DNA from: Pseudogemmobacter bohemicus
GTDB taxonomy: Bacteria > Pseudomonadota > Alphaproteobacteria > Rhodobacterales > Rhodobacteraceae
Assembly: GCF_003290025.1 (NCBI RefSeq)
Contig: NZ_QNHG01000008.1
Span: forward strand, 95,847-159,846
Length of the DNA: 64,000 bases
Direction of reading: 5' to 3'
Shown: positions 1-64,000 of the stretch, one piece after another
Layout of the letters: every line of letters begins with the position of its first letter
Numbering within the stretch: the first letter of the stretch is position 1
Position numbers and translations under genes: made by a program
Notes under the pieces: model-generated
The model's input: the letters and a program-made list of their open reading frames with translations, nothing else
Databases searched by the model: none
Told to the model about the DNA's origin: nothing

Positions 1-21
1 GGGTTGAAAAGGAATATCACG

Positions 22-288
22 ATGGCCAATGGCACCGTGAAATGGTTCAACTCCACCAAAGGCTTCGGCTTTATCGCCCCCGAAGGTGGCGCCAAGGACG
101 TCTTCGTCCATGTCACCGCGCTGGAACGCGCCGGACTGCGCGGCCTTGATGACGGTCAGGCTGTCTCGTTCGACATCGAGCGCGACCGCAATGGCCGCGA
201 ATCGCGCTACGAATCTTACGCTCGCCTGAGTCCAGGCAGCTTTGCTGCGGGTGGGATCGGCACTGTCCGGACCCGCCCGTGCTCCTGA
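22..288 (+). CDS. CspA-family cold-shock protein with displaced C-terminus
   Basis: The N-terminal 61 codons from ATG 22 are a typical single cold-shock domain: RNP1-like KGFGFI and RNP2-like DVFVHV motifs, which bind single-stranded RNA/DNA as an RNA chaperone. AAAGGA lies about 10 nt upstream of this ATG, so the earlier in-frame start at 4 is less likely. Alphaproteobacterial CspA proteins normally end shortly after GRESA-x-NL-x-LA at about 68-70 residues. Here the reading frame leaves that pattern after GRES and runs 21 extra codons to 288. Skipping one base near 205 restores A-T-N-L-T-L-A and a stop at 227-229. So this is either a one-base insertion or a sequencing error; the fold itself is intact. 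Confidence 0.85.
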
Positions 289-340
289 ACCGGATGCACA
301 TGGTGAATGTGCCGGTTCTCTTCTCCCTGAAAGAGTTGAC

Positions 341-616
341 TTGATAGAAATCCACTGGGGGGAACCCCTGTCCTTTGTCATGTCGCCGGAAGGCGACGTG
401 CAGAAATTCAGTACCATCGAACAGGCAAGATACTGGCTGTCCAGAAAATGGCCGGTGTCAGATGACGCTCGCGAACGTGCGCTGCATCATCTTGATGCTG
501 CCATGGACTGCCTGGGCTCGGTCGGAACCGCGCGCCGTGCCTTCATCGCCGCCGCTCGCAGCGCTGGCTTCGTCCCCGAGGATCTGATCGCCCTTTCTCG
601 CCGTCAGGCCGCTTGA
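341..616 (+). CDS. DUF982 family small protein
   Basis: About 91 residues. It resembles the DUF982 family common in rhizobia and Rhodobacteraceae: an N-terminal beta-rich piece (IEIHWGEPLSFVM), a central segment with FSTIEQARYWLSRKWP, then a helical C-terminus. Its function is unknown. A TTG start at 341 is chosen because AAAGAG sits 6-11 nt upstream and homologues begin close to IEI. The longer in-frame extension to 242 reads through low-complexity sequence that overlaps the displaced tail of the cold-shock gene. It is followed by a convergent truncated desaturase. Confidence 0.7.
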   Translation: MIEIHWGEPLSFVMSPEGDVQKFSTIEQARYWLSRKWPVSDDARERALHHLDAAMDCLGSVGTARRAFIAAARSAGFVPEDLIALSRRQAA

Positions 617-715
617 GTTAGGGCCTGCGTGCGCGGCGACCGGGTTTCTTGCTGCAGGACCAGCCCCGGTTGTCTTCGGACCGAGACAGGGTGTCGGCCT
701 TGTCGCTGGTCAAGA

Positions 716-1204
716 CTACAGGCCGGATCTTGCGCGAACCTCGGCAAAGGACACCAGTCTGCCCTCTGTCTCATCCCAAAGATGCAGCCGCACCGTCGCA
801 AGGCTTTCGCCAATGGTAAGGCGTTGCGCCTCTGCCAGTTCGCGGTGATCGCGGAGGACTTCGGGCAACCGATAGAACGGAATCCGGGAATAGAGGTGAT
901 GCACATGGTGGATGCCGATGTTCCCGGACAGCCATTGCAGCGGCTGTGGCAGCACATAATGTGAACTGCCCTCGAGCGCCGCATGATGCAGCTGCCACTG
1001 CTCCCCGCGAGACCAATGGGTCTCTTCGAACTGGTGCTGGACGTAGAACAGCCAGACCCCGATCGTCGCCGCCACGACAGAGGTGGGAAGGAAGATCAGC
1101 AGCACCGGCATCAGCCCGCCGAACCAGATCATCAACCCTAGGGCTATGCCGATCATCGCATTGGTGCCCATGGCCGAGGTCCAGTAGCGCCAGCCGGCGT
1201 TCAT
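716..1204 (-). pseudogene. 5'-truncated membrane fatty-acid desaturase
   Basis: The 162-residue product matches the C-terminal half of a DesA-type membrane fatty-acid desaturase. It has the histidine boxes HQFEETHW and HHVHH followed by LYSRIPFYRLP, and a hydrophobic pair before the first box. Family members are about 340-370 residues and carry another histidine box in the missing N-terminal half, so this copy should be inactive. The reading frame is closed by a TGA just upstream of ATG 1204. The next 138 bp, up to the IS3 end at 1343, show no desaturase sequence in any frame, so the truncation predates or accompanied the rearrangement there. Confidence 0.75.
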
Positions 1205-1381
1205 AATGACAACTCATCTTGCGATGACAAGCACAGAGCCCAGCAGTTCGTCGATAGAGTTCGCGTACTGCCGCCGTGGGGGGCATCAAATAGGTGCGCG
1301 TTGTCCGACAGCATCACCGGAGGCTTCACGCGCCAGATCAACTGAGCTACTCCCCGATTCTTGGACAGTTTTCGAGGATGT

Positions 1382-2248
1382 TTAAGCTACTGCCTGTGCC
1401 TGCCGGTCGGTTTCGATCCTGTTGAAGTAGACCACGGCGGGGGGCAACCCGCCATGGGCAGTGTGTGGCCGCCGATGGTTATAGAAGCTGACCCAGGATC
1501 CGATTGCGGCCTTTGCCTGAGACCCGGTCTCCCAGGCATGCAGATAGACGCATTCGTATTTCAGGGACCGCCACAGGCGCTCGATGAAGACATTGTCGAT
1601 GCACCGCCCCTTGCCGTCCATCGAGATGCGGGTTCCGACGCGTTTCAGCCGATCTGTCCAAGCGAAGGACGTGAACTGGCTGCCTTGGTCAGTGTTCATG
1701 ATTGTGGGCGCGCCGAACCGGTGGATGGCCTCGTCCAACGCCTCGACGCAGAAGTCCGCTTCAAGGGTGTTCGATATGCGCCAGGCCAGAACTTTGCGCG
1801 TGAACCAGTCCATGATGGCGACCAGATACAGAAACCCCCGCCGCATCGGGAGATAGGTAATGTCGGCGTACCAGACCTGACCGGGGCGATCGACCCGCAG
1901 CCCGCCCAGCAGGTAGGGATAGGTCTTGTGGCCCTTTCTCGGCTTGCTGGTGTTGGGCTTCTGGTAAATCGGCATCAAACGCATGAGCCGCATCAGCCGC
2001 CGGATGCGCTTCTGGTTCACGCCGTGCCCCTCGTTTTGCAGGTGCCGGGTCATCTGCCGGACGCCGTAGAAGGGCGTATCCATGAACTGCCGGTCGATCA
2101 GCTGCATCAGGCCGAGGTTCTGATCAGTCTCTCCAGCCGGCTCGTGGTAGAACGACGAGCGCGAGATCGATAGCAGGCGGCACTGCGCCCCGATCGACAG
2201 TGCAGGGTGGTCCCGTTCGATCATCCCACGCCTCACTTTCCGCTCCAC
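1382..2248 (-). CDS. IS3-family transposase OrfB (DDE)
   Basis: Integrase-core transposase subunit of about 288 residues. An HTH-21-like region (SIGAQCRLLSISRSSFY) comes first, then a DDE catalytic domain with D in WYADITYL, D in NTDQGSQF and E in NVFIERLWRS, and the C-terminal NHRRPHTAHGG motif. OrfB is normally made as an OrfA-OrfB fusion by -1 frameshifting. Here the IS110 insertion separates it from orfA, so the fusion can no longer be made and the element is probably immobile in cis. Confidence 0.9.
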   Translation of the reverse strand: MERKVRRGMIERDHPALSIGAQCRLLSISRSSFYHEPAGETDQNLGLMQLIDRQFMDTPFYGVRQMTRHLQNEGHGVNQKRIRRLMRLMRLMPIYQKPNTSKPRKGHKTYPYLLGGLRVDRPGQVWYADITYLPMRRGFLYLVAIMDWFTRKVLAWRISNTLEADFCVEALDEAIHRFGAPTIMNTDQGSQFTSFAWTDRLKRVGTRISMDGKGRCIDNVFIERLWRSLKYECVYLHAWETGSQAKAAIGSWVSFYNHRRPHTAHGGLPPAVVYFNRIETDRQAQAVA

Positions 2249-2340
2249 GGCTTGAGCTTTCGTGACAAAAAGATCCTATGAGTGCGGCTTAGGGCGTTTG
2301 GATAGGCTGGCCGTATTAGATCGTGGATCAGGAGGCCATC

Positions 2341-3462
2341 ATGGAAGGAATAGCAGGCAACGGGGCGAAGACTGCCTATGTCGCGATTGAGTTGAGCAAG
2401 AGAAGCTGGATGGTCGGGGCCCTGTTGCCGGACCGTGACAAGCCAAGCATTTACCGACTGTCAGGCGGTGATACGCTCGGACTGCTTTCGCGGCTGGCGA
2501 GGCTGCGACAACTAGGGGTTGACCGCTTGGTTTTATGTTTTGAAGCAGGGCACGATGGGTTCTGGCTGGCCCGGTTTCTGCTCTGCCATGGGATCGATGT
2601 CCGCGTCTTTGACCCGGCTTCCCTTCAAGTGAACAGACGAGCGCGGCGGGTCAAGACGGATCGGATCGATGTCCTGTCGCTATTGAACGCCCTCGTGGCC
2701 GTTGACAGGGGAGACCGCCATGTCTGCTCTATCGTCCGGGTTCTAAGCGCTGAGGAGGAGGATGCCCGACGGTCACATCGCGAACGGGATCGGCTCATCC
2801 AGGAGCGGACTGCTCACATCAATCGGATCAAGGGACTGCTCTTTGCTCAAGGTATCCGCGAAGTGGAACCACGGCTACGGCGCGCAAGAATTGATTTTAC
2901 GGTGCTGAGAACCGGAGAAGGCCACCCTCTTCCGCCCCGCCTTCGCGCTGAACTTGAGCGCGAGTATGCCCGCCTCAATATGGTCGAAGACCAATTGCGC
3001 ACGGTAGAGAAAGAACGTGATCTGGCCGATGCACAGGATCCGGCGGTAGAAGTCAAACGTCAGAGGCTTGAACAGCTTCAAGGCGTTGGTGGGGCCGCTT
3101 CATCCATCATGGCTCGGGAAGTATTTGCCCGTTCCTTCGCCTCGCGCCGACACTTGGCATCCTATCTGGGTCTGACGCCAAGCGCCTATGACAGTGGCGC
3201 GGTCACCCGTTGCCAAGGCATCTCGAAGGCCGGCAACAGCTGGGCCCGACGGATCCTGATCGAGATTTCGTGGCTCTGGCTGCGTTACCAGCCCCAGACA
3301 GCCTTGGCACAATGGTATGGGCGGCGCACCCGCGGACAGGGTCCGCGCGTGCGCCGCGTGATGCTGGTGGCGCTGGCCCGCAAACTGGCCGTGGTGCTTT
3401 GGAGATATGTCGAGACCGGTGCCCTGCCGCACGGGGCAACGCTGTCGCGGAAAGCAGCGTGA
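2341..3462 (+). CDS. IS110-family transposase (DEDD recombinase)
   Basis: About 373 residues from ATG 2341, preceded by AGGAGG at 2330-2335; a GTG at 2323 is the alternative start. The N-terminal RuvC-like domain has VAIELSKRSW, with E at the first acidic position, and the KTDRID motif. A coiled-coil-like middle (residues about 130-240) follows. The C-terminal Transposase_20 domain has LQGVGG, SYLGLTPSAYDSG and GISKAGNSWAR, with the conserved serine region. IS110 enzymes recombine donor and target using an element-encoded bridge RNA. The gene reads opposite to the host IS3 element. Confidence 0.9.
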   Translation: MEGIAGNGAKTAYVAIELSKRSWMVGALLPDRDKPSIYRLSGGDTLGLLSRLARLRQLGVDRLVLCFEAGHDGFWLARFLLCHGIDVRVFDPASLQVNRRARRVKTDRIDVLSLLNALVAVDRGDRHVCSIVRVLSAEEEDARRSHRERDRLIQERTAHINRIKGLLFAQGIREVEPRLRRARIDFTVLRTGEGHPLPPRLRAELEREYARLNMVEDQLRTVEKERDLADAQDPAVEVKRQRLEQLQGVGGAASSIMAREVFARSFASRRHLASYLGLTPSAYDSGAVTRCQGISKAGNSWARRILIEISWLWLRYQPQTALAQWYGRRTRGQGPRVRRVMLVALARKLAVVLWRYVETGALPHGATLSRKAA

Positions 3463-3499
3463 GCTTCGAGACCTGAGAGCTTCAGGCCCCTGGCCGGGG

Positions 3500-3660
3500 G
3501 TCAGAAGGCGGGATGACGGGCGTCGTGTCAACGATTGGCATCTCAGCCATGCCGACAAAAAGTGTGAACCCGTCCCCGATCGGACAACGTGTATGCAGGA
3601 TTGTGGTCAGCCGTCATGGAGCTGCCGGATATAAGTTGATGCGACCCGGATCGCATGCCC
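3500..3660 (+). ncRNA. candidate IS110 bridge (seek) RNA
   Basis: It lies in the 3' non-coding end of the IS110 element. A target-loop-like hairpin has an outer stem GACGGG (3515-3520) with CCCGTC (3569-3574) and an inner stem GGCAT (3537-3541) with ATGCC (3549-3553). The 5' arm between the stems holds CAACGATT (3529-3536), complementary to the right flank of the insertion. The 3' arm holds GACAAAAA (3554-3561), identical to the left flank. A second hairpin (CAGC 3608-3611 with GCTG 3621-3624) is flanked by AGGAT (3597-3601), complementary to the element's left end ATCCT, and ATATAA (3629-3634), present at its right end. RNA limits are approximate. Confidence 0.6.
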
Positions 3661-3672
3661 AACACGAGCCGA

Positions 3673-4020
3673 TCAGCCCGCCCATACAAGCCCAGCATGC
3701 TGCCCGTGATCCCACGGTCGAGCGATGGAGTATGCGCTATTGACAGAATCTCTCTCATATAAATCGTTGGCGACAGCCAGCTCCCCGATCTTGGCGTGCA
3801 ATGACCGGACCGTCTCTTCATCCACCTCCGTCGCGGGCTTCTTGCCGCCGCGCTCGAAGATGTCCGCAGCCCCGTCGAGCAGCGATTTCTTCCATTGATG
3901 GATCATCGTCGGATGCACGCCGTATTCGGCCGCCAACTCCGACACAGTGCGCTCGCCCTTAACAGCCTCAAGTGCCACGCGCGCCTTGAAGCCCGCGTCA
4001 TGGTTCCTGCGTTTCCGCAT
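3673..4020 (-). pseudogene. IS3 OrfA, 3' end replaced by IS110 sequence
   Basis: Residues 1 to about 86 are a normal IS3 OrfA: a helix-turn-helix (SELAAEYGVHPTMIHQWKK) and a leucine-zipper-like stretch (VRSLHAKIGELAVAND). After AND the frame runs into the IS110 right end and stops at 3673, giving about 29 unrelated residues. The original end is recovered beyond the IS110 element (2272 downward) as FLSRKLKPWSGK. OrfA normally binds the IS ends and regulates transposition. The truncated form keeps the DNA-binding part only. Confidence 0.85.
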
Positions 4021-4116
4021 TCCTGATCTCCTCGTCCTTGGAGACCAGCAAACGTCAGATCGTAGCTTCCGTCACTGTCCGATTTCCGGGGAGTAGCTCA
4101 AACTTCATCTAAAGCG

Positions 4117-5127
4117 TCACACCATGCCCTGCTTTTTGAACCATGCCACTTCGTCGCGGATCGTCTCGGCGATTGGGCGGAAGGTCAGGCCAAGCTCGTC
4201 GTGTGATTTCGCTGGATTGAAACGCGTGCGCTCGGCTTCGGCCCGCATGGTGCGCACGGTGGCGAGGCTCAGAAGTGCTGGGCGGCCAGTGATCCGGGCG
4301 ACCAGTTCCTGCGATGCCGCAATGGGCCACAGGATCGCGACCGGAATCTTGCGCTTCGGTGCGGGAACCCCGGTGACCTGCTGGTAGATTTGTACCAAAT
4401 CCGGCATGGCGATATGGTGTCCGGCGGCGAGATAGTGCTCGCCCCTTCGTGCCTTCCCGGCGGCGGCGGCCATGGCAAAGGCCACATCCCGCGCATCGAC
4501 GAATGAGAATGTTCCGGGTGGAATCCCGGGCAGCGCCCGTTTCAGATAGTCCCGCGTGAACTGACCCGCCGCCGTTGGCCCCAGATCGCCGGGGCCATGC
4601 GTCCAGCCCGGCATGACGAAGGCCGCAAACATCTCGGGGTGGCTGCGCAGGAAATCCTGCACAACAGCATCGGACTGTATCTTGCTGCGGTAGTAGTCAT
4701 CGGCATCCCGCGGGTCGCGGGTCATGCTCTCATTGATCAGCGCGCCGCGCGGACCGTTCACCACGGCGATTGAGCTCGTATGGATGAGCCGGCGCACACC
4801 TGCCGCATATGAGGCGGCGATCAGCTCGGCCGTCGCATCGACATTGATCCGTTTCAACATCGCCCAATGCTTGCCGCCGCCATAGCTCTCGCGGAAATAG
4901 GCGGCGGTGTGAAAGACCACATCGCAGCCCGTGAGCGCCGGCGCAAAACCCGCAACATCCTGCATATCGCCCTCTATGATCGTCAGCCCGGGGATTTCGC
5001 CGAACTGCGCCCTTGCCTTTGCCTGCGATCGGGCCAGCGCCCGCACCACCAGGCCGCGCTCCAGCAGGAGTCGCACGAGGTTGTTGCCCAGAAGCCCGGT
5101 CGCGCCGGTGACGAAGACGGTGTGCAT
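4117..5127 (-). CDS. extended SDR / NAD-dependent epimerase-reductase
   Basis: 336 residues from ATG 5127. The N-terminal Rossmann motif TGATGLLG (residues about 7-14) and a Y-x3-K active-site pair in DDYYRSKIQSD mark an extended short-chain dehydrogenase, closest in style to dihydroflavonol-4-reductase-like NAD(P)-dependent reductases/epimerases. A WTHGPGD segment and a C-terminal substrate-binding region follow. The reading frame continues upstream but without homology, and the chosen start gives the canonical MHTVFVTGATG. It is divergent from a LysR gene 120 bp away, which probably controls it. The substrate cannot be deduced. Confidence 0.85.
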   Translation of the reverse strand: MHTVFVTGATGLLGNNLVRLLLERGLVVRALARSQAKARAQFGEIPGLTIIEGDMQDVAGFAPALTGCDVVFHTAAYFRESYGGGKHWAMLKRINVDATAELIAASYAAGVRRLIHTSSIAVVNGPRGALINESMTRDPRDADDYYRSKIQSDAVVQDFLRSHPEMFAAFVMPGWTHGPGDLGPTAAGQFTRDYLKRALPGIPPGTFSFVDARDVAFAMAAAAGKARRGEHYLAAGHHIAMPDLVQIYQQVTGVPAPKRKIPVAILWPIAASQELVARITGRPALLSLATVRTMRAEAERTRFNPAKSHDELGLTFRPIAETIRDEVAWFKKQGMV

Positions 5128-5247
5128 GTCGATTATCCTGCCCGGCGCGGAATGCGCCTGTTGCCCTGCAGATAGCGCGGCAGGGCTTTGCGCAGAACGT
5201 GCACCATGGCAAAACGGCTTTGCCTGAGTGCAAAGCGAGGTGACGAG

Positions 5248-6096
5248 ATGAACTGGGATGATCTGCGCCTTTTGCTGGCGGTAGCGCGGCGCGGTAGTTT
5301 CCTGCGCGCGGGCGAAGCGCTCGGGATCGCGGCCTCGACGCTCTCGCGCCGGATCACCCAGCTGGAGGCGGGGATCGGCGCGGCGCTTGTCGAGCGCGGT
5401 GCGGATGGCACCAGGCTGACCGCGCGTGGCGCAGCCTTGGTCCAGGCGGCGCAGGATTTTGAAACTGCGCTGGTGCCGCCACCGGAAACCACCGGCCTTT
5501 CTGGTCGCGTCAGGGTCACCGCAGGCGAGGGCTTCATCGGCCCCGTCACCGATGCGGCGGTGGAATTCACGACACGGCATCCTGGATGCACGGTGGATTT
5601 CACCGTCACACCCGATCTGGTGAAACTGTCGCAGGGCGCCTCGGATATCGCAATCCGCACGCTGCACATGGGCGAGCCCTCGCTGATCTACACGCGCCTG
5701 CCTGACGTGGCCTTCGGCGTCTTTGCCATACCGGATCTGGCTGCCCGGTCCGGCAACGCAGCCGAGAGCCTGCCAATGATCGGGTTGTTGCCGCCACAGG
5801 ACCAGCTTCCGCATATGAAAGCCGCGCGGGCCGCCGGATTCGGCAACATCCACATCCGGGTGTCCTCCTTTGCCGCTCAACTCGAGGCGGTCAGGCGCGG
5901 CCACGGCGCCGCAATCTTGCCACGGGTTCTGGCGACCGGACTCGTCGAGCCATTCCCCGATCTGTCGCTGCCCCGGTTGGAGGTCTATCTTTTCACACGG
6001 CCACAGGCCCTGCGGCAGCCTCAGATCAGAGCATTCCTGGACTTGCTGAAGGTGCGGATGCTGGGCTCAAGCGCAGCCGGCCTGCCTGATGCGTGA
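5248..6096 (+). CDS. LysR-family transcriptional regulator
   Basis: 282 residues from ATG 5248, with GAGG upstream. It starts with the usual LysR form MNWDDLRLLLAVARRGSF, followed by a winged HTH (AGEALGIAASTLSRRITQLE) and a type-2 periplasmic-binding-like effector domain from about residue 90. The gene is divergent from the SDR at 4117-5127. LysR genes typically regulate the divergent neighbour, so that is the likely target. The effector is unknown. Confidence 0.88.
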   Translation: MNWDDLRLLLAVARRGSFLRAGEALGIAASTLSRRITQLEAGIGAALVERGADGTRLTARGAALVQAAQDFETALVPPPETTGLSGRVRVTAGEGFIGPVTDAAVEFTTRHPGCTVDFTVTPDLVKLSQGASDIAIRTLHMGEPSLIYTRLPDVAFGVFAIPDLAARSGNAAESLPMIGLLPPQDQLPHMKAARAAGFGNIHIRVSSFAAQLEAVRRGHGAAILPRVLATGLVEPFPDLSLPRLEVYLFTRPQALRQPQIRAFLDLLKVRMLGSSAAGLPDA

Positions 6097-6134
6097 AACG
6101 TGCACTTCCGCGTCCTGTGCCGATGCCCGGTTCC

Positions 6135-6497
6135 TCACTGGGCTGCCGGAAAATCCTTTGAGACGCAGTCCTTCAGGCTGCCTTCCTCCAGCTCATTCTC
6201 AAGCGTGGCGTTTTCGCCCTTCGACCACCAGATATACGGGCCCGAAGCATAGCGTGCGCCCGACCCTGAAACGACATTGACGAAGATGCGCTCCTCACCT
6301 TCGACAGGCAACACTGCCAGCGCATTGGCCCCGGCATTGAGATATTGCACCTGGAAGGGCTCTCCCCCGGCGCAGTTATAGGTCGCGGTTGTCACTGTGC
6401 TGGTCGCCCCGGCTTGCAACGGAATCGACAAGGACACCTCGGCAAAGGCCGAACCGGCGATCATTGCAGCACCAAAACCCAGGATTAGGGTACGCAT
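6135..6497 (-). CDS. MliC-family lysozyme inhibitor, secreted
   Basis: 120 residues with a Sec signal peptide (MRTLILGFGAAMIAGSAFA, cleavage after AFA). The mature part has the MliC/PliC pattern: a YNC cysteine, V-x-Y-x-N, a SGSGARYASGPYIWWSKG core that contacts the c-type lysozyme active site, and a second cysteine near the C-terminus (KDCV). Such proteins protect peptidoglycan from host c-type lysozyme. There is no lipobox, so it is periplasmic rather than lipoprotein-anchored. It is convergent with the LysR gene. Confidence 0.8.
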   Translation of the reverse strand: MRTLILGFGAAMIAGSAFAEVSLSIPLQAGATSTVTTATYNCAGGEPFQVQYLNAGANALAVLPVEGEERIFVNVVSGSGARYASGPYIWWSKGENATLENELEEGSLKDCVSKDFPAAQ

Positions 6498-6552
6498 GGT
6501 GAAAGCTCCTTATTTTCGTCGAGCATAATGCGCCGTCTCACCTGCCTGCAAA

Positions 6553-6903
6553 TCACGAACGGCTGTGAACGGCGGCCGCAGTGATATAGGCGGCCACCTG
6601 CTTTGTCGTGATGTCTGCTTCGCTTTCCAGCTGGATATGACGGCGCAACTTGCCCTTGCCCTCAAGCACCTTGAAGGGATCCGAAAGTGCATGACCTTCG
6701 CTGAACTCGACGGTCACATGCGATTTATAGGCAAAAACGCCGCAGAAATGACGCGGCGCGCCGAACAGAATACCGCCATATTTGAAGTCCTCGGCAACAT
6801 CTGTTCCCGACGCCAGCGCCAGCTGACGCAGTGCGCTGACCATCGGAGAGAGTTCACCTCCCTGCAGGCGCAGATCTTCCAGATATTGCGTGATCCTGTC
6901 CAT
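6553..6903 (-). CDS. DUF1801 domain protein
   Basis: 116 residues. The start at 6903 gives MDRITQYLEDLRL. The pattern FKYGGILFGAPRHFCGVFAYKSHVTVEFSEG with a C-terminal basic helix (KLRRHIQLES) matches DUF1801 (YdhG-like, SRPBCC-adjacent fold). The function of the family is not established. It is divergent from the ClbS-like gene at 7055 with about 150 bp between them. The longer upstream reading frame to 7122 overlaps the other gene and lacks homology. Confidence 0.75.
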   Translation of the reverse strand: MDRITQYLEDLRLQGGELSPMVSALRQLALASGTDVAEDFKYGGILFGAPRHFCGVFAYKSHVTVEFSEGHALSDPFKVLEGKGKLRRHIQLESEADITTKQVAAYITAAAVHSRS

Positions 6904-7054
6904 CTGGTTTTTCCTCGATCGGGACTGCGACCCGCTCCGGATCGACCATCCAAATATTTGCGCACGATCATTGCAGCCGGTTGCCCACCGCTGCAAGCTT
7001 GAGACGGGCAGGCTGGCCCTATTCGCTGGCGGGACAAAAAGGAAGAAAACCAGG

Positions 7055-7564
7055 ATGGCCGTTCCCCAGTCTTCGGACGAGTTGATCGCCGCTGTTGAGA
7101 CAACATTCGGCAAACTCATCACCGATCTGGAGCGCGTGCCGCCACAGCTTGCACGTGATGCATCGCTGGACGGCCATGTGGCAGGGACGCAGATGAGCCC
7201 CGCCGATCTGGTTGCCTATCTGATCGGCTGGAACGAACTCGTGCTGAAATGGCTTGATCTCGATGACCGCGGCGTGACCCCGGACTTTCCAGAGACCGGC
7301 TTTCAGTGGAACCGGCTTGGGCAGCTGGCGCAAAAATTCTATGCGGACCATCAGACCGATCCCTGGCCCGCCTTGTTGACCAGGCTGAAAGCGGTCAAGG
7401 CACGACTGTCAGAGACGATCGCTGCGCGCTCCGATGCTGAGCTTTATGGCGAGCCGTGGTATGGCAAATGGACGAAGGGCCGGATGATCCAGTTCAACAC
7501 CTCATCGCCTTACACCAATGCGCGCGGCCGGATCCGAAGCTGGCTGCGCAAGCAGGGCCAATAA
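7055..7564 (+). CDS. ClbS/DfsB (DUF1706) four-helix bundle protein
   Basis: 169 residues from ATG 7055, with AAGGAAGAAAACCAGG upstream. It matches the ClbS/DfsB family: VPQSSDELIAAVETTFGKL at the start, MSPADLVAYLIGWNELVLKW in helix 2 and NTSSPYTNARGRIRSWLRKQ at the end. ClbS itself hydrolyses the colibactin warhead, but most family members are uncharacterised and no colibactin genes are present here. Its stop codon overlaps the next gene (TAATG), so the two are probably translated together. Confidence 0.8.
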   Translation: MAVPQSSDELIAAVETTFGKLITDLERVPPQLARDASLDGHVAGTQMSPADLVAYLIGWNELVLKWLDLDDRGVTPDFPETGFQWNRLGQLAQKFYADHQTDPWPALLTRLKAVKARLSETIAARSDAELYGEPWYGKWTKGRMIQFNTSSPYTNARGRIRSWLRKQGQ

Positions 7565-8331
7565 TGTCGCGCCCCTATCGCATCACGAAGACCTTCGCTC
7601 CCTCGCGCGAGGGGGACGTAGAGCTGGAACTCGTCATCGCAAACCCACCCGGCTCTGGCCGCTTTCCGGCGATGATCTTCAACCATGGATCGACCGGACG
7701 CGGGCTGAATGAGGCGGTCTTCCGGCGCACGATCAGCCCTGCCGTCATTGCCGGATATTTCGCGCAGCGCGGCTGGATGACAATCTTCCCGCAGCGGCGC
7801 GGAAGGGGGAAGTCGGGCGGCGTTTATAGCGAAGGGCTGGCACCGGAGGGAGGCTACTCCTGTCACACGGCAATTGCATTGGCCGGTTTTGAGCGCGCGG
7901 TCGAAGATATCGATGATGTGATGGATTATCTGCCCGCGCTGGCAGGCGTCGACATGACCCGTCTGGCCATCGGAGGAGTGTCGCGTGGCGGGATCCTTGC
8001 CATCGCCTTCGCAGGTATGCGGCCGGGGCTGTTCAAAGCGGCGGTAAATTTCAACGGCGGCTGGCTCGGGCAAGCCTGCCCGGGCTATGAGGCGCTTAAT
8101 CCGCAGCTCTTCCGTCGCGGGGCAACCGCAGGCGTTTCTACGCTTTGGCTCCACGGCAGCAATGACCCATATTACAGCATCGCCCATTGCGTGAAAAACC
8201 ATGCGCAATTTCTGGAGGCGGGCGGCCTGGGCCAGTTTGTCGCTCTGCGCGCGGGTCACGGGCTGATGTTCAAACCGGCACTCTGGTCAGCCCATATGGA
8301 CAAATATCTCGACGCTCAGTTCCCGTTCTGA
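7564..8331 (+). CDS. alpha/beta hydrolase, dienelactone-hydrolase-like
   Basis: 255 residues from ATG 7564, overlapping the stop of the ClbS-like gene. It has an alpha/beta hydrolase fold with an oxyanion segment FNHGSTGRG, nucleophile elbow GGVSRGG, an acid-containing LHGSNDPYYS and the catalytic-His region RAGHGLMF. It probably acts on a small ester or peptide; no substrate can be named. A longer in-frame extension to 7456 lies inside the upstream gene and is disregarded. Confidence 0.8.
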   Translation: MSRPYRITKTFAPSREGDVELELVIANPPGSGRFPAMIFNHGSTGRGLNEAVFRRTISPAVIAGYFAQRGWMTIFPQRRGRGKSGGVYSEGLAPEGGYSCHTAIALAGFERAVEDIDDVMDYLPALAGVDMTRLAIGGVSRGGILAIAFAGMRPGLFKAAVNFNGGWLGQACPGYEALNPQLFRRGATAGVSTLWLHGSNDPYYSIAHCVKNHAQFLEAGGLGQFVALRAGHGLMFKPALWSAHMDKYLDAQFPF

Positions 8332-8350
8332 GCACCTTCGCCCCTATGTC

Positions 8351-8704
8351 TCATATTCCCGCCAGAAGTGTGCCAAGTGCCAGCAGCGCGGGCAACGTCT
8401 GGATGAACAAGATCTTGCTAGTCGCGGTCGCCGCACCGAAAACCCCTGCAACTGCTACACAGATCAGAAAGAACAGTTTGAAAGCCATTCCGGCCGGCCC
8501 CATCACAAGGCCCGTGATAAGCCCCGCTGCCAGAAACCCGTTGTAAAGGCCCTGATTGGCGGCCATCACTTTGGTCTTTGCCGCGAGATCTTCGGTCAGA
8601 TTGAACGCGCGCCGGGCCCTCGGTGTGGTCCAGAGAAACATCTCGATGACCAGAATATAGATGTGAAGCGCGGCGATCAGAGCAATCAGGATATTGGCGA
8701 TCAT
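8351..8704 (-). CDS. DUF1304 membrane protein
   Basis: 117 residues with four predicted transmembrane helices (residues about 3-23, 50-70, 74-94, 98-116) and the DUF1304 signature HIYILVIEMFLW plus ANQGLYNGFLAAGL. The family is integral-membrane and of unknown function. It ends 20 bp from the convergent hydrolase stop and is divergent from the SLC13 transporter. Confidence 0.85.
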   Translation of the reverse strand: MIANILIALIAALHIYILVIEMFLWTTPRARRAFNLTEDLAAKTKVMAANQGLYNGFLAAGLITGLVMGPAGMAFKLFFLICVAVAGVFGAATATSKILFIQTLPALLALGTLLAGI

Positions 8705-9060
8705 GAGCGAATCTCCTTCAGTTTCGGTGTCTCAGACGCATTCTGGGAGGTTTTCCGGACGTATACGATGCAGAGCAATGCTCCTCTGGTACAGATATTA
8801 GGGGCCGCGCGAAAAAAGAGATCCCGTAGATGACCACCTCGACCCAAAGCCGCCGTTCGACCCCGAAAGCTTCTGCGTGACGGCTCCTCGGAAACTTAAG
8901 ATAGATTGGCCCTGCAACAAAGTTGCGGCCGCGATGGTTGCGCTGCGGACGTGCAGTGAAGTCTTGCAAAACTGAGTTGCCATCGCCCTAATGTCGAATG
9001 GAACTTCTGTTATTGGTAGGCGTTTTAGAACATAGTTCCCCACATCCGGGTATCCTCGAC
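8705..9060. other. intergenic region, no gene seen
   Basis: This 356-bp gap lies between divergent genes (DUF1304 and the SLC13 transporter). Short open frames here have no recognisable homology. It presumably carries both promoters. No clear operator or RNA structure was identified. Confidence 0.5.
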
Positions 9061-10839
9061 ATGACCATGCCTCAGATCGCGGCATTCGCCATCATCATCG
9101 GTATGATGGCGCTCTTCATCTATGGGCGGTTGCGCTATGATGTGGTTGCAATGGTCGCGCTGGCAGCATCGGTGGCGGCAGGGACGGTGGCACCGGAGAA
9201 CGCATTCAGCGGCTTCAGCGACGATATCGTCATCATTGTGGCCAGCGCGCTTGTCGTCAGCGCGGCCGTATCGCGCTCCGAGCTTATCGAAATGGCGCTG
9301 CGCTGGCTGGTGCGGAAGCTGTCGCGCTTCCAGATTCAGCTTGTGGTGCTGATCGGCTCGGTGACGGTCCTGTCTGCGCTGATCAAGAACATTGGTGCAT
9401 TGGCGATGATGATGCCTGCGGCGCTGAAGATGGCGAAGAAATCCGGCAATTCGCCCTCGCTCTATCTGATGCCGATGGCCTTCGGTTCGCTCTTGGGCGG
9501 TCTGATCACTCTGGTCGGAACGTCGCCCAACATCATTGTCAGCCAGCTTCGCGAACAGATGACCGGCACGCCGTTCCGCATGTTCGACTATGCGCCGGTC
9601 GGCCTTGGGCTTTCGCTTGTCGGGCTCATCTTCCTGGTCTTCGCATCCCGTTTTCTGCTGCCGTCAGACCGGCGCGCGACCGCATCGCTGGGTGAGGCGG
9701 TCAATATCAGCGATTACAACACCGAGGCCCGGGTCGATGCGGCCTCCGCCCTGTGCGGGAAAACCATTGGCGAGTTCCTCAGCCTTGCAGATGGGGAGGT
9801 CACCGTTACTGGGGTAATCAGGGACAAAAAGCGGCGGGCAGTGACGCTTTCGGATTCAAAGATCGAGACCGGGGATATCCTGCAACTCCGCGGCCAGCCG
9901 GATAGCCTGGAGCGCGCGGTCACAAAGGCGGGTTTTGTCTTGGCGCGTCAGGATGAGCCAGCACGCGGCGATGCCCCAGCTGGCAAGATCGGCGTGATCG
10001 AGGCGGTCATGAAGGTGGATTCGGCGCTGATCGGCCAGACCGTCAAACGGGTGCATCTCTTCGATGAGCATGGCGTCAATCTGATCGCGATCTCACGCTC
10101 TGGCCAAAGGATGACGGCTCGGCTCTCAGAGACGGTTCTGGCGCCGGGTGATGTGATGCTGTTGCAGGGCCCTCTGGAAAGTCTGGGCGAGCGGATGCAG
10201 GCGCTCGGCCTCTTGCCGCTCGCGGAGCGCGAGATGCGGCTTGGCTCAGTCCGGCGGGATATCTTGCCGGTGCTCATCCTTGCGGTAGCGATGGGGGCGA
10301 CTGCGTTTGGGCTGGTGCCGGTGGCCATCGCCTTCTTCGGTGCGGCACTGGCGATGATCCTGACCGGGGCGATCAGCCCGGAGGCGGCCTATCAGGCGAT
10401 TGAGTGGCCGCTCCTTGTGATGCTCGGCGCGCTGATCCCGGTCAGCGAGGCCATGCAGACCACCGGTAGCACGGAACTGATAGGGGATATGCTCTCCTCG
10501 ATGGCGACGGGGCTTCCGGCATGGGGCGCGGTGGGATTGATCATGATGGTCGCAATGGCCGTGACGCCGTTTCTCAACAATGCTGCGACCGTCCTGGTCA
10601 TGGCACCGATTGCGGCGATTTTTGCGGAACGCCTGGGCCATGCCCCCGATGCCTACCTGATGGCGGTGGCGGTCGGGGCTGGGTGTGACTTCCTGACCCC
10701 CATCGGCCATCAGTGCAACACGCTGGTGCTGGGCCCAGGCGGGTATCGGTTTAGCGACTACGCGCGGCTTGGCGCGCCGCTGTCTCTGCTGGTCGTAGCG
10801 GTCGGGGTGCCGCTAATACTGCTCACCTGGCCGGTCTGA
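9061..10839 (+). CDS. SLC13/DASS-family permease with two TrkA-C domains
   Basis: About 592 residues from ATG 9061. N-terminal helices (residues about 5-180) carry the DASS signature FGSLLGGLITLVGTSPNII. Two TrkA_C/RCK_C regulatory domains follow (residues about 215-290 and 300-385), then a second helical half with the matching TPFLNNAATVLVMAP and CDFLTPIGHQCNTLVLGPGGY. The family moves anions such as sulfate or dicarboxylates, coupled to Na+ or H+. The TrkA_C subtype is often annotated as a sulfur or C4-dicarboxylate transporter. The ribosome site is weak, so an upstream start at 8998 cannot be excluded. Confidence 0.85.
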   Translation: MTMPQIAAFAIIIGMMALFIYGRLRYDVVAMVALAASVAAGTVAPENAFSGFSDDIVIIVASALVVSAAVSRSELIEMALRWLVRKLSRFQIQLVVLIGSVTVLSALIKNIGALAMMMPAALKMAKKSGNSPSLYLMPMAFGSLLGGLITLVGTSPNIIVSQLREQMTGTPFRMFDYAPVGLGLSLVGLIFLVFASRFLLPSDRRATASLGEAVNISDYNTEARVDAASALCGKTIGEFLSLADGEVTVTGVIRDKKRRAVTLSDSKIETGDILQLRGQPDSLERAVTKAGFVLARQDEPARGDAPAGKIGVIEAVMKVDSALIGQTVKRVHLFDEHGVNLIAISRSGQRMTARLSETVLAPGDVMLLQGPLESLGERMQALGLLPLAEREMRLGSVRRDILPVLILAVAMGATAFGLVPVAIAFFGAALAMILTGAISPEAAYQAIEWPLLVMLGALIPVSEAMQTTGSTELIGDMLSSMATGLPAWGAVGLIMMVAMAVTPFLNNAATVLVMAPIAAIFAERLGHAPDAYLMAVAVGAGCDFLTPIGHQCNTLVLGPGGYRFSDYARLGAPLSLLVVAVGVPLILLTWPV

Positions 10840-11067
10840 CCAAGATAGCCACGCTTACAGTCTGAAGCGCTCGTGTTGAGGATCCCCGATCTCGGCTTCT
10901 GCTGCGACGCCCCAATTCGACGCAACCCATATGGCGGGATTTCCGCAAACAGCTCGGCGCTCGGGTGGGCCAACATCGGCCCTTGGACGAAGCCGCTCCG
11001 CGGCATTGGCGCCCTTGGTGAGGGTTCAGCGATGATATGAGCCGCGTGCATTTGTATGCGGGCATTT

Positions 11068-11105
11068 CTGTCTGACGATTGGGGACTTTCCCCTTCATCA
11101 GACAG
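11068..11105 (+). promoter_or_regulatory. stem-loop overlapping RBS of recombinase gene
   Basis: A perfect 8-bp inverted repeat, CTGTCTGA (11068-11075) and TCAGACAG (11098-11105), is separated by 22 nt. The second arm runs directly into the AGGAGG Shine-Dalgarno of the recombinase at 11115. It could be a translational control hairpin, or part of the origin end of the IS91-like element. The preceding 10840-11060 shows no gene. Confidence 0.5.
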
Positions 11106-11114
11106 GAGGTTTCC

Positions 11115-12002
11115 ATGACGGAGGAACGAACCACTCCGCTGCGCCAGCGGATGATCGAAGACATGCGCATCCGTGGCATGGGCGAGAAGGCCCAGCAAGC
11201 GCACATCCGTGCCATCAAGGATTTCGCGGCCTTTCTTGGGCATTCGCCTGATACGGCCACGCGCGAGGAACTGCGGGCCTATCAGTTGCACATGACCGAC
11301 ACCGGCGTCACGCCGTCGACGTTCAATGTGCGGATCGTGGCACTCAGGTTCTTCTTCGGCATGACCTGCGGGCGCGAGGATATGAAGCGGTTCATGCAGT
11401 TCAGGACCGAGCCGCGCAAACTGCCGGTAGTGTTCAGCGTCGAGGAAGTCTCCGACATCCTGATGGCGGCGCCTGGACCGGGGCTGAAGTATCGCGCCGC
11501 GCTGAGCATTTCCTACGGCGCGGGACTGCGCGCAGCCGAGGTCTGCAACCTGAAGATCGGCGATATCGACAGTGACCGGATGCTGATCCATGTCGAGCAG
11601 GGAAAGGGGAGGAAGGATCGCAAGATGATGTTATCGCCGGGCCTTCTGAACCTGCTGCGCGACTGGTGGCGTGAGGCACGGCCAGAGGGCTGGTTGTTTC
11701 CAGGCAAGCCGAAGATCAACCCGATCTCGCCGCGCCAGCTGAACCGGGCCTTCACGTCCGCCAGGCACATGGCCGGGATCAGCAAACCGGCGACATTGCA
11801 CACGCTGCGCCACAGCTTTGCTACGCATCTCCTGGAGGCGAACACCGATGTCCGGGTGATCCAGGTTTTGCTCGGCCATGCCAAACTGACAACCACAGCG
11901 CAATATACCCATGTCGCCACCAAGACGATCCGCGATGTTGTCAGCCCCTATGAGATGCTGGCGAAGCTGCAGGATCAGACCGTTAAGCGAAGCCTAGAGT
12001 GA
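11115..12002 (+). CDS. tyrosine recombinase associated with IS91-type element
   Basis: 295 residues with AGGAGG upstream. It has an N-terminal SAM-like core-binding domain (residues about 10-90) and a catalytic domain with R in SYGAGLRAAEV, the H-x-x-R box HTLRHSFATHLL, the second-H region LLGHAKLTTT and the nucleophilic tyrosine in AQYTHV. It sits 12 bp upstream of an IS91-family transposase in the same direction, a two-gene arrangement found in many alphaproteobacterial IS91-like elements. It probably helps resolve or integrate the element. Confidence 0.85.
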   Translation: MTEERTTPLRQRMIEDMRIRGMGEKAQQAHIRAIKDFAAFLGHSPDTATREELRAYQLHMTDTGVTPSTFNVRIVALRFFFGMTCGREDMKRFMQFRTEPRKLPVVFSVEEVSDILMAAPGPGLKYRAALSISYGAGLRAAEVCNLKIGDIDSDRMLIHVEQGKGRKDRKMMLSPGLLNLLRDWWREARPEGWLFPGKPKINPISPRQLNRAFTSARHMAGISKPATLHTLRHSFATHLLEANTDVRVIQVLLGHAKLTTTAQYTHVATKTIRDVVSPYEMLAKLQDQTVKRSLE

Positions 12003-12014
12003 CCGGCGCCGGGT

Positions 12015-13214
12015 GTGACCCGGCTGGGGCTGGAGATCGCTGACATCTTCCGCGCCCATGGTCCTGCGTGGCGACAGGCCAATGCGGGGCACGTCAGCCT
12101 GCCCCAGCTCAGGGTGATGTCGGCCATCGAGGCCTGCCGGACCGAGGCACTCGGCGGGCATGTGGCGGGCTGTGCCAAATGCGGCTACCACCATATCGCT
12201 TACAACTCCTGCAAGAACCGGCATTGCCCGAAGTGTCAGGGATCCGCAGCACGCGACTGGATGGCGGCGCGCGCCGAAGACCTGCTGCCCGTGGAGTATT
12301 TCCACGTCGTCTTCACCCTGCCGGCCGAGATCGCGCAGATTGCATTCTGGAACAAGAAGGCGGTGTATGACCTGCTGTTCCGCGCCTCGGCCGAAACGGT
12401 CATGACCATCGCGGCCGACCCAAAGCGGCTGGGTGCCCGTGTCGGCATGACCAGTGTGCTGCACACCTGGGGATCAGCACTGACACATCATCCCCACATC
12501 CACATGATCGTCCCGGGCGGCGGCCTGTCACCCGAAGGCGCTCGCTGGGTGCCTTGCCGCCCGGGCTTCTTCCTGCATGTGCGGGTTCTGTCACGGCTGT
12601 TCCGGCGCCTGTTCATCGAGGGGCTGTGCGCACTGCATCGCGCAGGCGCGCTCAGCTTCTTCGGCGACATGGTCAGGCTGGGGGACGGCGCGGCCTTCGC
12701 CGCCTGGCTGACCCCATTCCGCAGATCTGAATGGGTGGTCTATGCCAAGCCGCCCTTCGGAGGACCCGAGGCCGTGCTGGCCTATCTGAGTAGATACACG
12801 CACCGGGTGGCGATCTCGAACAGCCGCCTGGTCAGTGTCGATGCCCATACCGTCACCTTCCGCTGGAAGGACTATCGCATCAAGCAGGGCGACCGGCGAT
12901 CGGTCATGCGCCTGGCCACCGGCGAGTTCATCCGTCGCTTCCTGATCCACGTCCTGCCTGATGGCTTCCACCGCATCCGGCACTACGGCCTGCTGGCCAG
13001 TTCGGCCCGCAAGATAAACATCGCGAAGATTCGCGCCTTGCTCGGCGTCCGGCAGCCTGAACAGGTCACCGTGCCGGAACCCCGGACCGATATCGTCCCA
13101 TTCACCCTGCGCGAACCATGTCCCTGCTGCGGCGGCCCCATGCGCATCGTCGAGATATTCCGCCGAGGGCAGACACCGATGTCGCGGGCCCCACCGAGGG
13201 AGCGGGCCGCATGA
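12015..13214 (+). CDS. IS91-family HUH transposase
   Basis: 399 residues from GTG 12015. The N-terminal zinc finger is C-x2-C...C-x4-C-x2-C (CAKCGYHH, CKNRHCPKC; residues about 53-75). The HUH motif HPHIHMIVPGGG and a tyrosine-bearing helix YLSRYTHRVAISN define a Y2-type rolling-circle transposase of the IS91 group. A second CPCCGG zinc motif lies near the C-terminus. It appears intact. The upstream tyrosine recombinase is likely part of the same element. Confidence 0.9.
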   Translation: MTRLGLEIADIFRAHGPAWRQANAGHVSLPQLRVMSAIEACRTEALGGHVAGCAKCGYHHIAYNSCKNRHCPKCQGSAARDWMAARAEDLLPVEYFHVVFTLPAEIAQIAFWNKKAVYDLLFRASAETVMTIAADPKRLGARVGMTSVLHTWGSALTHHPHIHMIVPGGGLSPEGARWVPCRPGFFLHVRVLSRLFRRLFIEGLCALHRAGALSFFGDMVRLGDGAAFAAWLTPFRRSEWVVYAKPPFGGPEAVLAYLSRYTHRVAISNSRLVSVDAHTVTFRWKDYRIKQGDRRSVMRLATGEFIRRFLIHVLPDGFHRIRHYGLLASSARKINIAKIRALLGVRQPEQVTVPEPRTDIVPFTLREPCPCCGGPMRIVEIFRRGQTPMSRAPPRERAA

Positions 13215-13960
13215 CATATAGCCTGTCATCCGTAGAAAATAGCGGCTGTGCCTCGCAGACCCGGCCAAGTCCGCATGCGCCTATCGCCCCCTGGCGCGCC
13301 ACACGGCAGCAACCACGGCGCAACCAGCAGCTTTCTCGGAAGCATCGACCAAGTTTGCGCCCTTCTCAGGCGCTATGCGCACCTTCAGCCGCCCTCCCTG
13401 ACCCAGCCGCTGCCACGCCCGTCCGCGCACTTTCCCCATAGGGTGATCCTAGACCCCCGCGGCTTCCTCCTTGGGAGGTTTTCCAACGCGGGTCGTGGTC
13501 GCATATCGATGCAACCGTTACGCCGCGACCCGCATCAGAAAACCTTCACCTTAGCTGCCGGTCGACCTCGATCGATGCTGCTTCGCCGCGTTCTCCAAAG
13601 CCGCCGTTCGGCCTCCGCGGCGACACCGAGCAAGTGGCCATTCAAACAGCGCGCAGCAGGGTGCCGCGTATTTGTCCTGAGCGGAAGTGAAGCCGGATGT
13701 GTGCGTTGCGGCACCGCACCTGAGACGAACCCGAGAGGCGGACGTCGGTGCGCGGCGCAGCGAACGCTGTGGTCATGGGCTTGTGAGGGTCGGCGTGCAG
13801 CCTCGTGGCATACGTCGTTGAGCATGCGGAAATCAGCAATGGCTACCTTCCGTGAACGCCACTGCTATAGACCCAAAATCGCTTGGCAACGGGTTTACGA
13901 TTGATGTATTTTATGAGACCGCACCCGCGTGGCGCGCTCTTATATAGATGGAAATCGCTA
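13215..13960. other. IS91 3' flank, no gene supported
   Basis: This 746-bp stretch has open frames on both strands with compositions and sequences unlike real proteins. It contains an inverted repeat GCGGGTCG (13488-13495) / CGACCCGC (13526-13533) and a CCTCC-TT-GGGAGG hairpin near 13467. These could belong to the terminus end of the IS91-like element. No element boundary could be fixed. Confidence 0.4.
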
Positions 13961-14023
13961 GGGTCAGGACCCATTGATTGTGCTTTTGTTCGGTGATTCA
14001 GAAGGTGTCAGGAGACCCTTCTG

Positions 14024-14371
14024 ATGAGCAATCTTTTCTGGCTGACAGACGCGCAGCTGGCGCGGCTTGAGCCCTTCTTCCCCAAGAGCCATGGCCGTCC
14101 GCGGGTGGATGACCGCCGCGTTCTGAGCGGCATAATTTTTATCAATCGCAATGGGTTGCGCTGGTGCGATGCCCCTCGTGAGTATGGCCCGCCCAAGACG
14201 CTCTATAATCGCTGGAAGCGCTGGAGCCGGATGGGGGTGTTCACCCGAATGATGCACGGACTGGCGTCGGAGGCTGCCGACGAGAAGACCATCATGATCG
14301 ATGCGACATACCTGAAAGCTCATCGCACGGCCTCCAGCCTGCGGGTGAAAAAGGGGGGCGTGGTCGCCTGA
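14024..14371 (+). CDS. IS427-group transposase, first frame
   Basis: 115 residues: an N-terminal DUF4096-like DNA-binding part (WLTDAQLARLEPFFP, GRPRVDDRRVLSGI, NGLRWCDAPREYGP) followed by the first catalytic D in IMIDATYLKAHRTA. The frame stops soon after a slippery A5G6 run (14348-14358). A -1 shift there joins it to the second frame and gives the full DDE transposase. Confidence 0.85.
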   Translation: MSNLFWLTDAQLARLEPFFPKSHGRPRVDDRRVLSGIIFINRNGLRWCDAPREYGPPKTLYNRWKRWSRMGVFTRMMHGLASEAADEKTIMIDATYLKAHRTASSLRVKKGGVVA

Positions 14372-14391
14372 TCGGGCGCACAAAGGGTGGT

Positions 14392-14781
14392 ATGAATACC
14401 AAGCTTCACGCCGTTGCTGATGCCCAAGGTCGCCCGATCAGCCTGTTTGTCACAGCCGGTCCGGTCAGCGACTACAGCGGAGCCGCTGCTCTGCTGCGCA
14501 GCTTTCCAAAGGCAGAGTGGATGCTGGCGGATCGGGGATACGACGCCGATTGGTTCAGGGATGCGTTGAAAGACAAGGGCATAAGCGCCTGCATCCCGGG
14601 GCGGAAAACCCGCAAGAAGAAAGTTCGATACGACAAGCGCCGCTACAAACGCCGCAACCGCATCGAGATCATGTTCGGCAGGCTCAAGGATTGGCGACGA
14701 GTTGCAACCCGATACGACAGGTGCCCCATTGTCTTCCTCTCGGCCATAGCTCTCGCTGCAACCGTCCTCTTCTGGCTCTAA
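14392..14781 (+). CDS. IS427-group transposase, second frame
   Basis: This is the C-terminal catalytic half. The -1 frame is open from the A5G6 run and contains GRTKGGMNTKLHAV; the internal ATG at 14392 is probably not used alone. The second D is in MLADRGYDADW and the E in NRIEIMFGRLKDWRR with ATRYDR following, completing the DDE set. The product is expected only as a frameshift fusion with the preceding frame. Confidence 0.85.
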   Translation: MNTKLHAVADAQGRPISLFVTAGPVSDYSGAAALLRSFPKAEWMLADRGYDADWFRDALKDKGISACIPGRKTRKKKVRYDKRRYKRRNRIEIMFGRLKDWRRVATRYDRCPIVFLSAIALAATVLFWL

Positions 14782-15010
14782 AGTTAATGAGTCTAGAGCC
14801 TAGGTGTCTCGACGAAGATGCCTAGCTCGCCCTGCTTTAGGATGAAGGCCGTCTGCGCCTCTCCCAGCCCAGAAAGGATAGCAGGGAAGCCCAGCTTCAA
14901 ATGGTCCAGCTTTCAGGGGCCGAGCAGCTAAGAATGACTCTAATTTTAGTCTACATGCGGTTATTCTGTGAGGTGAAGCATCAATATGAGCCAAGTCAGA
15001 AAGGTATGCC

Positions 15011-15643
15011 TTGTCCGAGCATGAGTATTCAGTCGTCGGCCATAGCCGATCCAAGATTGGCATGTACATTGCATTCTTCGCAGGAACGATTGCTGGTGCC
15101 TTGGCTACTGGCGCGGGGTTTATCATGACTATCGCGCAGGATGCAGGTTACCTGAGTCTTCCGGAGATAGTCTTCTGGCCCGTCACAGGAGCCGCAGTAT
15201 TCGCGACGATGTTCTTTGTTTTCGATAGGTTTGGTTGGCGCTGGAAGGGAGTTCGCGCCGCTGTTGGCATTCCTGATGTTTCAGGAACCTGGTTGCTTGA
15301 AGGCCTTTCCTATGACCAGGATCATCAGCCGAAATGGCAATGGTCAGGTCAGGTCGAGATCACCCAGAAATACGAGAAGATTTTCGTGTGCCTCCGCACA
15401 GTACAGAGCGGATCACAAAGCATCTCGGCGGCTCTGGTCCCTGAGGGCCGCCGGTACAGGCTCATCTATAGTTACAGAAACCAGCCGAAACCGGGAGAGC
15501 CGGAGCTTCAGGCCCATATAGGCCACTGCGAACTCCTGTTCGAACCTGACCTTCAGACAGCGGAGGGCAGCTATTTCAACGGCGGCGGCCGCTTCACGCA
15601 TGGAACCATGAATTTGAAGAGGAGCGTGCCTAATGCCGCGTAA
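15011..15643 (+). CDS. cap15: Cap15-like CBASS membrane effector
   Basis: 210 residues from TTG 15011, with AGAAAGG about 10 nt upstream; an in-frame ATG at 15062 is the alternative. Two transmembrane helices (residues about 16-40 and 50-72) precede a soluble beta-rich domain (about 89-205: VSGTWLLEG, SGQVEITQKYEKIFVCLRT, LIYSYRNQP, GSYFNGGGRFTHG). This is the S-2TM-beta architecture of Cap15, whose beta-barrel binds a cyclic nucleotide and whose membrane part oligomerises to disrupt the inner membrane. It overlaps the CD-NTase start by 11 nt, supporting the pairing. Assignment is by architecture and context. Confidence 0.75.
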   Translation: MSEHEYSVVGHSRSKIGMYIAFFAGTIAGALATGAGFIMTIAQDAGYLSLPEIVFWPVTGAAVFATMFFVFDRFGWRWKGVRAAVGIPDVSGTWLLEGLSYDQDHQPKWQWSGQVEITQKYEKIFVCLRTVQSGSQSISAALVPEGRRYRLIYSYRNQPKPGEPELQAHIGHCELLFEPDLQTAEGSYFNGGGRFTHGTMNLKRSVPNAA

Positions 15644-16757
15644 TTTTGATGATCGACTTGCGCGTTTGCGTATGCGCCGGATGGACGATCAGAACATTGT
15701 TCTTAACTCCCAAGGTTTTGGTGAGGCTTACGAGAAACGCGCGACAAGCAAGGCGACGAAGTATGCCCTCGGTGCGATGCAGGAGGTTGATCCTCGCTCC
15801 ACCCAGATTTCGCACGAAGAAGCCGAGAAGGTTGAGCGAAACCTGAAAGAAGGCCTTTCCTCAGAAGGGCTGTATCCCGCCTTCCGGCTTCAGGGTTCGG
15901 TTCCCCTGAATGTCCATATCCGTGGCGTCAGTGATGTGGACCTGCTCGTTATCGAAGGTGTCTGCCTTCACCGGCAATACTGTGAAGGAAGCTTGAAATC
16001 ATACCTTCCGTATTCAGGCGTCGGTTCGGTGACCGACGACGTCCTGCTTCTCAGAGCAAAATCAGAAGAGGTCTTGGAACGCCGCTTCTGGGGAGCGACT
16101 GTCGACAGGACGCCGGCTAAATCCATTCAGCTTTCGGATGGTGCCTTTCGACGCAAAGTCGATGTGGTCCCATCGAACTGGTTTGACACGGCAACCTATC
16201 AGCGGACGCTTGAAGAAGCGCAGCGCGGCGTTGAGATCGTCAACAAGTACACGCGCGAGCACATCACCAACTATCCTTTCATCTATATCGCCGAAATCAC
16301 TGCCAAAGCCCGCCAGACCAACGAGGGGGCCCGTATGGGTATCCGATTGGCCAAGAATGTTAAGAACGATGCAGACGTCGAAATTGCGCTCAGCAGCTAC
16401 GACATCGGAAGCCTGATCTACCATTGTCCCAATCACTACATCACGCATCTGGTCGCACGGGACCTGATGATTCTGTCGGGTGTCGAGCGCTGGTTCGATG
16501 AATTGTCTCGTGATCATACTCGCGCGACTTCCCTCATGACGCCGGATGGAACGCGGCGCATCTTGAATGACGTTGCAAAATGGGAGGGTCTTGTGAAGCT
16601 GTCCGGTGAACTGACCAGCTTGGCTCAGGCCGTCGAGAGGGAGCTTGCGAGCCCCTATGACTTTACGCTTCCAGATCGTGATATGCTCCGTAAGAGATTG
16701 AACGATAACTCAATCCCCCTGGCGCCGGAATTTATCGGCGGTGGCATTCGGTTTTGA
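15633..16757 (+). CDS. CBASS CD-NTase (cGAS/DncV-like nucleotidyltransferase)
   Basis: 374 residues from ATG 15633. The nucleotidyltransferase core has the G-S motif in RLQGSVPLN (residues 88-89), the metal-binding D-x-D in VSDVDLLVI (D101, D103) and the third carboxylate in KVDVVPSNW (D177). A C-terminal helical domain follows. It would make a cyclic oligonucleotide on phage infection to activate the Cap15-like effector. The clade cannot be fixed by eye; CdnB or CdnE are plausible because those occur with Cap15. No Cap2/Cap3 or HORMA/TRIP13 genes flank it, so this looks like a short type I arrangement apart from the third gene. Confidence 0.8.
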   Translation: MPRNFDDRLARLRMRRMDDQNIVLNSQGFGEAYEKRATSKATKYALGAMQEVDPRSTQISHEEAEKVERNLKEGLSSEGLYPAFRLQGSVPLNVHIRGVSDVDLLVIEGVCLHRQYCEGSLKSYLPYSGVGSVTDDVLLLRAKSEEVLERRFWGATVDRTPAKSIQLSDGAFRRKVDVVPSNWFDTATYQRTLEEAQRGVEIVNKYTREHITNYPFIYIAEITAKARQTNEGARMGIRLAKNVKNDADVEIALSSYDIGSLIYHCPNHYITHLVARDLMILSGVERWFDELSRDHTRATSLMTPDGTRRILNDVAKWEGLVKLSGELTSLAQAVERELASPYDFTLPDRDMLRKRLNDNSIPLAPEFIGGGIRF

Positions 16758-16781
16758 AAAGCACCATTGAAAGCGGACCCA

Positions 16782-17777
16782 ATGTTCAAGAATCTTCAAC
16801 GGGAGCTCGAAAGGCTTGGACGGATGAAAGAAATACCCGTCCCTATCAAGCTTGATGCCGAAGGGTATCTCGACAAGGAATGCCCTTCCGAGCCATGCCT
16901 TTTCCTCTTCAAGATTTATGGTGAAGACTGGTCGAACATCGTTCGAGACGAAGAGGTGTTCTGTCCATCCTGCGGGCATGTAGCTCCTGCCAAGTCGTGG
17001 TATCCTAGGGCGCAGGTAGAGGCTGCCCGAGATTACGCACTCGGTACGATCACCAACTCTATGAACAAGGCGATGAGAGCGGACGCGGCGGCGTCGAAGC
17101 GCCGCCAGAACCGCAACTCCTTCCTGAGTATCACCTTGGACGTGAAAGGCGGACGGGACGCCGTACTTGTGCCAGTAGCAGCTGCGGAGCCGATGCGGCT
17201 GCGTACATCCTGCGAGAGCTGCGGTTGCCGCTATTCCTACGTTGGCGCTGCATACTTCTGCCCGAGCTGTGGAGCGAACTCTGCAAGCCATACCTTCACG
17301 CAAACCTTGAACACGATCCGCACCGCCGCAGGGCTTGGCAAAACCCTGCGGAACACGCTCGGTCCCGATGATGCCGAGGTGATGTTCCGAACGCTTCTGG
17401 AGAAGGCCATCCAAGACACGGTAATGTCGTTCCAAAGGTTGAACGAGCAGCTATATGAGCGTCAGAGCGGAAAGACGGCTCGCCGCAATGCCTTCCAGAA
17501 TCTCGATGCGGGGTCGGACTTGTGGAAGGCTGAGATTGGGTACGCCTATGTCGATCTGATCGGGCAGGCCAAGCTTGACCAGCTCAAGGTTTACTTTCAG
17601 CAGCGCCATCTTCTCGCGCATCAGCAGGGAATCGTAGATCAAGACTACATTGATCGAAGTGGCGACAAGACCTACGCCCGAGGGCAACGCCTTCTAATCC
17701 GAGATTCCGCGGTACGAGAGTTTGCCGACCTGATCGAAGAACTCAGCCACGAGCTGACGAAGAAGGCAGGGCCCTAA
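16782..17777 (+). CDS. zinc-ribbon protein with HEPN-like motif, CBASS operon
   Basis: 331 residues from ATG 16782 (a TTG at 16767 is possible), 24 bp after the CD-NTase. Numbering from 16767: a first four-cysteine ribbon (C39, C44, C66, C69; FCPSCGH), a second ribbon (C149, C152, C165, C168; SCESCGC then FCPSCGA), then a helical C-terminal half with R280-x4-H285 in QQRHLLAHQQGIVDQDYI. R-x4-6-H followed by G-I-V-D is the hallmark of HEPN ribonucleases. I infer a second effector or regulator of the CBASS operon. It matches no family I can name, and the RNase role is inference from the motif only. Confidence 0.6.
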   Translation: MFKNLQRELERLGRMKEIPVPIKLDAEGYLDKECPSEPCLFLFKIYGEDWSNIVRDEEVFCPSCGHVAPAKSWYPRAQVEAARDYALGTITNSMNKAMRADAAASKRRQNRNSFLSITLDVKGGRDAVLVPVAAAEPMRLRTSCESCGCRYSYVGAAYFCPSCGANSASHTFTQTLNTIRTAAGLGKTLRNTLGPDDAEVMFRTLLEKAIQDTVMSFQRLNEQLYERQSGKTARRNAFQNLDAGSDLWKAEIGYAYVDLIGQAKLDQLKVYFQQRHLLAHQQGIVDQDYIDRSGDKTYARGQRLLIRDSAVREFADLIEELSHELTKKAGP

Positions 17778-17950
17778 TCAGTTGAGTATTGGCCGCTGAA
17801 CTCAGCATAGCAGACCTTCATCTGCGGTCTGACCACCGTCCGCGATGCAGATGTTTCAGACTTTCATGCGATGCGCATCGAACGTCCGCTTTCCGCCCTT
17901 GTCGACATTTTCCTACACAGGAAACCTAGGGAATCAGTCCACCTTCCACT

Positions 17951-20146
17951 CTATGCCGCCCAAACTTGGTTGAGGATCCTGGCCGCGATCTCGGCCTTGT
18001 CCTGAGGCAGGAAGCGCCCGTAATGCTGCGCGACCATCTCTGGCGTATCCTGGATGGCATAGCTGGCCTGCTCGTAGGATCCTGTCTGCTTCAGGATGTG
18101 GGTGGCGAGAACGTCCCGCACATTGTGTGGCCCATGGGGCAGCAATCCCTCGATGGCTCCCTTGCCCGTCCACGGATTGTAGATCCCATAGCGCTGGATC
18201 GCGGTGCGCCAGGCCTCGTAGAACGTGTTCTGGCCGTATGCCGCGTCGGTGCTCGTTCGTTTCGCCGTCTTGACGAAGAAAGTCCCGGGATCAACCGCCT
18301 CGCCGATCAGTCGTTGCCGATGACGCTCAAGCCATGCATCGATCATTTCATAGAGCCGACCGAGGTCGGGCAGGATCAGCCGAAACGGTTTGGACCCGAA
18401 GAACGACGAATTCGCATTCTTGAACGCGATGGCGGGGATCAGAATCTCCCAGCCCTGGTCGCGCGTGCTCCAGCGCAACTCACCGCGTTTCATGTCCTCC
18501 AACCGGCGCTCGGAGGTCGGCAGGCCACCACGGACGCAAAGCATCAGCTCACGAAGGTTCTTCTGCCGCAGACCGGTGTGCATGCCGATGCGCAGGAGCA
18601 GGAAGGTTCTGACCGCTTCAGCAGCCGCTCGCGGATGCAACTCTTCGTCGGGGAGGCGCTGAAGGATCTCCTCCGTGATCTTCCGATACTCGCCGACCGG
18701 GCTTGGTGCCTCCAGCACGGGAAGGATCGGCTCGAACGGGTCCCGATGAATACGCGCTACCCTGTCGATCTCCTTCGTGCGCCGCCGGGCATGTTTATAC
18801 ATCCGCTCGCATGTGCCGCCCCAATCTGCTCGCGCCGCAGCAATGTCGTCTGCCGAGATCAATCCCTCGATCACAACCAGATGGTCTGCCAGGCTTGGCA
18901 TCTGACGCAGCCATCCGGTCTCTTCCCGGCAAAAGGCAGCCGCGATCGACAGCAGGTCGATTTCCCATTTAGTGTAGAAGCCCCGCCGGCGCTCCCGCCA
19001 TTGCAGATACCAGTCCCAGACCTGAGGAAAAACCATCATCGCGAAGGTGAGGCTATGGGGGTCGGCGCCGAAGCCATGGACCTCGCTTTCCACCGGAGCG
19101 GCAAAAGCCCCGAACCACAGCCCGAAATGATCCACCTTCTGCGTAGCGGTTTCGTCGCCCCATACCCCGTTCCGCTGCAGGCCGAATGCTGCAAAGGTTG
19201 CGGTCTTGAATCGCAAGAGCGCCGCCATCTCTTCATTCAGTCGCGCGGGCGCTTCGACAATCCCGGCCGTATCGCTCGTCGCGGGGGGCAGCTTACGCCG
19301 CGGGCCTGCGGCACAGGCGAAACGAACGGCATAGCGCTGACGCATCATAACCGCCTGATAGCGCCGGTAATCAGTCGATCCGCTGACAATCACCCGGCGC
19401 ACCCATTCGACAATCTCGACCTGTTCCGCCCGTGACTTGCGGTTGAAATCTTCCGGCAAGTGCCATGCCAGCCGTCGGCGCTCTGCCGGTGTCACATCGT
19501 GCAGGATGAAGTCACCCGGGGCGCGCTCAGCCCCTCCCCGCATGCTGGCGAAATATCCTTCCGGAAGCCGATAACGTCGCTCGATCCGCCTGAGGATTTC
19601 CAGGCTGATCGCAGATCGTGGCGCTTTCTTGCCTTTGCCCCAGGAGATCAGAGTACTGCGGTGAACCCCGTCCTCCGGTCGCACCACAGCACTATAGAGG
19701 TGATAGGTGGTTTCGCCATGACGCACGGCGTGCAGCCGAAGCGCTTCACCGAAACTGCCCGGCTCATCCCATGTCTCGTTCAGCGGCTCTGGAAATTCCT
19801 CGATGGGACGCGGCTTTCTGCCCGCATTCGGGTGAGGCCGCCGGACTCGGGGCGCCTTCGGCGGGCGAAGGCGCTGCTCTGTCACTTCGCGCGATACGGC
19901 ATCAAAGATCGGTTTGAGCAGGGCGCGCACTGCGGAGAGATCACTGGGCTCCATGTCCAAAGATTCTGCCACCGCCCGGAGATCCAGGATACTGCCGCGA
20001 TAGGGCGGATACTCACCGCGCCCCAAGAATGCGGTCAGGTAGCGGCAGAGGCTTTTGACCTGGTCTGGCGGCAAAACCGGCCCCAGCCTCAGGTCACAAT
20101 ACTCCTGAACCCTTTGCGCGGTCAGTGTCGAATGTCTTGATGTCAT
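17951..20146 (-). CDS. large tyrosine recombinase/integrase-like protein
   Basis: 731 residues, about twice a normal phage integrase. The first 230 residues include an HTH-like stretch (STLISWGKGKKAPRSAISLEILRRI). The C-terminal 250 residues have tyrosine-recombinase features: R in HTGLRQKNLREL, H-x2-R in GPHNVRDVLATHIL, and the terminal tyrosine in MVAQHYGRF. Such large site-specific recombinases are often seen at edges of genomic islands. It reads toward the CBASS operon from the opposite strand, ending 170 bp from it. Its own mobile element was not delimited. Confidence 0.7.
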   Translation of the reverse strand: MTSRHSTLTAQRVQEYCDLRLGPVLPPDQVKSLCRYLTAFLGRGEYPPYRGSILDLRAVAESLDMEPSDLSAVRALLKPIFDAVSREVTEQRLRPPKAPRVRRPHPNAGRKPRPIEEFPEPLNETWDEPGSFGEALRLHAVRHGETTYHLYSAVVRPEDGVHRSTLISWGKGKKAPRSAISLEILRRIERRYRLPEGYFASMRGGAERAPGDFILHDVTPAERRRLAWHLPEDFNRKSRAEQVEIVEWVRRVIVSGSTDYRRYQAVMMRQRYAVRFACAAGPRRKLPPATSDTAGIVEAPARLNEEMAALLRFKTATFAAFGLQRNGVWGDETATQKVDHFGLWFGAFAAPVESEVHGFGADPHSLTFAMMVFPQVWDWYLQWRERRRGFYTKWEIDLLSIAAAFCREETGWLRQMPSLADHLVVIEGLISADDIAAARADWGGTCERMYKHARRRTKEIDRVARIHRDPFEPILPVLEAPSPVGEYRKITEEILQRLPDEELHPRAAAEAVRTFLLLRIGMHTGLRQKNLRELMLCVRGGLPTSERRLEDMKRGELRWSTRDQGWEILIPAIAFKNANSSFFGSKPFRLILPDLGRLYEMIDAWLERHRQRLIGEAVDPGTFFVKTAKRTSTDAAYGQNTFYEAWRTAIQRYGIYNPWTGKGAIEGLLPHGPHNVRDVLATHILKQTGSYEQASYAIQDTPEMVAQHYGRFLPQDKAEIAARILNQVWAA

Positions 20147-20343
20147 CTTCTTGCTTCCATCTATCGCGGGCCGATCGGGCTAGCGGAAGCGCGGGATGTG
20201 CAAAAGGCTGCCTGCGAAAGGTGACCCGCGTCGGCCTGAACCCGTGCTGGCAGCATGGCGGATCAAGTCTGACTTGTGCAGGCGGCTATGTGGTCAGAAC
20301 CGGCAGACCGATCCGATGGAGAGCGACATGTGCAACCGAACCA

Positions 20344-21573
20344 TCACTGCGCCAAGCGCAGCGCAACCTCCATCTGCTCGTGCTCGAACGCCGCCGTGTA
20401 TGCTGAAGCTGCGGCGCCCCTCATGCCCTGGCTCTGGAAGTGCGCACGCCACTGCTTTGAGATCCCATCGGCAAGGTCACGCGCCAGATGACGCGCTTCG
20501 TCCACGGAGATCTCAAAGAAGGGGGCGGCTTCCACGGCAGCGTCCACCGAGGGCTCAAAGCCGCTCAGCGGGCTGATCCCGGTTTCCATCTGCGGCTGGC
20601 GCCGCGCCTGCGCATTGATGTCGAAGGCGGGAGAAAGCCGCCATCGATTGTCCCGGACATAGAGGAAGCCGTGGTTCTTCAGGTGATCGTCGGTGTTGTT
20701 CACCAGGATCGAGAAGACCATCCGCCGCCAGAGCTCGCGCAGATCGGCCAGCGCGTCGACCGAGATCTCGCGGATCACATCGGCGATGTCAGTATAGTAG
20801 CCGGGCGTTACGCCCTGCACCTGCAGTGCCGTCCGGGCCGAAATATAGGGAATGCGCCCGTGCCCCCGGCGGTCAAAGCGACGGATCAGCGCCACCGGCG
20901 CCTCGCTGCGCGGCAGCGCGAGCTCCGCCACTGCAGTATTCAGCCCGAGCGCACGGCCAAGGTTGAGGATCGCCACTTCGGCGCGCTCCACCGGCCAGGT
21001 GTCGCCCACGGCGGTGAACTTGGCGATCCAGAGCTGATCGCCGTCAATCACATTCGCCTTGGGTCGCGCGCCCCCCAATGATCCCCCTGCCCCGGCCAGA
21101 ATGCGTGCTTCCTCGGCCGCGCCGAGCGGGTCACGCTCATAGCGCGCGGCAATCGCGCGGATCTCCTCGATATCCAGCCGCCGCGGCACCGGATCGGTCA
21201 TCTGGGACAGCGGCTGCATCCGCTCATCCAAAAACCGCAGCGCACCTTGCCGGGTGACATCATCCGAGCGCACCAGATAATCGAACTCGGACAGCCCTTC
21301 GCCAAGCGTGCGGGCCATCAAACGGCGGCCCCAGCTGTCTGGCGCCGCATCTGCCAAGGCACCCGGCAAGGCATCCCGCGCATCAGCCTGCCCGCTGGCA
21401 TGGATCGGGCCTGGGCCGAGCGGCAGACCCGGGGCCAGAGCGAAGGCCCCGGCATTGCGCAGCCAGCCGGGGCTGTAGAGGAAAGTCGAATGCTGACGGC
21501 GGCCATCGCTTTCGAAATGCAGCCGCCCGACCTCGATCTTCTGCTCCCCGAGCGCGACGATGGCTTCCGGCAT
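20344..21573 (-). CDS. hipA: HipA-family serine/threonine kinase toxin
   Basis: 409 residues. It has an N-terminal HipA_N-like couple domain and the kinase core GGSLGGARPKANV (P-loop-like), followed by the catalytic and metal-binding ILVNNTDDHLKNHGFLY and the DFG-equivalent LSPAFDIN. HipA kinases phosphorylate aminoacyl-tRNA synthetases (GltX in E. coli) and cause growth arrest. Its start overlaps the stop of the upstream XRE gene, giving a classic hipBA operon. Confidence 0.88.
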   Translation of the reverse strand: MPEAIVALGEQKIEVGRLHFESDGRRQHSTFLYSPGWLRNAGAFALAPGLPLGPGPIHASGQADARDALPGALADAAPDSWGRRLMARTLGEGLSEFDYLVRSDDVTRQGALRFLDERMQPLSQMTDPVPRRLDIEEIRAIAARYERDPLGAAEEARILAGAGGSLGGARPKANVIDGDQLWIAKFTAVGDTWPVERAEVAILNLGRALGLNTAVAELALPRSEAPVALIRRFDRRGHGRIPYISARTALQVQGVTPGYYTDIADVIREISVDALADLRELWRRMVFSILVNNTDDHLKNHGFLYVRDNRWRLSPAFDINAQARRQPQMETGISPLSGFEPSVDAAVEAAPFFEISVDEARHLARDLADGISKQWRAHFQSQGMRGAAASAYTAAFEHEQMEVALRLAQ

Positions 21574-21935
21574 CAGAAGGCCGTCCCTTCGTCGCTGTCC
21601 TGGCCATTGACCTGCGGGGTGGCAGTGCCCGTCACTGGTTTGCGGCCCCGGCCGATCCGCTTGGGCAGATTGGCATGGTCGATCATCAACCCGGTGTCGT
21701 CACTGGCAGGATCCAGCAACCGCTCGAGTCGCGGCAGCTCACCGAGCGCCAGAAGTGCCATGGCGAGTGTTTCGAGCCGGGTGCCGGGCTCGCCCTTTTC
21801 CAGCCGGATCACGGTTCCCTCGGCCACGCCGATCCGCGCCGCGAAATCCTTCACCGGGATGCGGCGCTTCTTGCGGGCGACCTGTATGTCCTGCCCCAAC
21901 TGGCGCAGAACTTTCTCGACACGAAGGGAGGACAT
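21573..21935 (-). CDS. hipB: HipB-like XRE antitoxin
   Basis: 120 residues. The XRE helix-turn-helix (GQDIQVARKKRRIPVKDFAARIGVAEGT region, residues about 12-65) is followed by a flexible tail. It neutralises HipA and represses the operon. It overlaps hipA by one base. An inverted repeat just upstream (21947-21972) is a likely operator. Confidence 0.85.
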   Translation of the reverse strand: MSSLRVEKVLRQLGQDIQVARKKRRIPVKDFAARIGVAEGTVIRLEKGEPGTRLETLAMALLALGELPRLERLLDPASDDTGLMIDHANLPKRIGRGRKPVTGTATPQVNGQDSDEGTAF

Positions 21936-21946
21936 CCTTCACTTCT

Positions 21947-21972
21947 CTATGTTATGGTATTTCCATGCATAG
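21947..21972 (-). promoter_or_regulatory. candidate HipB operator
   Basis: An imperfect inverted repeat, CTATG-N2-ATGG and CCAT-N-CATAG, lies in an AT-rich patch 11 bp upstream of the antitoxin start. Position and symmetry fit autoregulation by a HipB dimer. A second AT-rich half-site-like run (CATCAAAATATGG) follows it. Confidence 0.5.
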
Positions 21973-22039
21973 CATCAAAATATGGATGTTTAAATGCCGA
22001 ATGAGTGGCCGGCAGGAGGAGTGTGCCCGCCTCAGGCTG

Positions 22040-22291
22040 TCAGCCGGCTTCGACGCGATAGCCACGCCGTTGCTTTGCGGTGACCAGCTTCGTCAAAGCC
22101 GCCTGAGCCTCCTCCGCATGCTCAAAGGTCTCAAGCATCAGCCGGCCCGGCCCGCCGATGCGCCCCCAACGCCGCACCACCGATACCCCGCCAAACAGGG
22201 TCGGCTGGATTTCCGCCGCATAAAAGCGGCGCATGTTGCGCTCGGGGGTCGATCCGCTGAAGGTGAACGGGCTCATCCATGGTAGGAGCAT
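22040..22291 (-). CDS. WGR-domain protein
   Basis: About 83 residues if started at ATG 22291; the reading frame extends to 22366. A single WGR domain is visible: NMRRFYAAEIQPTLFGGVSVVRRWGRIGGPG, then a helix with EEAQAALTKLVTAKQRRGY. Stand-alone WGR proteins are common on alphaproteobacterial plasmids and are thought to bind nucleic acid. No partner gene is adjacent. The start is uncertain because no strong ribosome site is seen. Confidence 0.75.
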   Translation of the reverse strand: MLLPWMSPFTFSGSTPERNMRRFYAAEIQPTLFGGVSVVRRWGRIGGPGRLMLETFEHAEEAQAALTKLVTAKQRRGYRVEAG

Positions 22292-22640
22292 CGCATCAAT
22301 GTCCACTCTACGTCCAACGACAGTTTGGAATCCTGTTGCCCGAAGCGATTCACAACCCTGATGCAACGCCCTTGGTCGGCCATCGGCTCACATGCCGGTA
22401 TCAACGGGTACTATGATCATCCCCAGATCAGCTCAGGGAGAGCGGCTGCGAGCGGCCGACCGAGTAGGGCGCGGTCCGGGAGGGGCCAAGATCCAGAGCA
22501 TCAGATCAACAGACTCGGTTGGCAGGAAGGGTGTCGCAGAGACTTGGAGCCAGCCTCAATCAAGGTTTCCCTTGAATGCTTCAGTTCAAAAATGAAAAAG
22601 TGCCTCAACCACTGAACTATTGAGACCGGCGGAGCATACG

Positions 22641-23222
22641 TTGATTGAGCTGAAAATCGAACTTGTTGGCATCCAACCACCCGTCTGGCGCCGGATAGTC
22701 GTTCCGAATGACATCACCTTGGACATCCTGCATTCCGTGCTCCAGGGCGCTATGCCTTGGCAAGACTATCATTTGCATGAGTTCGAGATTGGCGAGGACA
22801 GGTTCGAGGCCCGCGACGAAAGTGACGACAGCTGGGACCCAAACGATGGCCGGAAGGACGAGAAGGGGTTTGCGCTCGGGAAACTGGTCAAGAAGGGCAG
22901 TCAGTTCACATACACTTATGACTTCGGCGATGGTTGGAGGCATCTCGTAACCGTCGAGAAGGTTGGCAAACTGGCCGGAAGACCAGATCAGGACTTTCCT
23001 GCCTGTGTTGCCGGAGCGCGCGCGTGCCCGCCAGAGGACAGTGGAGGGCCTTACTCTTACGATGATTTTGTCGACGCATTGACCGACAAAGACCACCCGG
23101 AACATCGTGGTACAAAGCAATGGGCGGGCGCGTTCGAACCGGAAGTGTTCAGCGTACAGCAAGCCAATGCCGCCGTCGGTGCGATGTTTGTTTGGGCAAA
23201 AGAACGTCGCGACCGAAGGTGA
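22641..23222 (+). CDS. plasmid pRiA4b ORF-3-like protein
   Basis: About 193 residues from TTG 22641, chosen for GGCGGAG 6-13 nt upstream; the frame is open from 22620. It has the family pattern IELKIELVGIQPPVWRRIVVP, HLHEFEIG, TYTYDFGDGWRH and PPEDSGGPYSYDDFV. The family is common on rhizobial and related plasmids and near IS1096 relatives. Its biochemical role is unknown. Here it follows the WGR gene on the other strand and precedes a patch of gene debris. Confidence 0.8.
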   Translation: MIELKIELVGIQPPVWRRIVVPNDITLDILHSVLQGAMPWQDYHLHEFEIGEDRFEARDESDDSWDPNDGRKDEKGFALGKLVKKGSQFTYTYDFGDGWRHLVTVEKVGKLAGRPDQDFPACVAGARACPPEDSGGPYSYDDFVDALTDKDHPEHRGTKQWAGAFEPEVFSVQQANAAVGAMFVWAKERRDRR

Positions 23223-23234
23223 AGCTAGCCATGT

Positions 23235-23385
23235 TCACAAATGGCGGAGCCATCGCCTGATGCAGGCTATGTTAACGAAGCCGCGGAAACTGCCTGCGGC
23301 CCTGTCATATCGAGTTGCCAGCCGACGGCTGTTCTTGAGCTTGTTGAAGCAACGCTCGACCATGTCGCGTGGCGTGTAGAAGCGT
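23235..23385 (-). pseudogene. IS5-family transposase C-terminal remnant
   Basis: Reading the minus strand from about 23385 gives FYTPRDMVERCFNKLKNSRR, then LATRYDRAAGSFRGF and a stop at 23235. This is the last 50 or so residues of an IS5-group transposase, including the E of the DDE motif. The rest of the element is missing. Confidence 0.7.
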
Positions 23386-23544
23386 GATTTCTATGCCTCC
23401 GTAGTGCGGAACCTGGAAGAGAACGCCGAGGTCTCTCCGAAGGGTGTCTTCATTTTCATGCACGAGAACGAATACTCCGACCGGAGTATCGAAAATAGCG
23501 TATTCGCCATTGCCCTAGCCCAACAGCGCGGCACCGATAGCTAA
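23386..23544 (+). pseudogene. tautomerase-family C-terminal remnant
   Basis: An open frame without a start, DFYASVVRNLEENAEV then SPKGVFIFMHENEYSD, ends at TAA 23544. The spacing and pattern resemble the C-terminus of tautomerase/MIF-like small enzymes. The 5' part is replaced by the IS5 remnant exactly where homology begins, so the gene was cut by that insertion and later deletion. Confidence 0.45.
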
Positions 23545-23802
23545 ACGTTGGCCCCTTTTCCGAGGCCGTGATAATGCGCTGCGCCTTCTGCTAGCTGCCC
23601 ACCGCCGCCGCGTTTTCCTCACCATAGCAAGGAATGCTGCGAATACGGCAGAGAAGTTGCATCGGCCGGGGCAATAGAGGCTAAAGCCCGATCGGGGTGG
23701 CATCCAGTCTTCAAGCATGCGGATCAGGCAGCCTACGGCAATGTCGTCCGCCACGTCCTGCTCATGGATGAATGTCACCCCGGTGCCTTTCAGCACTGCC
23801 AT
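23515..23802 (-). pseudogene. LysR regulator C-terminal remnant
   Basis: The segment AVLKGTGVTFIHEQDVADDI, then CLIRMLEDWMPPRSGFSLYC and PGRCNFSAVFAAF, matches the end of a LysR effector domain (the usual V-LEDW-P-P...YP-R pattern). There is no DNA-binding domain upstream. With the tautomerase fragment it suggests a former regulator/enzyme pair that has decayed. Confidence 0.6.
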
Positions 23803-23843
23803 GCGGGCAGTTGCCGCTTCCCCACCGGCCTGTCGGCCGCAAA

Positions 23844-24020
23844 CTAAAGCGCATAAAGCGATTGAAGCAGTGCAAGCCCGGCAGCACGGTCAAGCGCGAC
23901 CCCAAAGCTTGTCGGGTCAAATGCGTCATCCTTACCGACCAACACCACGTATGATCGCAGGTCTTCCTTCAACCTGCATTCCCCAAGTGGCGTGTCGTTT
24001 GAGGTGAAGATCGCCTGTAT
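23844..24020 (-). pseudogene. unidentified coding remnant
   Basis: The last about 58 codons of this frame (ARIQAIFTSNDTPLGEC, then LRSYVVLVGKDDAFDPT and a stop at 23844) look protein-like, but I do not recognise them and no start or upstream domain is present. The sequence lies between the LysR remnant and an IS1380 transposase. It is recorded as a possible fragment only. Confidence 0.25.
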
Positions 24021-24193
24021 CCGAGCGCTAGACAAGGATTTTCTGCCGCAAGCGGCACCTGCGGTCGCGCAGACTGCTGGATCTGGACGGATCAGACCGC
24101 GAAGCCGCTGTTTCCTTGCCCAGGGGCGGCGTTTTTCAGCGCAGCGGACAGATCTGTCCAGCCGCTTTCGTTCAGTTTGAGCGTGGATCGCGA

Positions 24194-25549
24194 TCATGCG
24201 CATAGCGGTGGCGCTCGCAATCGGCGGATAGCGGCGAGGATGGCGCGTACCATCGTGCCGGTGACAGCGACCTCGGCCAGCTGGAAGGTGATGGTGCGGG
24301 CGTGACGGACCACACGTGCCCCGATCTTGATCAGCTTCAGTTGCAGGCTGGTCAACGACCAGTCGGCCATGGCCTCGGGCAGCTCGATGCAGCGCAAGAA
24401 GGTGGCCAGGTTGTACGCCAGGGCGTGCAGTTGCAGCCGCACCTCATTGTCGCGGAACTTCCGGCACGACAGCCGCGTCCAGCGAAAGGCGTATTTGCCC
24501 TCTTTGATGTGCTGCTCGGCGGTGCCGCGCTGGTTGTAGAACCGCACCACCCAGTCCGGCTCCATCGGCAGGTTGGTGACGATGAAGCCGACACGCGGGA
24601 ACAGTTCGCCCGGATGCCATTCGATCTTGGCGATCACCCGGCGTTCCTTGTCCCAGGACGCCGCCTGATACTCGAATTCCTCGAAGAACCGCTTGACCTT
24701 GGTCAGTGACGGCCGCCCGACAGGGCGCGTTAGCCGATGCGCGATCTTGTCCTTGAGGACCGCGTTTGCGGGCAGCCGGATGGCGTAGAAGAACCGCGCT
24801 TCTTCCAATCGCTCATAGATCGCCGGGATCGCGTAGGCAGCATCGGCCCGGAAGAACCTGCCACCAAGGTCGCGCTCCGCGTAGCGCGCAATGACGGGGT
24901 CGAGAACATCACGCCAGCCATCGGCGCTGTGGACGTTGCCATGGCGCAGGGCGCAGCGTTCCAGCATCCCGAACTGGTTGAACAGAAAGTTGGGGTGATA
25001 GCAGCTACAGTCGAAATGGCCATTCCAGGCAGACCCTTCCTGGTCGCCATGGGTCGGGCTGACCGAGCTGTCCATGTCCAGAACGATGTACTTCAGCCCG
25101 TTACGGTCATGGAACCGGTCGATCCATTGCCCGTTCAGGTCGGCCAGCGCGGCACGGTTCCCGGCCAGAGCCAGCGTCTCGGTCTCGAACCGTCCCATCT
25201 GCGATGCCGAGGCCGCTTGTGCATCGACCGCTCTGCCGCCGACAACTTGGCGCATGACCGGATCGCAGGCGAGACGGTTGGCGTCGTTGACATCCTCGTA
25301 TCCGGCCAGCCGCCCAAAGACTGATTGCCGGAACAGGCCGTCGAGCCGATGGACCGTGTTCTTGCCAGAGCGAGTATCGCGCAGCGCCGCTGACGCCAAA
25401 TCGGACAACCCGAGCGCGTCATCAAGCTCGCGCATCACCAGAAGGCCGCCGTCGGAACTGAGCTGCGTGCCGCGAAATTCCAGCCGCACGCGAGGGTCGA
25501 AATCCACCCGATCTGCCCGTTGCAAGCCCGCACCCTCTGGGTGATCCAT
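24194..25549 (-). CDS. IS1380-family transposase
   Basis: 451 residues, normal for the family. Transposase DDE_Tnp_1-type features include FRGTQLSSDGGLLVMREL near the N-terminus, the first acidic IVLDMDSS, FRADAAYA in the middle, and FYNQRGTAEQHIKEGKYAF with the catalytic E followed by LHALAYNLATFLR. It appears intact. Inverted ends could not be assigned with confidence; a 14-bp palindrome GGACAGATCTGTCC lies 35 bp beyond the stop (24146-24159). The upstream limit lies before 25604. Confidence 0.88.
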   Translation of the reverse strand: MDHPEGAGLQRADRVDFDPRVRLEFRGTQLSSDGGLLVMRELDDALGLSDLASAALRDTRSGKNTVHRLDGLFRQSVFGRLAGYEDVNDANRLACDPVMRQVVGGRAVDAQAASASQMGRFETETLALAGNRAALADLNGQWIDRFHDRNGLKYIVLDMDSSVSPTHGDQEGSAWNGHFDCSCYHPNFLFNQFGMLERCALRHGNVHSADGWRDVLDPVIARYAERDLGGRFFRADAAYAIPAIYERLEEARFFYAIRLPANAVLKDKIAHRLTRPVGRPSLTKVKRFFEEFEYQAASWDKERRVIAKIEWHPGELFPRVGFIVTNLPMEPDWVVRFYNQRGTAEQHIKEGKYAFRWTRLSCRKFRDNEVRLQLHALAYNLATFLRCIELPEAMADWSLTSLQLKLIKIGARVVRHARTITFQLAEVAVTGTMVRAILAAIRRLRAPPLCA

Positions 25550-25603
25550 GAAACGCGCCCCTCGCAGCCTTCAACACCATGTTTTATATAGGAAATATAA
25601 TGG

Positions 25604-26278
25604 TCAGGACAGCGAAATCAGCGCCTTACTTGGGAAATGTGGGTTCAATGGCTCCGGCACGAGAATGGTATCTCCCGCAGGCAGAAGTTGCAGCAGCCTG
25701 AAAACATCATTGCGATGTTTCCGGATATCGGTGCCTTTTGCTGTCAAATCCCCGCCATCGCGCCGTCGCGACAGATCCACGAATGCCCGTGCCTTGAAGG
25801 GGATCAAAAGCCGCTCGTCCAAGACATGCACACCATCCACGGAACGGCGCGCCGACAGCAGCGCATTGTAATAGTCGTCGTCCAGCAGAATGGCGGAAAG
25901 ACTCAGCATCTCATCCGGAACCTCGACGACTGTAAGCCCCGCTTCCTCTGGTGCCGGCAAGTGCGCAGGCGGTCGGGCGAACAGCTCGATCATCGCTGGA
26001 TAATCGACGTTGGCCGGGCGATGAAAACGATAGAACTCGCGGCGGCCATCTGCGCGCTCCCGGGCCTGATACCCGCCGGCATCCAGAAATCCCTTCAGTG
26101 CCAGCACAAACGCCGCGTCGATCACCTCGACACAGAGAACCATGTCGATGTCCTGGGTGGCGCGGAACTCAATACCGGCCTCATCGAAGATCAGGGAGCA
26201 AGCCGATCCGCCAATGACGGCATAATGTGCTTCATGACCGGCGAAGTGCTCTCTGAATCTGTTCAGTCCCGGTACCAT
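25604..26278 (-). CDS. nucleotidyltransferase, AbiEii-like toxin candidate
   Basis: 224 residues. The N-terminal nucleotidyltransferase core is YAVIGGSACSLIF with RATQDIDMVL (the GG-S...D-x-D pattern). A central LSLSAILLDDDYYNALLS and a helical C-terminus follow. It overlaps the end of the upstream gene by 16 bp and is co-directional. Minimal nucleotidyltransferases paired with a winged-helix partner occur in AbiE-type abortive infection/toxin-antitoxin modules; that role is inferred from the pairing. The close IS1380 insertion begins just downstream. Confidence 0.6.
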   Translation of the reverse strand: MVPGLNRFREHFAGHEAHYAVIGGSACSLIFDEAGIEFRATQDIDMVLCVEVIDAAFVLALKGFLDAGGYQARERADGRREFYRFHRPANVDYPAMIELFARPPAHLPAPEEAGLTVVEVPDEMLSLSAILLDDDYYNALLSARRSVDGVHVLDERLLIPFKARAFVDLSRRRDGGDLTAKGTDIRKHRNDVFRLLQLLPAGDTILVPEPLNPHFPSKALISLS

Positions 26279-27309
26279 GCGAACTCCGTCATTGCCTCTC
26301 GTGCCGCTGCGGCAACCCGCTCGTCAGCATGTTCTCTGAACTGAAGATAGAGTGAGATCCGGTCAGGTTGATGCCTAGGTACGATCTGGTCCGGATCGTA
26401 CCACCAGACATCAATGCCAAAATCCGGCTCATCGGAAATCGGGACCTGATCGCCGTAGTCCCCAGCCTGTACCCGCTTCCAGTCTTTTGGCCCTGCGGCG
26501 AAGACAGGTTTCGGTGGCGGAGACAGCTGGCTGATTTCGGCCAACGCGCTCTCACCTCCCTTGGCGAGGTCCTGCGGCAGGGTAGTGCCGTAGAAGCCTT
26601 TCGGGATCCGCCGCGCCCGATACCAATGCTGAGCCCGCACGGGGGGACGGAGGAGAGGTTCGGCCAAATGGAAAACCTCTTCCTCCGGTAATCTGAACAA
26701 GATGATTTTGCTGCGGCCACGCGAATGGATCTCGGCAAGACCATGCGCCGCAATCTCCTCAATCGCCCTCCCGCAGGTCATCGCCGAGTATCGAACCACA
26801 TCAACCAGTCGTCCAGGAGCCTGACCGTCGACATCCCCCAAAGTCAGGTGCCGCAAGAGCAAGACCTGCGCAGCAGGCGAGAGCCTGTCATCCGGTGTCT
26901 CCGACCGGCGCCGGAAATGCTCCCGAAGGTCCAACCCAACGTTTGGTAGGTAAAGCTGATTGCCGGGGACGACAAAGGGCACGCCAGCCTCGATCAGGCG
27001 CCCCCGTTGGTAGCCGGTCATGCTATCGGTCACAAAAACAGCCGGCCCGTTGAATGCCTTTGTCAGCCGCTCAATCCGCTTCGCAAGATCGCCCGGAGTC
27101 AGGTCGACAGCTTGCCCATCCATTACAAACAGCAGTTTCTCCCCCAAGAGCTCCCCACGCCACAGGCCAAACTCGCGGGTGAGATAGACCGGGACGCCCG
27201 ACGTATCAGCCCAGGGGGCAAGCCGCAGGCCAGCATGCAGCGTCGCTTCCAGATAGTCCTGCAAGCGGCGCATCAGTTTATCGTGCTTATGGTCGTCAGA
27301 AGCTAACAT
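26263..27309 (-). CDS. winged-helix partner of AbiE-like module
   Basis: About 348 residues from ATG 27309. An N-terminal unassigned domain has WADTSGVPVYLTREFGLWRG and PGNQLYLPNVGLDLREHF. A middle helical part looks like a winged-helix DNA-binding region (SPAAQVLLLRHLTLGDV, YSAMTCGRAIEEIAAHGL). A C-terminal part has WYRARRIPKGFYG. The N-terminal start is placed inside an inverted repeat (27302-27340), implying autorepression of the two-gene operon. I infer an AbiEi-like antitoxin role; the fold itself is not certain. Confidence 0.55.
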   Translation of the reverse strand: MLASDDHKHDKLMRRLQDYLEATLHAGLRLAPWADTSGVPVYLTREFGLWRGELLGEKLLFVMDGQAVDLTPGDLAKRIERLTKAFNGPAVFVTDSMTGYQRGRLIEAGVPFVVPGNQLYLPNVGLDLREHFRRRSETPDDRLSPAAQVLLLRHLTLGDVDGQAPGRLVDVVRYSAMTCGRAIEEIAAHGLAEIHSRGRSKIILFRLPEEEVFHLAEPLLRPPVRAQHWYRARRIPKGFYGTTLPQDLAKGGESALAEISQLSPPPKPVFAAGPKDWKRVQAGDYGDQVPISDEPDFGIDVWWYDPDQIVPRHQPDRISLYLQFREHADERVAAAAREAMTEFAWYRD

Positions 27310-27340
27310 CAAAAACGACACTATCAGTGCTAATGTTAGC
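27302..27340 (-). promoter_or_regulatory. operator-like inverted repeat over AbiE-like start
   Basis: A perfect 8-bp inverted repeat, GCTAACAT (27302-27309) and ATGTTAGC (27333-27340), overlaps the start codon. A related half-site GTAGTGTTAAAC follows at about 27347-27358. The layout suits repression by the winged-helix protein encoded downstream. Confidence 0.55.
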
Positions 27341-27422
27341 AATCAATAGTAGTGTTAAACTAAAGTATCACAGATCATAAACCGAATTCGACAGTCAACC
27401 TGAGAGCCGTTTAGCGGCTAGC

Positions 27423-28067
27423 CTAGTCTGCTTCCTCACCCGAAATCGGCAGATCCAGCGCGATGTCAGCCGAGGGCTTCAGCAGTCCCGCATCTTGCAG
27501 CGCTTCGAGGTCCGGCAGGTCTCGCAGGGTTTCCAAACCGAACTGCACCAGAAACCCCGGCGTGGTGACATAAGTGTAGGGCGCACCGGGTTCGGGGCTG
27601 CGCGGGCCGCGAGCTATCAGGGCCTGGCGGTGCAGCCGTGCGATCAGATCACGGCTAACCTCGCGGCCGGTCAGGCGCGAGATCGCGCCGCGCGTTACCG
27701 GTTGCATATAGGCGATGATGGTCAGAACGAGGGCTTCGTTCTGGGTCAGATCACGGGTGGTATCACACTCACCGCGCGCCGCCCGGATCGCAGCCGCATG
27801 GTCCGGCCTGGTGCGGAATTGCCAGCCTCCCGCAACGCGCGCGATCTCGTAGGGACGCCCCGCCAGTTCAGCAGCAATATCCTCGATCAGCAGATCCAGC
27901 GCACAATCCCGGCCCACCACCCGGGCGAGCACCTCCCGCCCCACCGGCTCGGAGGCGGCGAACAACACAGCCTCGACCCGTGCCATCCATTCGCGCCAGC
28001 GCAACGCCCGCGGCAGATCAGCGAGTTCGATATCCAGCGGCTCGGCAGCTTTCTGGGCCATCGTCAC
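27423..28067 (-). CDS. ScpB-family condensin regulator, plasmid type
   Basis: 214 residues from a GTG at 28067, with an internal ATG two codons later. It has ScpB winged-helix features: VEAVLFAASEPVGREVLARVV near the start and LTQNEALVLTIIAYMQPVTRGAISRLTG in the second domain. Chromosomal ScpB works with Smc-ScpA. Here there is no scpA next to it; instead it overlaps a DUF1403 gene by 4 bp, the usual arrangement on alphaproteobacterial plasmids. Its role may be plasmid-specific chromosome-like maintenance, which is inference. Confidence 0.78.
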   Translation of the reverse strand: MTMAQKAAEPLDIELADLPRALRWREWMARVEAVLFAASEPVGREVLARVVGRDCALDLLIEDIAAELAGRPYEIARVAGGWQFRTRPDHAAAIRAARGECDTTRDLTQNEALVLTIIAYMQPVTRGAISRLTGREVSRDLIARLHRQALIARGPRSPEPGAPYTYVTTPGFLVQFGLETLRDLPDLEALQDAGLLKPSADIALDLPISGEEAD

Positions 28068-28981
28068 AGCCCGTAAAGCCGAAAGGTCGCCCGCCCGGTC
28101 AATTCGCGCACCAGCCCGAGGGACGTCAGGCGATCAAACAGCCGTCGCGCGGCGCGATCACTGGCCTCGGCCCCGGCCTGAGCGGTCAGAGCATCCTCGG
28201 TCAGTAAGGCGGCAATGATGGCGGCGGTGTCTTTTCCCGATCGCCGCAGATTTGCCGCGCGCAGAGCAGTGGCGCGGCGGGTCAGATCGATGTGCAGATC
28301 AAAGGCAGCAACCGCACCCCTGCCCCAGGCACTCGCGCAGGCCGCAATCCATGCATCCCCTTCAAGCCGGAAGGCTGCCCGCGGCAAATGTGCTGCGAGC
28401 AGCGGCACCGGCCGATCCCAGCCAAGCGCCCGAGCCAAAAGCGCATCCGCCACCCAGAGGGAAAGGCCGCGCCAAGCTGGACCAAGGGCGAGCACCTCCC
28501 GCGCGGCCTCGGCCGCGAAGCGCAGCGGCGGGGTGCGCCCGACAAACCGCGCGCCGAGGTCACGCAAGACCTCCGCACCCGGCCCAGGCGGCAGATCAAA
28601 GAAGCCAGGGAAACGCACAGGCCAGTCGGCTGATCTCAGCGCCCGTGCCTCGCCCAGGGCGCGCCAGCCGATCAGCATCCGCCCGGCGGGGCCGGGATCA
28701 TCCCCGGGTTTTCGCAGCGCGAAGGCATCGCGCAGTTGCGCCTCGCCTTCCCGGTGCCCTTCCAGCCGGGAAATCGCCGCTGCGCTCGAGAGCGCGAGCC
28801 GCTTGCGCCAGAGGATGCCGACCGGGTCGTCAGACCGGGCAATCGGGTCCCACACAGCAAGGGCTGCCCCGGCGGAAAACATCGCTGTTTCAACATCATT
28901 GCGGCCCGCGCCCTGCCGGATCCAGCGCGGCAGGGCCGGTGGATTTGCGCGAGACAGGGGAGGTTTCACAGAGCGGGACAT
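28064..28981 (-). CDS. DUF1403 family protein
   Basis: 305 residues, matching DUF1403: GRNDVETAMFSAGAALAVWD near the N-terminus and RLALSSAAAISRLEGHREGE, followed by long helical segments. The function is unknown, but it regularly precedes scpB-like genes on rhizobial and Rhodobacteraceae plasmids. It overlaps scpB by 4 bp (translational coupling). Two near-identical 16-bp repeats upstream may control it. Confidence 0.78.
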   Translation of the reverse strand: MSRSVKPPLSRANPPALPRWIRQGAGRNDVETAMFSAGAALAVWDPIARSDDPVGILWRKRLALSSAAAISRLEGHREGEAQLRDAFALRKPGDDPGPAGRMLIGWRALGEARALRSADWPVRFPGFFDLPPGPGAEVLRDLGARFVGRTPPLRFAAEAAREVLALGPAWRGLSLWVADALLARALGWDRPVPLLAAHLPRAAFRLEGDAWIAACASAWGRGAVAAFDLHIDLTRRATALRAANLRRSGKDTAAIIAALLTEDALTAQAGAEASDRAARRLFDRLTSLGLVRELTGRATFRLYGL

Positions 28982-29017
28982 GGCAGGACGCTAGCAGGTC
29001 TCGGCGCTTTATGCTAG

Positions 29018-29084
29018 ATAAGGTTCCAATATCCGCCGCGCCTGTCATTCCCTTATAATGTCCAATAAGGTTGCATTATCGGAC
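29018..29084. promoter_or_regulatory. paired 16-bp repeats upstream of DUF1403-scpB
   Basis: ATAAGGTTCCAATATC (29018-29033) and ATAAGGTTGCATTATC (29065-29080) match at 14 of 16 bases, 47 bp apart. The second is also the core of an inverted repeat GTCC-N-ATAA-N7-TTAT-N-GGAC (29060-29084). They may be an operator for the DUF1403-scpB operon, or a recombination site near which the tni transposon inserted. Confidence 0.45.
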
Positions 29085-29132
29085 TAATCTGCATATTCTG
29101 CGCAGATGTTGCCTGTTGCTCGCATTTCACCG

Positions 29133-29245
29133 TGTCGGATAACCGGAATTCATGAGATTCAAGCACTTCGTCGAAGAGCATGCCTGGGTTCATGAGATTC
29201 TGGCGCGGTATTCATGAGACTGGACGCGCCGGTATTTGTGAGACT
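29133..29245. repeat. tni transposon end with iterated TniA-binding-like sites
   Basis: The repeats read TTCATGAGATTC (about 29149-29160), GTTCATGAGATTCTGGCGCGG (from about 29189; second copy), ATTCATGAGACTGGACGCGC (from about 29210) and TTTGTGAGACTGGCGCCG (from about 29235). The spacing is about 20-40 bp. The last 84 codons of the interrupted tniQ run into this array. Confidence 0.65.
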
Positions 29246-29508
29246 GGCGCCGTATCGATGGTTTCGCGACGATCTGGCGCGCGCTCTCGTCGCGCTGAGC
29301 ACGCCAGAGACGGGCAGAGATACGCCTTCTCAACACGAGAGGCCATGAACTGAGCGCAGCTTGCACCCGCCCTTCCCCGTCCGCATCACTGGCGAGCAGA
29401 ACGTCGATCGCACGCGCGACAGGATCTTCAGCTATCCGGCCTATGTGAGCTGCTGCTGGTTTCGTGGACACGAAGATAAGATCGTGACCAAGGAACTGGA
29501 GAGTGGAT

Positions 29509-29799
29509 ATGACGAGACGGAAGTTCAGCCGTGAGTTCAAGATCGAGGCCGTCAGGCTGGTGACGGATCGGGGTGTTGCTGTGGCACAGGCCGCGCGTGA
29601 CCTCGATGTGGCGGAGAGCGTGCTGCGGCGGTGGATGCGAGAGCTGACAGCCACGCCGGCGGTTGCGTTTCCCGGGAACGGGCAGATGCGGGCCGATCTG
29701 GCCGAGATTTCGGCTTTGAAGAAAGAGGTCGCCCGGCTCCGGGCGGAGCGTGACATCCTGAGGAAAGCCGCAGCTTTTTTCGCGCGCGAGGCGATATGA
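29509..29799 (+). CDS. IS3-family transposase OrfA
   Basis: 96 residues from ATG 29509 (GTG 29503 possible), with GGAGAG upstream. It has an HTH_Tnp_1 domain (RRKFSREFKIEAVRLV, VAQAARDLDVAESVLRRWM) and a C-terminal coiled coil (ISALKKEVARLRAERDILRKA). It binds the IS ends and is the N-terminal partner for the frameshift transposase. The stop overlaps the orfB start (ATGA). Confidence 0.9.
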   Translation: MTRRKFSREFKIEAVRLVTDRGVAVAQAARDLDVAESVLRRWMRELTATPAVAFPGNGQMRADLAEISALKKEVARLRAERDILRKAAAFFAREAI

Positions 29800-30656
29800 G
29801 GTTCGCCTTCATTGCCAAACACCGCCACATCTGGCCGGTCAGCTGGCTCTGCAAGGTTCTTGAGGTTTCGCGGTCCGGCTTTCATGCGTGGCTCAGCCGC
29901 CCACCCAGCACGCGCGAGATCCATGACGCGAAGCTCGTCGCAGCGATCGAGACGAGCTTCGGGGCCAGTGACCGGACCTATGGCGCACGTCGTGTCTGGC
30001 GGGATGTTCTTGAGGGCGGGCTTGCCTGTGGGCTTCACCGGATAGAACGGCTGATGCGGATCAATGCCTTACGGGCGCGACCCAGGCGTCGGGGAAAGCC
30101 CAGGGACGATGGGGAACGGTCGGTCATCGCCGACAATCTTCTCGACCGGAACTTTCAGGCAGACCGGCCGAACCAGAAGTGGCTGGCCGACTTTACCTAC
30201 ATCTGGACCGCGGAGGGCTGGCTTTACGTCGCTGTTGTTCTCGACCTCTTCTCCCGGCGCGCCGTGGGGTGGTCCATGAAAGCTGATCGGGATGCCTCAC
30301 TGGTCATGGACGCGCTGATGATGGCGGTCTGGCGACGCGGGAAGGCCGACGCGCTGCTGCATCACTCGGACCAAGGGTCGCAATACACGAGCGAGCAGTT
30401 TCAAAGGCTTCTGGCCGACAATGGGATCACCTGCTCGATGAGCCGTGCGGGTAACGTCTGGGATAATTCCGCAATGGAGAGCTTCTTCTCAACGCTGAAG
30501 ACCGAACGGACAGCCATCAAGGTCTATCGCACTCGCAATGAAGCGCGGGCCGACGTCTTCGATTACATCGAGCGCTTCTACAACCCGCGCAGAAGGCATT
30601 CGAAACTGGGCTACCTCAGCCCAATGGAGTTCGAGGCCCGCGCTATGCTAGCTTAA
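29796..30656 (+). CDS. IS3-family transposase OrfB (DDE)
   Basis: 286 residues. HTH_21 region (VSWLCKVLEVSRSGFHAWL) and rve core with D in WLADFTYI, D in HHSDQGSQY and E in NSAMESFFSTLK, ending with the FYNPRRRHSKLGYLSP motif. It belongs to a different IS3 subgroup from the element at 1343-4100 (different ends and protein). Confidence 0.92.
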   Translation: MRFAFIAKHRHIWPVSWLCKVLEVSRSGFHAWLSRPPSTREIHDAKLVAAIETSFGASDRTYGARRVWRDVLEGGLACGLHRIERLMRINALRARPRRRGKPRDDGERSVIADNLLDRNFQADRPNQKWLADFTYIWTAEGWLYVAVVLDLFSRRAVGWSMKADRDASLVMDALMMAVWRRGKADALLHHSDQGSQYTSEQFQRLLADNGITCSMSRAGNVWDNSAMESFFSTLKTERTAIKVYRTRNEARADVFDYIERFYNPRRRHSKLGYLSPMEFEARAMLA

Positions 30657-31449
30657 CCTGCTGTCCACGAAACCGGCGGCAGCTCAATGCCAACCGTCAG
30701 TGCAAAGGATTGCAACAGCGAGCCCTGAGCGAGGCTGCGCGGCCCAGACAGGACCGGTTTCGTCAGCACCGGGGCCACCCGATCGTATTCGGGAACGATC
30801 ACCGTTAGCGCCTGTCGAATGATCGGCGTCGTGAGGAATTCGTGGTAGTCCCGCCGGGTCTGCAGCGACATGCGCGGTTGCTCCCTCAGGGACAGCGGCG
30901 AGGCACGCCGGTGTCGCGCCGTCAGCAGCGCCAGCATCTCGGCCGGGCCGAAGCCCTGCTGCCCGACGCCATGCGCCCAAGCCTCGAGAACGGTCGCACC
31001 GGCCTTCGCAGTCCTCTCCAATGCGGCCATCGGCCCGGCGCCCAGTATGGCCGGAAGCGAGCCGCCGGCGGCATCCTGTAAGTCCGCGACGTGGACCGCA
31101 CAGTGAAAGACCCAAGGCAGCGCCGAAGTTCTTCGACGGATGTCCGATGGGCAAGCCGGGCAACGACGTCCATGCCCGCGTGCGATCATCATACGCGCTT
31201 CAGGCCGCAGATCCCAAAACGTCATCGCCCGCACAGCTTCAGGCGAAAGACCGGTCCGGGTCGCGATCAGAGCCCCCTGCCCTTCCGAAAGACGCCATTC
31301 CAGATCGAACACGTTGTGCCCCTGCAGGCCAAGCGCGGCGACAAATTCCGAAACCGTCATGGCGTAGAACGGGGCCATGCGCGCGGCCCAGGAGGAGAAC
31401 CGTTCATCGGCGTCAGGGGCGTAGACAACCGGCAGGCGCCCGTGCCCCG

Positions 31450-32328
31450 TCACACCGGCTCCCCCAGGACCGACTGCAATCGGTCGCCGCCCAGAATATC
31501 GCGCGAGAGGATGCGTTCCTCGCCGCTTTCGATGGCGCCGATCGCCAGCTGCGACAGGATCGAGAAAATGCCCGAGGTGATGCCGCCGGTCACCTTGATG
31601 ATCCGCGTGAGCGCCTGTCCGTCGATCTGGCTTTCGCGTCGGAGCGGCAGCGTGCGCGCGAGCGTACTCATCAGCCCGTTCAGATCCTCGCCCTCCCGCC
31701 AGGGCGGCAATGCGAAGGCCTCGAAGCGGCGCACCAGTTGATCATCGGTGCGCAGCGCGTTGCGAGCCTGCGCTGTACCGACACAGACCAGCGGGACGCG
31801 CAGCTCGTTGCCCAGAAAGCGCAGCATGTTCAAGAATCTCGCCTGTTCTCGGATCGTCCCCGCCTGCAGGCTGTGGATCTCGTCGATCACCAGCATCCTT
31901 GGGCGCAACTCGGCGAGCAGTCGCAAGGCCAGGCTTTCCAGCACGGAGAGCGTCGCCCGCGGCGGTTCCGGGGCACCAATCGCCGCCAGGAGCCGGCGGT
32001 AGAAGCGCGATTCGTCGGGCCCGGATACCATCTGTACGGCGACGACCGGCATATGCAGCCGTCCGCTCATCTCCTCGAAGCTGGCCGCGTGATCGCGGGT
32101 GAACTTCTCTATGATCATCGTCTTGCCCATGCCGCTCTCGCCGACAATGAGCAGGTTCGGCATGCGGGCACGCTCGGGAAACGACATCAGCGTTTCCAGC
32201 TTCTCCAGGGCGGCCTCGGCCCTGGGATAAGAAATCCAGCGGTCGGCGCGAATCCGAAGAATGCGGTCCTCGGCGCTGAGCGCGGCGATCTTGCCGGCTC
32301 CCGGATAGAGATGCGGGAACTCAGTCAT
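31450..32328 (-). CDS. tniB: TniB-like AAA+ ATPase
   Basis: 292 residues. Walker A is GESGMGKT with the preceding LLIV strand, Walker B is LVIDEIHSLQ, and an arginine/sensor region QLVRRFEAFALP follows, typical of TniB/TnsC-like ATPases. These couple target choice to TniA activity. It overlaps tniA by 8 bp and tniQ by 4 bp (GTGA), so the three form one operon. Confidence 0.92.
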   Translation of the reverse strand: MTEFPHLYPGAGKIAALSAEDRILRIRADRWISYPRAEAALEKLETLMSFPERARMPNLLIVGESGMGKTMIIEKFTRDHAASFEEMSGRLHMPVVAVQMVSGPDESRFYRRLLAAIGAPEPPRATLSVLESLALRLLAELRPRMLVIDEIHSLQAGTIREQARFLNMLRFLGNELRVPLVCVGTAQARNALRTDDQLVRRFEAFALPPWREGEDLNGLMSTLARTLPLRRESQIDGQALTRIIKVTGGITSGIFSILSQLAIGAIESGEERILSRDILGGDRLQSVLGEPV

Positions 32329-33967
32329 CGTCGTACCACTCCTCGACCTTGAAACCGGGGTGGCTGAGGAACGGGCTCCCCTCCCCTTCCGGCGCGCGCA
32401 GGGCATCTCGCGCGGCGGCATCCGGTGTAACATCGATCATCGACAGGGGCGCCAAATGCGCCCGCCGCGCCTGATGGCGCCGCGTGACTTTGGTCTGCCG
32501 TACGGCGGTGTCGACGAGCTCGCGCTGCGCCTCGATCGTCCTGAAAATCAGTTCCTCGTCCACAGACCGGCGCCCAGCTTCGCGCAGCGACCGCCGCGCC
32601 GCACGGTGTTCCCAGAGCGTGATCGCAGGCCGTGTCAGGTCCGCCGGTCGGGCTTCGATGATCCCCTCATCTGTCAGGACGAAGATGCGCGAGAGATCGC
32701 GCGGGTCGTATTTGAGCGTGAACTTGCGGCTCGCCCGGCCCATCAGCCAGCGCAACTCGTCCGACCAGTAGCGGATGTGGAAGAGGTGCAGGCCGTCGCG
32801 CTGCAAAACCCGCTGCTCGGAGGGCAGAAAATCGACTAGGAACTGCCTGAGATCGGCCGGCATGCGAAGCCGGACCTCGTTCACCCGCGCCTCCCAAGCC
32901 GCCGCAGGCGTGGTTTCCAGCGCACTGTGGACCCGCGCATGGTAGGAGCCGGTAATTTCGAGCGCGAGCCAGGTCTCCAGCTCATCGAGTGTCATCACCG
33001 CCTCGGCTTCGGCATCGAGATCGCCGCGCTCGAAAATGTTCGAGAAATGCGAGCCCGGCAGCAGGTGAATCGCGCCCATCATCGTTCCGATCAGCCGCTC
33101 GATATGGCCGCCATAGCGCGGCGTTCCCGGTGGTCGGTGCCGCAGATCGATCTGGTATTCGGAACAGGCCCGCTCGAAGGCACCAGCGTGAAACTCCGCG
33201 CCATTGTCCACGTAAATTGCGCTCGGGATACCCTGCGCAGACCAATCCGCGCTGATTCCGCGCGCCGTGAGCCAATGCGATTTGTCCATCACCGCATGGG
33301 TCAGACACAGCGCAACGGCCAGAAGCGAAGGAGGCTCCAGTGACAGGTGAAACCCCATAATCATGCGGGTGTTCACGTCGATTGCCACGGTCAGCGTCGG
33401 GCGACCGAGCGGGCGCCGCGTGACCGGATCGACCACCGTTACGTCGGCCTTGGTATGATCGATCTGGACGATTTCCAACGGGTGGCTCGCAGCGAGACCT
33501 CCCGGCGTGGCCAGATGGCGTCGCTCGGCCTTGTCCTTGCCTTCTCGCCGGGACATCAGCTTTGCCTGGTCGCGCCCCTCCAGCCAGCGATCCAAACGGC
33601 GGATCGAGGGCGGCGCCAGCCCTTGCGCCCGACAATCAGCGGCAACCTCGCGCCAGAACCGCGTCCTGGTGGGCTTGCGACGGGTGGCATAAAACCCCTT
33701 GAAATGGCGAGATACGATTTCTTCCACCGCCGGATCGAGGGGCTGCATGCCCGGCTTCGGCCCGCGCGTGTTACGTAGAAGTGCACTGGTCCGCCCGTCC
33801 TCGCGGAACTGCTTCACCAGACGAAAAAGCGTGGATCGGCTGACATTCAGCTGATGCATGGCCAGTTCGACAGCGCTCGGGCTCAGCCGTTCCGGCAGCT
33901 CAGCCAGCGCCCGGGCGCGAAATTCGGCCTCTTCCCAATCCTTGTCAGCAACAGGATTATCGGACAT
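32321..33967 (-). CDS. tniA: TniA transposase (Mu/TnsB-like DDE)
   Basis: 548 residues from ATG 33967. N-terminal HTH part (ELAMHQLNVSRSTLFRLVKQF) and integrase core with D in VQIDHTKAD, D in IYVDNGAEF and E in GGHIERLIGTMMG, followed by a Mu-transposase C-terminal beta-barrel. It cuts and joins the transposon ends. The reading frame extends upstream to 34141 through the terminal repeat array, but homology begins near MSDNPVADKDW. Confidence 0.92.
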   Translation of the reverse strand: MSDNPVADKDWEEAEFRARALAELPERLSPSAVELAMHQLNVSRSTLFRLVKQFREDGRTSALLRNTRGPKPGMQPLDPAVEEIVSRHFKGFYATRRKPTRTRFWREVAADCRAQGLAPPSIRRLDRWLEGRDQAKLMSRREGKDKAERRHLATPGGLAASHPLEIVQIDHTKADVTVVDPVTRRPLGRPTLTVAIDVNTRMIMGFHLSLEPPSLLAVALCLTHAVMDKSHWLTARGISADWSAQGIPSAIYVDNGAEFHAGAFERACSEYQIDLRHRPPGTPRYGGHIERLIGTMMGAIHLLPGSHFSNIFERGDLDAEAEAVMTLDELETWLALEITGSYHARVHSALETTPAAAWEARVNEVRLRMPADLRQFLVDFLPSEQRVLQRDGLHLFHIRYWSDELRWLMGRASRKFTLKYDPRDLSRIFVLTDEGIIEARPADLTRPAITLWEHRAARRSLREAGRRSVDEELIFRTIEAQRELVDTAVRQTKVTRRHQARRAHLAPLSMIDVTPDAAARDALRAPEGEGSPFLSHPGFKVEEWYDDD

Positions 33968-34019
33968 GATCTGCTCCGTGCGCGGATGTCGGGCCGTCTC
34001 ACAAACATGAATCAAATCG

Positions 34020-34120
34020 GTGCCTAATCTCATATACCCTGAATCAGTCTCAGAAATGAGACGCAGGCAAACCATTGAAAACAAATGGATCGCAGTCTCA
34101 AAAACTCCGGCAGACCGACA
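34020..34120. repeat. right end of tni transposon
   Basis: Repeated TCTCA/TGAGA motifs: CTCATATACCC (about 34029), CAGTCTCAGAAATGAGACGC (about 34045-34064) and GCAGTCTCAAAAACTCCGG (from 34092), ending with CCGACA at 34120. The outer 27 bp is the inverted partner of the left end at 29133. These are likely TniA-binding sites, and the tniA promoter is probably embedded here. Confidence 0.65.
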
Positions 34121-34272
34121 GAATTCGCGCACGGGAGACATCAGCGAAGCCCTGCAGCACAGGGAATTTCAGTGGAATTGACGGCGCAACCGAGCGGAAG
34201 AGGCCGGAAAGCACAATGATGCAACGCTGCCCGGTCTCTGCTAGACTCAGGCCAACAGACAGGATTTTCGTG

Positions 34273-34494
34273 ATGCGCACCAAGCCCACCCAACATCAGA
34301 CGGACCTCCCCCGTCGCATCACGCCCACCGCGAAGCTTCTCGCGAGCGCGATCGCCAGCCAGGAAATCGAAGGCCTCCATCTCAGCTCACAGGCGGCAGC
34401 CGAGTTCCGCCAAGTAGAAGCCGGAACCCTGAGCCTGTCCGATTTGCGCACTCGACTGCTGGAACGCTATCGCAGACCGTCCTCTGCGGACTGA
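34273..34494 (+). CDS. VbhA-like antitoxin of Fic toxin
   Basis: 73 residues from ATG 34273. It contains ASAIASQEIEGLHLS, which fits the class I inhibitory motif S-x3-E-(G/N) that blocks the Fic active site, and the helical C-terminal region typical of VbhA antitoxins. It lies 3 bp upstream of fic. The longer frame to 34075 runs into the tni end and is ignored. A possible -10 (TAGACT) is at about 34242. Confidence 0.78.
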   Translation: MRTKPTQHQTDLPRRITPTAKLLASAIASQEIEGLHLSSQAAAEFRQVEAGTLSLSDLRTRLLERYRRPSSAD

Positions 34495-34497
34495 CAC

Positions 34498-35109
34498 ATG
34501 ACCAGGTACGACAGCGACGACCGCGACCTCTATCCGGGTTCGGGCGTGCTCATCAATCTCCTCGGGATCAGGGATCAGGCCGAGCTTGACGACGCCGAAG
34601 CCACGATCGTCCTAGCCGCCACACTTGAGATCGGCGCATCCCCCCTGCCCGAGCCTCCTGAAGGACCCGGTTTCTCCTATCTCCTAGCTATCCACCGGGC
34701 CTTGTTCGGCGACATTTATGCCTGGGCCGGAACGGCCCGGGAGGTGGACATCTCCAAGGGCGGCAATCGCTTCGCCAACTGGCGCTTCATCGAGCAAGAA
34801 GGCGCGCGGCTGGCTGCGGAGTTAGGGCGAGAGAACTGGCTCGCCGGATTGCCCGCCGATCACTTCGCCGAACGCATGGCTTGGTACATGGGCGAGTTGA
34901 ACGTCCTTCATCCCTTCCGTGACGGCAACGGCCGCGCCTTGCGCGAGTATGTGCGCTACCTTGCGGAACGTTCTGGCCATCCCCTCACCTGGAAAGGCGT
35001 GCCGCCCAACGAGATGCTGACGGTGTCGATCGCAGCCTATCGCGGCGACACCGTCCCGCTGGCAGCCTTACTCTTGCGACAGATCGGAGCGGCAGGCCGC
35101 GATGACTGA
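34498..35109 (+). CDS. Fic-family AMP-transferase toxin
   Basis: 203 residues. The Fic core is visible: FSYLLAIHRALFGDIYAWAG, GGNRFANWRF (flap), and the full active-site motif HPFRDGNGRALREYV with catalytic His. Class I Fic toxins AMPylate targets such as gyrase and topoisomerase IV when free of antitoxin. It is preceded by its antitoxin and followed, with an 8-bp overlap, by a recombinase gene. Confidence 0.9.
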   Translation: MTRYDSDDRDLYPGSGVLINLLGIRDQAELDDAEATIVLAATLEIGASPLPEPPEGPGFSYLLAIHRALFGDIYAWAGTAREVDISKGGNRFANWRFIEQEGARLAAELGRENWLAGLPADHFAERMAWYMGELNVLHPFRDGNGRALREYVRYLAERSGHPLTWKGVPPNEMLTVSIAAYRGDTVPLAALLLRQIGAAGRDD

Positions 35110-36130
35110 TATACCCCCCTCCCCTACCCCACCAGAGCATCAGCCCCCTGCCCTGCGCGATCTGGCGGAGCGCGCTCGCGGTTATGCTGAGGCGGCGAGC
35201 TCCGCCAATACCCGCAAGGCCTATGCCTCCGACTGGAAACATTTTGCCGGCTGGTGCCGCCGCGAGGGGCTGGATGCGCTGGCCCCGAGTCCGCAGGTGA
35301 TCGGTCTCTACATTACGGCCTGCGCCAGCGGTGCGCGCTCGGTCGGTGGCCGCAAGAACGCGGTCTCCACCATTGAGCGTCGGCTCTCGGCACTGGTCTG
35401 GGCTTATACGCAGCGCGGCCTAGCCCTCGGCCGCCGCGACCGGCACATCGCCACCGTGCTGGCCGGGATCAGGAACACCCATGCATCCCCACCGCGTCAG
35501 AAGGAGGCCGTCCTGCCGGAAAATCTGCTCGCGATGCTGGAGACCTGTGATCGCGGCACCCTGCGTGGCCTGCGCGACCGCGCCATGCTGCTGGTCGGCT
35601 TTGCCGGCGGACTGCGCCGCTCGGAGGTGACTGGGCTCGATGCGGGTCGCGGCCAGACCGAAGACGGCCGGGGCTGGGTCGAGGTATTGCCCGATGGGTT
35701 GCTGGTCACTCTGCGCGGCAAAACCGGATGGCGCGAAGTCGAGATCGGCCGCGGCTCGTCCGCCGCCACCTGCCCAGTCGAAGCCCTAGAAACCTGGATG
35801 AAGCTCGCCCGGATCAGCACGGGACCGCTGTTTCGCCGGGTTACCGGCAGGGGAAAGGAGGTTGGCCCGATGCGACTCAATGACCGCGAGATCGCCAGAC
35901 TGGTCAAGCGCACCGCATTGCAGGCCGGACTCCGCGGCGACCTACCCGAGAAGGACCGCCCTGCCCTCTTCGCGGGACACAGCCTCCGCGCCGGCCTTGC
36001 CTCCTCCGCCGAGGTGGATGAGCGCCACGTCCAGAAGCAGCTCGGCCATGCCAGCGCCGAAATGACCCGCAGGTATCAGCGCAGGCGCGATAGGTTTCGA
36101 GTGAATCTGACCAAGGCAGCAGGTCTTTGA
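35102..36130 (+). CDS. tyrosine site-specific recombinase
   Basis: 342 residues. Core-binding domain (residues about 20-120; SSANTRKAYASDWKHFAGWC) and catalytic domain with R in FAGGLRRSEVTGL, the H-x2-R box GHSLRAGLAS, QLGHASAEMTRRYQ with the terminal tyrosine, and a basic tail. It overlaps the fic stop. It probably serves as multimer resolution or an integrase for the plasmid, given its place 377 bp before repA; that is inference. Confidence 0.85.
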   Translation: MTDIPPSPTPPEHQPPALRDLAERARGYAEAASSANTRKAYASDWKHFAGWCRREGLDALAPSPQVIGLYITACASGARSVGGRKNAVSTIERRLSALVWAYTQRGLALGRRDRHIATVLAGIRNTHASPPRQKEAVLPENLLAMLETCDRGTLRGLRDRAMLLVGFAGGLRRSEVTGLDAGRGQTEDGRGWVEVLPDGLLVTLRGKTGWREVEIGRGSSAATCPVEALETWMKLARISTGPLFRRVTGRGKEVGPMRLNDREIARLVKRTALQAGLRGDLPEKDRPALFAGHSLRAGLASSAEVDERHVQKQLGHASAEMTRRYQRRRDRFRVNLTKAAGL

Positions 36131-36506
36131 CGCGTGACCCGACCCATTGACCACAAAACGTCCGGATCCTAGGTCAAAGCGATTCTCTCTGCATCCTGGC
36201 TACCTGCACCACAAGCTGTTAGGTGCCATAGCTGCACCACTACCAGTGGTACAAGCGCGATCTAAGCGACCCTTCTTACTCAGGCGTTTCTATTTTAATT
36301 TCAAGATCTTGAGGTCCAATGGGAAACCTCAAGTTAGCAGTACTGATGCTGCGCGACCTAACACTCCGCAGAAAAAGTTTGCCAAGGCGCTACTTGCGTG
36401 GCAATCGTTCGACTACAGCGGAAATCCCAACTGTTGCCATTCTTGGCATATTTCTCTATTTTCCGCGCAGCACGACAAGAGCCGCACACCGGCCAACGAG
36501 GGCAGC
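36131..36506 (+). promoter_or_regulatory. repABC upstream region
   Basis: This 376-bp stretch has no convincing gene. The repA frame is open through it from 36147, but homology begins only at 36507. It is relatively AT-rich near 36290-36310 and contains the inverted repeat ACCACT-ACC-AGTGGT (36236-36250), a candidate RepA/RepB operator. The repABC promoter is expected here. Confidence 0.5.
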
Positions 36507-37712
36507 ATGAACGAGATTGATCGGCCCGACCATGGGCGTATAGATAGCCGCCGCATAACGGGCTTCGCCGATAGTCTCGCGAGTTCGCTGGATCGGCAGA
36601 TGAAGCATGCGTATCGGCCGGAAGGTCAGAAGAAGCAGCGCCTTTTTAGCGCCCGCGAGTTGACGGACCTCACCGGCATTTCAGCATCCAACCTCCGCCT
36701 GCGACACAACGAAGATCCTGAATTCCCGCCCTTCGAAAGCGACGCACGTGGTCACCGATGGTACACAGCTGAAACCATGGACCGCATTCGCGACCACATG
36801 TTTCGTACTGCTAAGAACGGAGAGGCGTTCCGTCCGGGCAGGCGAGAGGGCGACTCGCTTCAAGTAATCTCGACAGTGAATTTCAAGGGCGGGTCGGGAA
36901 AGTCGACAACAGCAGTCCACCTAGCACAGCGCTATGCGCTTAGAGGCTATCGAGTGCTTGCGATCGACATGGACCCGCAAGGAAGTCTGACGACAATGTT
37001 CGGTTACCGTCCGGAGCTTGAGTTCTCCGAACACGGAACCGTTTATGATGCTCTCAGGTATGACGAGCTGCAGGTTCCGATTAGCCAAGTGATCAGGAAA
37101 ACATACTTCCACAATCTCGATCTGGCACCCGGCGGCTTGGCGCTGGCCGAGTACGAGACGACGACCGCATACGCCCTGACAAGGAAGATTGTTCCGAGCT
37201 TTGCTCAACGACTCACCTTCCAACTGGATGAGGTTGAGAAAAATTATGATCTGGTCATCATCGATTGCCCTCCGCAGCTCGGTTTTATTACCCTCTCAGC
37301 GATCGCGGCTTCGACAGGTCTGATCGTCACCGTTGTGCCTAGCATGTTCGATGTAGCCTCCATGTCCCAGTTTCTCAAACTAGCTGGTGAACTCTTCGAA
37401 ACCATTGAGCAACTGACCAACCGACCGGTTTCATGGGACTTTTTAAAGTTCTTGCTGACGCGGTACGAACCTTCGGACGCTCCACAGACACAAATGGCTG
37501 CCTATCTTCGATCCATTTTGGCGGGTCATGTGCTTACCGAGCCAATGCTGAAATCCACCGCTATTTCAGATGCCGGCATTACACAGCAGACCATCTACGA
37601 AGTGGAGCCGGGCGACTTCGTCAAGAAAACCTTGGAACGAGCAGTCACCAGTATGAATGCAGTCGGTGACGAAATCGAGCAGTTGATCCAGAACTCCTGG
37701 GGGAGGAACTGA
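36507..37712 (+). CDS. repA: RepA, ParA-type partition ATPase
   Basis: 401 residues from ATG 36507, the typical RepA length. An N-terminal wHTH (LFSARELTDLTGISASNLRLR) is followed by the deviant Walker A motif FKGGSGKST, the A' motif VLAIDMDPQGS and Walker B LVIIDCPPQLGF. RepA drives partition and represses the operon. Its stop overlaps repB's start (TGATG). The in-frame upstream part from 36147 shows no homology and is taken as leader. Confidence 0.92.
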   Translation: MNEIDRPDHGRIDSRRITGFADSLASSLDRQMKHAYRPEGQKKQRLFSARELTDLTGISASNLRLRHNEDPEFPPFESDARGHRWYTAETMDRIRDHMFRTAKNGEAFRPGRREGDSLQVISTVNFKGGSGKSTTAVHLAQRYALRGYRVLAIDMDPQGSLTTMFGYRPELEFSEHGTVYDALRYDELQVPISQVIRKTYFHNLDLAPGGLALAEYETTTAYALTRKIVPSFAQRLTFQLDEVEKNYDLVIIDCPPQLGFITLSAIAASTGLIVTVVPSMFDVASMSQFLKLAGELFETIEQLTNRPVSWDFLKFLLTRYEPSDAPQTQMAAYLRSILAGHVLTEPMLKSTAISDAGITQQTIYEVEPGDFVKKTLERAVTSMNAVGDEIEQLIQNSWGRN

Positions 37713-38719
37713 TGGGACGTAAGAACCTTCTCGACCTCGCAAACGAACACGCCGCACATGACTCCAGTGCAGGTACGCCAGAGGATGCCCGGAAACCTGG
37801 GCCGACAACTGCGGTCAATAGCTTGCGAGACTCCATGCGAGATCTCGGTCTGAATGGTGTTCAGGACCTTGACGCCCATCAGATCGAGACTGATGGGCCA
37901 CAAGATCGGTTGACGGTCAATGATCCGGAGCTCGCACAACTCGCCGAGAGTATCAAAACGTACGGACAGCAAGTCCCCGTCCTCGTACGGCCGATACCAG
38001 GGCAACTGAATCGCTACATCATCGTTTACGGTCGGCGTCGACTGGCTGCGATCAGATCGATCGACCCTAAGATCAAGGTAAAGGCCCTCATCCGGAACGT
38101 CGATGAACGGGAAGCCATTATTGCGCAAGGGCAAGAAAATAATCAGCGGCTGGACCCGTCACACATCGAGAAGGCACTATTCGCGTTTGAGCTAAGGCGG
38201 CTCGGGTACGATAATCGTGTTATCCAAGATGCATTAAGCATTGATCGATTTGCATGCTCAAAGATGCTTCGGCTCGCGGAGATCGTACCAAAGGATCTGA
38301 TCGAGAAGATCGGAGCCGCCCATGACATTGGGCGCCGTCCCTGGACTGCGTTTGCTGAGCTCGTTGTGAAGCTGGGGAAACCCGGGGCCAAGGCTGCATC
38401 CGATGCACTCAGCAAATGCCCGGAGAACACCTCTAGCTCTGATAGATTTAATATTGCATTACAATCGCTTAGGAAAATTCTGGTTTCAGATGATGGCGCT
38501 ACCTCCGCCAACTCTGTGGTCCGTGGACCACAGAGTCGTCTGCTCGGACTTCCAGGCCCTGCGCCACAGGTTTCCCTGACGATTTCTCGCAAATCCTTGT
38601 CGCTCACCCTCAATATCGACGATGGGCCCGACTTCGCTCAGTGGTTGGCCGCACAAGCTGAAGGCGTCATCAGAGAGCTTCAGGACCGCTGGGTCAGAGA
38701 AAAGACTGAAGAGGCCTGA
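37712..38719 (+). CDS. repB: RepB, ParB-type partition protein
   Basis: 335 residues. ParB/Srx N-domain (YGQQVPVLVRPI, IVYGRRRLAAI, EREAIIAQGQENNQRLDPS) and central HTH (DNRVIQDALSIDRFACSKMLRLAEI). It binds parS palindromes and works with RepA. A 26-bp palindrome lies inside its own coding sequence (38511-38536), and two more lie beyond repC. Confidence 0.92.
   Translation: MGRKNLLDLANEHAAHDSSAGTPEDARKPGPTTAVNSLRDSMRDLGLNGVQDLDAHQIETDGPQDRLTVNDPELAQLAESIKTYGQQVPVLVRPIPGQLNRYIIVYGRRRLAAIRSIDPKIKVKALIRNVDEREAIIAQGQENNQRLDPSHIEKALFAFELRRLGYDNRVIQDALSIDRFACSKMLRLAEIVPKDLIEKIGAAHDIGRRPWTAFAELVVKLGKPGAKAASDALSKCPENTSSSDRFNIALQSLRKILVSDDGATSANSVVRGPQSRLLGLPGPAPQVSLTISRKSLSLTLNIDDGPDFAQWLAAQAEGVIRELQDRWVREKTEEA
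38511..38536. promoter_or_regulatory. parS-like palindrome inside repB
   Basis: ACTCTGTGGTCC-GT-GGACCACAGAGT is a perfect inverted repeat with 12-bp arms. It shares the core TGGTCC-N2-GGACCA with two sites after repC. RepB homologues bind such 14-18 bp palindromes in and around repABC operons. Confidence 0.75.
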
Positions 38720-38772
38720 CTCTTCAGTTGTCCATGTAACATCTAACCAGAAAGGAGCACGTAACGAAGGTC

Positions 38773-38830
38773 GGAAAAGAAAGAGCCCCCCGAAGTCACC
38801 CTCGGAGAGCCCAAATCAGTGTGTAAGCAG
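38773..38830 (-). ncRNA. repABC antisense ctRNA (incA type)
   Basis: It lies on the minus strand in the repB-repC gap. The promoter reads TTGACC (38864-38859), 16-bp spacer, TATAAA (38842-38837), giving a start near 38830. About 50 nt downstream is a terminator-like hairpin CCGAGG-GTGAC-TTCGG then CTCTTTCTTTT (about 38803-38772). Size and place match the countertranscribed RNAs that limit RepC synthesis and set incompatibility in repABC plasmids. Confidence 0.8.
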
Positions 38831-38960
38831 CTCTGATTTATAGGCACATCTGGACCAAGGTCAAGAACAACCGATTCGGTTGACTCAATATTTTTGCCTA
38901 TTCAAGAGGCCGATGGGATGGACGGGGGTCCTCCCCTACCCGCTCTTCTCGTGAAATACG

Positions 38961-40046
38961 ATGAAAGCACTCAGTCGCTCACTCTCCCGTGCTGTAGGCA
39001 ACGGGTACAATGATGTTGTGCCTAGAGATGCGAATGAAACATCTTCGCTTTGGCAAGTATTCCGCAACCTAGTAGCTGCCAGGACCACACTTGATGTTTC
39101 CCCTCAAGCACTCGGGACTTTGCGTGCTCTGATAAGCTTCGTCAAACCGAGCCGTGGCCTTGTCGTCTTTGCATCGAACAGGACGGTTTCCGAACGAGCC
39201 GATGGAGCTTCGGAACGATCGATCAGACGGCACATCGCTGAGCTGATCTCGGCCGGCCTTCTCTCTCGCAAAGCAAGCACAAATGGCAAGCGATACAAGG
39301 TTGCCAACCCCGACGGACATGATGACGTTTATGGATTGGATGTATCTCCTCTGCTCTACAGAGCAGCTGAGTTCGAAAGCCTCGCTGCAGAAGCCGCAGA
39401 AGAAACCCTACGGATCAAGCTTCAACGGAAGCGTCTTTCAAGCCTAATCTACGCCGCAAGGGAGCTCCTGCCTACAGGGCGCCTTGCTGAGGTGACCCGG
39501 GCCTTAAGGCGGAGGCACAATTCTGCATTCTATTCTGCCCTCTACAGACAAGTTGCGGCAGAAGCTGCCGAAGCAGAACAACAGCGTTTTGCTACCCGGA
39601 CGACCGATGAACAGCTTCAAAACTCAGCAATTCTGGCCTCCAATGACGGTCAGAATGACCGCCACAAGATCAAATCTAATAAAGAAGAATTTGATTCTGA
39701 TTCACCTCAGCGCAACGAAGTCACAAATAGCGAAGCTACGGAGCCTTCCGGTATTCTTAGAACAATAGCTGATCGATATCCTGACGCGCTTGCCTGGGCA
39801 GAAGCCCCCGTGACCAGCTGGCACGGACTCGAAAAGCTCGCTTGGAATCTTGCCAATTGGTGTGGCATCGGTGACAAGTTGCGCCAAAAGGCGCATGCGG
39901 CAGTATCTTCTGAAGTGTTCATATGCGCAGCACTGCATATTGCACAAGCAAGCCATAGGATACGAAACCCTGCAGCATACTTCGCGGCGGTGACCCTTGG
40001 CAAACGGCGCGATACATTTCACCCTCTCACGGTGGCTGCCACTTGA
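38961..40046 (+). CDS. repC: RepC replication initiator
   Basis: 361 residues, slightly short for RepC (about 400). The N-terminal region (RTTLDVSPQALGTLRALISF, SERADGASERSIRRHIAELI) is the winged-helix DNA-binding domain. The C-terminus ends in RIRNPAAYFAAVTL, characteristic of RepC. The replication origin of repABC plasmids lies inside repC; the AT-rich run at about 39665-39705 is the best candidate. Its expression should be limited by the ctRNA upstream. Confidence 0.9.
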   Translation: MKALSRSLSRAVGNGYNDVVPRDANETSSLWQVFRNLVAARTTLDVSPQALGTLRALISFVKPSRGLVVFASNRTVSERADGASERSIRRHIAELISAGLLSRKASTNGKRYKVANPDGHDDVYGLDVSPLLYRAAEFESLAAEAAEETLRIKLQRKRLSSLIYAARELLPTGRLAEVTRALRRRHNSAFYSALYRQVAAEAAEAEQQRFATRTTDEQLQNSAILASNDGQNDRHKIKSNKEEFDSDSPQRNEVTNSEATEPSGILRTIADRYPDALAWAEAPVTSWHGLEKLAWNLANWCGIGDKLRQKAHAAVSSEVFICAALHIAQASHRIRNPAAYFAAVTLGKRRDTFHPLTVAAT

Positions 40047-40070
40047 GTGCACCCCTTGATCACGATGATG

Positions 40071-40084
40071 TGGTCCATGGACCA
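40071..40084. promoter_or_regulatory. parS-like palindrome, copy 2
   Basis: TGGTCC-AT-GGACCA is a perfect 14-bp palindrome, 25 bp beyond the repC stop, with the same arms as the site in repB. Confidence 0.72.
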
Positions 40085-40126
40085 ACCGCCTCTGCAAAAG
40101 ATGAACACTTGGATGTCCAATCAGGA

Positions 40127-40144
40127 TGTGGTCCATGGACCACA
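40127..40144. promoter_or_regulatory. parS-like palindrome, copy 3
   Basis: TGTGGTCC-AT-GGACCACA is a perfect 18-bp palindrome, 56 bp after copy 2. The pair downstream of repC forms a compact cluster that could serve as the main RepB-loading centromere. Confidence 0.75.
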
Positions 40145-40175
40145 CATCTGAGTCCGCGCACGACAAAGCCGCTCC

Positions 40176-43100
40176 TCAATGAAAATCCCTGCTGTGGAAC
40201 AGCTTTCGCGCCTGCTCGCGAGGATGTCGCGCGACCGCCCTGCCCCCGGTTCGGATCGGCCGCACCGTCTCCCCTGCCCTCTCGGTCTCGGCCCCGATCT
40301 TCAGTTGCTGCCCGATCGTCGCAAGGCGCGGCGAAAGATCTTCGATCTGCTCTGCAACGAGGTGAACAACAGTGCCATCCCGCTCTATCCTGCCGGTTAC
40401 CCGCAGCAAGCGCCCAGCAATCACCGCCTTTCGAAAGACCTCATAGACCTTCTTCCAGACAACGACATTGGCAACGCCGGTCTCATCCTCCAGTGTGAGG
40501 AAGACAACACCGGACGCTGTTCCCGGTCTCTGGCGTGTGATGACGAGGCCGGTGACGGTCGCCCTGCCCTTCGCCTCTGACAGCTGTTGATGTGGCAGGC
40601 TCTCCGCCAAGTTTGGCCGCAACAGCTCCAACGGATGAGCCCGCAGCGAAAGCCGAAGCGCCAGATAGTCCTCGATCACCTCCTGCCCGAGCGTCATCTG
40701 CGGTAGATGCACAGAAGGTTCCGCGCCCCCTTCCCCATCCATGCCGAACAGCGGCAGCGGCTTTGGCGCTCTCAGGGCTTTCGCCTGCCAGAGCATGTCC
40801 CGCCGGTTCTGCCCGAGGCAGGCAAAGGCGTCCGCTTCCGCCAGACGCTCCAACGCGTCGGGATGGACACCTGCCCGCCGCCACAGGCTCTCGACATCGG
40901 GATAGCCGTTCCCGCGGGCGGCAACGATCCAGCCCGCATCTTCTTCGCGCATGCCCTTGATCTGGCGGAACCCGAGCCGCAAGGCGAGCGCATCGTCCGG
41001 CCGGCGTTCCAGGGTGCAATCCCATTCCGAATGGTTCACAGAGACCGGCCGCACCTCGACGCCATGATCGCGGGCATCCCGGATCAGCTGCGCCGGTGCG
41101 TAGAAGCCCATCGGTTGCGCGTTCAGGAGTGCACAGGTGAAGATCGCCTGATGGTGATGCTTCAGCCAGGCCGAGATATAGACCAGCCGCGCGAAGCTCG
41201 CGGCGTGACTTTCCGGGAACCCGTAGCTGCCAAAGCCCTCGATCTGGGCAAAGCAGCGTGCCGCGAATTCGGCGTCATAGCCGCGTGCCAGCATACCGCC
41301 GATGAACCTGTCCCGGAATGAGCCAATGGTTCCCATCCGTTTGAAGGTCGCGAGGCTGCGGCGCAGCCGGTCTGCTTCCGCCGGCGAGAAGCCCGCCGCG
41401 ACCACCGCGATCTGCATCGCCTGCTCCTGAAACAGCGGAACACCATAGGTGCGTCCAAGCACTTCCATCATCGCGGGGCCCAGATCCTCGACCTTCTCCT
41501 TCCCCTGTCGGCGATTTATGAAGGGATACACCATGCCGCCCTGGATCGGGCCTGGCCGGACGATGGCGACCTCGCAGACCAGATCGTAGAATTTGCGCGG
41601 CTGCATCCGAGGCAGAAAGTTGAGCTGCGCCCGGCTTTCCACCTGGAAGACCCCGATGGCGTCAGCGCGGCAGAGCATCTCATAGACCTGACCATCCTCG
41701 ACCGGGACATTCGCAAGCGTCAGCTTCCCGCCGCGGTGATCCTCGATCAGCCCGAAGGCCTTGCGGATTGCCGTCAACATGCCGAGCGCAAGGATGTCCA
41801 CCTTCAGAAGGCCGAGCGCGTCGATATCGTCCTTGTCCCATTCGATGACGGTGCGATCCTCCATCCCCGCATTCTCGATCGGGCACAACTCGTCCAGCCG
41901 GCCATGTGTAATGACGAAGCCGCCGACATGCTGCGACAGGTGCCGGGGAAAGCCGATGATCTCGCCAATCAATTGCATGGCCAGAGCGACACGGGAGTTG
42001 TCCGCGTTCAACCCGGCATCCCGCAGCCGGTCCTCTCCCGGCGCCGAAGAGGATGATCCCCAGATCTGCCCCGAGAGCCGGGCGATCACATCCTGACTCA
42101 ACCCCATGACCTTGCCGACCTCACGGATCGCAGCCCGCGACCGGAAATGGATCACGACAGCGGTCAGGCCAGCGCGCTCGCGGGTATAGCGTTCGTAGAT
42201 CCACTGGATCACCTCTTCCCGCCGCTCGTGCTCGAAGTCGACGTCAATGTCGGGTGGTTCGCCACGGTCCTTCGAGATGAAGCGCTCGAAGATCAGGGTG
42301 ATGGTCTTCGGCGGAACCTCGGTGATGCCGAGAAGATAGCAGACCACCGAATTGGCGGCCGACCCGCGCCCCTGGCAGAGAATGCCACGGGACCTAGCGA
42401 AGACCACGATGTCATGGACCGTCAGGAAGTAGGGAGCATATTCCACCTCGGCGATCAGCCGCAGTTCCTTCCCGACCCGCGTCACGATCTTTGGCGGTGC
42501 ACCGTCGGGATACCGGCGCTGGAGCCCCTCGCGGACCAGACGCTCCAGCCTTGCCTGCGCCGGTTCGTCGTCCCGGGCTTCATCCGGATACTGGTAGCGC
42601 AGCTGGTCGAGCCGGAAGGCGCAGCGGTCTGCGATCTCGACCGAGCGGCGTATCGCCGCCGGGTAACGATGGAACATCCGGGCCATCTCGGCACCAGACT
42701 TCAGGCGGCGTTCGCCATTGGCCAGCCGTCGCTCGCCGATGGTGTCGATGGTACAGCCCTCACGCAGGCAGGTCAGCACATCCGCCAGCGGGCGCCGTGC
42801 CGAGCGGTGCATCATGACTTCGCCCACGGCGACCTTGGGCAGGCCTGTAGCCTGGGAGAGGATGGCGATCCGATCTATCCGCTCCTGATCCTGTCCGTCA
42901 TAGAAGGGCGCTGCCCCGAGATAGCATTGCCCGGCGAACCTGCGGGAAACCCGTCGAAGGCTGCTCTCTATCCGATGAAGTGCGGGCGGCTCAGCGTCCA
43001 AGAGATCTGGCGGCAGCGCGATCAGGATCATGCCCAGGCCCCAGTCCAGCAGATCCGCCTCCTGAAGATGGCACTCGCCCTTGGGGGCGCGGCGCTTGCC

Positions 43101-43526
43101 AAGGGACAGGAGCCGGGTCAGCCGCGACCAGGCCGCTATATCGGTGGGCAGGGCCAGCCAATCGACCGGGCTGTCGGTGAAGACCAGACGCGCGCCGGGG
43201 ATCAGGCGGGGCAGGGGGCTCTCCGGCTGGATCCCCGCAACGCTCGGGGGCTGGCCGCTTAACAGCTGCTGCCGGCTGGAGGGATCGGTGATCTGCTGTG
43301 ACCGGATCGCCGGACCTTCGTCACCGGCATGTTCGGCTTCCCGCAGCCGCGTCAGTTCCTTCAGGGCCGAGAAGGCCCGCACCACACCCGCTACTGAATT
43401 CCGGTCGGTGATCGCGATGGCCATCAGCCCCAGTTCGGCCGCCCGCGTCACCAGCTCCTCGGGATGCGACGCGCCGGTGAGGAAGGTGAAGTTGGTGGTG
43501 ACGCAGAGTTCGGCATAGGCGGTCAC
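40176..43526 (-). CDS. dnaE2: error-prone DNA polymerase DnaE2
   Basis: 1116 residues from GTG 43526. The N-terminal PHP domain (AELCVTTNFTFLTGASHPEEL) and the polymerase palm motif PPDIDVDFEHERR identify a C-family alpha subunit. The MIQ-like CQGRGSAANSVVCYLLG and a C-terminal OB region (VTGLVITRQRPGTASGVVF) follow. DnaE2 is the translesion polymerase of the ImuA-ImuB-DnaE2 mutasome. The start overlaps the imuB stop (CTGTGA), indicating coupled translation. The frame extends upstream to 43613 inside imuB and is not used. Confidence 0.92.
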   Translation of the reverse strand: MTAYAELCVTTNFTFLTGASHPEELVTRAAELGLMAIAITDRNSVAGVVRAFSALKELTRLREAEHAGDEGPAIRSQQITDPSSRQQLLSGQPPSVAGIQPESPLPRLIPGARLVFTDSPVDWLALPTDIAAWSRLTRLLSLGKRRAPKGECHLQEADLLDWGLGMILIALPPDLLDAEPPALHRIESSLRRVSRRFAGQCYLGAAPFYDGQDQERIDRIAILSQATGLPKVAVGEVMMHRSARRPLADVLTCLREGCTIDTIGERRLANGERRLKSGAEMARMFHRYPAAIRRSVEIADRCAFRLDQLRYQYPDEARDDEPAQARLERLVREGLQRRYPDGAPPKIVTRVGKELRLIAEVEYAPYFLTVHDIVVFARSRGILCQGRGSAANSVVCYLLGITEVPPKTITLIFERFISKDRGEPPDIDVDFEHERREEVIQWIYERYTRERAGLTAVVIHFRSRAAIREVGKVMGLSQDVIARLSGQIWGSSSSAPGEDRLRDAGLNADNSRVALAMQLIGEIIGFPRHLSQHVGGFVITHGRLDELCPIENAGMEDRTVIEWDKDDIDALGLLKVDILALGMLTAIRKAFGLIEDHRGGKLTLANVPVEDGQVYEMLCRADAIGVFQVESRAQLNFLPRMQPRKFYDLVCEVAIVRPGPIQGGMVYPFINRRQGKEKVEDLGPAMMEVLGRTYGVPLFQEQAMQIAVVAAGFSPAEADRLRRSLATFKRMGTIGSFRDRFIGGMLARGYDAEFAARCFAQIEGFGSYGFPESHAASFARLVYISAWLKHHHQAIFTCALLNAQPMGFYAPAQLIRDARDHGVEVRPVSVNHSEWDCTLERRPDDALALRLGFRQIKGMREEDAGWIVAARGNGYPDVESLWRRAGVHPDALERLAEADAFACLGQNRRDMLWQAKALRAPKPLPLFGMDGEGGAEPSVHLPQMTLGQEVIEDYLALRLSLRAHPLELLRPNLAESLPHQQLSEAKGRATVTGLVITRQRPGTASGVVFLTLEDETGVANVVVWKKVYEVFRKAVIAGRLLRVTGRIERDGTVVHLVAEQIEDLSPRLATIGQQLKIGAETERAGETVRPIRTGGRAVARHPREQARKLFHSRDFH

Positions 43527-44991
43527 AGGAATGTCCCCTGCACGGCCCAGGCCGGGGCCATGGGGGTATGGAAGAGCCAGAGCCGTGGCCCTTCCTTCGT
43601 CTCGATCCGCCAATAGTCCCGAACGCCGCTGCGCCAGGCCGGATCATCGAACCACCATTCCGGGGTGATCCTCTCCGGTCCGGCCGCGCGCAGGGTGGTG
43701 AAGCTCATCCGTCGCCAGCGAAACCGCGCCGGGGGATGCCCGGAGGCGGAGGTGACCGGCTCCGGCGGAAAGATCATGGCCGGTCGGCGGGGACGCTTGC
43801 GAAAGGGCAGGGGGGTCACCTCGCTATAGGCGGCGGGCACCGTCAGGAAGCTGCGCTCCGGGATGCGGCTCTCGGCGGGCAGAAACCGCAGGACGTGGTC
43901 GAAGCCCAGCCGATTGCCGAGGCGGGAGATCAGGTCGTTGAACTCGTCTTCCTGCCCGACCTTCGCCTCTCCAATCTGTTGCGGGGCCAGGGGTTCGGTC
44001 ACCACGGCCTCGATGCGAAGCGCGTCGATCCCATAGCCGGATCGACGTCTTCGACGCCCTTGCGGAACAGCGCCGATATGCGCTCGGGATCCCGCATTGC
44101 CCGCGCAAGACCAACCTCGACCGTGACGGTTGCCTTGTCGACCCGACGCAGTTCCAACCGGACGCGCCGCGCACCCATATGGGCTGAGACCAGCTTGCCG
44201 CACAGGCGCTCGAGCAGGCGGTCCAGCCCCGCCATCACATCACCCGTCAGCCCGATCGGTTCAGGCAGTGTCATTCTCACCCCGAACTGCGGCGCCTCGG
44301 GCAGGGCACCGACAGGCTCAGGCATGGTGCCGAGCATCTGGTCCAGCGTCGTGACCAGCCCCGGCCCGAACCGGCGCGCGAGCGGAGCCCGGGGCAGGGG
44401 GATCAGATCGGCGATGCAAGAAAGTCCCATGCGCGACAGCCCCTCGGAAATCTCCGGTGAGATGCGCAGCGCCGAGACCGGCAGACGGCCGAGCCGCTCC
44501 GCCAGCAATCCATCCGGCACGATCCCGCCGCCATGGCGGGCGAGCGCATGCGCGCCGCCGCGGCTGCCGGCAATCGCGCTTTGCGCGTTAAGACCCGCCC
44601 GGATCAGCCGGGCATGGAGATCACCGCGCAGATCCTCCTCGCCGCCGAAGAGATGTGCGACCCCGGTGATGTCCGCGATCAACCCATCGTCACCATCTAT
44701 TGCGACCTGGGGCGCATAGCGCACCGCCCACCGGCGCAAAGCCACAAGAGCTGCCGTCTCACGTACGGGATCCGCGAGGCGCGTCGCCAGATCAGGCACA
44801 AGGGCGCGGGCATCTGCCAGAGGCATGCCGCGATGCAGCCCCTGAGCTCTCGCAGCTGCATTAAGACAGCGCAGCTGATCGGCATTGCCCACGCGATGCG
44901 TCAGGGCAAAGGGCCCCTCGACGGGGCGTGTCCGCAGGCTGACGTCACTGGCCAGCCTCGGAAACCATATGGCAAGCAGTCGTCGCGCCAT
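43523..44991 (-). pseudogene. imuB: imuB (Y-family polymerase-like) with apparent frameshift
   Basis: The first 330 codons (44991 down to about 44040) match ImuB: MARRLLAIWFPRLASDV, an incomplete Y-polymerase active site, little-finger region. Homology then continues in another frame (YGIDALRIEAVVTEPL to WAVQGTFL, stop 43523). Adding one G in GATCCGG-CTATGGG near 44037 restores the frame, so a one-base deletion or sequencing error is present. ImuB is the scaffold joining DnaE2 to the beta clamp; loss should inactivate the mutasome unless the read is wrong. Confidence 0.8.
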
Positions 44992-45016
44992 CCCACTGCA
45001 CGGGTAAGATCCTCAT

Positions 45017-45031
45017 GTTCCTGCTTTGTTC
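45017..45031 (-). promoter_or_regulatory. LexA SOS box of imuB-dnaE2
   Basis: On the minus strand the sequence is GAAC-AAAGCAG-GAAC, the exact alphaproteobacterial LexA consensus GAAC-N7-GAAC (GTTC-N7-GTTC on the plus strand). It sits 26 bp upstream of the imuB start, so imuB-dnaE2 should be induced by DNA damage. Confidence 0.88.
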
Positions 45032-45174
45032 GATACGAGACCCTTGCGATCATGAGGCGATGGCGCGGACACAAAAACCACCGAAGAACGCATATGGAAA
45101 GCCGGCTGCAAGCGTAGCGGTCTTTCTGGTTTTGTCGTTCGCCCTGATATGCAGGGCGCGCAGGTGAATGCTGA

Positions 45175-45774
45175 TCAATTATCGATGTCACTCATTGCAT
45201 TCATCAGGGCGGTTTCCAGCATTCGCCGCTGGTCCGCCTCGGGAATTGCGAGCAAGCCTTTAGGTTCAAGTATTGCGCGATGCGTTACGAAGCCGCTGAG
45301 GAGGCTTATCGCGAAATGAGCCCGACCCGAATCGAGGTGGCCGAAAGCCCTACTCAAAGGGAGAGCGAGTGATGCGTCGATGAATTCGGTAATGATATTG
45401 TGCGCTTCGCTGCAGAGGCTGGACTGAACCAACAGATGCAGCGGGCGGACATCCTCGAGCTTCTGCGGACAACACACAAAAGCCAAGTTGCAAAGCCGCC
45501 GGATCATGGCCGGGCCGTCCGACTGCGGGGCCGCGATGTCATCCAGTGGTCCAAGTGTCAGAAGCGCCTGACGGAATATCTCAGCCTTGGAGCCGAAGGA
45601 GCGATGGACATAGGCGACATCTACCCCGGCTGCGGCGGCGATATCGCGCAGGCTGGTATCGGAATAGGGCATCCGCGTGAAAAGAAGCATCGCCGATGTA
45701 AGAATACGTTCTTTCCCGGTTGTGTTTCCTGGCGCGCGGCCGCTCTCGCTGGCTGGGGTCATTGTCCTGGGCAT
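45175..45774 (-). CDS. TetR-family regulator
   Basis: 199 residues from ATG 45774. N-terminal TetR HTH (KERILTSAMLLFTRMPYSDT, LRDIAAAAGVDVAYVHRSFGSKAEIFRQAL) and a C-terminal ligand domain of the TetR_C type. It is divergent from the HlyD/RbbA exporter operon across 242 bp, so it probably represses that exporter. The ligand is unknown. Confidence 0.85.
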   Translation of the reverse strand: MPRTMTPASESGRAPGNTTGKERILTSAMLLFTRMPYSDTSLRDIAAAAGVDVAYVHRSFGSKAEIFRQALLTLGPLDDIAAPQSDGPAMIRRLCNLAFVCCPQKLEDVRPLHLLVQSSLCSEAHNIITEFIDASLALPLSRAFGHLDSGRAHFAISLLSGFVTHRAILEPKGLLAIPEADQRRMLETALMNAMSDIDN

Positions 45775-46016
45775 ATGCGATCTGTTTGGTCTGCTGCGTA
45801 TAAGGTTGTAACGGATGATTGCAGCCTGGACGGCGCCACGTTTCAGGGCAATTCCGGTCAGGTCGCCGTTTCTAGCTGTTTTCCCGACGGGGAACAACCG
45901 GATGCCTATTTTCTGAATTAGAGATACCGGTTTTCCTGGTGTCATCGAGCGTTGACAACCCTGGGCCGCAGGGCGAAAACCGCACGGAGACAGGCGCAAA
46001 GCATCAGAGGCAGGTC
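45775..46016. promoter_or_regulatory. divergent promoter region TetR / exporter
   Basis: This 242-bp gap between the TetR gene and the HlyD gene should hold both promoters and a TetR operator. The clearest symmetry is weak (GGTTGTAACGG near 45806, ACCGGTTTTCC near 45930), so no site is assigned. A longer HlyD frame opens at 45939, but the ATG at 46017 has the better ribosome site. Confidence 0.4.
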
Positions 46017-47084
46017 ATGGCAAAGCCCAGCAGGAACATCATCATTCTGGGCGGCCTCGCCGTTCTCGCCGCGCTTGGCTGGCTGGTCTGGGACCGGCTG
46101 CAGCCCGCTGGGCTGCCTGCGGGATTTGTCAGTGCCAATGGCCGGATCGAGGCGACCGAGGTGGATATCGCGGCGCTGACCGGCGGCCGGATCGCCAAAA
46201 TCACCGCCGCCGAGGGTGATCTCGTCAGCGCGGGCGATGTGCTCGTGCAGATGGATGTGGTGCAGCTGAACGCGCAGAAACGCCAGGCCGAGGCGCAGCT
46301 GGCCCGTGCCGAAATCGGGGTCGAAACCGCAAAAGCTTTGGTCGCCCAGGCTGAGGCACAAGAGCGCGCGGCACAGGCGGCGGTCGATCAGGCCGGCTCG
46401 GTGGCAGAGGCGGCAGCCTTGCGGCTTGAACGCTCTGAACATCTGGTGAAGACCAATGCGATTTCGCAGCAGGTGCTTGATGACGACCGGGCCCGCGACA
46501 CCCAGGCCCGGGCCGGGGTGGCCTCTGCCGAGGCCAGTCATGCGGCGGCGCTGGCCGGGATCAGCTCCGCAAAGGCCCAGGTGGTCGATGCGGGTGCGGC
46601 CGTTGAGGCGGGAAAAGCGTCGATCGATGCGATCCAGGCCACCTTGGACGATGCGACGCTGACCGCGCCGCGCGCGGGCCGCATCCAGTATCGCATCGCG
46701 CAGGAGGGTGAGATCGTCGGCTCTGGCGGGCGGATCCTCAGCCTCGTCGATCTGGGCGATGTCTATATGACCGTCTTCCTGCCGACCTCGCAGGTCGGTC
46801 GGGTGCAGGTGGGCTCTGAGGTGCGGCTGGTGATGGATGCGGCGCAGGAGCTGGTGATCCCGGCCACGGTCTCTTATGTCGCCGATGTGGCGCAGTTCAC
46901 GCCGAAGACGGTCGAAACCGCCGATGAGCGCGAAAAGCTGATGTTCCGCGTCCGCGCCCGTATCGACCCGGAGCTGCTGTCGCGCCATATCGAATATGTC
47001 AAAACCGGCCTGCCGGGCATGGCCTATCTGCGGCTCGACCCCAATGCCGCCTGGCCTGACTTTTTGGCCAATGTCGTGAAATGA
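46017..47084 (+). CDS. HlyD-family membrane fusion protein
   Basis: 355 residues. Signal-anchor helix (residues about 8-28), a barrel-sandwich lipoyl-like domain ([22 protein letters not shown]), a long coiled coil (residues about 90-210, rich in A/E/Q), and a beta-barrel ([33 protein letters not shown]). This is the YbhG/YhiI type that pairs with RbbA-like ABC exporters. It overlaps the next gene by ATGA. Confidence 0.88.
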
Positions 47085-49834
47085 GCGGCCCCGTTTCTGG
47101 TGCAGTTGCTGGGGTCTCCGGCCTGACGCTGCGCTATGGCAGGGTCACGGCGCTGGAGGATGTGACGCTTGAGATCCCCTCGGGCCGCATGGTCGGGCTG
47201 ATCGGGCCGGATGGGGTTGGGAAGTCGAGCCTCTTGTCGCTGCTGGCGGGCGCCCGCGTGATCCAGGACGGCGCGGTCGAGGTGCTGGGCGGCGATATGC
47301 GCGATGTGGCGCATCGTAACCGCGTCTGCCCGCGCATCGCCTATATGCCGCAGGGTCTGGGCAAGAACCTCTATCCGACGCTGTCGGTTGAAGAAAACCT
47401 CGATTTCTTCGGCTCGCTTTTCGGTCACAACAAGGCGGAACGCGAGCGCCGGATCACCGATCTGCTGGCCGCGACCGGCATGACGCCCTTCCGCTCGCGT
47501 CCGGCTGCGAAACTCTCGGGCGGGATGAAGCAGAAGCTGGGCCTGTGTTGCGCGCTGATCCATGATCCGGATTTCCTGATCCTCGACGAGCCGACCACCG
47601 GCGTCGATCCGCTGTCGCGCCGCCAGTTCTGGGATCTGATCGACCGCATCCGCGTGACCCGGCCGGGGATGAGCGTGATCACTGCCACCGCCTATATGGA
47701 GGAGGCTGCGCGCTTTGACTGGCTGGTGGCGATGAATGCGGGGCGGGTGCTGGCGAGTGGCACCACCGGTGATCTGCTGTCGCGGACCGGGGCTGATAAC
47801 CTCGACGCCGCCTTCATCGCGCTTTTGCCCGAGGAAGATCGGGGCGAAGACAGCGCCGTGGTGATCCCGCCGCGCATCCGTGATGACAGCGAGATTGCCA
47901 TCGAAGCCGAGGGGCTGACGCAGCGCTTTGGTGATTTCGTCGCGGTCGACAATGTGTCCTTTCGCATCCCGAAGGGCGAGATTTTCGGCTTCCTCGGCTC
48001 GAACGGCTGCGGCAAGACGACGACGATGAAGATGCTCACGGGGCTTTTGGAGCCGAGCGAGGGCCGGGCGAAACTCTTCGGCCATGAGGTGGATGCGAGC
48101 GATCTGTCGGTGCGCCGCCGGGTCGGGTTCATGTCCCAGGCATTTTCGCTTTATGCCGAGCTGACGGTGCGCCAGAACCTGGAGCTGCATGCGCGGCTTT
48201 TCGATATGGCGGCGGAGAAAATCCCCGCCCGGGTTGAAGAGATGATCTCGCGTTTTGACCTGGCCGATGTGACCGACAGCCTGCCCGAGGCGCTGCCTCT
48301 GGGCATCCGCCAGCGGCTCTCGCTCGCGGTGGCGATGATCCATGCGCCCGAGATCCTGATCCTTGACGAGCCGACTTCGGGGGTGGACCCGGTGGCGCGC
48401 AATGGTTTCTGGCGCATTCTGGCAGAGCTGTCGCGCAAGGATGGCGTGACGATTTTCGTCTCGACCCATTTCATGAATGAGGCTGAATGGTGCGACCGCA
48501 TCAGCCTGATGCATGCGGGCAAGGTGCTGGTCTCTGACACCGCCGAAGGCATTACCCGGACCAAAGGCTGCGCCACGCTGGAAGACGCCTTCATCGCTTA
48601 TCTTGAAGAGGCGATTGCCGAGACGGCACCCGCGCCTGCGCTTGCACCCGAGGCCCTGGCGGCTCCGGCTCCGGCAGCCGGGCTGGCGCACCCCGCGCCG
48701 CAATCCGCCTTCAGTCTGCGGCGTCTGCTCAGCTATTCGCAACTCGAAAGCCTCCAGCTGCAGCGCGATCCGATCCGGCTGACGATGGCGCTGCTTGGCA
48801 GTCTTCTTCTGATGATCGTGATCGGGCTGGGCATCAATATGGATGTCGAGGATCTGACCTTTGCGGTACTCGACCGCGATCAGACCACCACCAGCCGCAG
48901 CTATATCGCCGATATCGCGGGCTCGCGCTATTTCATCGAGCAGCCGCCGCTCTCGAGTTACGACGAGATTGACGCAAGGATGCGGTCTGGCGAGGTGGCG
49001 CTGGCGATCGAGATCCCGCCTGGCTTTGCTGCCGACATCGCGGCGGGCCGCAACGTGCAGGTCGGTGCCTGGTTTGACGGTGCCAACCCCACCCGGGCCA
49101 ATACGGTGCAGGGCTATGTGCAGGGCATGCATGCCGACTGGATCCTGCGCCAGGCCCGCCAGATCTATGGCGATGCTGCCACAACCGGCAGCTTTGAACT
49201 GGTGACCCGCTACCGCTACAACCCCGATGTGCGCAGCCTGAACGCGATGGTGCCGGCGATCATCCCGATCCTCCTGCTGATGATCCCGGCGATCCTGACC
49301 ACGCTCTCAGTGGCACGTGAACGCGAACTTGGCTCGATCATCAATTTCTACGTGACCCCGGTGACGCGGCTGGAGTTTCTGATCGGCAAGCAACTGCCCT
49401 ATATCGCGCTCGCCATGCTGAATTTCTTCCTGATGATGGCGATGGCGGTCACCTTCTTTGCGGTGCCGTTCAACGGGAACTTCTTCGGCTTCACCCTTAC
49501 GGCGCTGATCTATGTCTGCGCGACCACGGCGCTTGGCTTCCTGGTGTCCGTCTTTATCGCAAGCCAGGTGGCGGCGCTTTTTGCGACCGCGCTGCTGACG
49601 CTGATCCCGGCGGTCAGCTATTCGGGCCTGATCGACCCGGTCTCGTCGCTTTCGGGCTTTGGCCGGGTGCTGGGTGAGGTCTACCCCTCGACCTGGTTCA
49701 TCACCGCCGCGCGCGGATCCTTTTCCAAGGCCTTCGGACTGGCAGAGCTGGCCGGGCCGATGCTGGCCATGGGGATAGCTGTGCCGGTGATCATCGGGCT
49801 GGCGGCGGTCTTCCTGCAAAAACAGGCGAAGTGA
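47081..49834 (+). CDS. RbbA-like ABC exporter, two ATPases fused to permease
   Basis: 917 residues. NBD1: GPDGVGKSS Walker [10 protein letters not shown] signature, [12 protein letters not shown] Walker B. NBD2: GSNGCGKTT, a degenerate signature LPLGIRQRL and [12 protein letters not shown]. These are followed by an Ala/Pro-rich linker (about residues 510-545) and an ABC-2 permease with a large extracytoplasmic loop and five C-terminal helices. This fusion architecture is that of RbbA/YhiH. The substrate is unknown, probably a drug-like or lipophilic compound. It is coupled to the HlyD gene upstream and the YhhJ-like permease downstream. Confidence 0.9.
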
Positions 49835-49841
49835 GGGGCGG

Positions 49842-50954
49842 ATGAACCTGCGCAACACCTTCAATCTGGGCGTCAAGGAATTGCGCGGGCTGTGGCGCGA
49901 TCCGGTGATGCTGGTGCTGATCGTCTATTCCTTCTCGCTCTCGGTCTGGACCTCGTCAAATGCCGCGCCCGAGGCGCTGACAAATGCCGCGATTTCCATC
50001 GTGGACGAGGATCAGTCGCATCTGTCTTCACGCATCACCTCGGCCTTTTACCCGCCTTATTTTGTCGCACCGCAGATGATCACCACAGCCGAGATGGATC
50101 AGCGGATGGATCAGGGCCTCGACACTTTCGCGCTGAACATCCCGCCGGATTTCGCGCGTGATGTGCTGGCGGGGAAAAGCCCGGCGATCCAGTTGAATAT
50201 CGACGCGACCCGGATGAGCCAGGCCTTCACGGGCGGCGGTTATATCCAGCAGATCGTATCCTCCGAGGTGTCGGAATATGTCGCAGGCTACCGGGCCGCG
50301 ACCGCGCTGCCGGTCGATCTGGCGCTCCGCGCGCGCTATAACCCCTCGCTTGATCCGAAATGGTTCGGGGCGATTTCCAGCGTGATCCAGTCGATCACCA
50401 TGCTGTCTCTGGTGCTGACCGGGGCGGCACTGATCCGCGAGAAGGAGCACGGTACGGTCGAACATCTGCTGGTGATGCCCGTCACCGCGACCGAGATCAT
50501 GTTTTCCAAGATCTGGTCGATGGGGCTGGTGGTGCTGCTTGGCTCCGCCTTTTCGCTGGTCATGGTGGTGCAGGGGCTGATGGCGGTGCCGGTACAGGGC
50601 TCCGTCCTGCTGTTTCTGGCAGGTGCGATGCTGATGGTCTTCGCCATGACCGGCCTTGGTATTTTCCTTGCGACCGTTGCGGGGTCGATGCCGCAATTCG
50701 CGCTTCTTCTCATGATGGCGCTCTTGCCGCTGCAGGTGCTGTCGGGCGCGATGACGCCGCGTGAATCCATGCCCGAGATCATCCAGACCATCATGCTCGC
50801 CGCGCCGAACACGCATTTCATCATCCTCTCGCAAGGGATCCTGTTTCGTGGTGCTGGGCTGGATGTGGTCTGGCCGCAGTTCCTTGCACTGGCGGCAATC
50901 GGGGTGGTGCTCTTCCGGCTGGCGCTGATCCGGTTCCGTAAATTCCTGAGGTGA
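49842..50954 (+). CDS. ABC-2 permease, YhhJ/YbhR-like
   Basis: 370 residues. One N-terminal helix, a periplasmic domain (residues about 45-170; SIVDEDQSHLSSRITSAF, IPPDFARDVLAGK), then five helices with REKEHGTVEHLLVMPVT, the usual ABC-2 motif. Seven bases after the RbbA-like gene, in the same operon; the two permease halves probably form a heterodimer. Confidence 0.9.
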   Translation: MNLRNTFNLGVKELRGLWRDPVMLVLIVYSFSLSVWTSSNAAPEALTNAAISIVDEDQSHLSSRITSAFYPPYFVAPQMITTAEMDQRMDQGLDTFALNIPPDFARDVLAGKSPAIQLNIDATRMSQAFTGGGYIQQIVSSEVSEYVAGYRAATALPVDLALRARYNPSLDPKWFGAISSVIQSITMLSLVLTGAALIREKEHGTVEHLLVMPVTATEIMFSKIWSMGLVVLLGSAFSLVMVVQGLMAVPVQGSVLLFLAGAMLMVFAMTGLGIFLATVAGSMPQFALLLMMALLPLQVLSGAMTPRESMPEIIQTIMLAAPNTHFIILSQGILFRGAGLDVVWPQFLALAAIGVVLFRLALIRFRKFLR

Positions 50955-50960
50955 GGCCGG

Positions 50961-52037
50961 ATGCTGCCCCGGATATTCCTGATCGTGACTTTGGCGCTTG
51001 CGGGCTGCAATTCCCGTCCGGGGCCCGAGGTTCTGACCCCTGACACTTCACAGCCTCCTGCGGGGGCCCGCATTGTCAGGGTTCTTGCCGTGACAACCCG
51101 CGCGCCCGAGGCGCAGACGCCCGGCAGCTATGGTGCCACCCGCGCCGCCAGCCCGGGCTGGCTGTCCTATGAAGTCTCAGTGCCGCCGGGGCATCAGCCG
51201 GGGCAGATCGAATGGCCGGATCGCAGCAGCAGCGCCGCCCGGAATTTTGTGGTGCGCAGCCAGACACTGCTCAGCCGCGAGGGTTTCGCAAAGCGCCTGC
51301 CGCGCGAAGGGGTTGGGCTTTATATCCACGGCTTCAACACCCGCTTTCACGAGGCCCTGTTCCGCACTGCGCAGCTTTCGGTCGATGCACATATGGAAGA
51401 GGAACCGATCCTTTTCACCTGGCCCTCGGCGGGCAATGCGGGTGCCTATCTGGCTGATCGTGATGCGTCTGATTTCTCGCGCGCGGCGCTGGCTGATCTG
51501 CTGCGGCTTCTGACAAAGGACCGGCCCGTGTCAAAGCCGGTGCCGGTGCTGGCCCATAGCATGGGCGCGCGGCTGACAATGGAGACACTGGTGCAGCTGC
51601 GCCTTGCCGGGCGGGGCGATGTGCTGGATCGGATCGAGCTGATCCTCGCCGCGCCGGATATCGATATCGACCTGTTCCGTGCCCAGATGGCGAGCGTTGG
51701 AAAGATGCGGCATCCGATCACGGTTCTGGTCGCATCGGATGATCCGGCGCTGAAGATCTCCTCCCGGCTGGCGGCACGGCGGATGCGGCTTGGCCTTGCC
51801 GATGTGCATGATCCGGCGATCCAGCGCCTCGCCGTTGAGAGCGGCATTCGCATTATCGATATCACCGAAGTCGAGACCCGTGATCCCGCCCATAGCCGCT
51901 ATGTCGGCCTGATTTCCGGCGAGGCCGGAACCGCAGCCGATGTGACGTTATTCGGTGAAATCAGACAGGCCGGGGCCTTTGTCTTCAATCAGGTCGGCGG
52001 CGCGCTCAATAGTATAGGGGGAGCACTGGCCGAGTGA
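50961..52037 (+). CDS. DUF900-type alpha/beta hydrolase lipoprotein
   Basis: 358 residues with a lipoprotein signal (lipobox LALAGC, Cys at residue 16). The DUF900 hydrolase fold has YIHGFNTRFHEALFR, LFTWPSAGNAGAYLADR, nucleophile elbow LAHSMGARL and an acid in AAPDIDIDLF. It is anchored in the membrane and probably acts in the periplasm. It follows the permease by 6 bp, so it seems part of the exporter operon. Confidence 0.82.
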   Translation: MLPRIFLIVTLALAGCNSRPGPEVLTPDTSQPPAGARIVRVLAVTTRAPEAQTPGSYGATRAASPGWLSYEVSVPPGHQPGQIEWPDRSSSAARNFVVRSQTLLSREGFAKRLPREGVGLYIHGFNTRFHEALFRTAQLSVDAHMEEEPILFTWPSAGNAGAYLADRDASDFSRAALADLLRLLTKDRPVSKPVPVLAHSMGARLTMETLVQLRLAGRGDVLDRIELILAAPDIDIDLFRAQMASVGKMRHPITVLVASDDPALKISSRLAARRMRLGLADVHDPAIQRLAVESGIRIIDITEVETRDPAHSRYVGLISGEAGTAADVTLFGEIRQAGAFVFNQVGGALNSIGGALAE

Positions 52038-52048
52038 CGGGGTGCCGG

Positions 52049-52348
52049 TCAGGCCGATTTCGGCGCGAGCGTCATCAACCGCGTCATCGCCTCAAAGCCG
52101 CGCTGCGCGCTGTTTTGCCAGTAATCCGTCACAATCGCCGAGGCCGCGACCGGGGATTCCGCGCTTGCCAGCAGATGCAGAAGCTTTGCCTGTTCATCGG
52201 CGGCCCCGGCCAAGATCGAACAGCCTTCCTGCCAGATTTGCGGCGCAAGGATCGCGCTTTTCCTGGCGGTTTCAAGCATCTGCTGCGGCAGGTTCAGCGG
52301 GTCGCTGTTCAACCCGGTGGCGGTTTTTTCAGCGGTTTGACGGCGCAT
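52049..52348 (-). CDS. phasin-like small protein
   Basis: 99 residues, predicted largely helical (NLPQQMLETARKSAILAPQI, ADEQAKLLHLLASAESP, FEAMTRLMTLAP), with the amphipathic, low-complexity look of phasins or phasin-2-like proteins. It is divergent from the PHA synthase gene, so it probably coats PHA granules. This rests on context and composition only. Confidence 0.5.
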   Translation of the reverse strand: MRRQTAEKTATGLNSDPLNLPQQMLETARKSAILAPQIWQEGCSILAGAADEQAKLLHLLASAESPVAASAIVTDYWQNSAQRGFEAMTRLMTLAPKSA

Positions 52349-52413
52349 TGCGACAGGTCTCCTGCACGGGGTGTTACACGCAATGAGTGTGCAAAGGAAA
52401 AGCTTTACATTCT

Positions 52414-52427
52414 TTGATCTCGATCAA
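52414..52427. promoter_or_regulatory. FNR-type box upstream of phaC
   Basis: TTGAT-CTCG-ATCAA is a perfect FNR/FnrL consensus (TTGAT-N4-ATCAA). A -10-like TAGTTT at 52449-52454 would place the start near 52461, with the box centred at about -41, a class II activation position. It overlaps a second palindrome (52424-52437). Confidence 0.78.
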
Positions 52428-52437
52428 CATATGTTGA
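52424..52437. promoter_or_regulatory. TCAAC-palindrome, copy 1
   Basis: TCAACAT-ATGTTGA is a perfect 14-bp palindrome extending to ATCAACATATGTTGAT. A near match (TCAACATGAGTTGA) occurs at 57613-57626 upstream of gltS. It is overlapped by the FNR box, suggesting two regulators compete at the phaC promoter. Confidence 0.55.
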
Positions 52438-52479
52438 TAATCCTGTGCTAGTTTCTGCCGGCAAAACTGGAGACGCGAG

Positions 52480-54237
52480 ATGGCACTTCCCCCGAAATCA
52501 GACCGCCAGGACACTTCGTCGGAGGAAGCTCTCGGCATCGAGGCCTTCCAGGCCTTTGACCGTATCCGCGAGGCGCTTTCGGGCCAGTTTACCGGGGGAA
52601 TTTCGCCCGGCTCACTGATGATGGCTTATGCCGACTGGGCCTTTCATCTGGCCCAGGCTCCCGGCAAGCAGGCGGAACTGGGCGTCAAGGCGGGGCGTAA
52701 ATGGCAGCGCCTGCTGGCCCATCTGATATCTTCCGCGATGGATCCCGAGGCCGCGCCGGTCATTGCGCCATTGCCCGGCGACCGCCGTTTCGCAGGTGAA
52801 TCCTGGGCAAAGCCGCCCTTCAGCTGGATGTCGCAGGCGTTTTTGCTTCAGCAGCAGTGGTTGCATAACCTGACCCATGAGGTGCCGGGCGTCACCAAAC
52901 ACCACGAGGATGTGGTGTCCTTTGCGGCGAAACAGATGCTTGATGTGGTCTCGCCCTCGAACAATCCTTTCACCAACCCCGAGGTGCTGGCGCGGACCTG
53001 GGCCACGGGTGGCATGAACCTTGTGAAGGGCTGGCAGAACTGGCTGGAAGATGCCCGCCGCCAGATCACCCAGCAGCCCCCCGAAGGCGCCGATGGCTTC
53101 ACGCCCGGCCGGAATGTGGCGGTGACGCTGGGCAAGGTGATCTTCCGCAACCATCTGATCGAGTTGATCCAGTATGCGCCTGTGACCGAAACCGTGCATC
53201 CCGAGCCGGTGCTGATCGTGCCGGCCTGGATCATGAAATATTATATCCTCGACCTCAGCCCGGAAAACTCGCTGATCCGCTGGCTGGTGGCGCAGGGTCA
53301 TACGGTTTTTGTGATTTCCTGGCGTAATCCGGGCGCTGAAGACCGCGATCTGACGCTGGAGGATTACCGGCAACAAGGCGTGATGGCAGCACTTGATGAG
53401 ATCACCCGCCTGGTTCCTGATCAGAAAATTCATGCCACCGGCTATTGTCTTGGCGGAACTTTGCTGTCGGTTGCGGCAGCCGCGATGGCGGGGCAGGGGG
53501 ATGCACGCCTCGCGTCGCTGACGCTGCTCGCGGCGCAGGTGGATTTCACCGAACCGGGCGAACTTGCGCTGTTCATCGACCCGAGCCAGCTGCATTTCCT
53601 CGAAAGCATGATGTGGAATCGTGGCTATCTGTCCGCCGATCAGATGGCCGGGGCATTTCAGCTTTTACGCTCGAATGACCTCGTCTGGTCCCGGATGGTG
53701 CATGAGTACCTGATGGGCGAGCGGACGGCGATGAATGACCTCATGGCCTGGAACGCCGACAGCACCCGGATGCCCTATCGGATGCATGCCGAATATCTGC
53801 ACAGGCTTTATCTGGAAAACGAGCTATCTTCGGGCCGCTTCACGGCCGGGGGCAAGCCGGTTCTGTTGCAAAACATCCGGGTGCCGGTCTTTGCCGTCGG
53901 GACCGAGCGCGATCACGTCGCGCCGTGGAAATCGGTCTACAAAATCCACCAGTTCACCGATTGCGATGTGACTTTCGCGCTGACCTCTGGCGGGCACAAT
54001 GCGGGGATCGTCTCTCCGCCTGGCCATCCGCGCCGTCGCTATCGGCTGGCGACCCGCGCGCATGGCGATGCGCTTTTGCCGCCCGAGGTCTGGACTGACG
54101 CCAATACACCCACCGAGGGGTCCTGGTGGACCCCCTGGCAGGCCTGGCTTGCCGCACATTCCTCCGCGCCCGCAGCGCCGCCCGCCACGGGTGAGGCGCT
54201 GGATGATGCGCCCGGCACGTATGTTTTTCAAAGGTGA
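52480..54237 (+). CDS. phaC: class I poly(3-hydroxyalkanoate) synthase-like protein
   Basis: 585 residues. PhaC N-terminal domain (RKWQRLLAHLIS, then WMSQAFLLQQQWLHNLTHEV), alpha/beta hydrolase core with the lipase-like box GYCLGG (catalytic Cys near residue 324), the acid region GTERDHVAPW and the His in SGGHNAGIVSPPGHP. It polymerises (R)-3-hydroxyacyl-CoA into granules. It is followed 5 bp later by a MaoC-phosphotransacetylase fusion, so granule synthesis and acyl-phosphate metabolism are transcribed together, under an FNR-type box. Confidence 0.88.
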   Translation: MALPPKSDRQDTSSEEALGIEAFQAFDRIREALSGQFTGGISPGSLMMAYADWAFHLAQAPGKQAELGVKAGRKWQRLLAHLISSAMDPEAAPVIAPLPGDRRFAGESWAKPPFSWMSQAFLLQQQWLHNLTHEVPGVTKHHEDVVSFAAKQMLDVVSPSNNPFTNPEVLARTWATGGMNLVKGWQNWLEDARRQITQQPPEGADGFTPGRNVAVTLGKVIFRNHLIELIQYAPVTETVHPEPVLIVPAWIMKYYILDLSPENSLIRWLVAQGHTVFVISWRNPGAEDRDLTLEDYRQQGVMAALDEITRLVPDQKIHATGYCLGGTLLSVAAAAMAGQGDARLASLTLLAAQVDFTEPGELALFIDPSQLHFLESMMWNRGYLSADQMAGAFQLLRSNDLVWSRMVHEYLMGERTAMNDLMAWNADSTRMPYRMHAEYLHRLYLENELSSGRFTAGGKPVLLQNIRVPVFAVGTERDHVAPWKSVYKIHQFTDCDVTFALTSGGHNAGIVSPPGHPRRRYRLATRAHGDALLPPEVWTDANTPTEGSWWTPWQAWLAAHSSAPAAPPATGEALDDAPGTYVFQR

Positions 54238-54241
54238 CATA

Positions 54242-55636
54242 ATGAGCCATAGCCTCACCAACCATCTGTTCCACCAGATGAAGATCGGCGACCGTGCCAG
54301 TCTCAGTCGCCATGTCGGCCCCGAGGATATTGCGCTGTTCGCAGCCGTTTCGGGTGATGCGAACCCCGCCCATCTTGATCCCGGTTTCGCCGCGCATGGG
54401 CCTTTTGGCCATGTGGTGATCCATGGCATGTGGACGGCTGCGCTGATCTCGGGGGTGCTTGGCACCCGCCTGCCGGGGCCGGGGACGATCTATCTTGACC
54501 AGCAGATCCGCTTTCAAAAGCCGGTGTCCCCCGGCGATACCATAGCTGCCGAGGTCGAAGTGGCTGAACTGATCGAGGGCAAAAACCGTGTCCGTCTGAC
54601 CACCACCGCCCGCAATCAGCTGGGCGAGGTGGTGCTTTCGGGTGAGGCCCTGGTGCTTGCGCCGCTTGAACAACTGACCTGGGTGCCCGGGAACCTTCCC
54701 GAGGCGGTGATCCTGCCGAAAGGACGCTGGCAGGGCTTTGTCGAAGAGGCCCGGGCCCTGCCGCCGGTCAGCGCGGCGGTGGTGCATCCCTGTTCGAAAT
54801 CCGCGATCCTTGGCGCGGTTGAGGTCAGGGATGAGGGCCTTCTGGATCCGATCCTGATCGGCCCCGGCGCAAAGATCCGCGCGGCGGCAGAGGAGGCCGG
54901 GGTCTCGCTCGACGGTTTCCGGATCGAAGAGGTTGAACACAGCCATGCGGCGGCGGCGCGGGCGGTGGAACTTGCCGCGAAGGGTGAGGTCCAGGTGCTG
55001 GTCAAGGGCAGTCTGCATTCGGATGAGCTGCTGGCCGCCGTGGTCTCGAAAACCGGGGGTCTGCGCACGGAACGACGGATCAGCCATGTCTATGCGATGG
55101 ATGTGCCGGCCTATGGCAAGCCCGTGATCGTCACCGATGCCGCGATCAATATCGCGCCGACGCTCGAGGATAAGCGCGACATCTGCCAGAATGCTGTCGA
55201 TCTGATGCGGCTCCTGGGGCGTGATCAGCCGAAAGTCGCGGTGCTGGCGGCGGTCGAGACGGTGAACCCGATGATGCCCGCCACGCTGGATGCCGCCGCG
55301 CTGACGGTGATGGCGGCGCGCGGCCAGATCACCGGCGCGCTGGTCGACGGGCCGCTGGCCTTTGACAATGCGATCAGCCCCGAGGCGGCGGCGACCAAGG
55401 GCATCACCTCTCAGGTGGCGGGCGAGGCCGATATCCTGGTGGTGCCGGATCTTGAGGCCGGGAATATGCTCGCCAAACAGCTGATCTATTTCGCAGGGGC
55501 GACGGCGGCGGGGCTGGTGCTGGGCGCGCGGGTGCCTATCGTGCTGACCAGCCGCGCCGATCCTTTGTCGGCCCGTATCGCCTCGGCCGCGCTGGCGAAA
55601 CTGGTCGCGATCCGCAAGGCGGAGGCGAATGCATGA
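54242..55636 (+). CDS. MaoC-like hydratase fused to phosphate acetyl/butyryltransferase
   Basis: 464 residues from ATG 54242. Residues 1-145 are a MaoC/PhaJ hot-dog domain (SGDANPAHLDPGFA with the catalytic D and H, HGMWTAALISGVLG). Residues about 150-464 are a phosphate acetyl/butyryltransferase domain (SKSAILGAVEV, LVKGSLHSDELLAAV, NAISPEAAATKGI, VVPDLEAGNMLAKQL). The fusion could make (R)-3-hydroxyacyl-CoA for PHA and interconvert acyl-CoA with acyl-phosphate. It overlaps ackA by ATGA. Confidence 0.88.
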   Translation: MSHSLTNHLFHQMKIGDRASLSRHVGPEDIALFAAVSGDANPAHLDPGFAAHGPFGHVVIHGMWTAALISGVLGTRLPGPGTIYLDQQIRFQKPVSPGDTIAAEVEVAELIEGKNRVRLTTTARNQLGEVVLSGEALVLAPLEQLTWVPGNLPEAVILPKGRWQGFVEEARALPPVSAAVVHPCSKSAILGAVEVRDEGLLDPILIGPGAKIRAAAEEAGVSLDGFRIEEVEHSHAAAARAVELAAKGEVQVLVKGSLHSDELLAAVVSKTGGLRTERRISHVYAMDVPAYGKPVIVTDAAINIAPTLEDKRDICQNAVDLMRLLGRDQPKVAVLAAVETVNPMMPATLDAAALTVMAARGQITGALVDGPLAFDNAISPEAAATKGITSQVAGEADILVVPDLEAGNMLAKQLIYFAGATAAGLVLGARVPIVLTSRADPLSARIASAALAKLVAIRKAEANA

Positions 55637-56802
55637 CCCGCGATCTGATCCTGACCTTCAATGCCGGCTCTTCGACCATCAAACTGGGCTTTTACGCGCT
55701 GGAGATCGCCGGGCCGCGCCCGCTGGCCTCTGGCGTGATCGATTTCCGCGATGCGCCTTTCGCGGTGCGTCTGAAGCGGGAGGATGAGACGCTCTCCGGT
55801 CCGATCAGTGCCGATCCGGGCGATCTGACGGCGGTTCTGAACCAGGCTTTCGCCTGGCTTTCCGGGCAGTTCGACCTCTCGCGCCTCGCGGTGATCGGGC
55901 ATCGGGTGGTGCATGGCGGGGATGTTTTCAAAGGCCCGGCGCGGATCACCGATCAGGTGATCGCCCAGATCGACGCGCTGGCGCGGCTGGCGCCCTTGCA
56001 TCAGCCGCAGAGCCTCGCGCTGATCCGCGCGATGCGGGCGCTTTACCCGGATGTGCCGCAGACCGCCTCTTTCGACACGGCATTTCACGCGACCAACCCG
56101 CCCCTGATGCGCCGCTTTGCCATCCCGCGCGCGCTTTATGACCAGGGGGTCAAGCGCTACGGTTTTCACGGGTTGTCTTACCGCTATATCGCCGGGCAAC
56201 TGGGCGATCTGGACCCGGATGCGAGGGTGATCGCCGCCCATCTGGGCAGCGGTGCCAGCCTTTGCGCGATCCGGGGCGGCGAGAGCATCGACAGCTCGAT
56301 GGGGTTTTCGACGCTGGACGGAATCCCGATGGCAACGCGTTCAGGCGCGCTGGACCCTGGTGTCATCCTGCATCTGATGGGCGAGATGGGGCAAAGCCTG
56401 AAACAGGTCGAGACCATGCTTTACCGCGAAAGCGGGCTGCTTGGCGTCTCCGGCTTTGAGGCTGACAGTCGCGAGCTGATGGCCAGCCCCCGCCCCGAGG
56501 CTGCCGAGGCGATTGACCTTTTCTGCCTGCGCATCGCGGGCGAGGTGGCGCGGCTGGCCGCCAGCATGGGCGGCATCGATGCCATCGTCTTCACCGCAGG
56601 GATCGGTGAACACCAGCCCGACATCCGCGCCCGCGTGGCCGCGCGTCTGGCATGGGTGGGGGCAGATCTTGACCCAAAGGCCAATGCGGCGGGTCTGCGC
56701 CGGATCAGCAAGGCAACCAGCCGCGTGAAACTCCTCGTCATTCCGACCGATGAGGAAAGCATCATCGCCCGCGAGGCAGCAAGCGAGGGAACAGAGACAT
56801 GA
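55633..56802 (+). CDS. ackA: acetate/butyrate-type kinase
   Basis: 389 residues, normal length. ASKHA-fold motifs: TFNAGSSTIKLG, GHRVVHGG, AHLGSGASL, FSTLDGIPMATRSGALDP and FTAGIGEHQPDIRA. It makes ATP from acyl-phosphate. Downstream of a phosphotransacetylase domain, it completes a substrate-level phosphorylation module. It overlaps the FabI-like gene by 4 bp. Confidence 0.9.
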   Translation: MTRDLILTFNAGSSTIKLGFYALEIAGPRPLASGVIDFRDAPFAVRLKREDETLSGPISADPGDLTAVLNQAFAWLSGQFDLSRLAVIGHRVVHGGDVFKGPARITDQVIAQIDALARLAPLHQPQSLALIRAMRALYPDVPQTASFDTAFHATNPPLMRRFAIPRALYDQGVKRYGFHGLSYRYIAGQLGDLDPDARVIAAHLGSGASLCAIRGGESIDSSMGFSTLDGIPMATRSGALDPGVILHLMGEMGQSLKQVETMLYRESGLLGVSGFEADSRELMASPRPEAAEAIDLFCLRIAGEVARLAASMGGIDAIVFTAGIGEHQPDIRARVAARLAWVGADLDPKANAAGLRRISKATSRVKLLVIPTDEESIIAREAASEGTET

Positions 56803-57563
56803 TTGATCTGACGGGCAAACGCGGCCTCGTGGTCGGTGTGGCGAATGAGGCGAGCATTGCCGCCGGCTGCGCCCGGGCTTTTCGCGCGGCAGGGGCAGAG
56901 CTGGCGCTGACCTGTCTGAATGAAAAGGCGCGGCCCTGGGTGGCGCCGGTGGCCGAAGAGGTGGGCGCAGACTTGCTGCTCTCTTGCGATGTGCGCGAGC
57001 CGGGCCAGCTGGAAGCGGTGTTTGACCGTATCACCGCCGAATGGGGGCGGCTCGATTTCCTGCTCCATGCCATTGCCTTCGCGCCGAAGGAGGATCTGCA
57101 GACCAGCGTGGTCAATGCGTCGGCCGAGGGGTTTGCGCTGGCGATGGATGTCTCCTGCCATTCCTTCCTGCGCATGGCGCGGCTGGCGCGGCCCCTGATG
57201 CAGGGCGGCGGCGCGCTGATCACCGTCAGCTTTTACGGCGCGGATCGGGTGGTCGAGAATTACAACCTCATGGGGCCGGTCAAGGCGGCGCTGGAGGCTT
57301 CGGTCCGCTATACCGCCGCCGATCTCGCGGGCGAAGGCATCCGGGCATTTTCGCTGTCCACAGGGCCGGTGAAGACCCGGGCGGCCTCGGGGATCGGGCG
57401 GTTCGATGCGCTGATGGATGAGGTCCGCGCCCGCACGCCCTCGGGTCGGCTGGTGAGCATCGAAGAGATCGGCGCGCTGGCGGCCTTCCTTGCCAGCGAG
57501 GCCGCCGCCCCGATGAGCGGCTCGGTCGTCTATGCCGATAACGGGTTCCACACCACCGCCTGA
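56799..57563 (+). CDS. FabI-like enoyl-ACP/acyl reductase (SDR)
   Basis: 254 residues. FabI-type cofactor loop GVANEASIAAGCAR, HAIAFAPKEDL, and the Y-x6-K active site in ENYNLMGPVKAALE. A housekeeping fabI would normally be elsewhere; here it is in the PHA/Ack operon, so it may reduce enoyl-CoA/ACP intermediates for NADH disposal or membrane remodelling. That is inference from context. Confidence 0.85.
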   Translation: MIDLTGKRGLVVGVANEASIAAGCARAFRAAGAELALTCLNEKARPWVAPVAEEVGADLLLSCDVREPGQLEAVFDRITAEWGRLDFLLHAIAFAPKEDLQTSVVNASAEGFALAMDVSCHSFLRMARLARPLMQGGGALITVSFYGADRVVENYNLMGPVKAALEASVRYTAADLAGEGIRAFSLSTGPVKTRAASGIGRFDALMDEVRARTPSGRLVSIEEIGALAAFLASEAAAPMSGSVVYADNGFHTTA

Positions 57564-57612
57564 CGGCAAGGCCGCGCCCTTGACCGGGGCGGAGATCCGG
57601 GGCAAAGCCAGA

Positions 57613-57626
57613 TCAACATGAGTTGA
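57613..57626. promoter_or_regulatory. TCAAC-palindrome, copy 2
   Basis: TCAACAT-GAGTTGA matches the phaC upstream palindrome at 12 of 14 bases and lies 25 bp before the gltS GTG. A shared regulator for the two transcripts is possible. Confidence 0.45.
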
Positions 57627-57650
57627 CAATTCCCTGACAGGCCCTGCCGC

Positions 57651-58856
57651 GTGACCTTCCTTTCGGTTCATCCCTTCCTTTCGTTCAATCTCGCCGTGGT
57701 TCTGCTGATCCTTGGCAAGATACTGACGCTGAACCTTGATCTCTTGCGCCGCTATTCCATCCCGGAACCGGTGGCGGGCGGGTTTCTCTGCATTGCAGTG
57801 ACGGGGGGCCTTTGGGCGGTCTTCGATCTGCGCGTCGCGTTCGAGGTCGGAATCCGCGATTTTCTGCTGCTGGTTTTCTTTGCCGGGATCGGGCTGAAAT
57901 CCGATATACGCACCTTGCTTGCCGGGGGCAGGCCGCTGGTGATCCTGCTGGTCCTCGCCACCGGATTCATCCTCTTGCAGAACTTCGCGGGCATGGGGCT
58001 GGCCGGGCTTTTCGGGATGGCGCCGCAGGCCGGGCTGATGGTCGGCTCGGTCTCGCTGACTGGCGGGGTGGGGACGACGCTGGCCTGGGCGCCGATCTTC
58101 GCCGAACGGCTTGGCATCAGCAACGCGCTGGAGCTGGGCGTTGCCGCCAATACCGTCGGGCTGATCGCGGCCTGTGTGATCGGCGGGCCGATTGCGGCGC
58201 TGCTGATCCGGCGGGGCGGGCTGAAGGCCGAGGGCAGGCGCGATCTGGATATCGGCGTTCCGAATGAGGGGCGCGCGGTCAGGATGGACTACTTCTGTAT
58301 CCTCTGGGCGATTTTGGCGCTGAATGTCACGGTGCTGCTCGGGCTGGCGCTGCATGAGGCAATCGCGGCCGCAGGCGTAACGCTGCCGGCCTTTGTCAGC
58401 TGCCTTGTTGCCGGGATCATTCTGCGCAACCTCTTGCCGCTGGCGCCTAGGCGGCTGGTGCGCCGGGTCTGGCCGGGGGTGGATGATGCCCTGGCGCTGA
58501 TCTCGGATCTCTCGCTGGGGCTTTTCCTGATCATGGCGCTGATGGGGTTGCAGATCTGGGAGCTGAGCGGCGTGTTGCTGTTCATCACCGTGGCGCTGGT
58601 GGTGCAGGTCCTGCTGACGGTCGGGTTCACGATCTGGGTCGTCTTCCCGGCAATGGGGCGCGATTATGAGGCGGCAGTGATCTCGGCCGGGTTTGGCGGC
58701 ATCACGCTGGGCTCAACCGCCACGGCAATTGCCAATATGACCGCCGTGGCGCAACAACATGGCGCGGCGCACCGCGCCTTTGTCATCGTGCCGCTGGTCT
58801 GCGGCTTTTTCATCGATATCGTCAATGCGCTGATCATCTCGGCGCTGGTTGGCTAG
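57651..58856 (+). CDS. gltS: GltS-family sodium/glutamate symporter
   Basis: 401 residues from GTG 57651, about 11 helices. GltS signature stretches: IPEPVAGGFLCIAVTGGL, MVGSVSLTGGVGTTLAWAP, VAANTVGLIAACVIGGPIAALL, and the repeated VISAGFGGITLGSTATAIANM. It imports glutamate with Na+. It is one base before the next gene's ATG, so it is co-transcribed with the phosphate symporter. Confidence 0.88.
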   Translation: MTFLSVHPFLSFNLAVVLLILGKILTLNLDLLRRYSIPEPVAGGFLCIAVTGGLWAVFDLRVAFEVGIRDFLLLVFFAGIGLKSDIRTLLAGGRPLVILLVLATGFILLQNFAGMGLAGLFGMAPQAGLMVGSVSLTGGVGTTLAWAPIFAERLGISNALELGVAANTVGLIAACVIGGPIAALLIRRGGLKAEGRRDLDIGVPNEGRAVRMDYFCILWAILALNVTVLLGLALHEAIAAAGVTLPAFVSCLVAGIILRNLLPLAPRRLVRRVWPGVDDALALISDLSLGLFLIMALMGLQIWELSGVLLFITVALVVQVLLTVGFTIWVVFPAMGRDYEAAVISAGFGGITLGSTATAIANMTAVAQQHGAAHRAFVIVPLVCGFFIDIVNALIISALVG

Positions 58857-58857
58857 G

Positions 58858-60468
58858 ATGGAGAGCGCGGGTATCTGGGCCTCGCTCCTGGGCGGGATCG
58901 GGCTGTTTCTGCTGGGGATGCAGATGATGACGGCGGGGCTGACCCAGGCCGCGGGCCCGGCCCTGCGCTCGGGGCTGGAATTCGCCACCCGCTCGCGCCT
59001 GCGCGCCTTCGCGGTCGGGACGGGGATCACCGCCCTCACACAATCCTCCAGCGCGGTGACGGTCGCAAGCATCGGTTTCGCCAATGCGGGCCTCGTGAGT
59101 TTCGCCAACCTGGTCTGGGTGATCTATGGCACCAGTCTTGGCAATACGATGACCGGCTGGATCGTCGCGCTGATGGGGGCAAAGTTCAGCATCGGTGCGC
59201 TGGCGCTGCCTTTCCTGGGCCTTGGCATGATCGCACGGCTTTTGCTGCGCGGGCGCGAACGCGCGGCGGGACTGGGCGAGGCGCTGGCGGGATTTGGCGC
59301 GTTTTTCCTTGGGATCGGCACTTTGCAGGTGGCGTTTTCCGGCCTGACGCCGCAGATCCTTGCCCTGACCGAACCGCTTGCCGGGGCAGGGTGGGAGCGC
59401 CCGGCTTTTGTTGGCCTTGGCATTGCCATCACCCTTCTGACGCAAAGCTCCAGTGCGACAATCACCCTTGTCCTCGGGGCCGCCGCCGGTGGGGCGCTTG
59501 GCTTCAGCCAGGCGGCGGCGCTGATCATCGGGGCGAGTATCGGCACCACCTCGACCGCCGCTTTCGCCGCCATCGGGGCCACCAGCGCGGCAAAGCGGAT
59601 CGCGACCAGCCATGTCGCTTTCAACATCCTCGCGGGCGGGGTGGCGGTTCTGATCCTGCCGATCCTTGCGTGGCTCTGTCTCTGGCTTGTCGGCGGCGAG
59701 GCGAATATCGTCACTGGCCTCGCGCTGTTTCACATGCTTTACATCCTGATCGGCGCGCTGGTGATGATCCCGCTGAACCCGGTCTTCCTGCATATCCTGA
59801 CCACCCGCTTCCGGGCCGGAGAGGATGAGATCGACCGGCCGCGCTATGTCGATGCCACCCTGTCGCAGCTGCCGGAGCTGGCATTGCGGGCCCTCGCGCT
59901 GGAATTCTCACGTTTGCTGCGCGAGTATTTCGCCCTGGCCCGCGCAAGGGTGGAGGGCCAGGCGCTGCCGCCCGATGCGCTGGCGGATCTCGCTTCGCTG
60001 GGGGAGAGGCTGCGCGATCAGCTGGCCGAGGTCGGGCGCAACCCCCTGCCGCCTGCGCAGGTGGCGGTGCTGTCCGATGGTCTGCGGGTGTTGATCTGGC
60101 TGGATGAGATGTCACGCCAGATCGCGGCTTTGGCGCCGCCGCCGAAATCCCGGGTGCAACCGGATGAGGCCGCTCTCGCCAGAGAGGTGATGGTTCTGGG
60201 CGATCTGCTGCAGATCCCGGTCGAACCGGCCCTGCGCCACCGGCTGGAGGCACGGGTTGCCGATGCCCGCACCGCCTATGAGCAGATCAAGACCGATCTG
60301 CTGGACCGCATGGCCCATGGCACCGTTGATTTCCGCGAGGCCGAGCAGGCGATCAACCATGGCAAGGCGCTCTCCGACCTTGCCGTGCTGGTGGCCAAGA
60401 TCCAGTCGGTTCTGATCCCCTGGCTTGACCGGGAGCAACTGGCCGGAGCCGTGCCCGGTTCTGGCTGA
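58858..60468 (+). CDS. Na/Pi symporter family protein with PhoU-like tail
   Basis: 536 residues from ATG 58858 (an upstream TTG at 58849 overlaps gltS). The Na/Pi-cotransport repeats TGITALTQSSSAVTVASI and LGIAITLLTQSSSATITLVL (the QSSS motif pair) lie in the first 310 residues. A helical PhoU-like C-terminal domain of about 200 residues follows. It is typical of the NptA/YjbB type, which exports or imports phosphate with Na+. Confidence 0.88.
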   Translation: MESAGIWASLLGGIGLFLLGMQMMTAGLTQAAGPALRSGLEFATRSRLRAFAVGTGITALTQSSSAVTVASIGFANAGLVSFANLVWVIYGTSLGNTMTGWIVALMGAKFSIGALALPFLGLGMIARLLLRGRERAAGLGEALAGFGAFFLGIGTLQVAFSGLTPQILALTEPLAGAGWERPAFVGLGIAITLLTQSSSATITLVLGAAAGGALGFSQAAALIIGASIGTTSTAAFAAIGATSAAKRIATSHVAFNILAGGVAVLILPILAWLCLWLVGGEANIVTGLALFHMLYILIGALVMIPLNPVFLHILTTRFRAGEDEIDRPRYVDATLSQLPELALRALALEFSRLLREYFALARARVEGQALPPDALADLASLGERLRDQLAEVGRNPLPPAQVAVLSDGLRVLIWLDEMSRQIAALAPPPKSRVQPDEAALAREVMVLGDLLQIPVEPALRHRLEARVADARTAYEQIKTDLLDRMAHGTVDFREAEQAINHGKALSDLAVLVAKIQSVLIPWLDREQLAGAVPGSG

Positions 60469-60506
60469 TCGTGTGAAGGACTTCGAAACAGATTTGTCAT
60501 CACTTG

Positions 60507-60520
60507 TTGATTCAGATCAA
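60507..60520 (+). promoter_or_regulatory. FNR-type box of arc operon with -10 at 60543
   Basis: TTGAT-TCAG-ATCAA is a perfect FNR consensus. TATACA at 60543-60548 is a good -10, giving a predicted start near 60555 and placing the box centre (60513.5) at -41.5, the class II position. The leader is then about 130 nt to the antiporter ATG at 60686. Confidence 0.85.
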
Positions 60521-60685
60521 TTTACGTGTCCGGCTTGCGATCTATACATCTTCTGATTGCGGCGCTTCCGCAAATCTGCCCGGAAATTTCCCAGGGGCGG
60601 CGCGCCGCCCTGTGTCCGGGCGGTCATTCGGCCAGTGACGGGCTCTGCCCTGCCAGCCCATATCGGTTTCCCGGAGGAGGTAATT

Positions 60686-62116
60686 ATGGACGACCAGGAC
60701 AGGCCCACATCGCGGGCACTCCGTTTCCCATCGGCTTTTACCATTCTGTTTGGTCTGATCATCCTTGTCGCGGCCATGACCTGGATCGTGCCTGCAGGTC
60801 AGTATGAGCGTATCCACAGTGAGGCACTGGACCGCGATGTCCCCGTTGCGGGCACCTATGCGGCGGTCGAGGCGAACCCGCAGGGCATCACCGATGTGCT
60901 GATGGCACCGATTGCCGGGCTTTATGATCCGGCAACCAATCAGGCCAACGCCATCGACGTTGCGGTTTTCGTGCTGGTGATCGGGGGGTTCATCGGTGTG
61001 GTTGCTGCGACCGGCGCGATCAATGCCGGGATCGGCGGCGCGATGGTGGCGCTGAAAGGGCGTGAGAAATGGATGATCCCGGTGCTGATGGCGGTCTTCG
61101 CCTTTGGCGGCACCACCTATGGCATGGCCGAGGAGACGCTTGCCTTCTACGTCCTGCTGATCCCGATCATGCTGGCGGCGCGTTATGATGCGGTGACGGC
61201 GGTGGCGATCATCCTGCTGGGTGCCGGCATCGGCGTGCTGGGCTCTACCGTCAATGCCTTTGCCACCGTCATTGCCTCAGAGGCGGCCGGGGTGCCCTTC
61301 ACCAAAGGCCTTGTGTTGCGGCTGGTGATCCTGGGCCTGTGCTGGCTGGTCTCGGTCATCTATGTGATGCGCTATGCCGAAAAGGTCCGGCAGGATCCGA
61401 CGAAATCGCTGGTCTATGACATGAAGGCCGCGAATGAGGCGCATTTCCTCAGCGCGCATCAGGGCGACAGGATCGACTTCACCCTGACGCATAAGCTGGT
61501 GCTGGGAATCTTTGGCGCAAGCTTCCTGATCATGGTCTGGGGCGTTGTCAAAGGCGGCTGGTGGATGGGCGAGATGAGCGCCTTCTTCCTTGCTGCCGCC
61601 ATTCTCGTGGGCTTTGTCGCGCGCTCCGGCGAGAAGAATTTCGTCGATGCCTTCGTCAATGGGGCGAGAGACCTTCTGGGTGTGGCGCTGATCATCGGGC
61701 TGGCGCGTGGCATTGTCGTCATCATGGATGCGGGGCGGATCACCGATACCGTGCTGCACTGGGCCGAGCTGTCGGTCGGCGGCCTGGGCGAAGTGGCCTT
61801 CATCAATGTGATGTACTGGCTGCAGGTGCTGATGTCCTTCTTCGTGCCCTCATCCTCGGGCCTCGCAGTGCTCTCGATGCCGATCATGGCACCTGTCGCC
61901 GATTTCGCGGGCGTCGGACGTGATCTGGTCGTTACCGCCTTTCAGTCGGCCAATGGTCTGGTGAATCTGATCAACCCGACTTTCGCGGTGGTGATGGGCG
62001 CCCTGGCCATCGGGCGGGTGCCCTATGAGCGCTGGCTGCGATTCATGGCACCGCTGCTCCTCATCCTGACCATCATCATCATGGCGAGCCTCAGCATCGC
62101 CACCCTGATCGCCTGA
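60686..62116 (+). CDS. YfcC/ArcD-type amino-acid antiporter
   Basis: 476 residues from ATG 60686, with GGAGGAGG upstream. About 12 helices; N-terminal FPSAFTILFGLIILVAAMTW, the family stretch GGTTYGMAEETLAFY, and the late motif FFVPSSSGLAVLSMPIMAP. YfcC/ArcD2-type carriers swap arginine for ornithine. Next to arcA and arcB this is the likely arginine/ornithine antiporter of the deiminase pathway. Confidence 0.88.
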   Translation: MDDQDRPTSRALRFPSAFTILFGLIILVAAMTWIVPAGQYERIHSEALDRDVPVAGTYAAVEANPQGITDVLMAPIAGLYDPATNQANAIDVAVFVLVIGGFIGVVAATGAINAGIGGAMVALKGREKWMIPVLMAVFAFGGTTYGMAEETLAFYVLLIPIMLAARYDAVTAVAIILLGAGIGVLGSTVNAFATVIASEAAGVPFTKGLVLRLVILGLCWLVSVIYVMRYAEKVRQDPTKSLVYDMKAANEAHFLSAHQGDRIDFTLTHKLVLGIFGASFLIMVWGVVKGGWWMGEMSAFFLAAAILVGFVARSGEKNFVDAFVNGARDLLGVALIIGLARGIVVIMDAGRITDTVLHWAELSVGGLGEVAFINVMYWLQVLMSFFVPSSSGLAVLSMPIMAPVADFAGVGRDLVVTAFQSANGLVNLINPTFAVVMGALAIGRVPYERWLRFMAPLLLILTIIIMASLSIATLIA

Positions 62117-62131
62117 GAAAGGAAACCTGAC

Positions 62132-63358
62132 ATGACACTCAGCTATGGGGTCCATTCCGAGATCGGCAAGCTGCGCCGGGTTCTTGTCCACCGTCCGGGT
62201 GCCGCCCTGTCGCGGCTGACGCCGTCGAACTGCCATGACCTGCTGTTTGACGATGTCATCTGGGTCAAACAGGCCCGCGCCGATCACATGGAATTCGTCG
62301 ATGCCATGCGCTACCGCGGCGCCGATGTGGTCTTTCTGCGCGATCTGCTGGTCGAGACGCTGGAGATCCCCGAGGCCCGGGCCTGGCTGCTTGAGCGACG
62401 CGTCAGTGAAGACAGCGTCGGTGTTGGTCTCGCCGATGAACTGCGCGCCCATATGATGGAAATGAAGGCCGATCCGCTTTCGCTGATCCTTCTGGGTGGC
62501 ATGAACCGGGCCGAGCTGCCACTGGCCGATGGCGGGCTGCTTGGCCCAACCCTGCGGCCCGAGGATTTCGTGCTGCCGCCGCTGCCGAACCATCTTTTTA
62601 CCCGCGACACCACCTGCTGGATCTATGGCGGCGTCACGCTGAATCCGATGCGCTGGAATGCACGCAAGCTGGAGACGGTGAATATCGCCGCGATCTACCG
62701 CTTCCACCCCGATTTCCGCGATGCCGATTTCCGCGTCTGGTGGGGTGATCCCGACCAGGATCACGGCGCAGCCACACTGGAGGGCGGCGATGTGATGCCG
62801 ATCGGCAATGGCACAGTGCTGGTGGGGATGAGCGAGCGCACCACCGCCCAGGCCGTTGGCCAGCTGGCCCGCGCCCTTTTCGCGCAGGGCGGGGCAGAGC
62901 GGGTCATCGCCTGCAAGATGCCGGTTGACCGGGCCTCGATGCATCTCGACACGGTTTTCACCTTCTGCGACCGCGATCTGGTCACGCTTTTCGCCGATGT
63001 CGCCACAAAGATAGTGCCCTATTCAATCCGCCCCGGAGAAAAGCCCGGCACGCTCGACATCCGCGAAGAAAGCCGCTCGCTGGTCGAGGTCGCCGCCGAG
63101 GCGCTTGGCCTGAAAAAGCTGCGCGTGGTCGAAACCGGCGGCAATTCCTATGTTGCCGAGCGCGAGCAATGGGATGACGGCAACAATGTTGTCGCGCTCG
63201 AACCGGGGGTGGTCGTGGGCTATGACCGCAATACCTATACCAACACGCAGCTCAGGAAGGCCGGGGTCGAGGTCATCACCATTCCGGGCGCAGAACTTGG
63301 TCGGGGTCGCGGTGGCGGTCACTGCATGACCTGCCCGCTGATCCGCGATCCGGCATAA
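62132..63358 (+). CDS. arcA: arginine deiminase
   Basis: 408 residues. The catalytic motif set is complete: [31 protein letters not shown] and the C-terminal nucleophile region [10 protein letters not shown]. It hydrolyses arginine to citrulline and ammonia. AGGAAACC precedes ATG 62132. It is between the antiporter and arcB in one transcript. Confidence 0.95.
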
Positions 63359-63368
63359 GGAGGATATC

Positions 63369-64000
63369 ATGCCAGTCAATCTCCTGGGCCGCAGCGTCCT
63401 TAAACTCGGTGATTTCACCCCCGATGAGATCCGCTTTCTGCTGAAGCTTTCTGCCTCGCTGAAACAGGCGAAATATGGCGGCTATGAGCACCAGCGCCTG
63501 AAGGGCCGCAATATCGCGCTGATCTTCGAGAAGGATTCCACCCGCACCCGCACCGGCTTTGAGGTCGCGGCCTATGACCAGGGTGCGCATGTCACTTATC
63601 TGGGGCCGACCGGCACCCAGATCGGTAAGAAGGAATCGATGAAGGACACGGCCCGCGTGCTGGGCCGGGTCTATGACGGGATCGAATATCGCGGCTTTGG
63701 CCAGACCCTGGCCGAGGAACTGGCGCAATGGTCAGGGGTGCCGGTCTATAACGGGCTGACGGATGAATTCCATCCGACGCAGATCCTCGCCGATTTCCTG
63801 ACGATGCGGGAATTCACCCGCAAGCATCTCTCGCAGCTCTCCTTCTGTTTCCTTGGGGATGCAGGCAACAATATGGGGAATTCTCTGCTGGAAGGGGCGG
63901 CGCTGATCGGCATGGATGTGCGGCTTGGCGCGCCGAAATCCTGCTGGCCGGATGCGGGCCTTGTCGCGCATTGCCGCGAGATCGCGGCCCGCACCGGCGC
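63369..64000 (+). CDS. arcB: catabolic ornithine carbamoyltransferase, 5' part
   Basis: The first about 210 codons are inside the window, with the 3' end cut off at 64000. AAGGAGG lies just before ATG 63369. It carries the carbamoyl-phosphate motif STRTRTGFE and the ornithine-binding-side motif [12 protein letters not shown], with the [15 protein letters not shown] nucleotide-fold strand. In this pathway it phosphorolyses citrulline to ornithine and carbamoyl phosphate, which a carbamate kinase (expected just beyond the window) uses to make ATP. Confidence 0.92.

Follow-up and report, generated by a model that had tools for sequence, protein, structure and literature searches.

A zinc-ribbon protein with a predicted HEPN domain, encoded 3' of a two-gene Cap15 CBASS in Pseudogemmobacter bohemicus, looks like a portable add-on

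The 64,000-nucleotide stretch of Pseudogemmobacter bohemicus DNA analysed here (the window) carries three same-strand open reading frames at positions 15011-17777, where the preliminary description had placed them. They encode Cap15, a two-TM beta-barrel CBASS effector (15011-15643, plus strand), a CdnE-like CD-NTase cyclase (15633-16757, plus strand) and a protein that joins zinc ribbons to a putative HEPN domain (16782-17777, plus strand), which we refer to as ZH. The Cap15 frame begins with TTG downstream of an in-frame stop at 14987 and overlaps the CD-NTase frame by 11 nt, and the ATG of ZH at 16782 lies 24 nt past the CD-NTase stop. An alternative TTG start of ZH at 16767 is also open; given that four close relatives start at an aligned MF, the ATG is the likely start.

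The proposal that the first gene encodes a 2TM-beta, Cap15-like effector is borne out by matches to Pfam PF18153 (E 1.2e-31), to the PADLOC 2TM effector model (1.6e-73, residues 1-205 of 210) and to the nearest solved chain in the PDB, that of Cap15 7n34 (6.4e-27 over residues 85-204); the TM part has a weak Pfam match to PF23471 (E 0.031) that lies below the cut-off. An AlphaFold2 model built from 6 sequences (mean pLDDT 78.6) has helices at residues 13-45 and 52-73 and eight strands between residues 92 and 204, with pLDDT values of 55-72 in the helices, 83-94 up to residue 190 and 75-76 beyond. The expected beta-barrel was thus checked on the model, and its eight strands leave the Cap15 identity standing.

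The CD-NTase matches the PADLOC cyclase model PDLC00772 (2.9e-124); its nearest solved relative is 6wt9 (1.2e-24) and the next is the STING-associated CdnE 6wt8, with no Pfam family at E 1 and NCBIfam matches far under their cut-offs. Its catalytic residues are intact, as had been noted: G88-S89, D101-x-D103 and the third Asp, D177, are invariant across 10 aligned sequences. CBASS is described as a cyclase and an effector, with type-specific ancillary genes. With a cyclase carrying GS, DxD and the third Asp, and a Cap effector in the same operon, Cap15 and CD-NTase constitute, judged by their PADLOC, Pfam and PDB matches, a normal two-gene type I CBASS, and the locus may have an anti-phage function. 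The same combination of Cap15 and a clade E cyclase is described, in a passage of PMC10686824, for the two-gene Ssc-CBASS operon of Staphylococcus schleiferi, in which the cyclase product activates a membrane-breaking Cap15, and, in a passage of PMC10442399, for the ClCdnE, EfCdnE and LpCdnE operons as further type I CBASS with Cap15. The window differs from Ssc-CBASS as that passage describes it in having ZH as a third gene. The third protein was scanned for the ancillary functions of types II-IV and, in line with the preliminary description, has no E1/E2, JAB, HORMA or TRIP13 match or any other type II-IV ancillary match at E 1 among the PADLOC, Pfam and NCBIfam models; the reading of ZH as one of the known CBASS ancillary genes was accordingly rejected.

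The GC content is 0.54 at 15000-16999 as opposed to 0.57-0.66 in the remaining kilobases of 8000-27999. Transposase frames at 14024-14781 carry the label IS5 from reading by eye alone, and a 731-aa frame at 17951-20146 (minus strand), read by eye as a large recombinase, has no Pfam match at E 0.01. Neither promoter-like signals (1 versus a shuffle mean of 1.7) nor terminator-like signals (2 versus 3.0) are in excess at 14700-18000, and repeats that might bound a transposed unit at 13800-18100 amount to weak pairs of 16-27 nt at 70-88%. The window has no detected tRNA gene, and 8000-28000 has no Rfam match at gathering score. Further along lies a HipA-like gene (20344-21573; PF07804, 1e-42) immediately preceded by a small frame that is HTH-like by eye; together they span 20344-21935 on the minus strand and are a probable HipBA toxin-antitoxin pair. 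Because three frames at 36147-40046 (plus strand) resemble, by eye, RepA/ParA, RepB/ParB and RepC, the 169,624-base contig is probably a repABC plasmid.

The two C4 zinc ribbons previously recognised in the third protein are formed by C34, C39, C61 and C64 (16881-16973, plus strand) and by C144, C147, C160 and C163 (17211-17270, plus strand), and none of the eight cysteines varies among the 76 aligned copies, namely that of the window, those of 73 of the 79 genome loci described below and two viral ones. Absent from the earlier description is a C-terminal all-helical domain (model residues 185-331; 17334-17774, plus strand) with an R-x4-H motif from R275 to H280 (17604-17621, plus strand). Besides the cysteines, the residues invariant in the 76 copies are Q273, R275, H276, H280, G283, D286 and Y289. 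In the AlphaFold2 model of ZH (mean pLDDT 81.7, pTM 0.70) the motif lies inside a confident helical domain, with pLDDT 86-96 over residues 201-330 and 76-79 ahead of it. The all-helical bundle and the R-x4-6-H motif of HEPN domains are both seen here, the former as helices across residues 186-329, without a comparison of topology, and the latter as R275-x4-H280 in 76 of 76 copies. Because the motif is invariant and sits in this domain, we read the C-terminal half, on indirect evidence, as a putative HEPN ribonuclease domain. The zinc-ribbon half is already a PADLOC candidate: the PDC-M14A model matches residues 17-166 of the window protein (6e-13) and, at E 0.01, the corresponding half of all 76 copies, and no Pfam or NCBIfam family matches the window protein above cut-off, the weak matches being mostly to zinc-ribbon families. 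PADLOC PDCs derive, according to a passage of PMC12988326, from a guilt-by-embedding approach. The PDC-M14A model has 152 positions and lacks the HEPN-like half of ZH, and its partner PDC-M14B has no match in the P. bohemicus genome at E 10.

ZH is rare: it occurs in 2 of 398 genomes of a phylum sample, P. bohemicus included, and with a looser profile in 8 of 385 genomes of the class, several of them as partial matches. A contig scan with five ZH relatives gave 105 relatives, of which the best 80 correspond to 79 genome loci. A CD-NTase adjoins ZH in four of these 79 loci: in Pseudogemmobacter hezensis (L019, where the fetched piece starts within the CD-NTase), Tropicimonas (L022), Rhodovulum (L023) and a Burkholderiales MAG (L044). 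A profile search of ORFs of at least 70 codons in the 79 loci and in L002-L004, L098 and L099 found no further CD-NTase or Cap15 beside ZH, a count that very divergent cyclases may escape, as the cyclase of L044 escaped single-sequence searches; in 3 of the 79 loci the fetched stretch contains no gene as long as 100 aa upstream of ZH. The preliminary description had included the third gene in the CBASS operon and had named, as a finding that would count against this, homologues occurring mostly without a CD-NTase. This is what was found: 75 of 79 loci are without a recognised CD-NTase or Cap15 in the fetched flanks, membership in CBASS is not supported, and a CBASS-specific third gene was rejected. 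L019, L022 and L023 represent, with the window, one Rhodobacterales cassette, and L044 is an independent assembly in which a CD-NTase (PDLC00801, 4.9e-123) is followed by Cap15 (PDLC00694, 1.1e-67) and ZH, the ATG of ZH overlapping the Cap15 stop by 8 nt. Given that both the CD-NTase and the gene order of L044 differ from those of the window, ZH joined Cap15 and CD-NTase at least twice.

Viewed from the CBASS side, PF18153 has a match in ten of 390 genomes of the order, and ZH lies beside the PF18153 gene in three of the ten (P. bohemicus, G1057 and G1071); the other seven have no ZH within about 5 kb, and three of these seven are also without a CD-NTase. In the class sample PF18153 is found in 3 of 385 genomes, and the two besides P. 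bohemicus are without ZH. CD-NTase relatives occur in 53 plasmid records; among the 40 of these listed, the seven examined have no ZH, and the 40 include none of the 15 plasmid records in which a relative of ZH occurs. ZH is likewise absent from the CD-NTase relatives examined outside Rhodobacterales and from the three of five viral CD-NTase loci examined, the sequence of L114 stopping with the CD-NTase. The closest CBASS relative without ZH, on a Pseudosulfitobacter plasmid that is one of the seven examined (L008:7141-7803), has a different third gene of 220 aa (P0003), which is unrelated to ZH and has no PADLOC or Pfam match at E 0.01. On a Klebsiella plasmid (L104:1025-2876), a cap15-like gene beside a related CD-NTase is split by an annotated ISSen4 transposase.

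If a close upstream gene is defined as a same-strand ORF, 100 aa or longer, that ends within 60 nt of ZH, such a gene is present in 27 of the 79 loci and absent from 52. Among the 27 are CBASS (4), restriction-modification (7: L041, L042, L052, L054, L060, L082 and L095), CapP or CapH-like genes (3: L046, L067 and L090) and S24 repressors (2: the look-alike loci L068 and L069, of which L068 was scanned), counts that describe a pattern and, having no background rate, not a measured enrichment. Single loci have PIN (L040), DEDDh exonuclease (L096), SEC-C (L070) or HATPase (L097) genes in this position; the upstream gene of L088 has no PADLOC match, and six upstream ORFs, some perhaps not genes, lie outside the label scan (L039, L045, L047, L081, L089 and L094). 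Ten larger or more distant neighbours have PADLOC matches in three cases (L026, L056 and L079) and none in seven. On two ZH plasmids a KAP/PifA-like NTPase (L003) or a PLD protein (L004) is encoded directly upstream, and some of the 7 of 15 ZH plasmid records examined have no such partner (e.g. L002, L005 and L006). In L046 (5750-8014) CapH-like and CapP genes are directly followed by ZH with no CD-NTase recognised, and for this reason the CapH/CapP pair of CBASS regulators may control ZH itself. In L068 (6224-8280), as well as in L069 and partly in L061, an S24 repressor-like gene, ZH and a DUF2188 gene lie in a row, the DUF2188 scan covering L061 only. These two gene orders, CapH-CapP-ZH in L046 and S24-ZH, suggest that ZH has to be tightly controlled.

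Since the immune systems that ZH follows in other genomes are of several very unlike kinds, the gene appears to be a portable addition and not a component of CBASS. We suggest, as the reading that is rather more probable than its converse, that ZH is a separate, portable zinc-ribbon-HEPN RNase effector appended 3' of a normal CBASS. On infection, the cyclase would, by analogy with its relatives, make a cyclic nucleotide that switches Cap15 on, and Cap15 would, by homology, break the inner membrane. ZH would cleave RNA with its HEPN domain and bind nucleic acid or a protein partner through its zinc ribbons, and it would serve as a second line after a block of the first system or damage to DNA. 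Within the separate-effector reading, the chances that this second-line trigger applies are about even. Counting against the separate-effector reading are the lack of a direct HEPN match, the 52 of 79 loci that have no close upstream gene and the seven of ten larger neighbours unmatched in PADLOC.

Possible, if tentative, is the idea that ZH, as one conserved protein, is an interchangeable guard at the 3' end of mechanistically unrelated immune operons and is triggered by a block of the host system. Such a guard would have joined CBASS on at least two occasions, and also restriction systems of type I and type IIG as well as CapHP- and S24-controlled loci; CBASS, too, would then have a PrrC-like back-up. 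As described in a passage of PMC3710099, PrrI keeps PrrC in check until restriction is blocked by a phage, and links to restriction systems are reported for at least 16 HEPN clades. Like ZH in the proposed model, PrrC is a HEPN RNase whose gene accompanies a first-line immune system; it differs in having an ABC-type NTPase N-terminal domain where ZH has zinc ribbons and, according to that passage, in accompanying type I restriction only, whereas ZH accompanies several systems.

Alternatively, ZH could be independent cargo, i.e. a stand-alone defence or toxin gene that came to lie behind CBASS and other operons and only borrows their transcription, without functional coupling. Consistent with cargo, most ZH loci (75 of 79) are without a recognised CBASS, the CapH-CapP-ZH and S24-ZH arrangements could control ZH unaided, and the same DNA occurs alone: ZH by itself is 87-88% identical in L021 (Ruegeria; window positions 16751-17780), L020 (16759-17780) and L033 (16782-17772), where no CBASS was found, the upstream sequence of L033 comprising 321 bases only. 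Moreover, in a codon tree of 16 ZH copies the CBASS-linked copies do not form one clade, at a moderate UFBoot of 81, and a single CBASS-linked clade is unsupported. Against cargo speak the two independent joins to Cap15 and CD-NTase, one with an 8-nt overlap, and the retention of the three-gene unit at 87-88% identity and dN/dS near 0.09. The region 14981-17757 (plus strand) aligns in one 2777-nt blastn match each with L022 (88.0%) and L023 (87.4%) with unlike flanks, L019 is 95.7% identical to the window across 4544 bases, and the 24-nt gap between CD-NTase and ZH is retained in all three. The dN/dS values are 0.088-0.105 for the three genes in comparison with L022 and L023 and 0.091-0.094 for ZH in comparison with unlinked copies; the value of 0.60 for ZH against the near-identical L019, at dS 0.009, reflects too few changes to judge. 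From these substitution patterns all three genes look to be under purifying selection, and we regard uncoupled cargo as unlikely. In L022 the ATG of ZH reads ATA and the next ATG gives a 320-aa ORF. An AAA_21 ATPase gene follows the cassette on the same strand in L023 (8112-9884; 8.4e-22) and, by DNA similarity, in L022 (8168-9886).

A different alternative, which overlaps with the others, concerns the activity of ZH: its zinc ribbons and helical domain would belong to an adaptor, or to a regulator that binds nucleic acid, and not to a HEPN RNase. ZH has no direct HEPN match: phmmer at E 1 finds no solved relative in the PDB, a ZH profile has two weak PDB matches to zinc-binding parts only (best 0.075) and none to HEPN, the 76 copies match no HEPN family among 25 of 58 Pfam families listed, and a profile-profile comparison with six PF18735 sequences is not significant. 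A profile of eight ZH relatives does find L016 (1.3e-9) and L017 (9.2e-7) across the C-terminal domain, and L017 in turn matches PF18735 HEPN_RiboL-PSP (1.3e-4, 22.3 bits, under the cut-off of 28.4); L016 has no Pfam match at E 1. This indirect link, the R-x4-H motif invariant in 76 of 76 copies and the all-helical C-terminal domain of the model argue against an adaptor, which we consider quite doubtful. Finally, that ZH is a dedicated part of CBASS, as a cyclase regulator or as a second effector binding its cyclic nucleotide, is improbable: no CD-NTase was recognised at 75 of 79 loci, the CD-NTase has relatives without ZH, and no known nucleotide-sensor domain was found in ZH (PADLOC, Pfam and NCBIfam at E 1), although the conserved 24-nt gap and the overlap in L044 would fit such a role.

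A passage of PMC12657218 describes Panoptes (OptS/OptE), in which mCpol genes are sometimes linked to HEPN RNases and OptE belongs to the Cap15 family like the effector of the window. The nucleotide-making enzyme is mCpol in Panoptes and a CD-NTase in the window, and a Panoptes identity was rejected, as the partner of the effector matches CD-NTase models and structures. Neither the whole zinc-ribbon-HEPN protein nor a CBASS carrying one was found described in the titles and displayed abstracts that searches of an open-licence library gave.

The distribution of ZH poses the question whether one guard RNase answers the block of different host systems or is mere cargo. The reading of ZH as a separate effector would assign a function to a family of zinc-ribbon proteins that PADLOC so far has only as a candidate and, if true, ZH could constitute a back-up layer shared between immune systems that have been studied separately.
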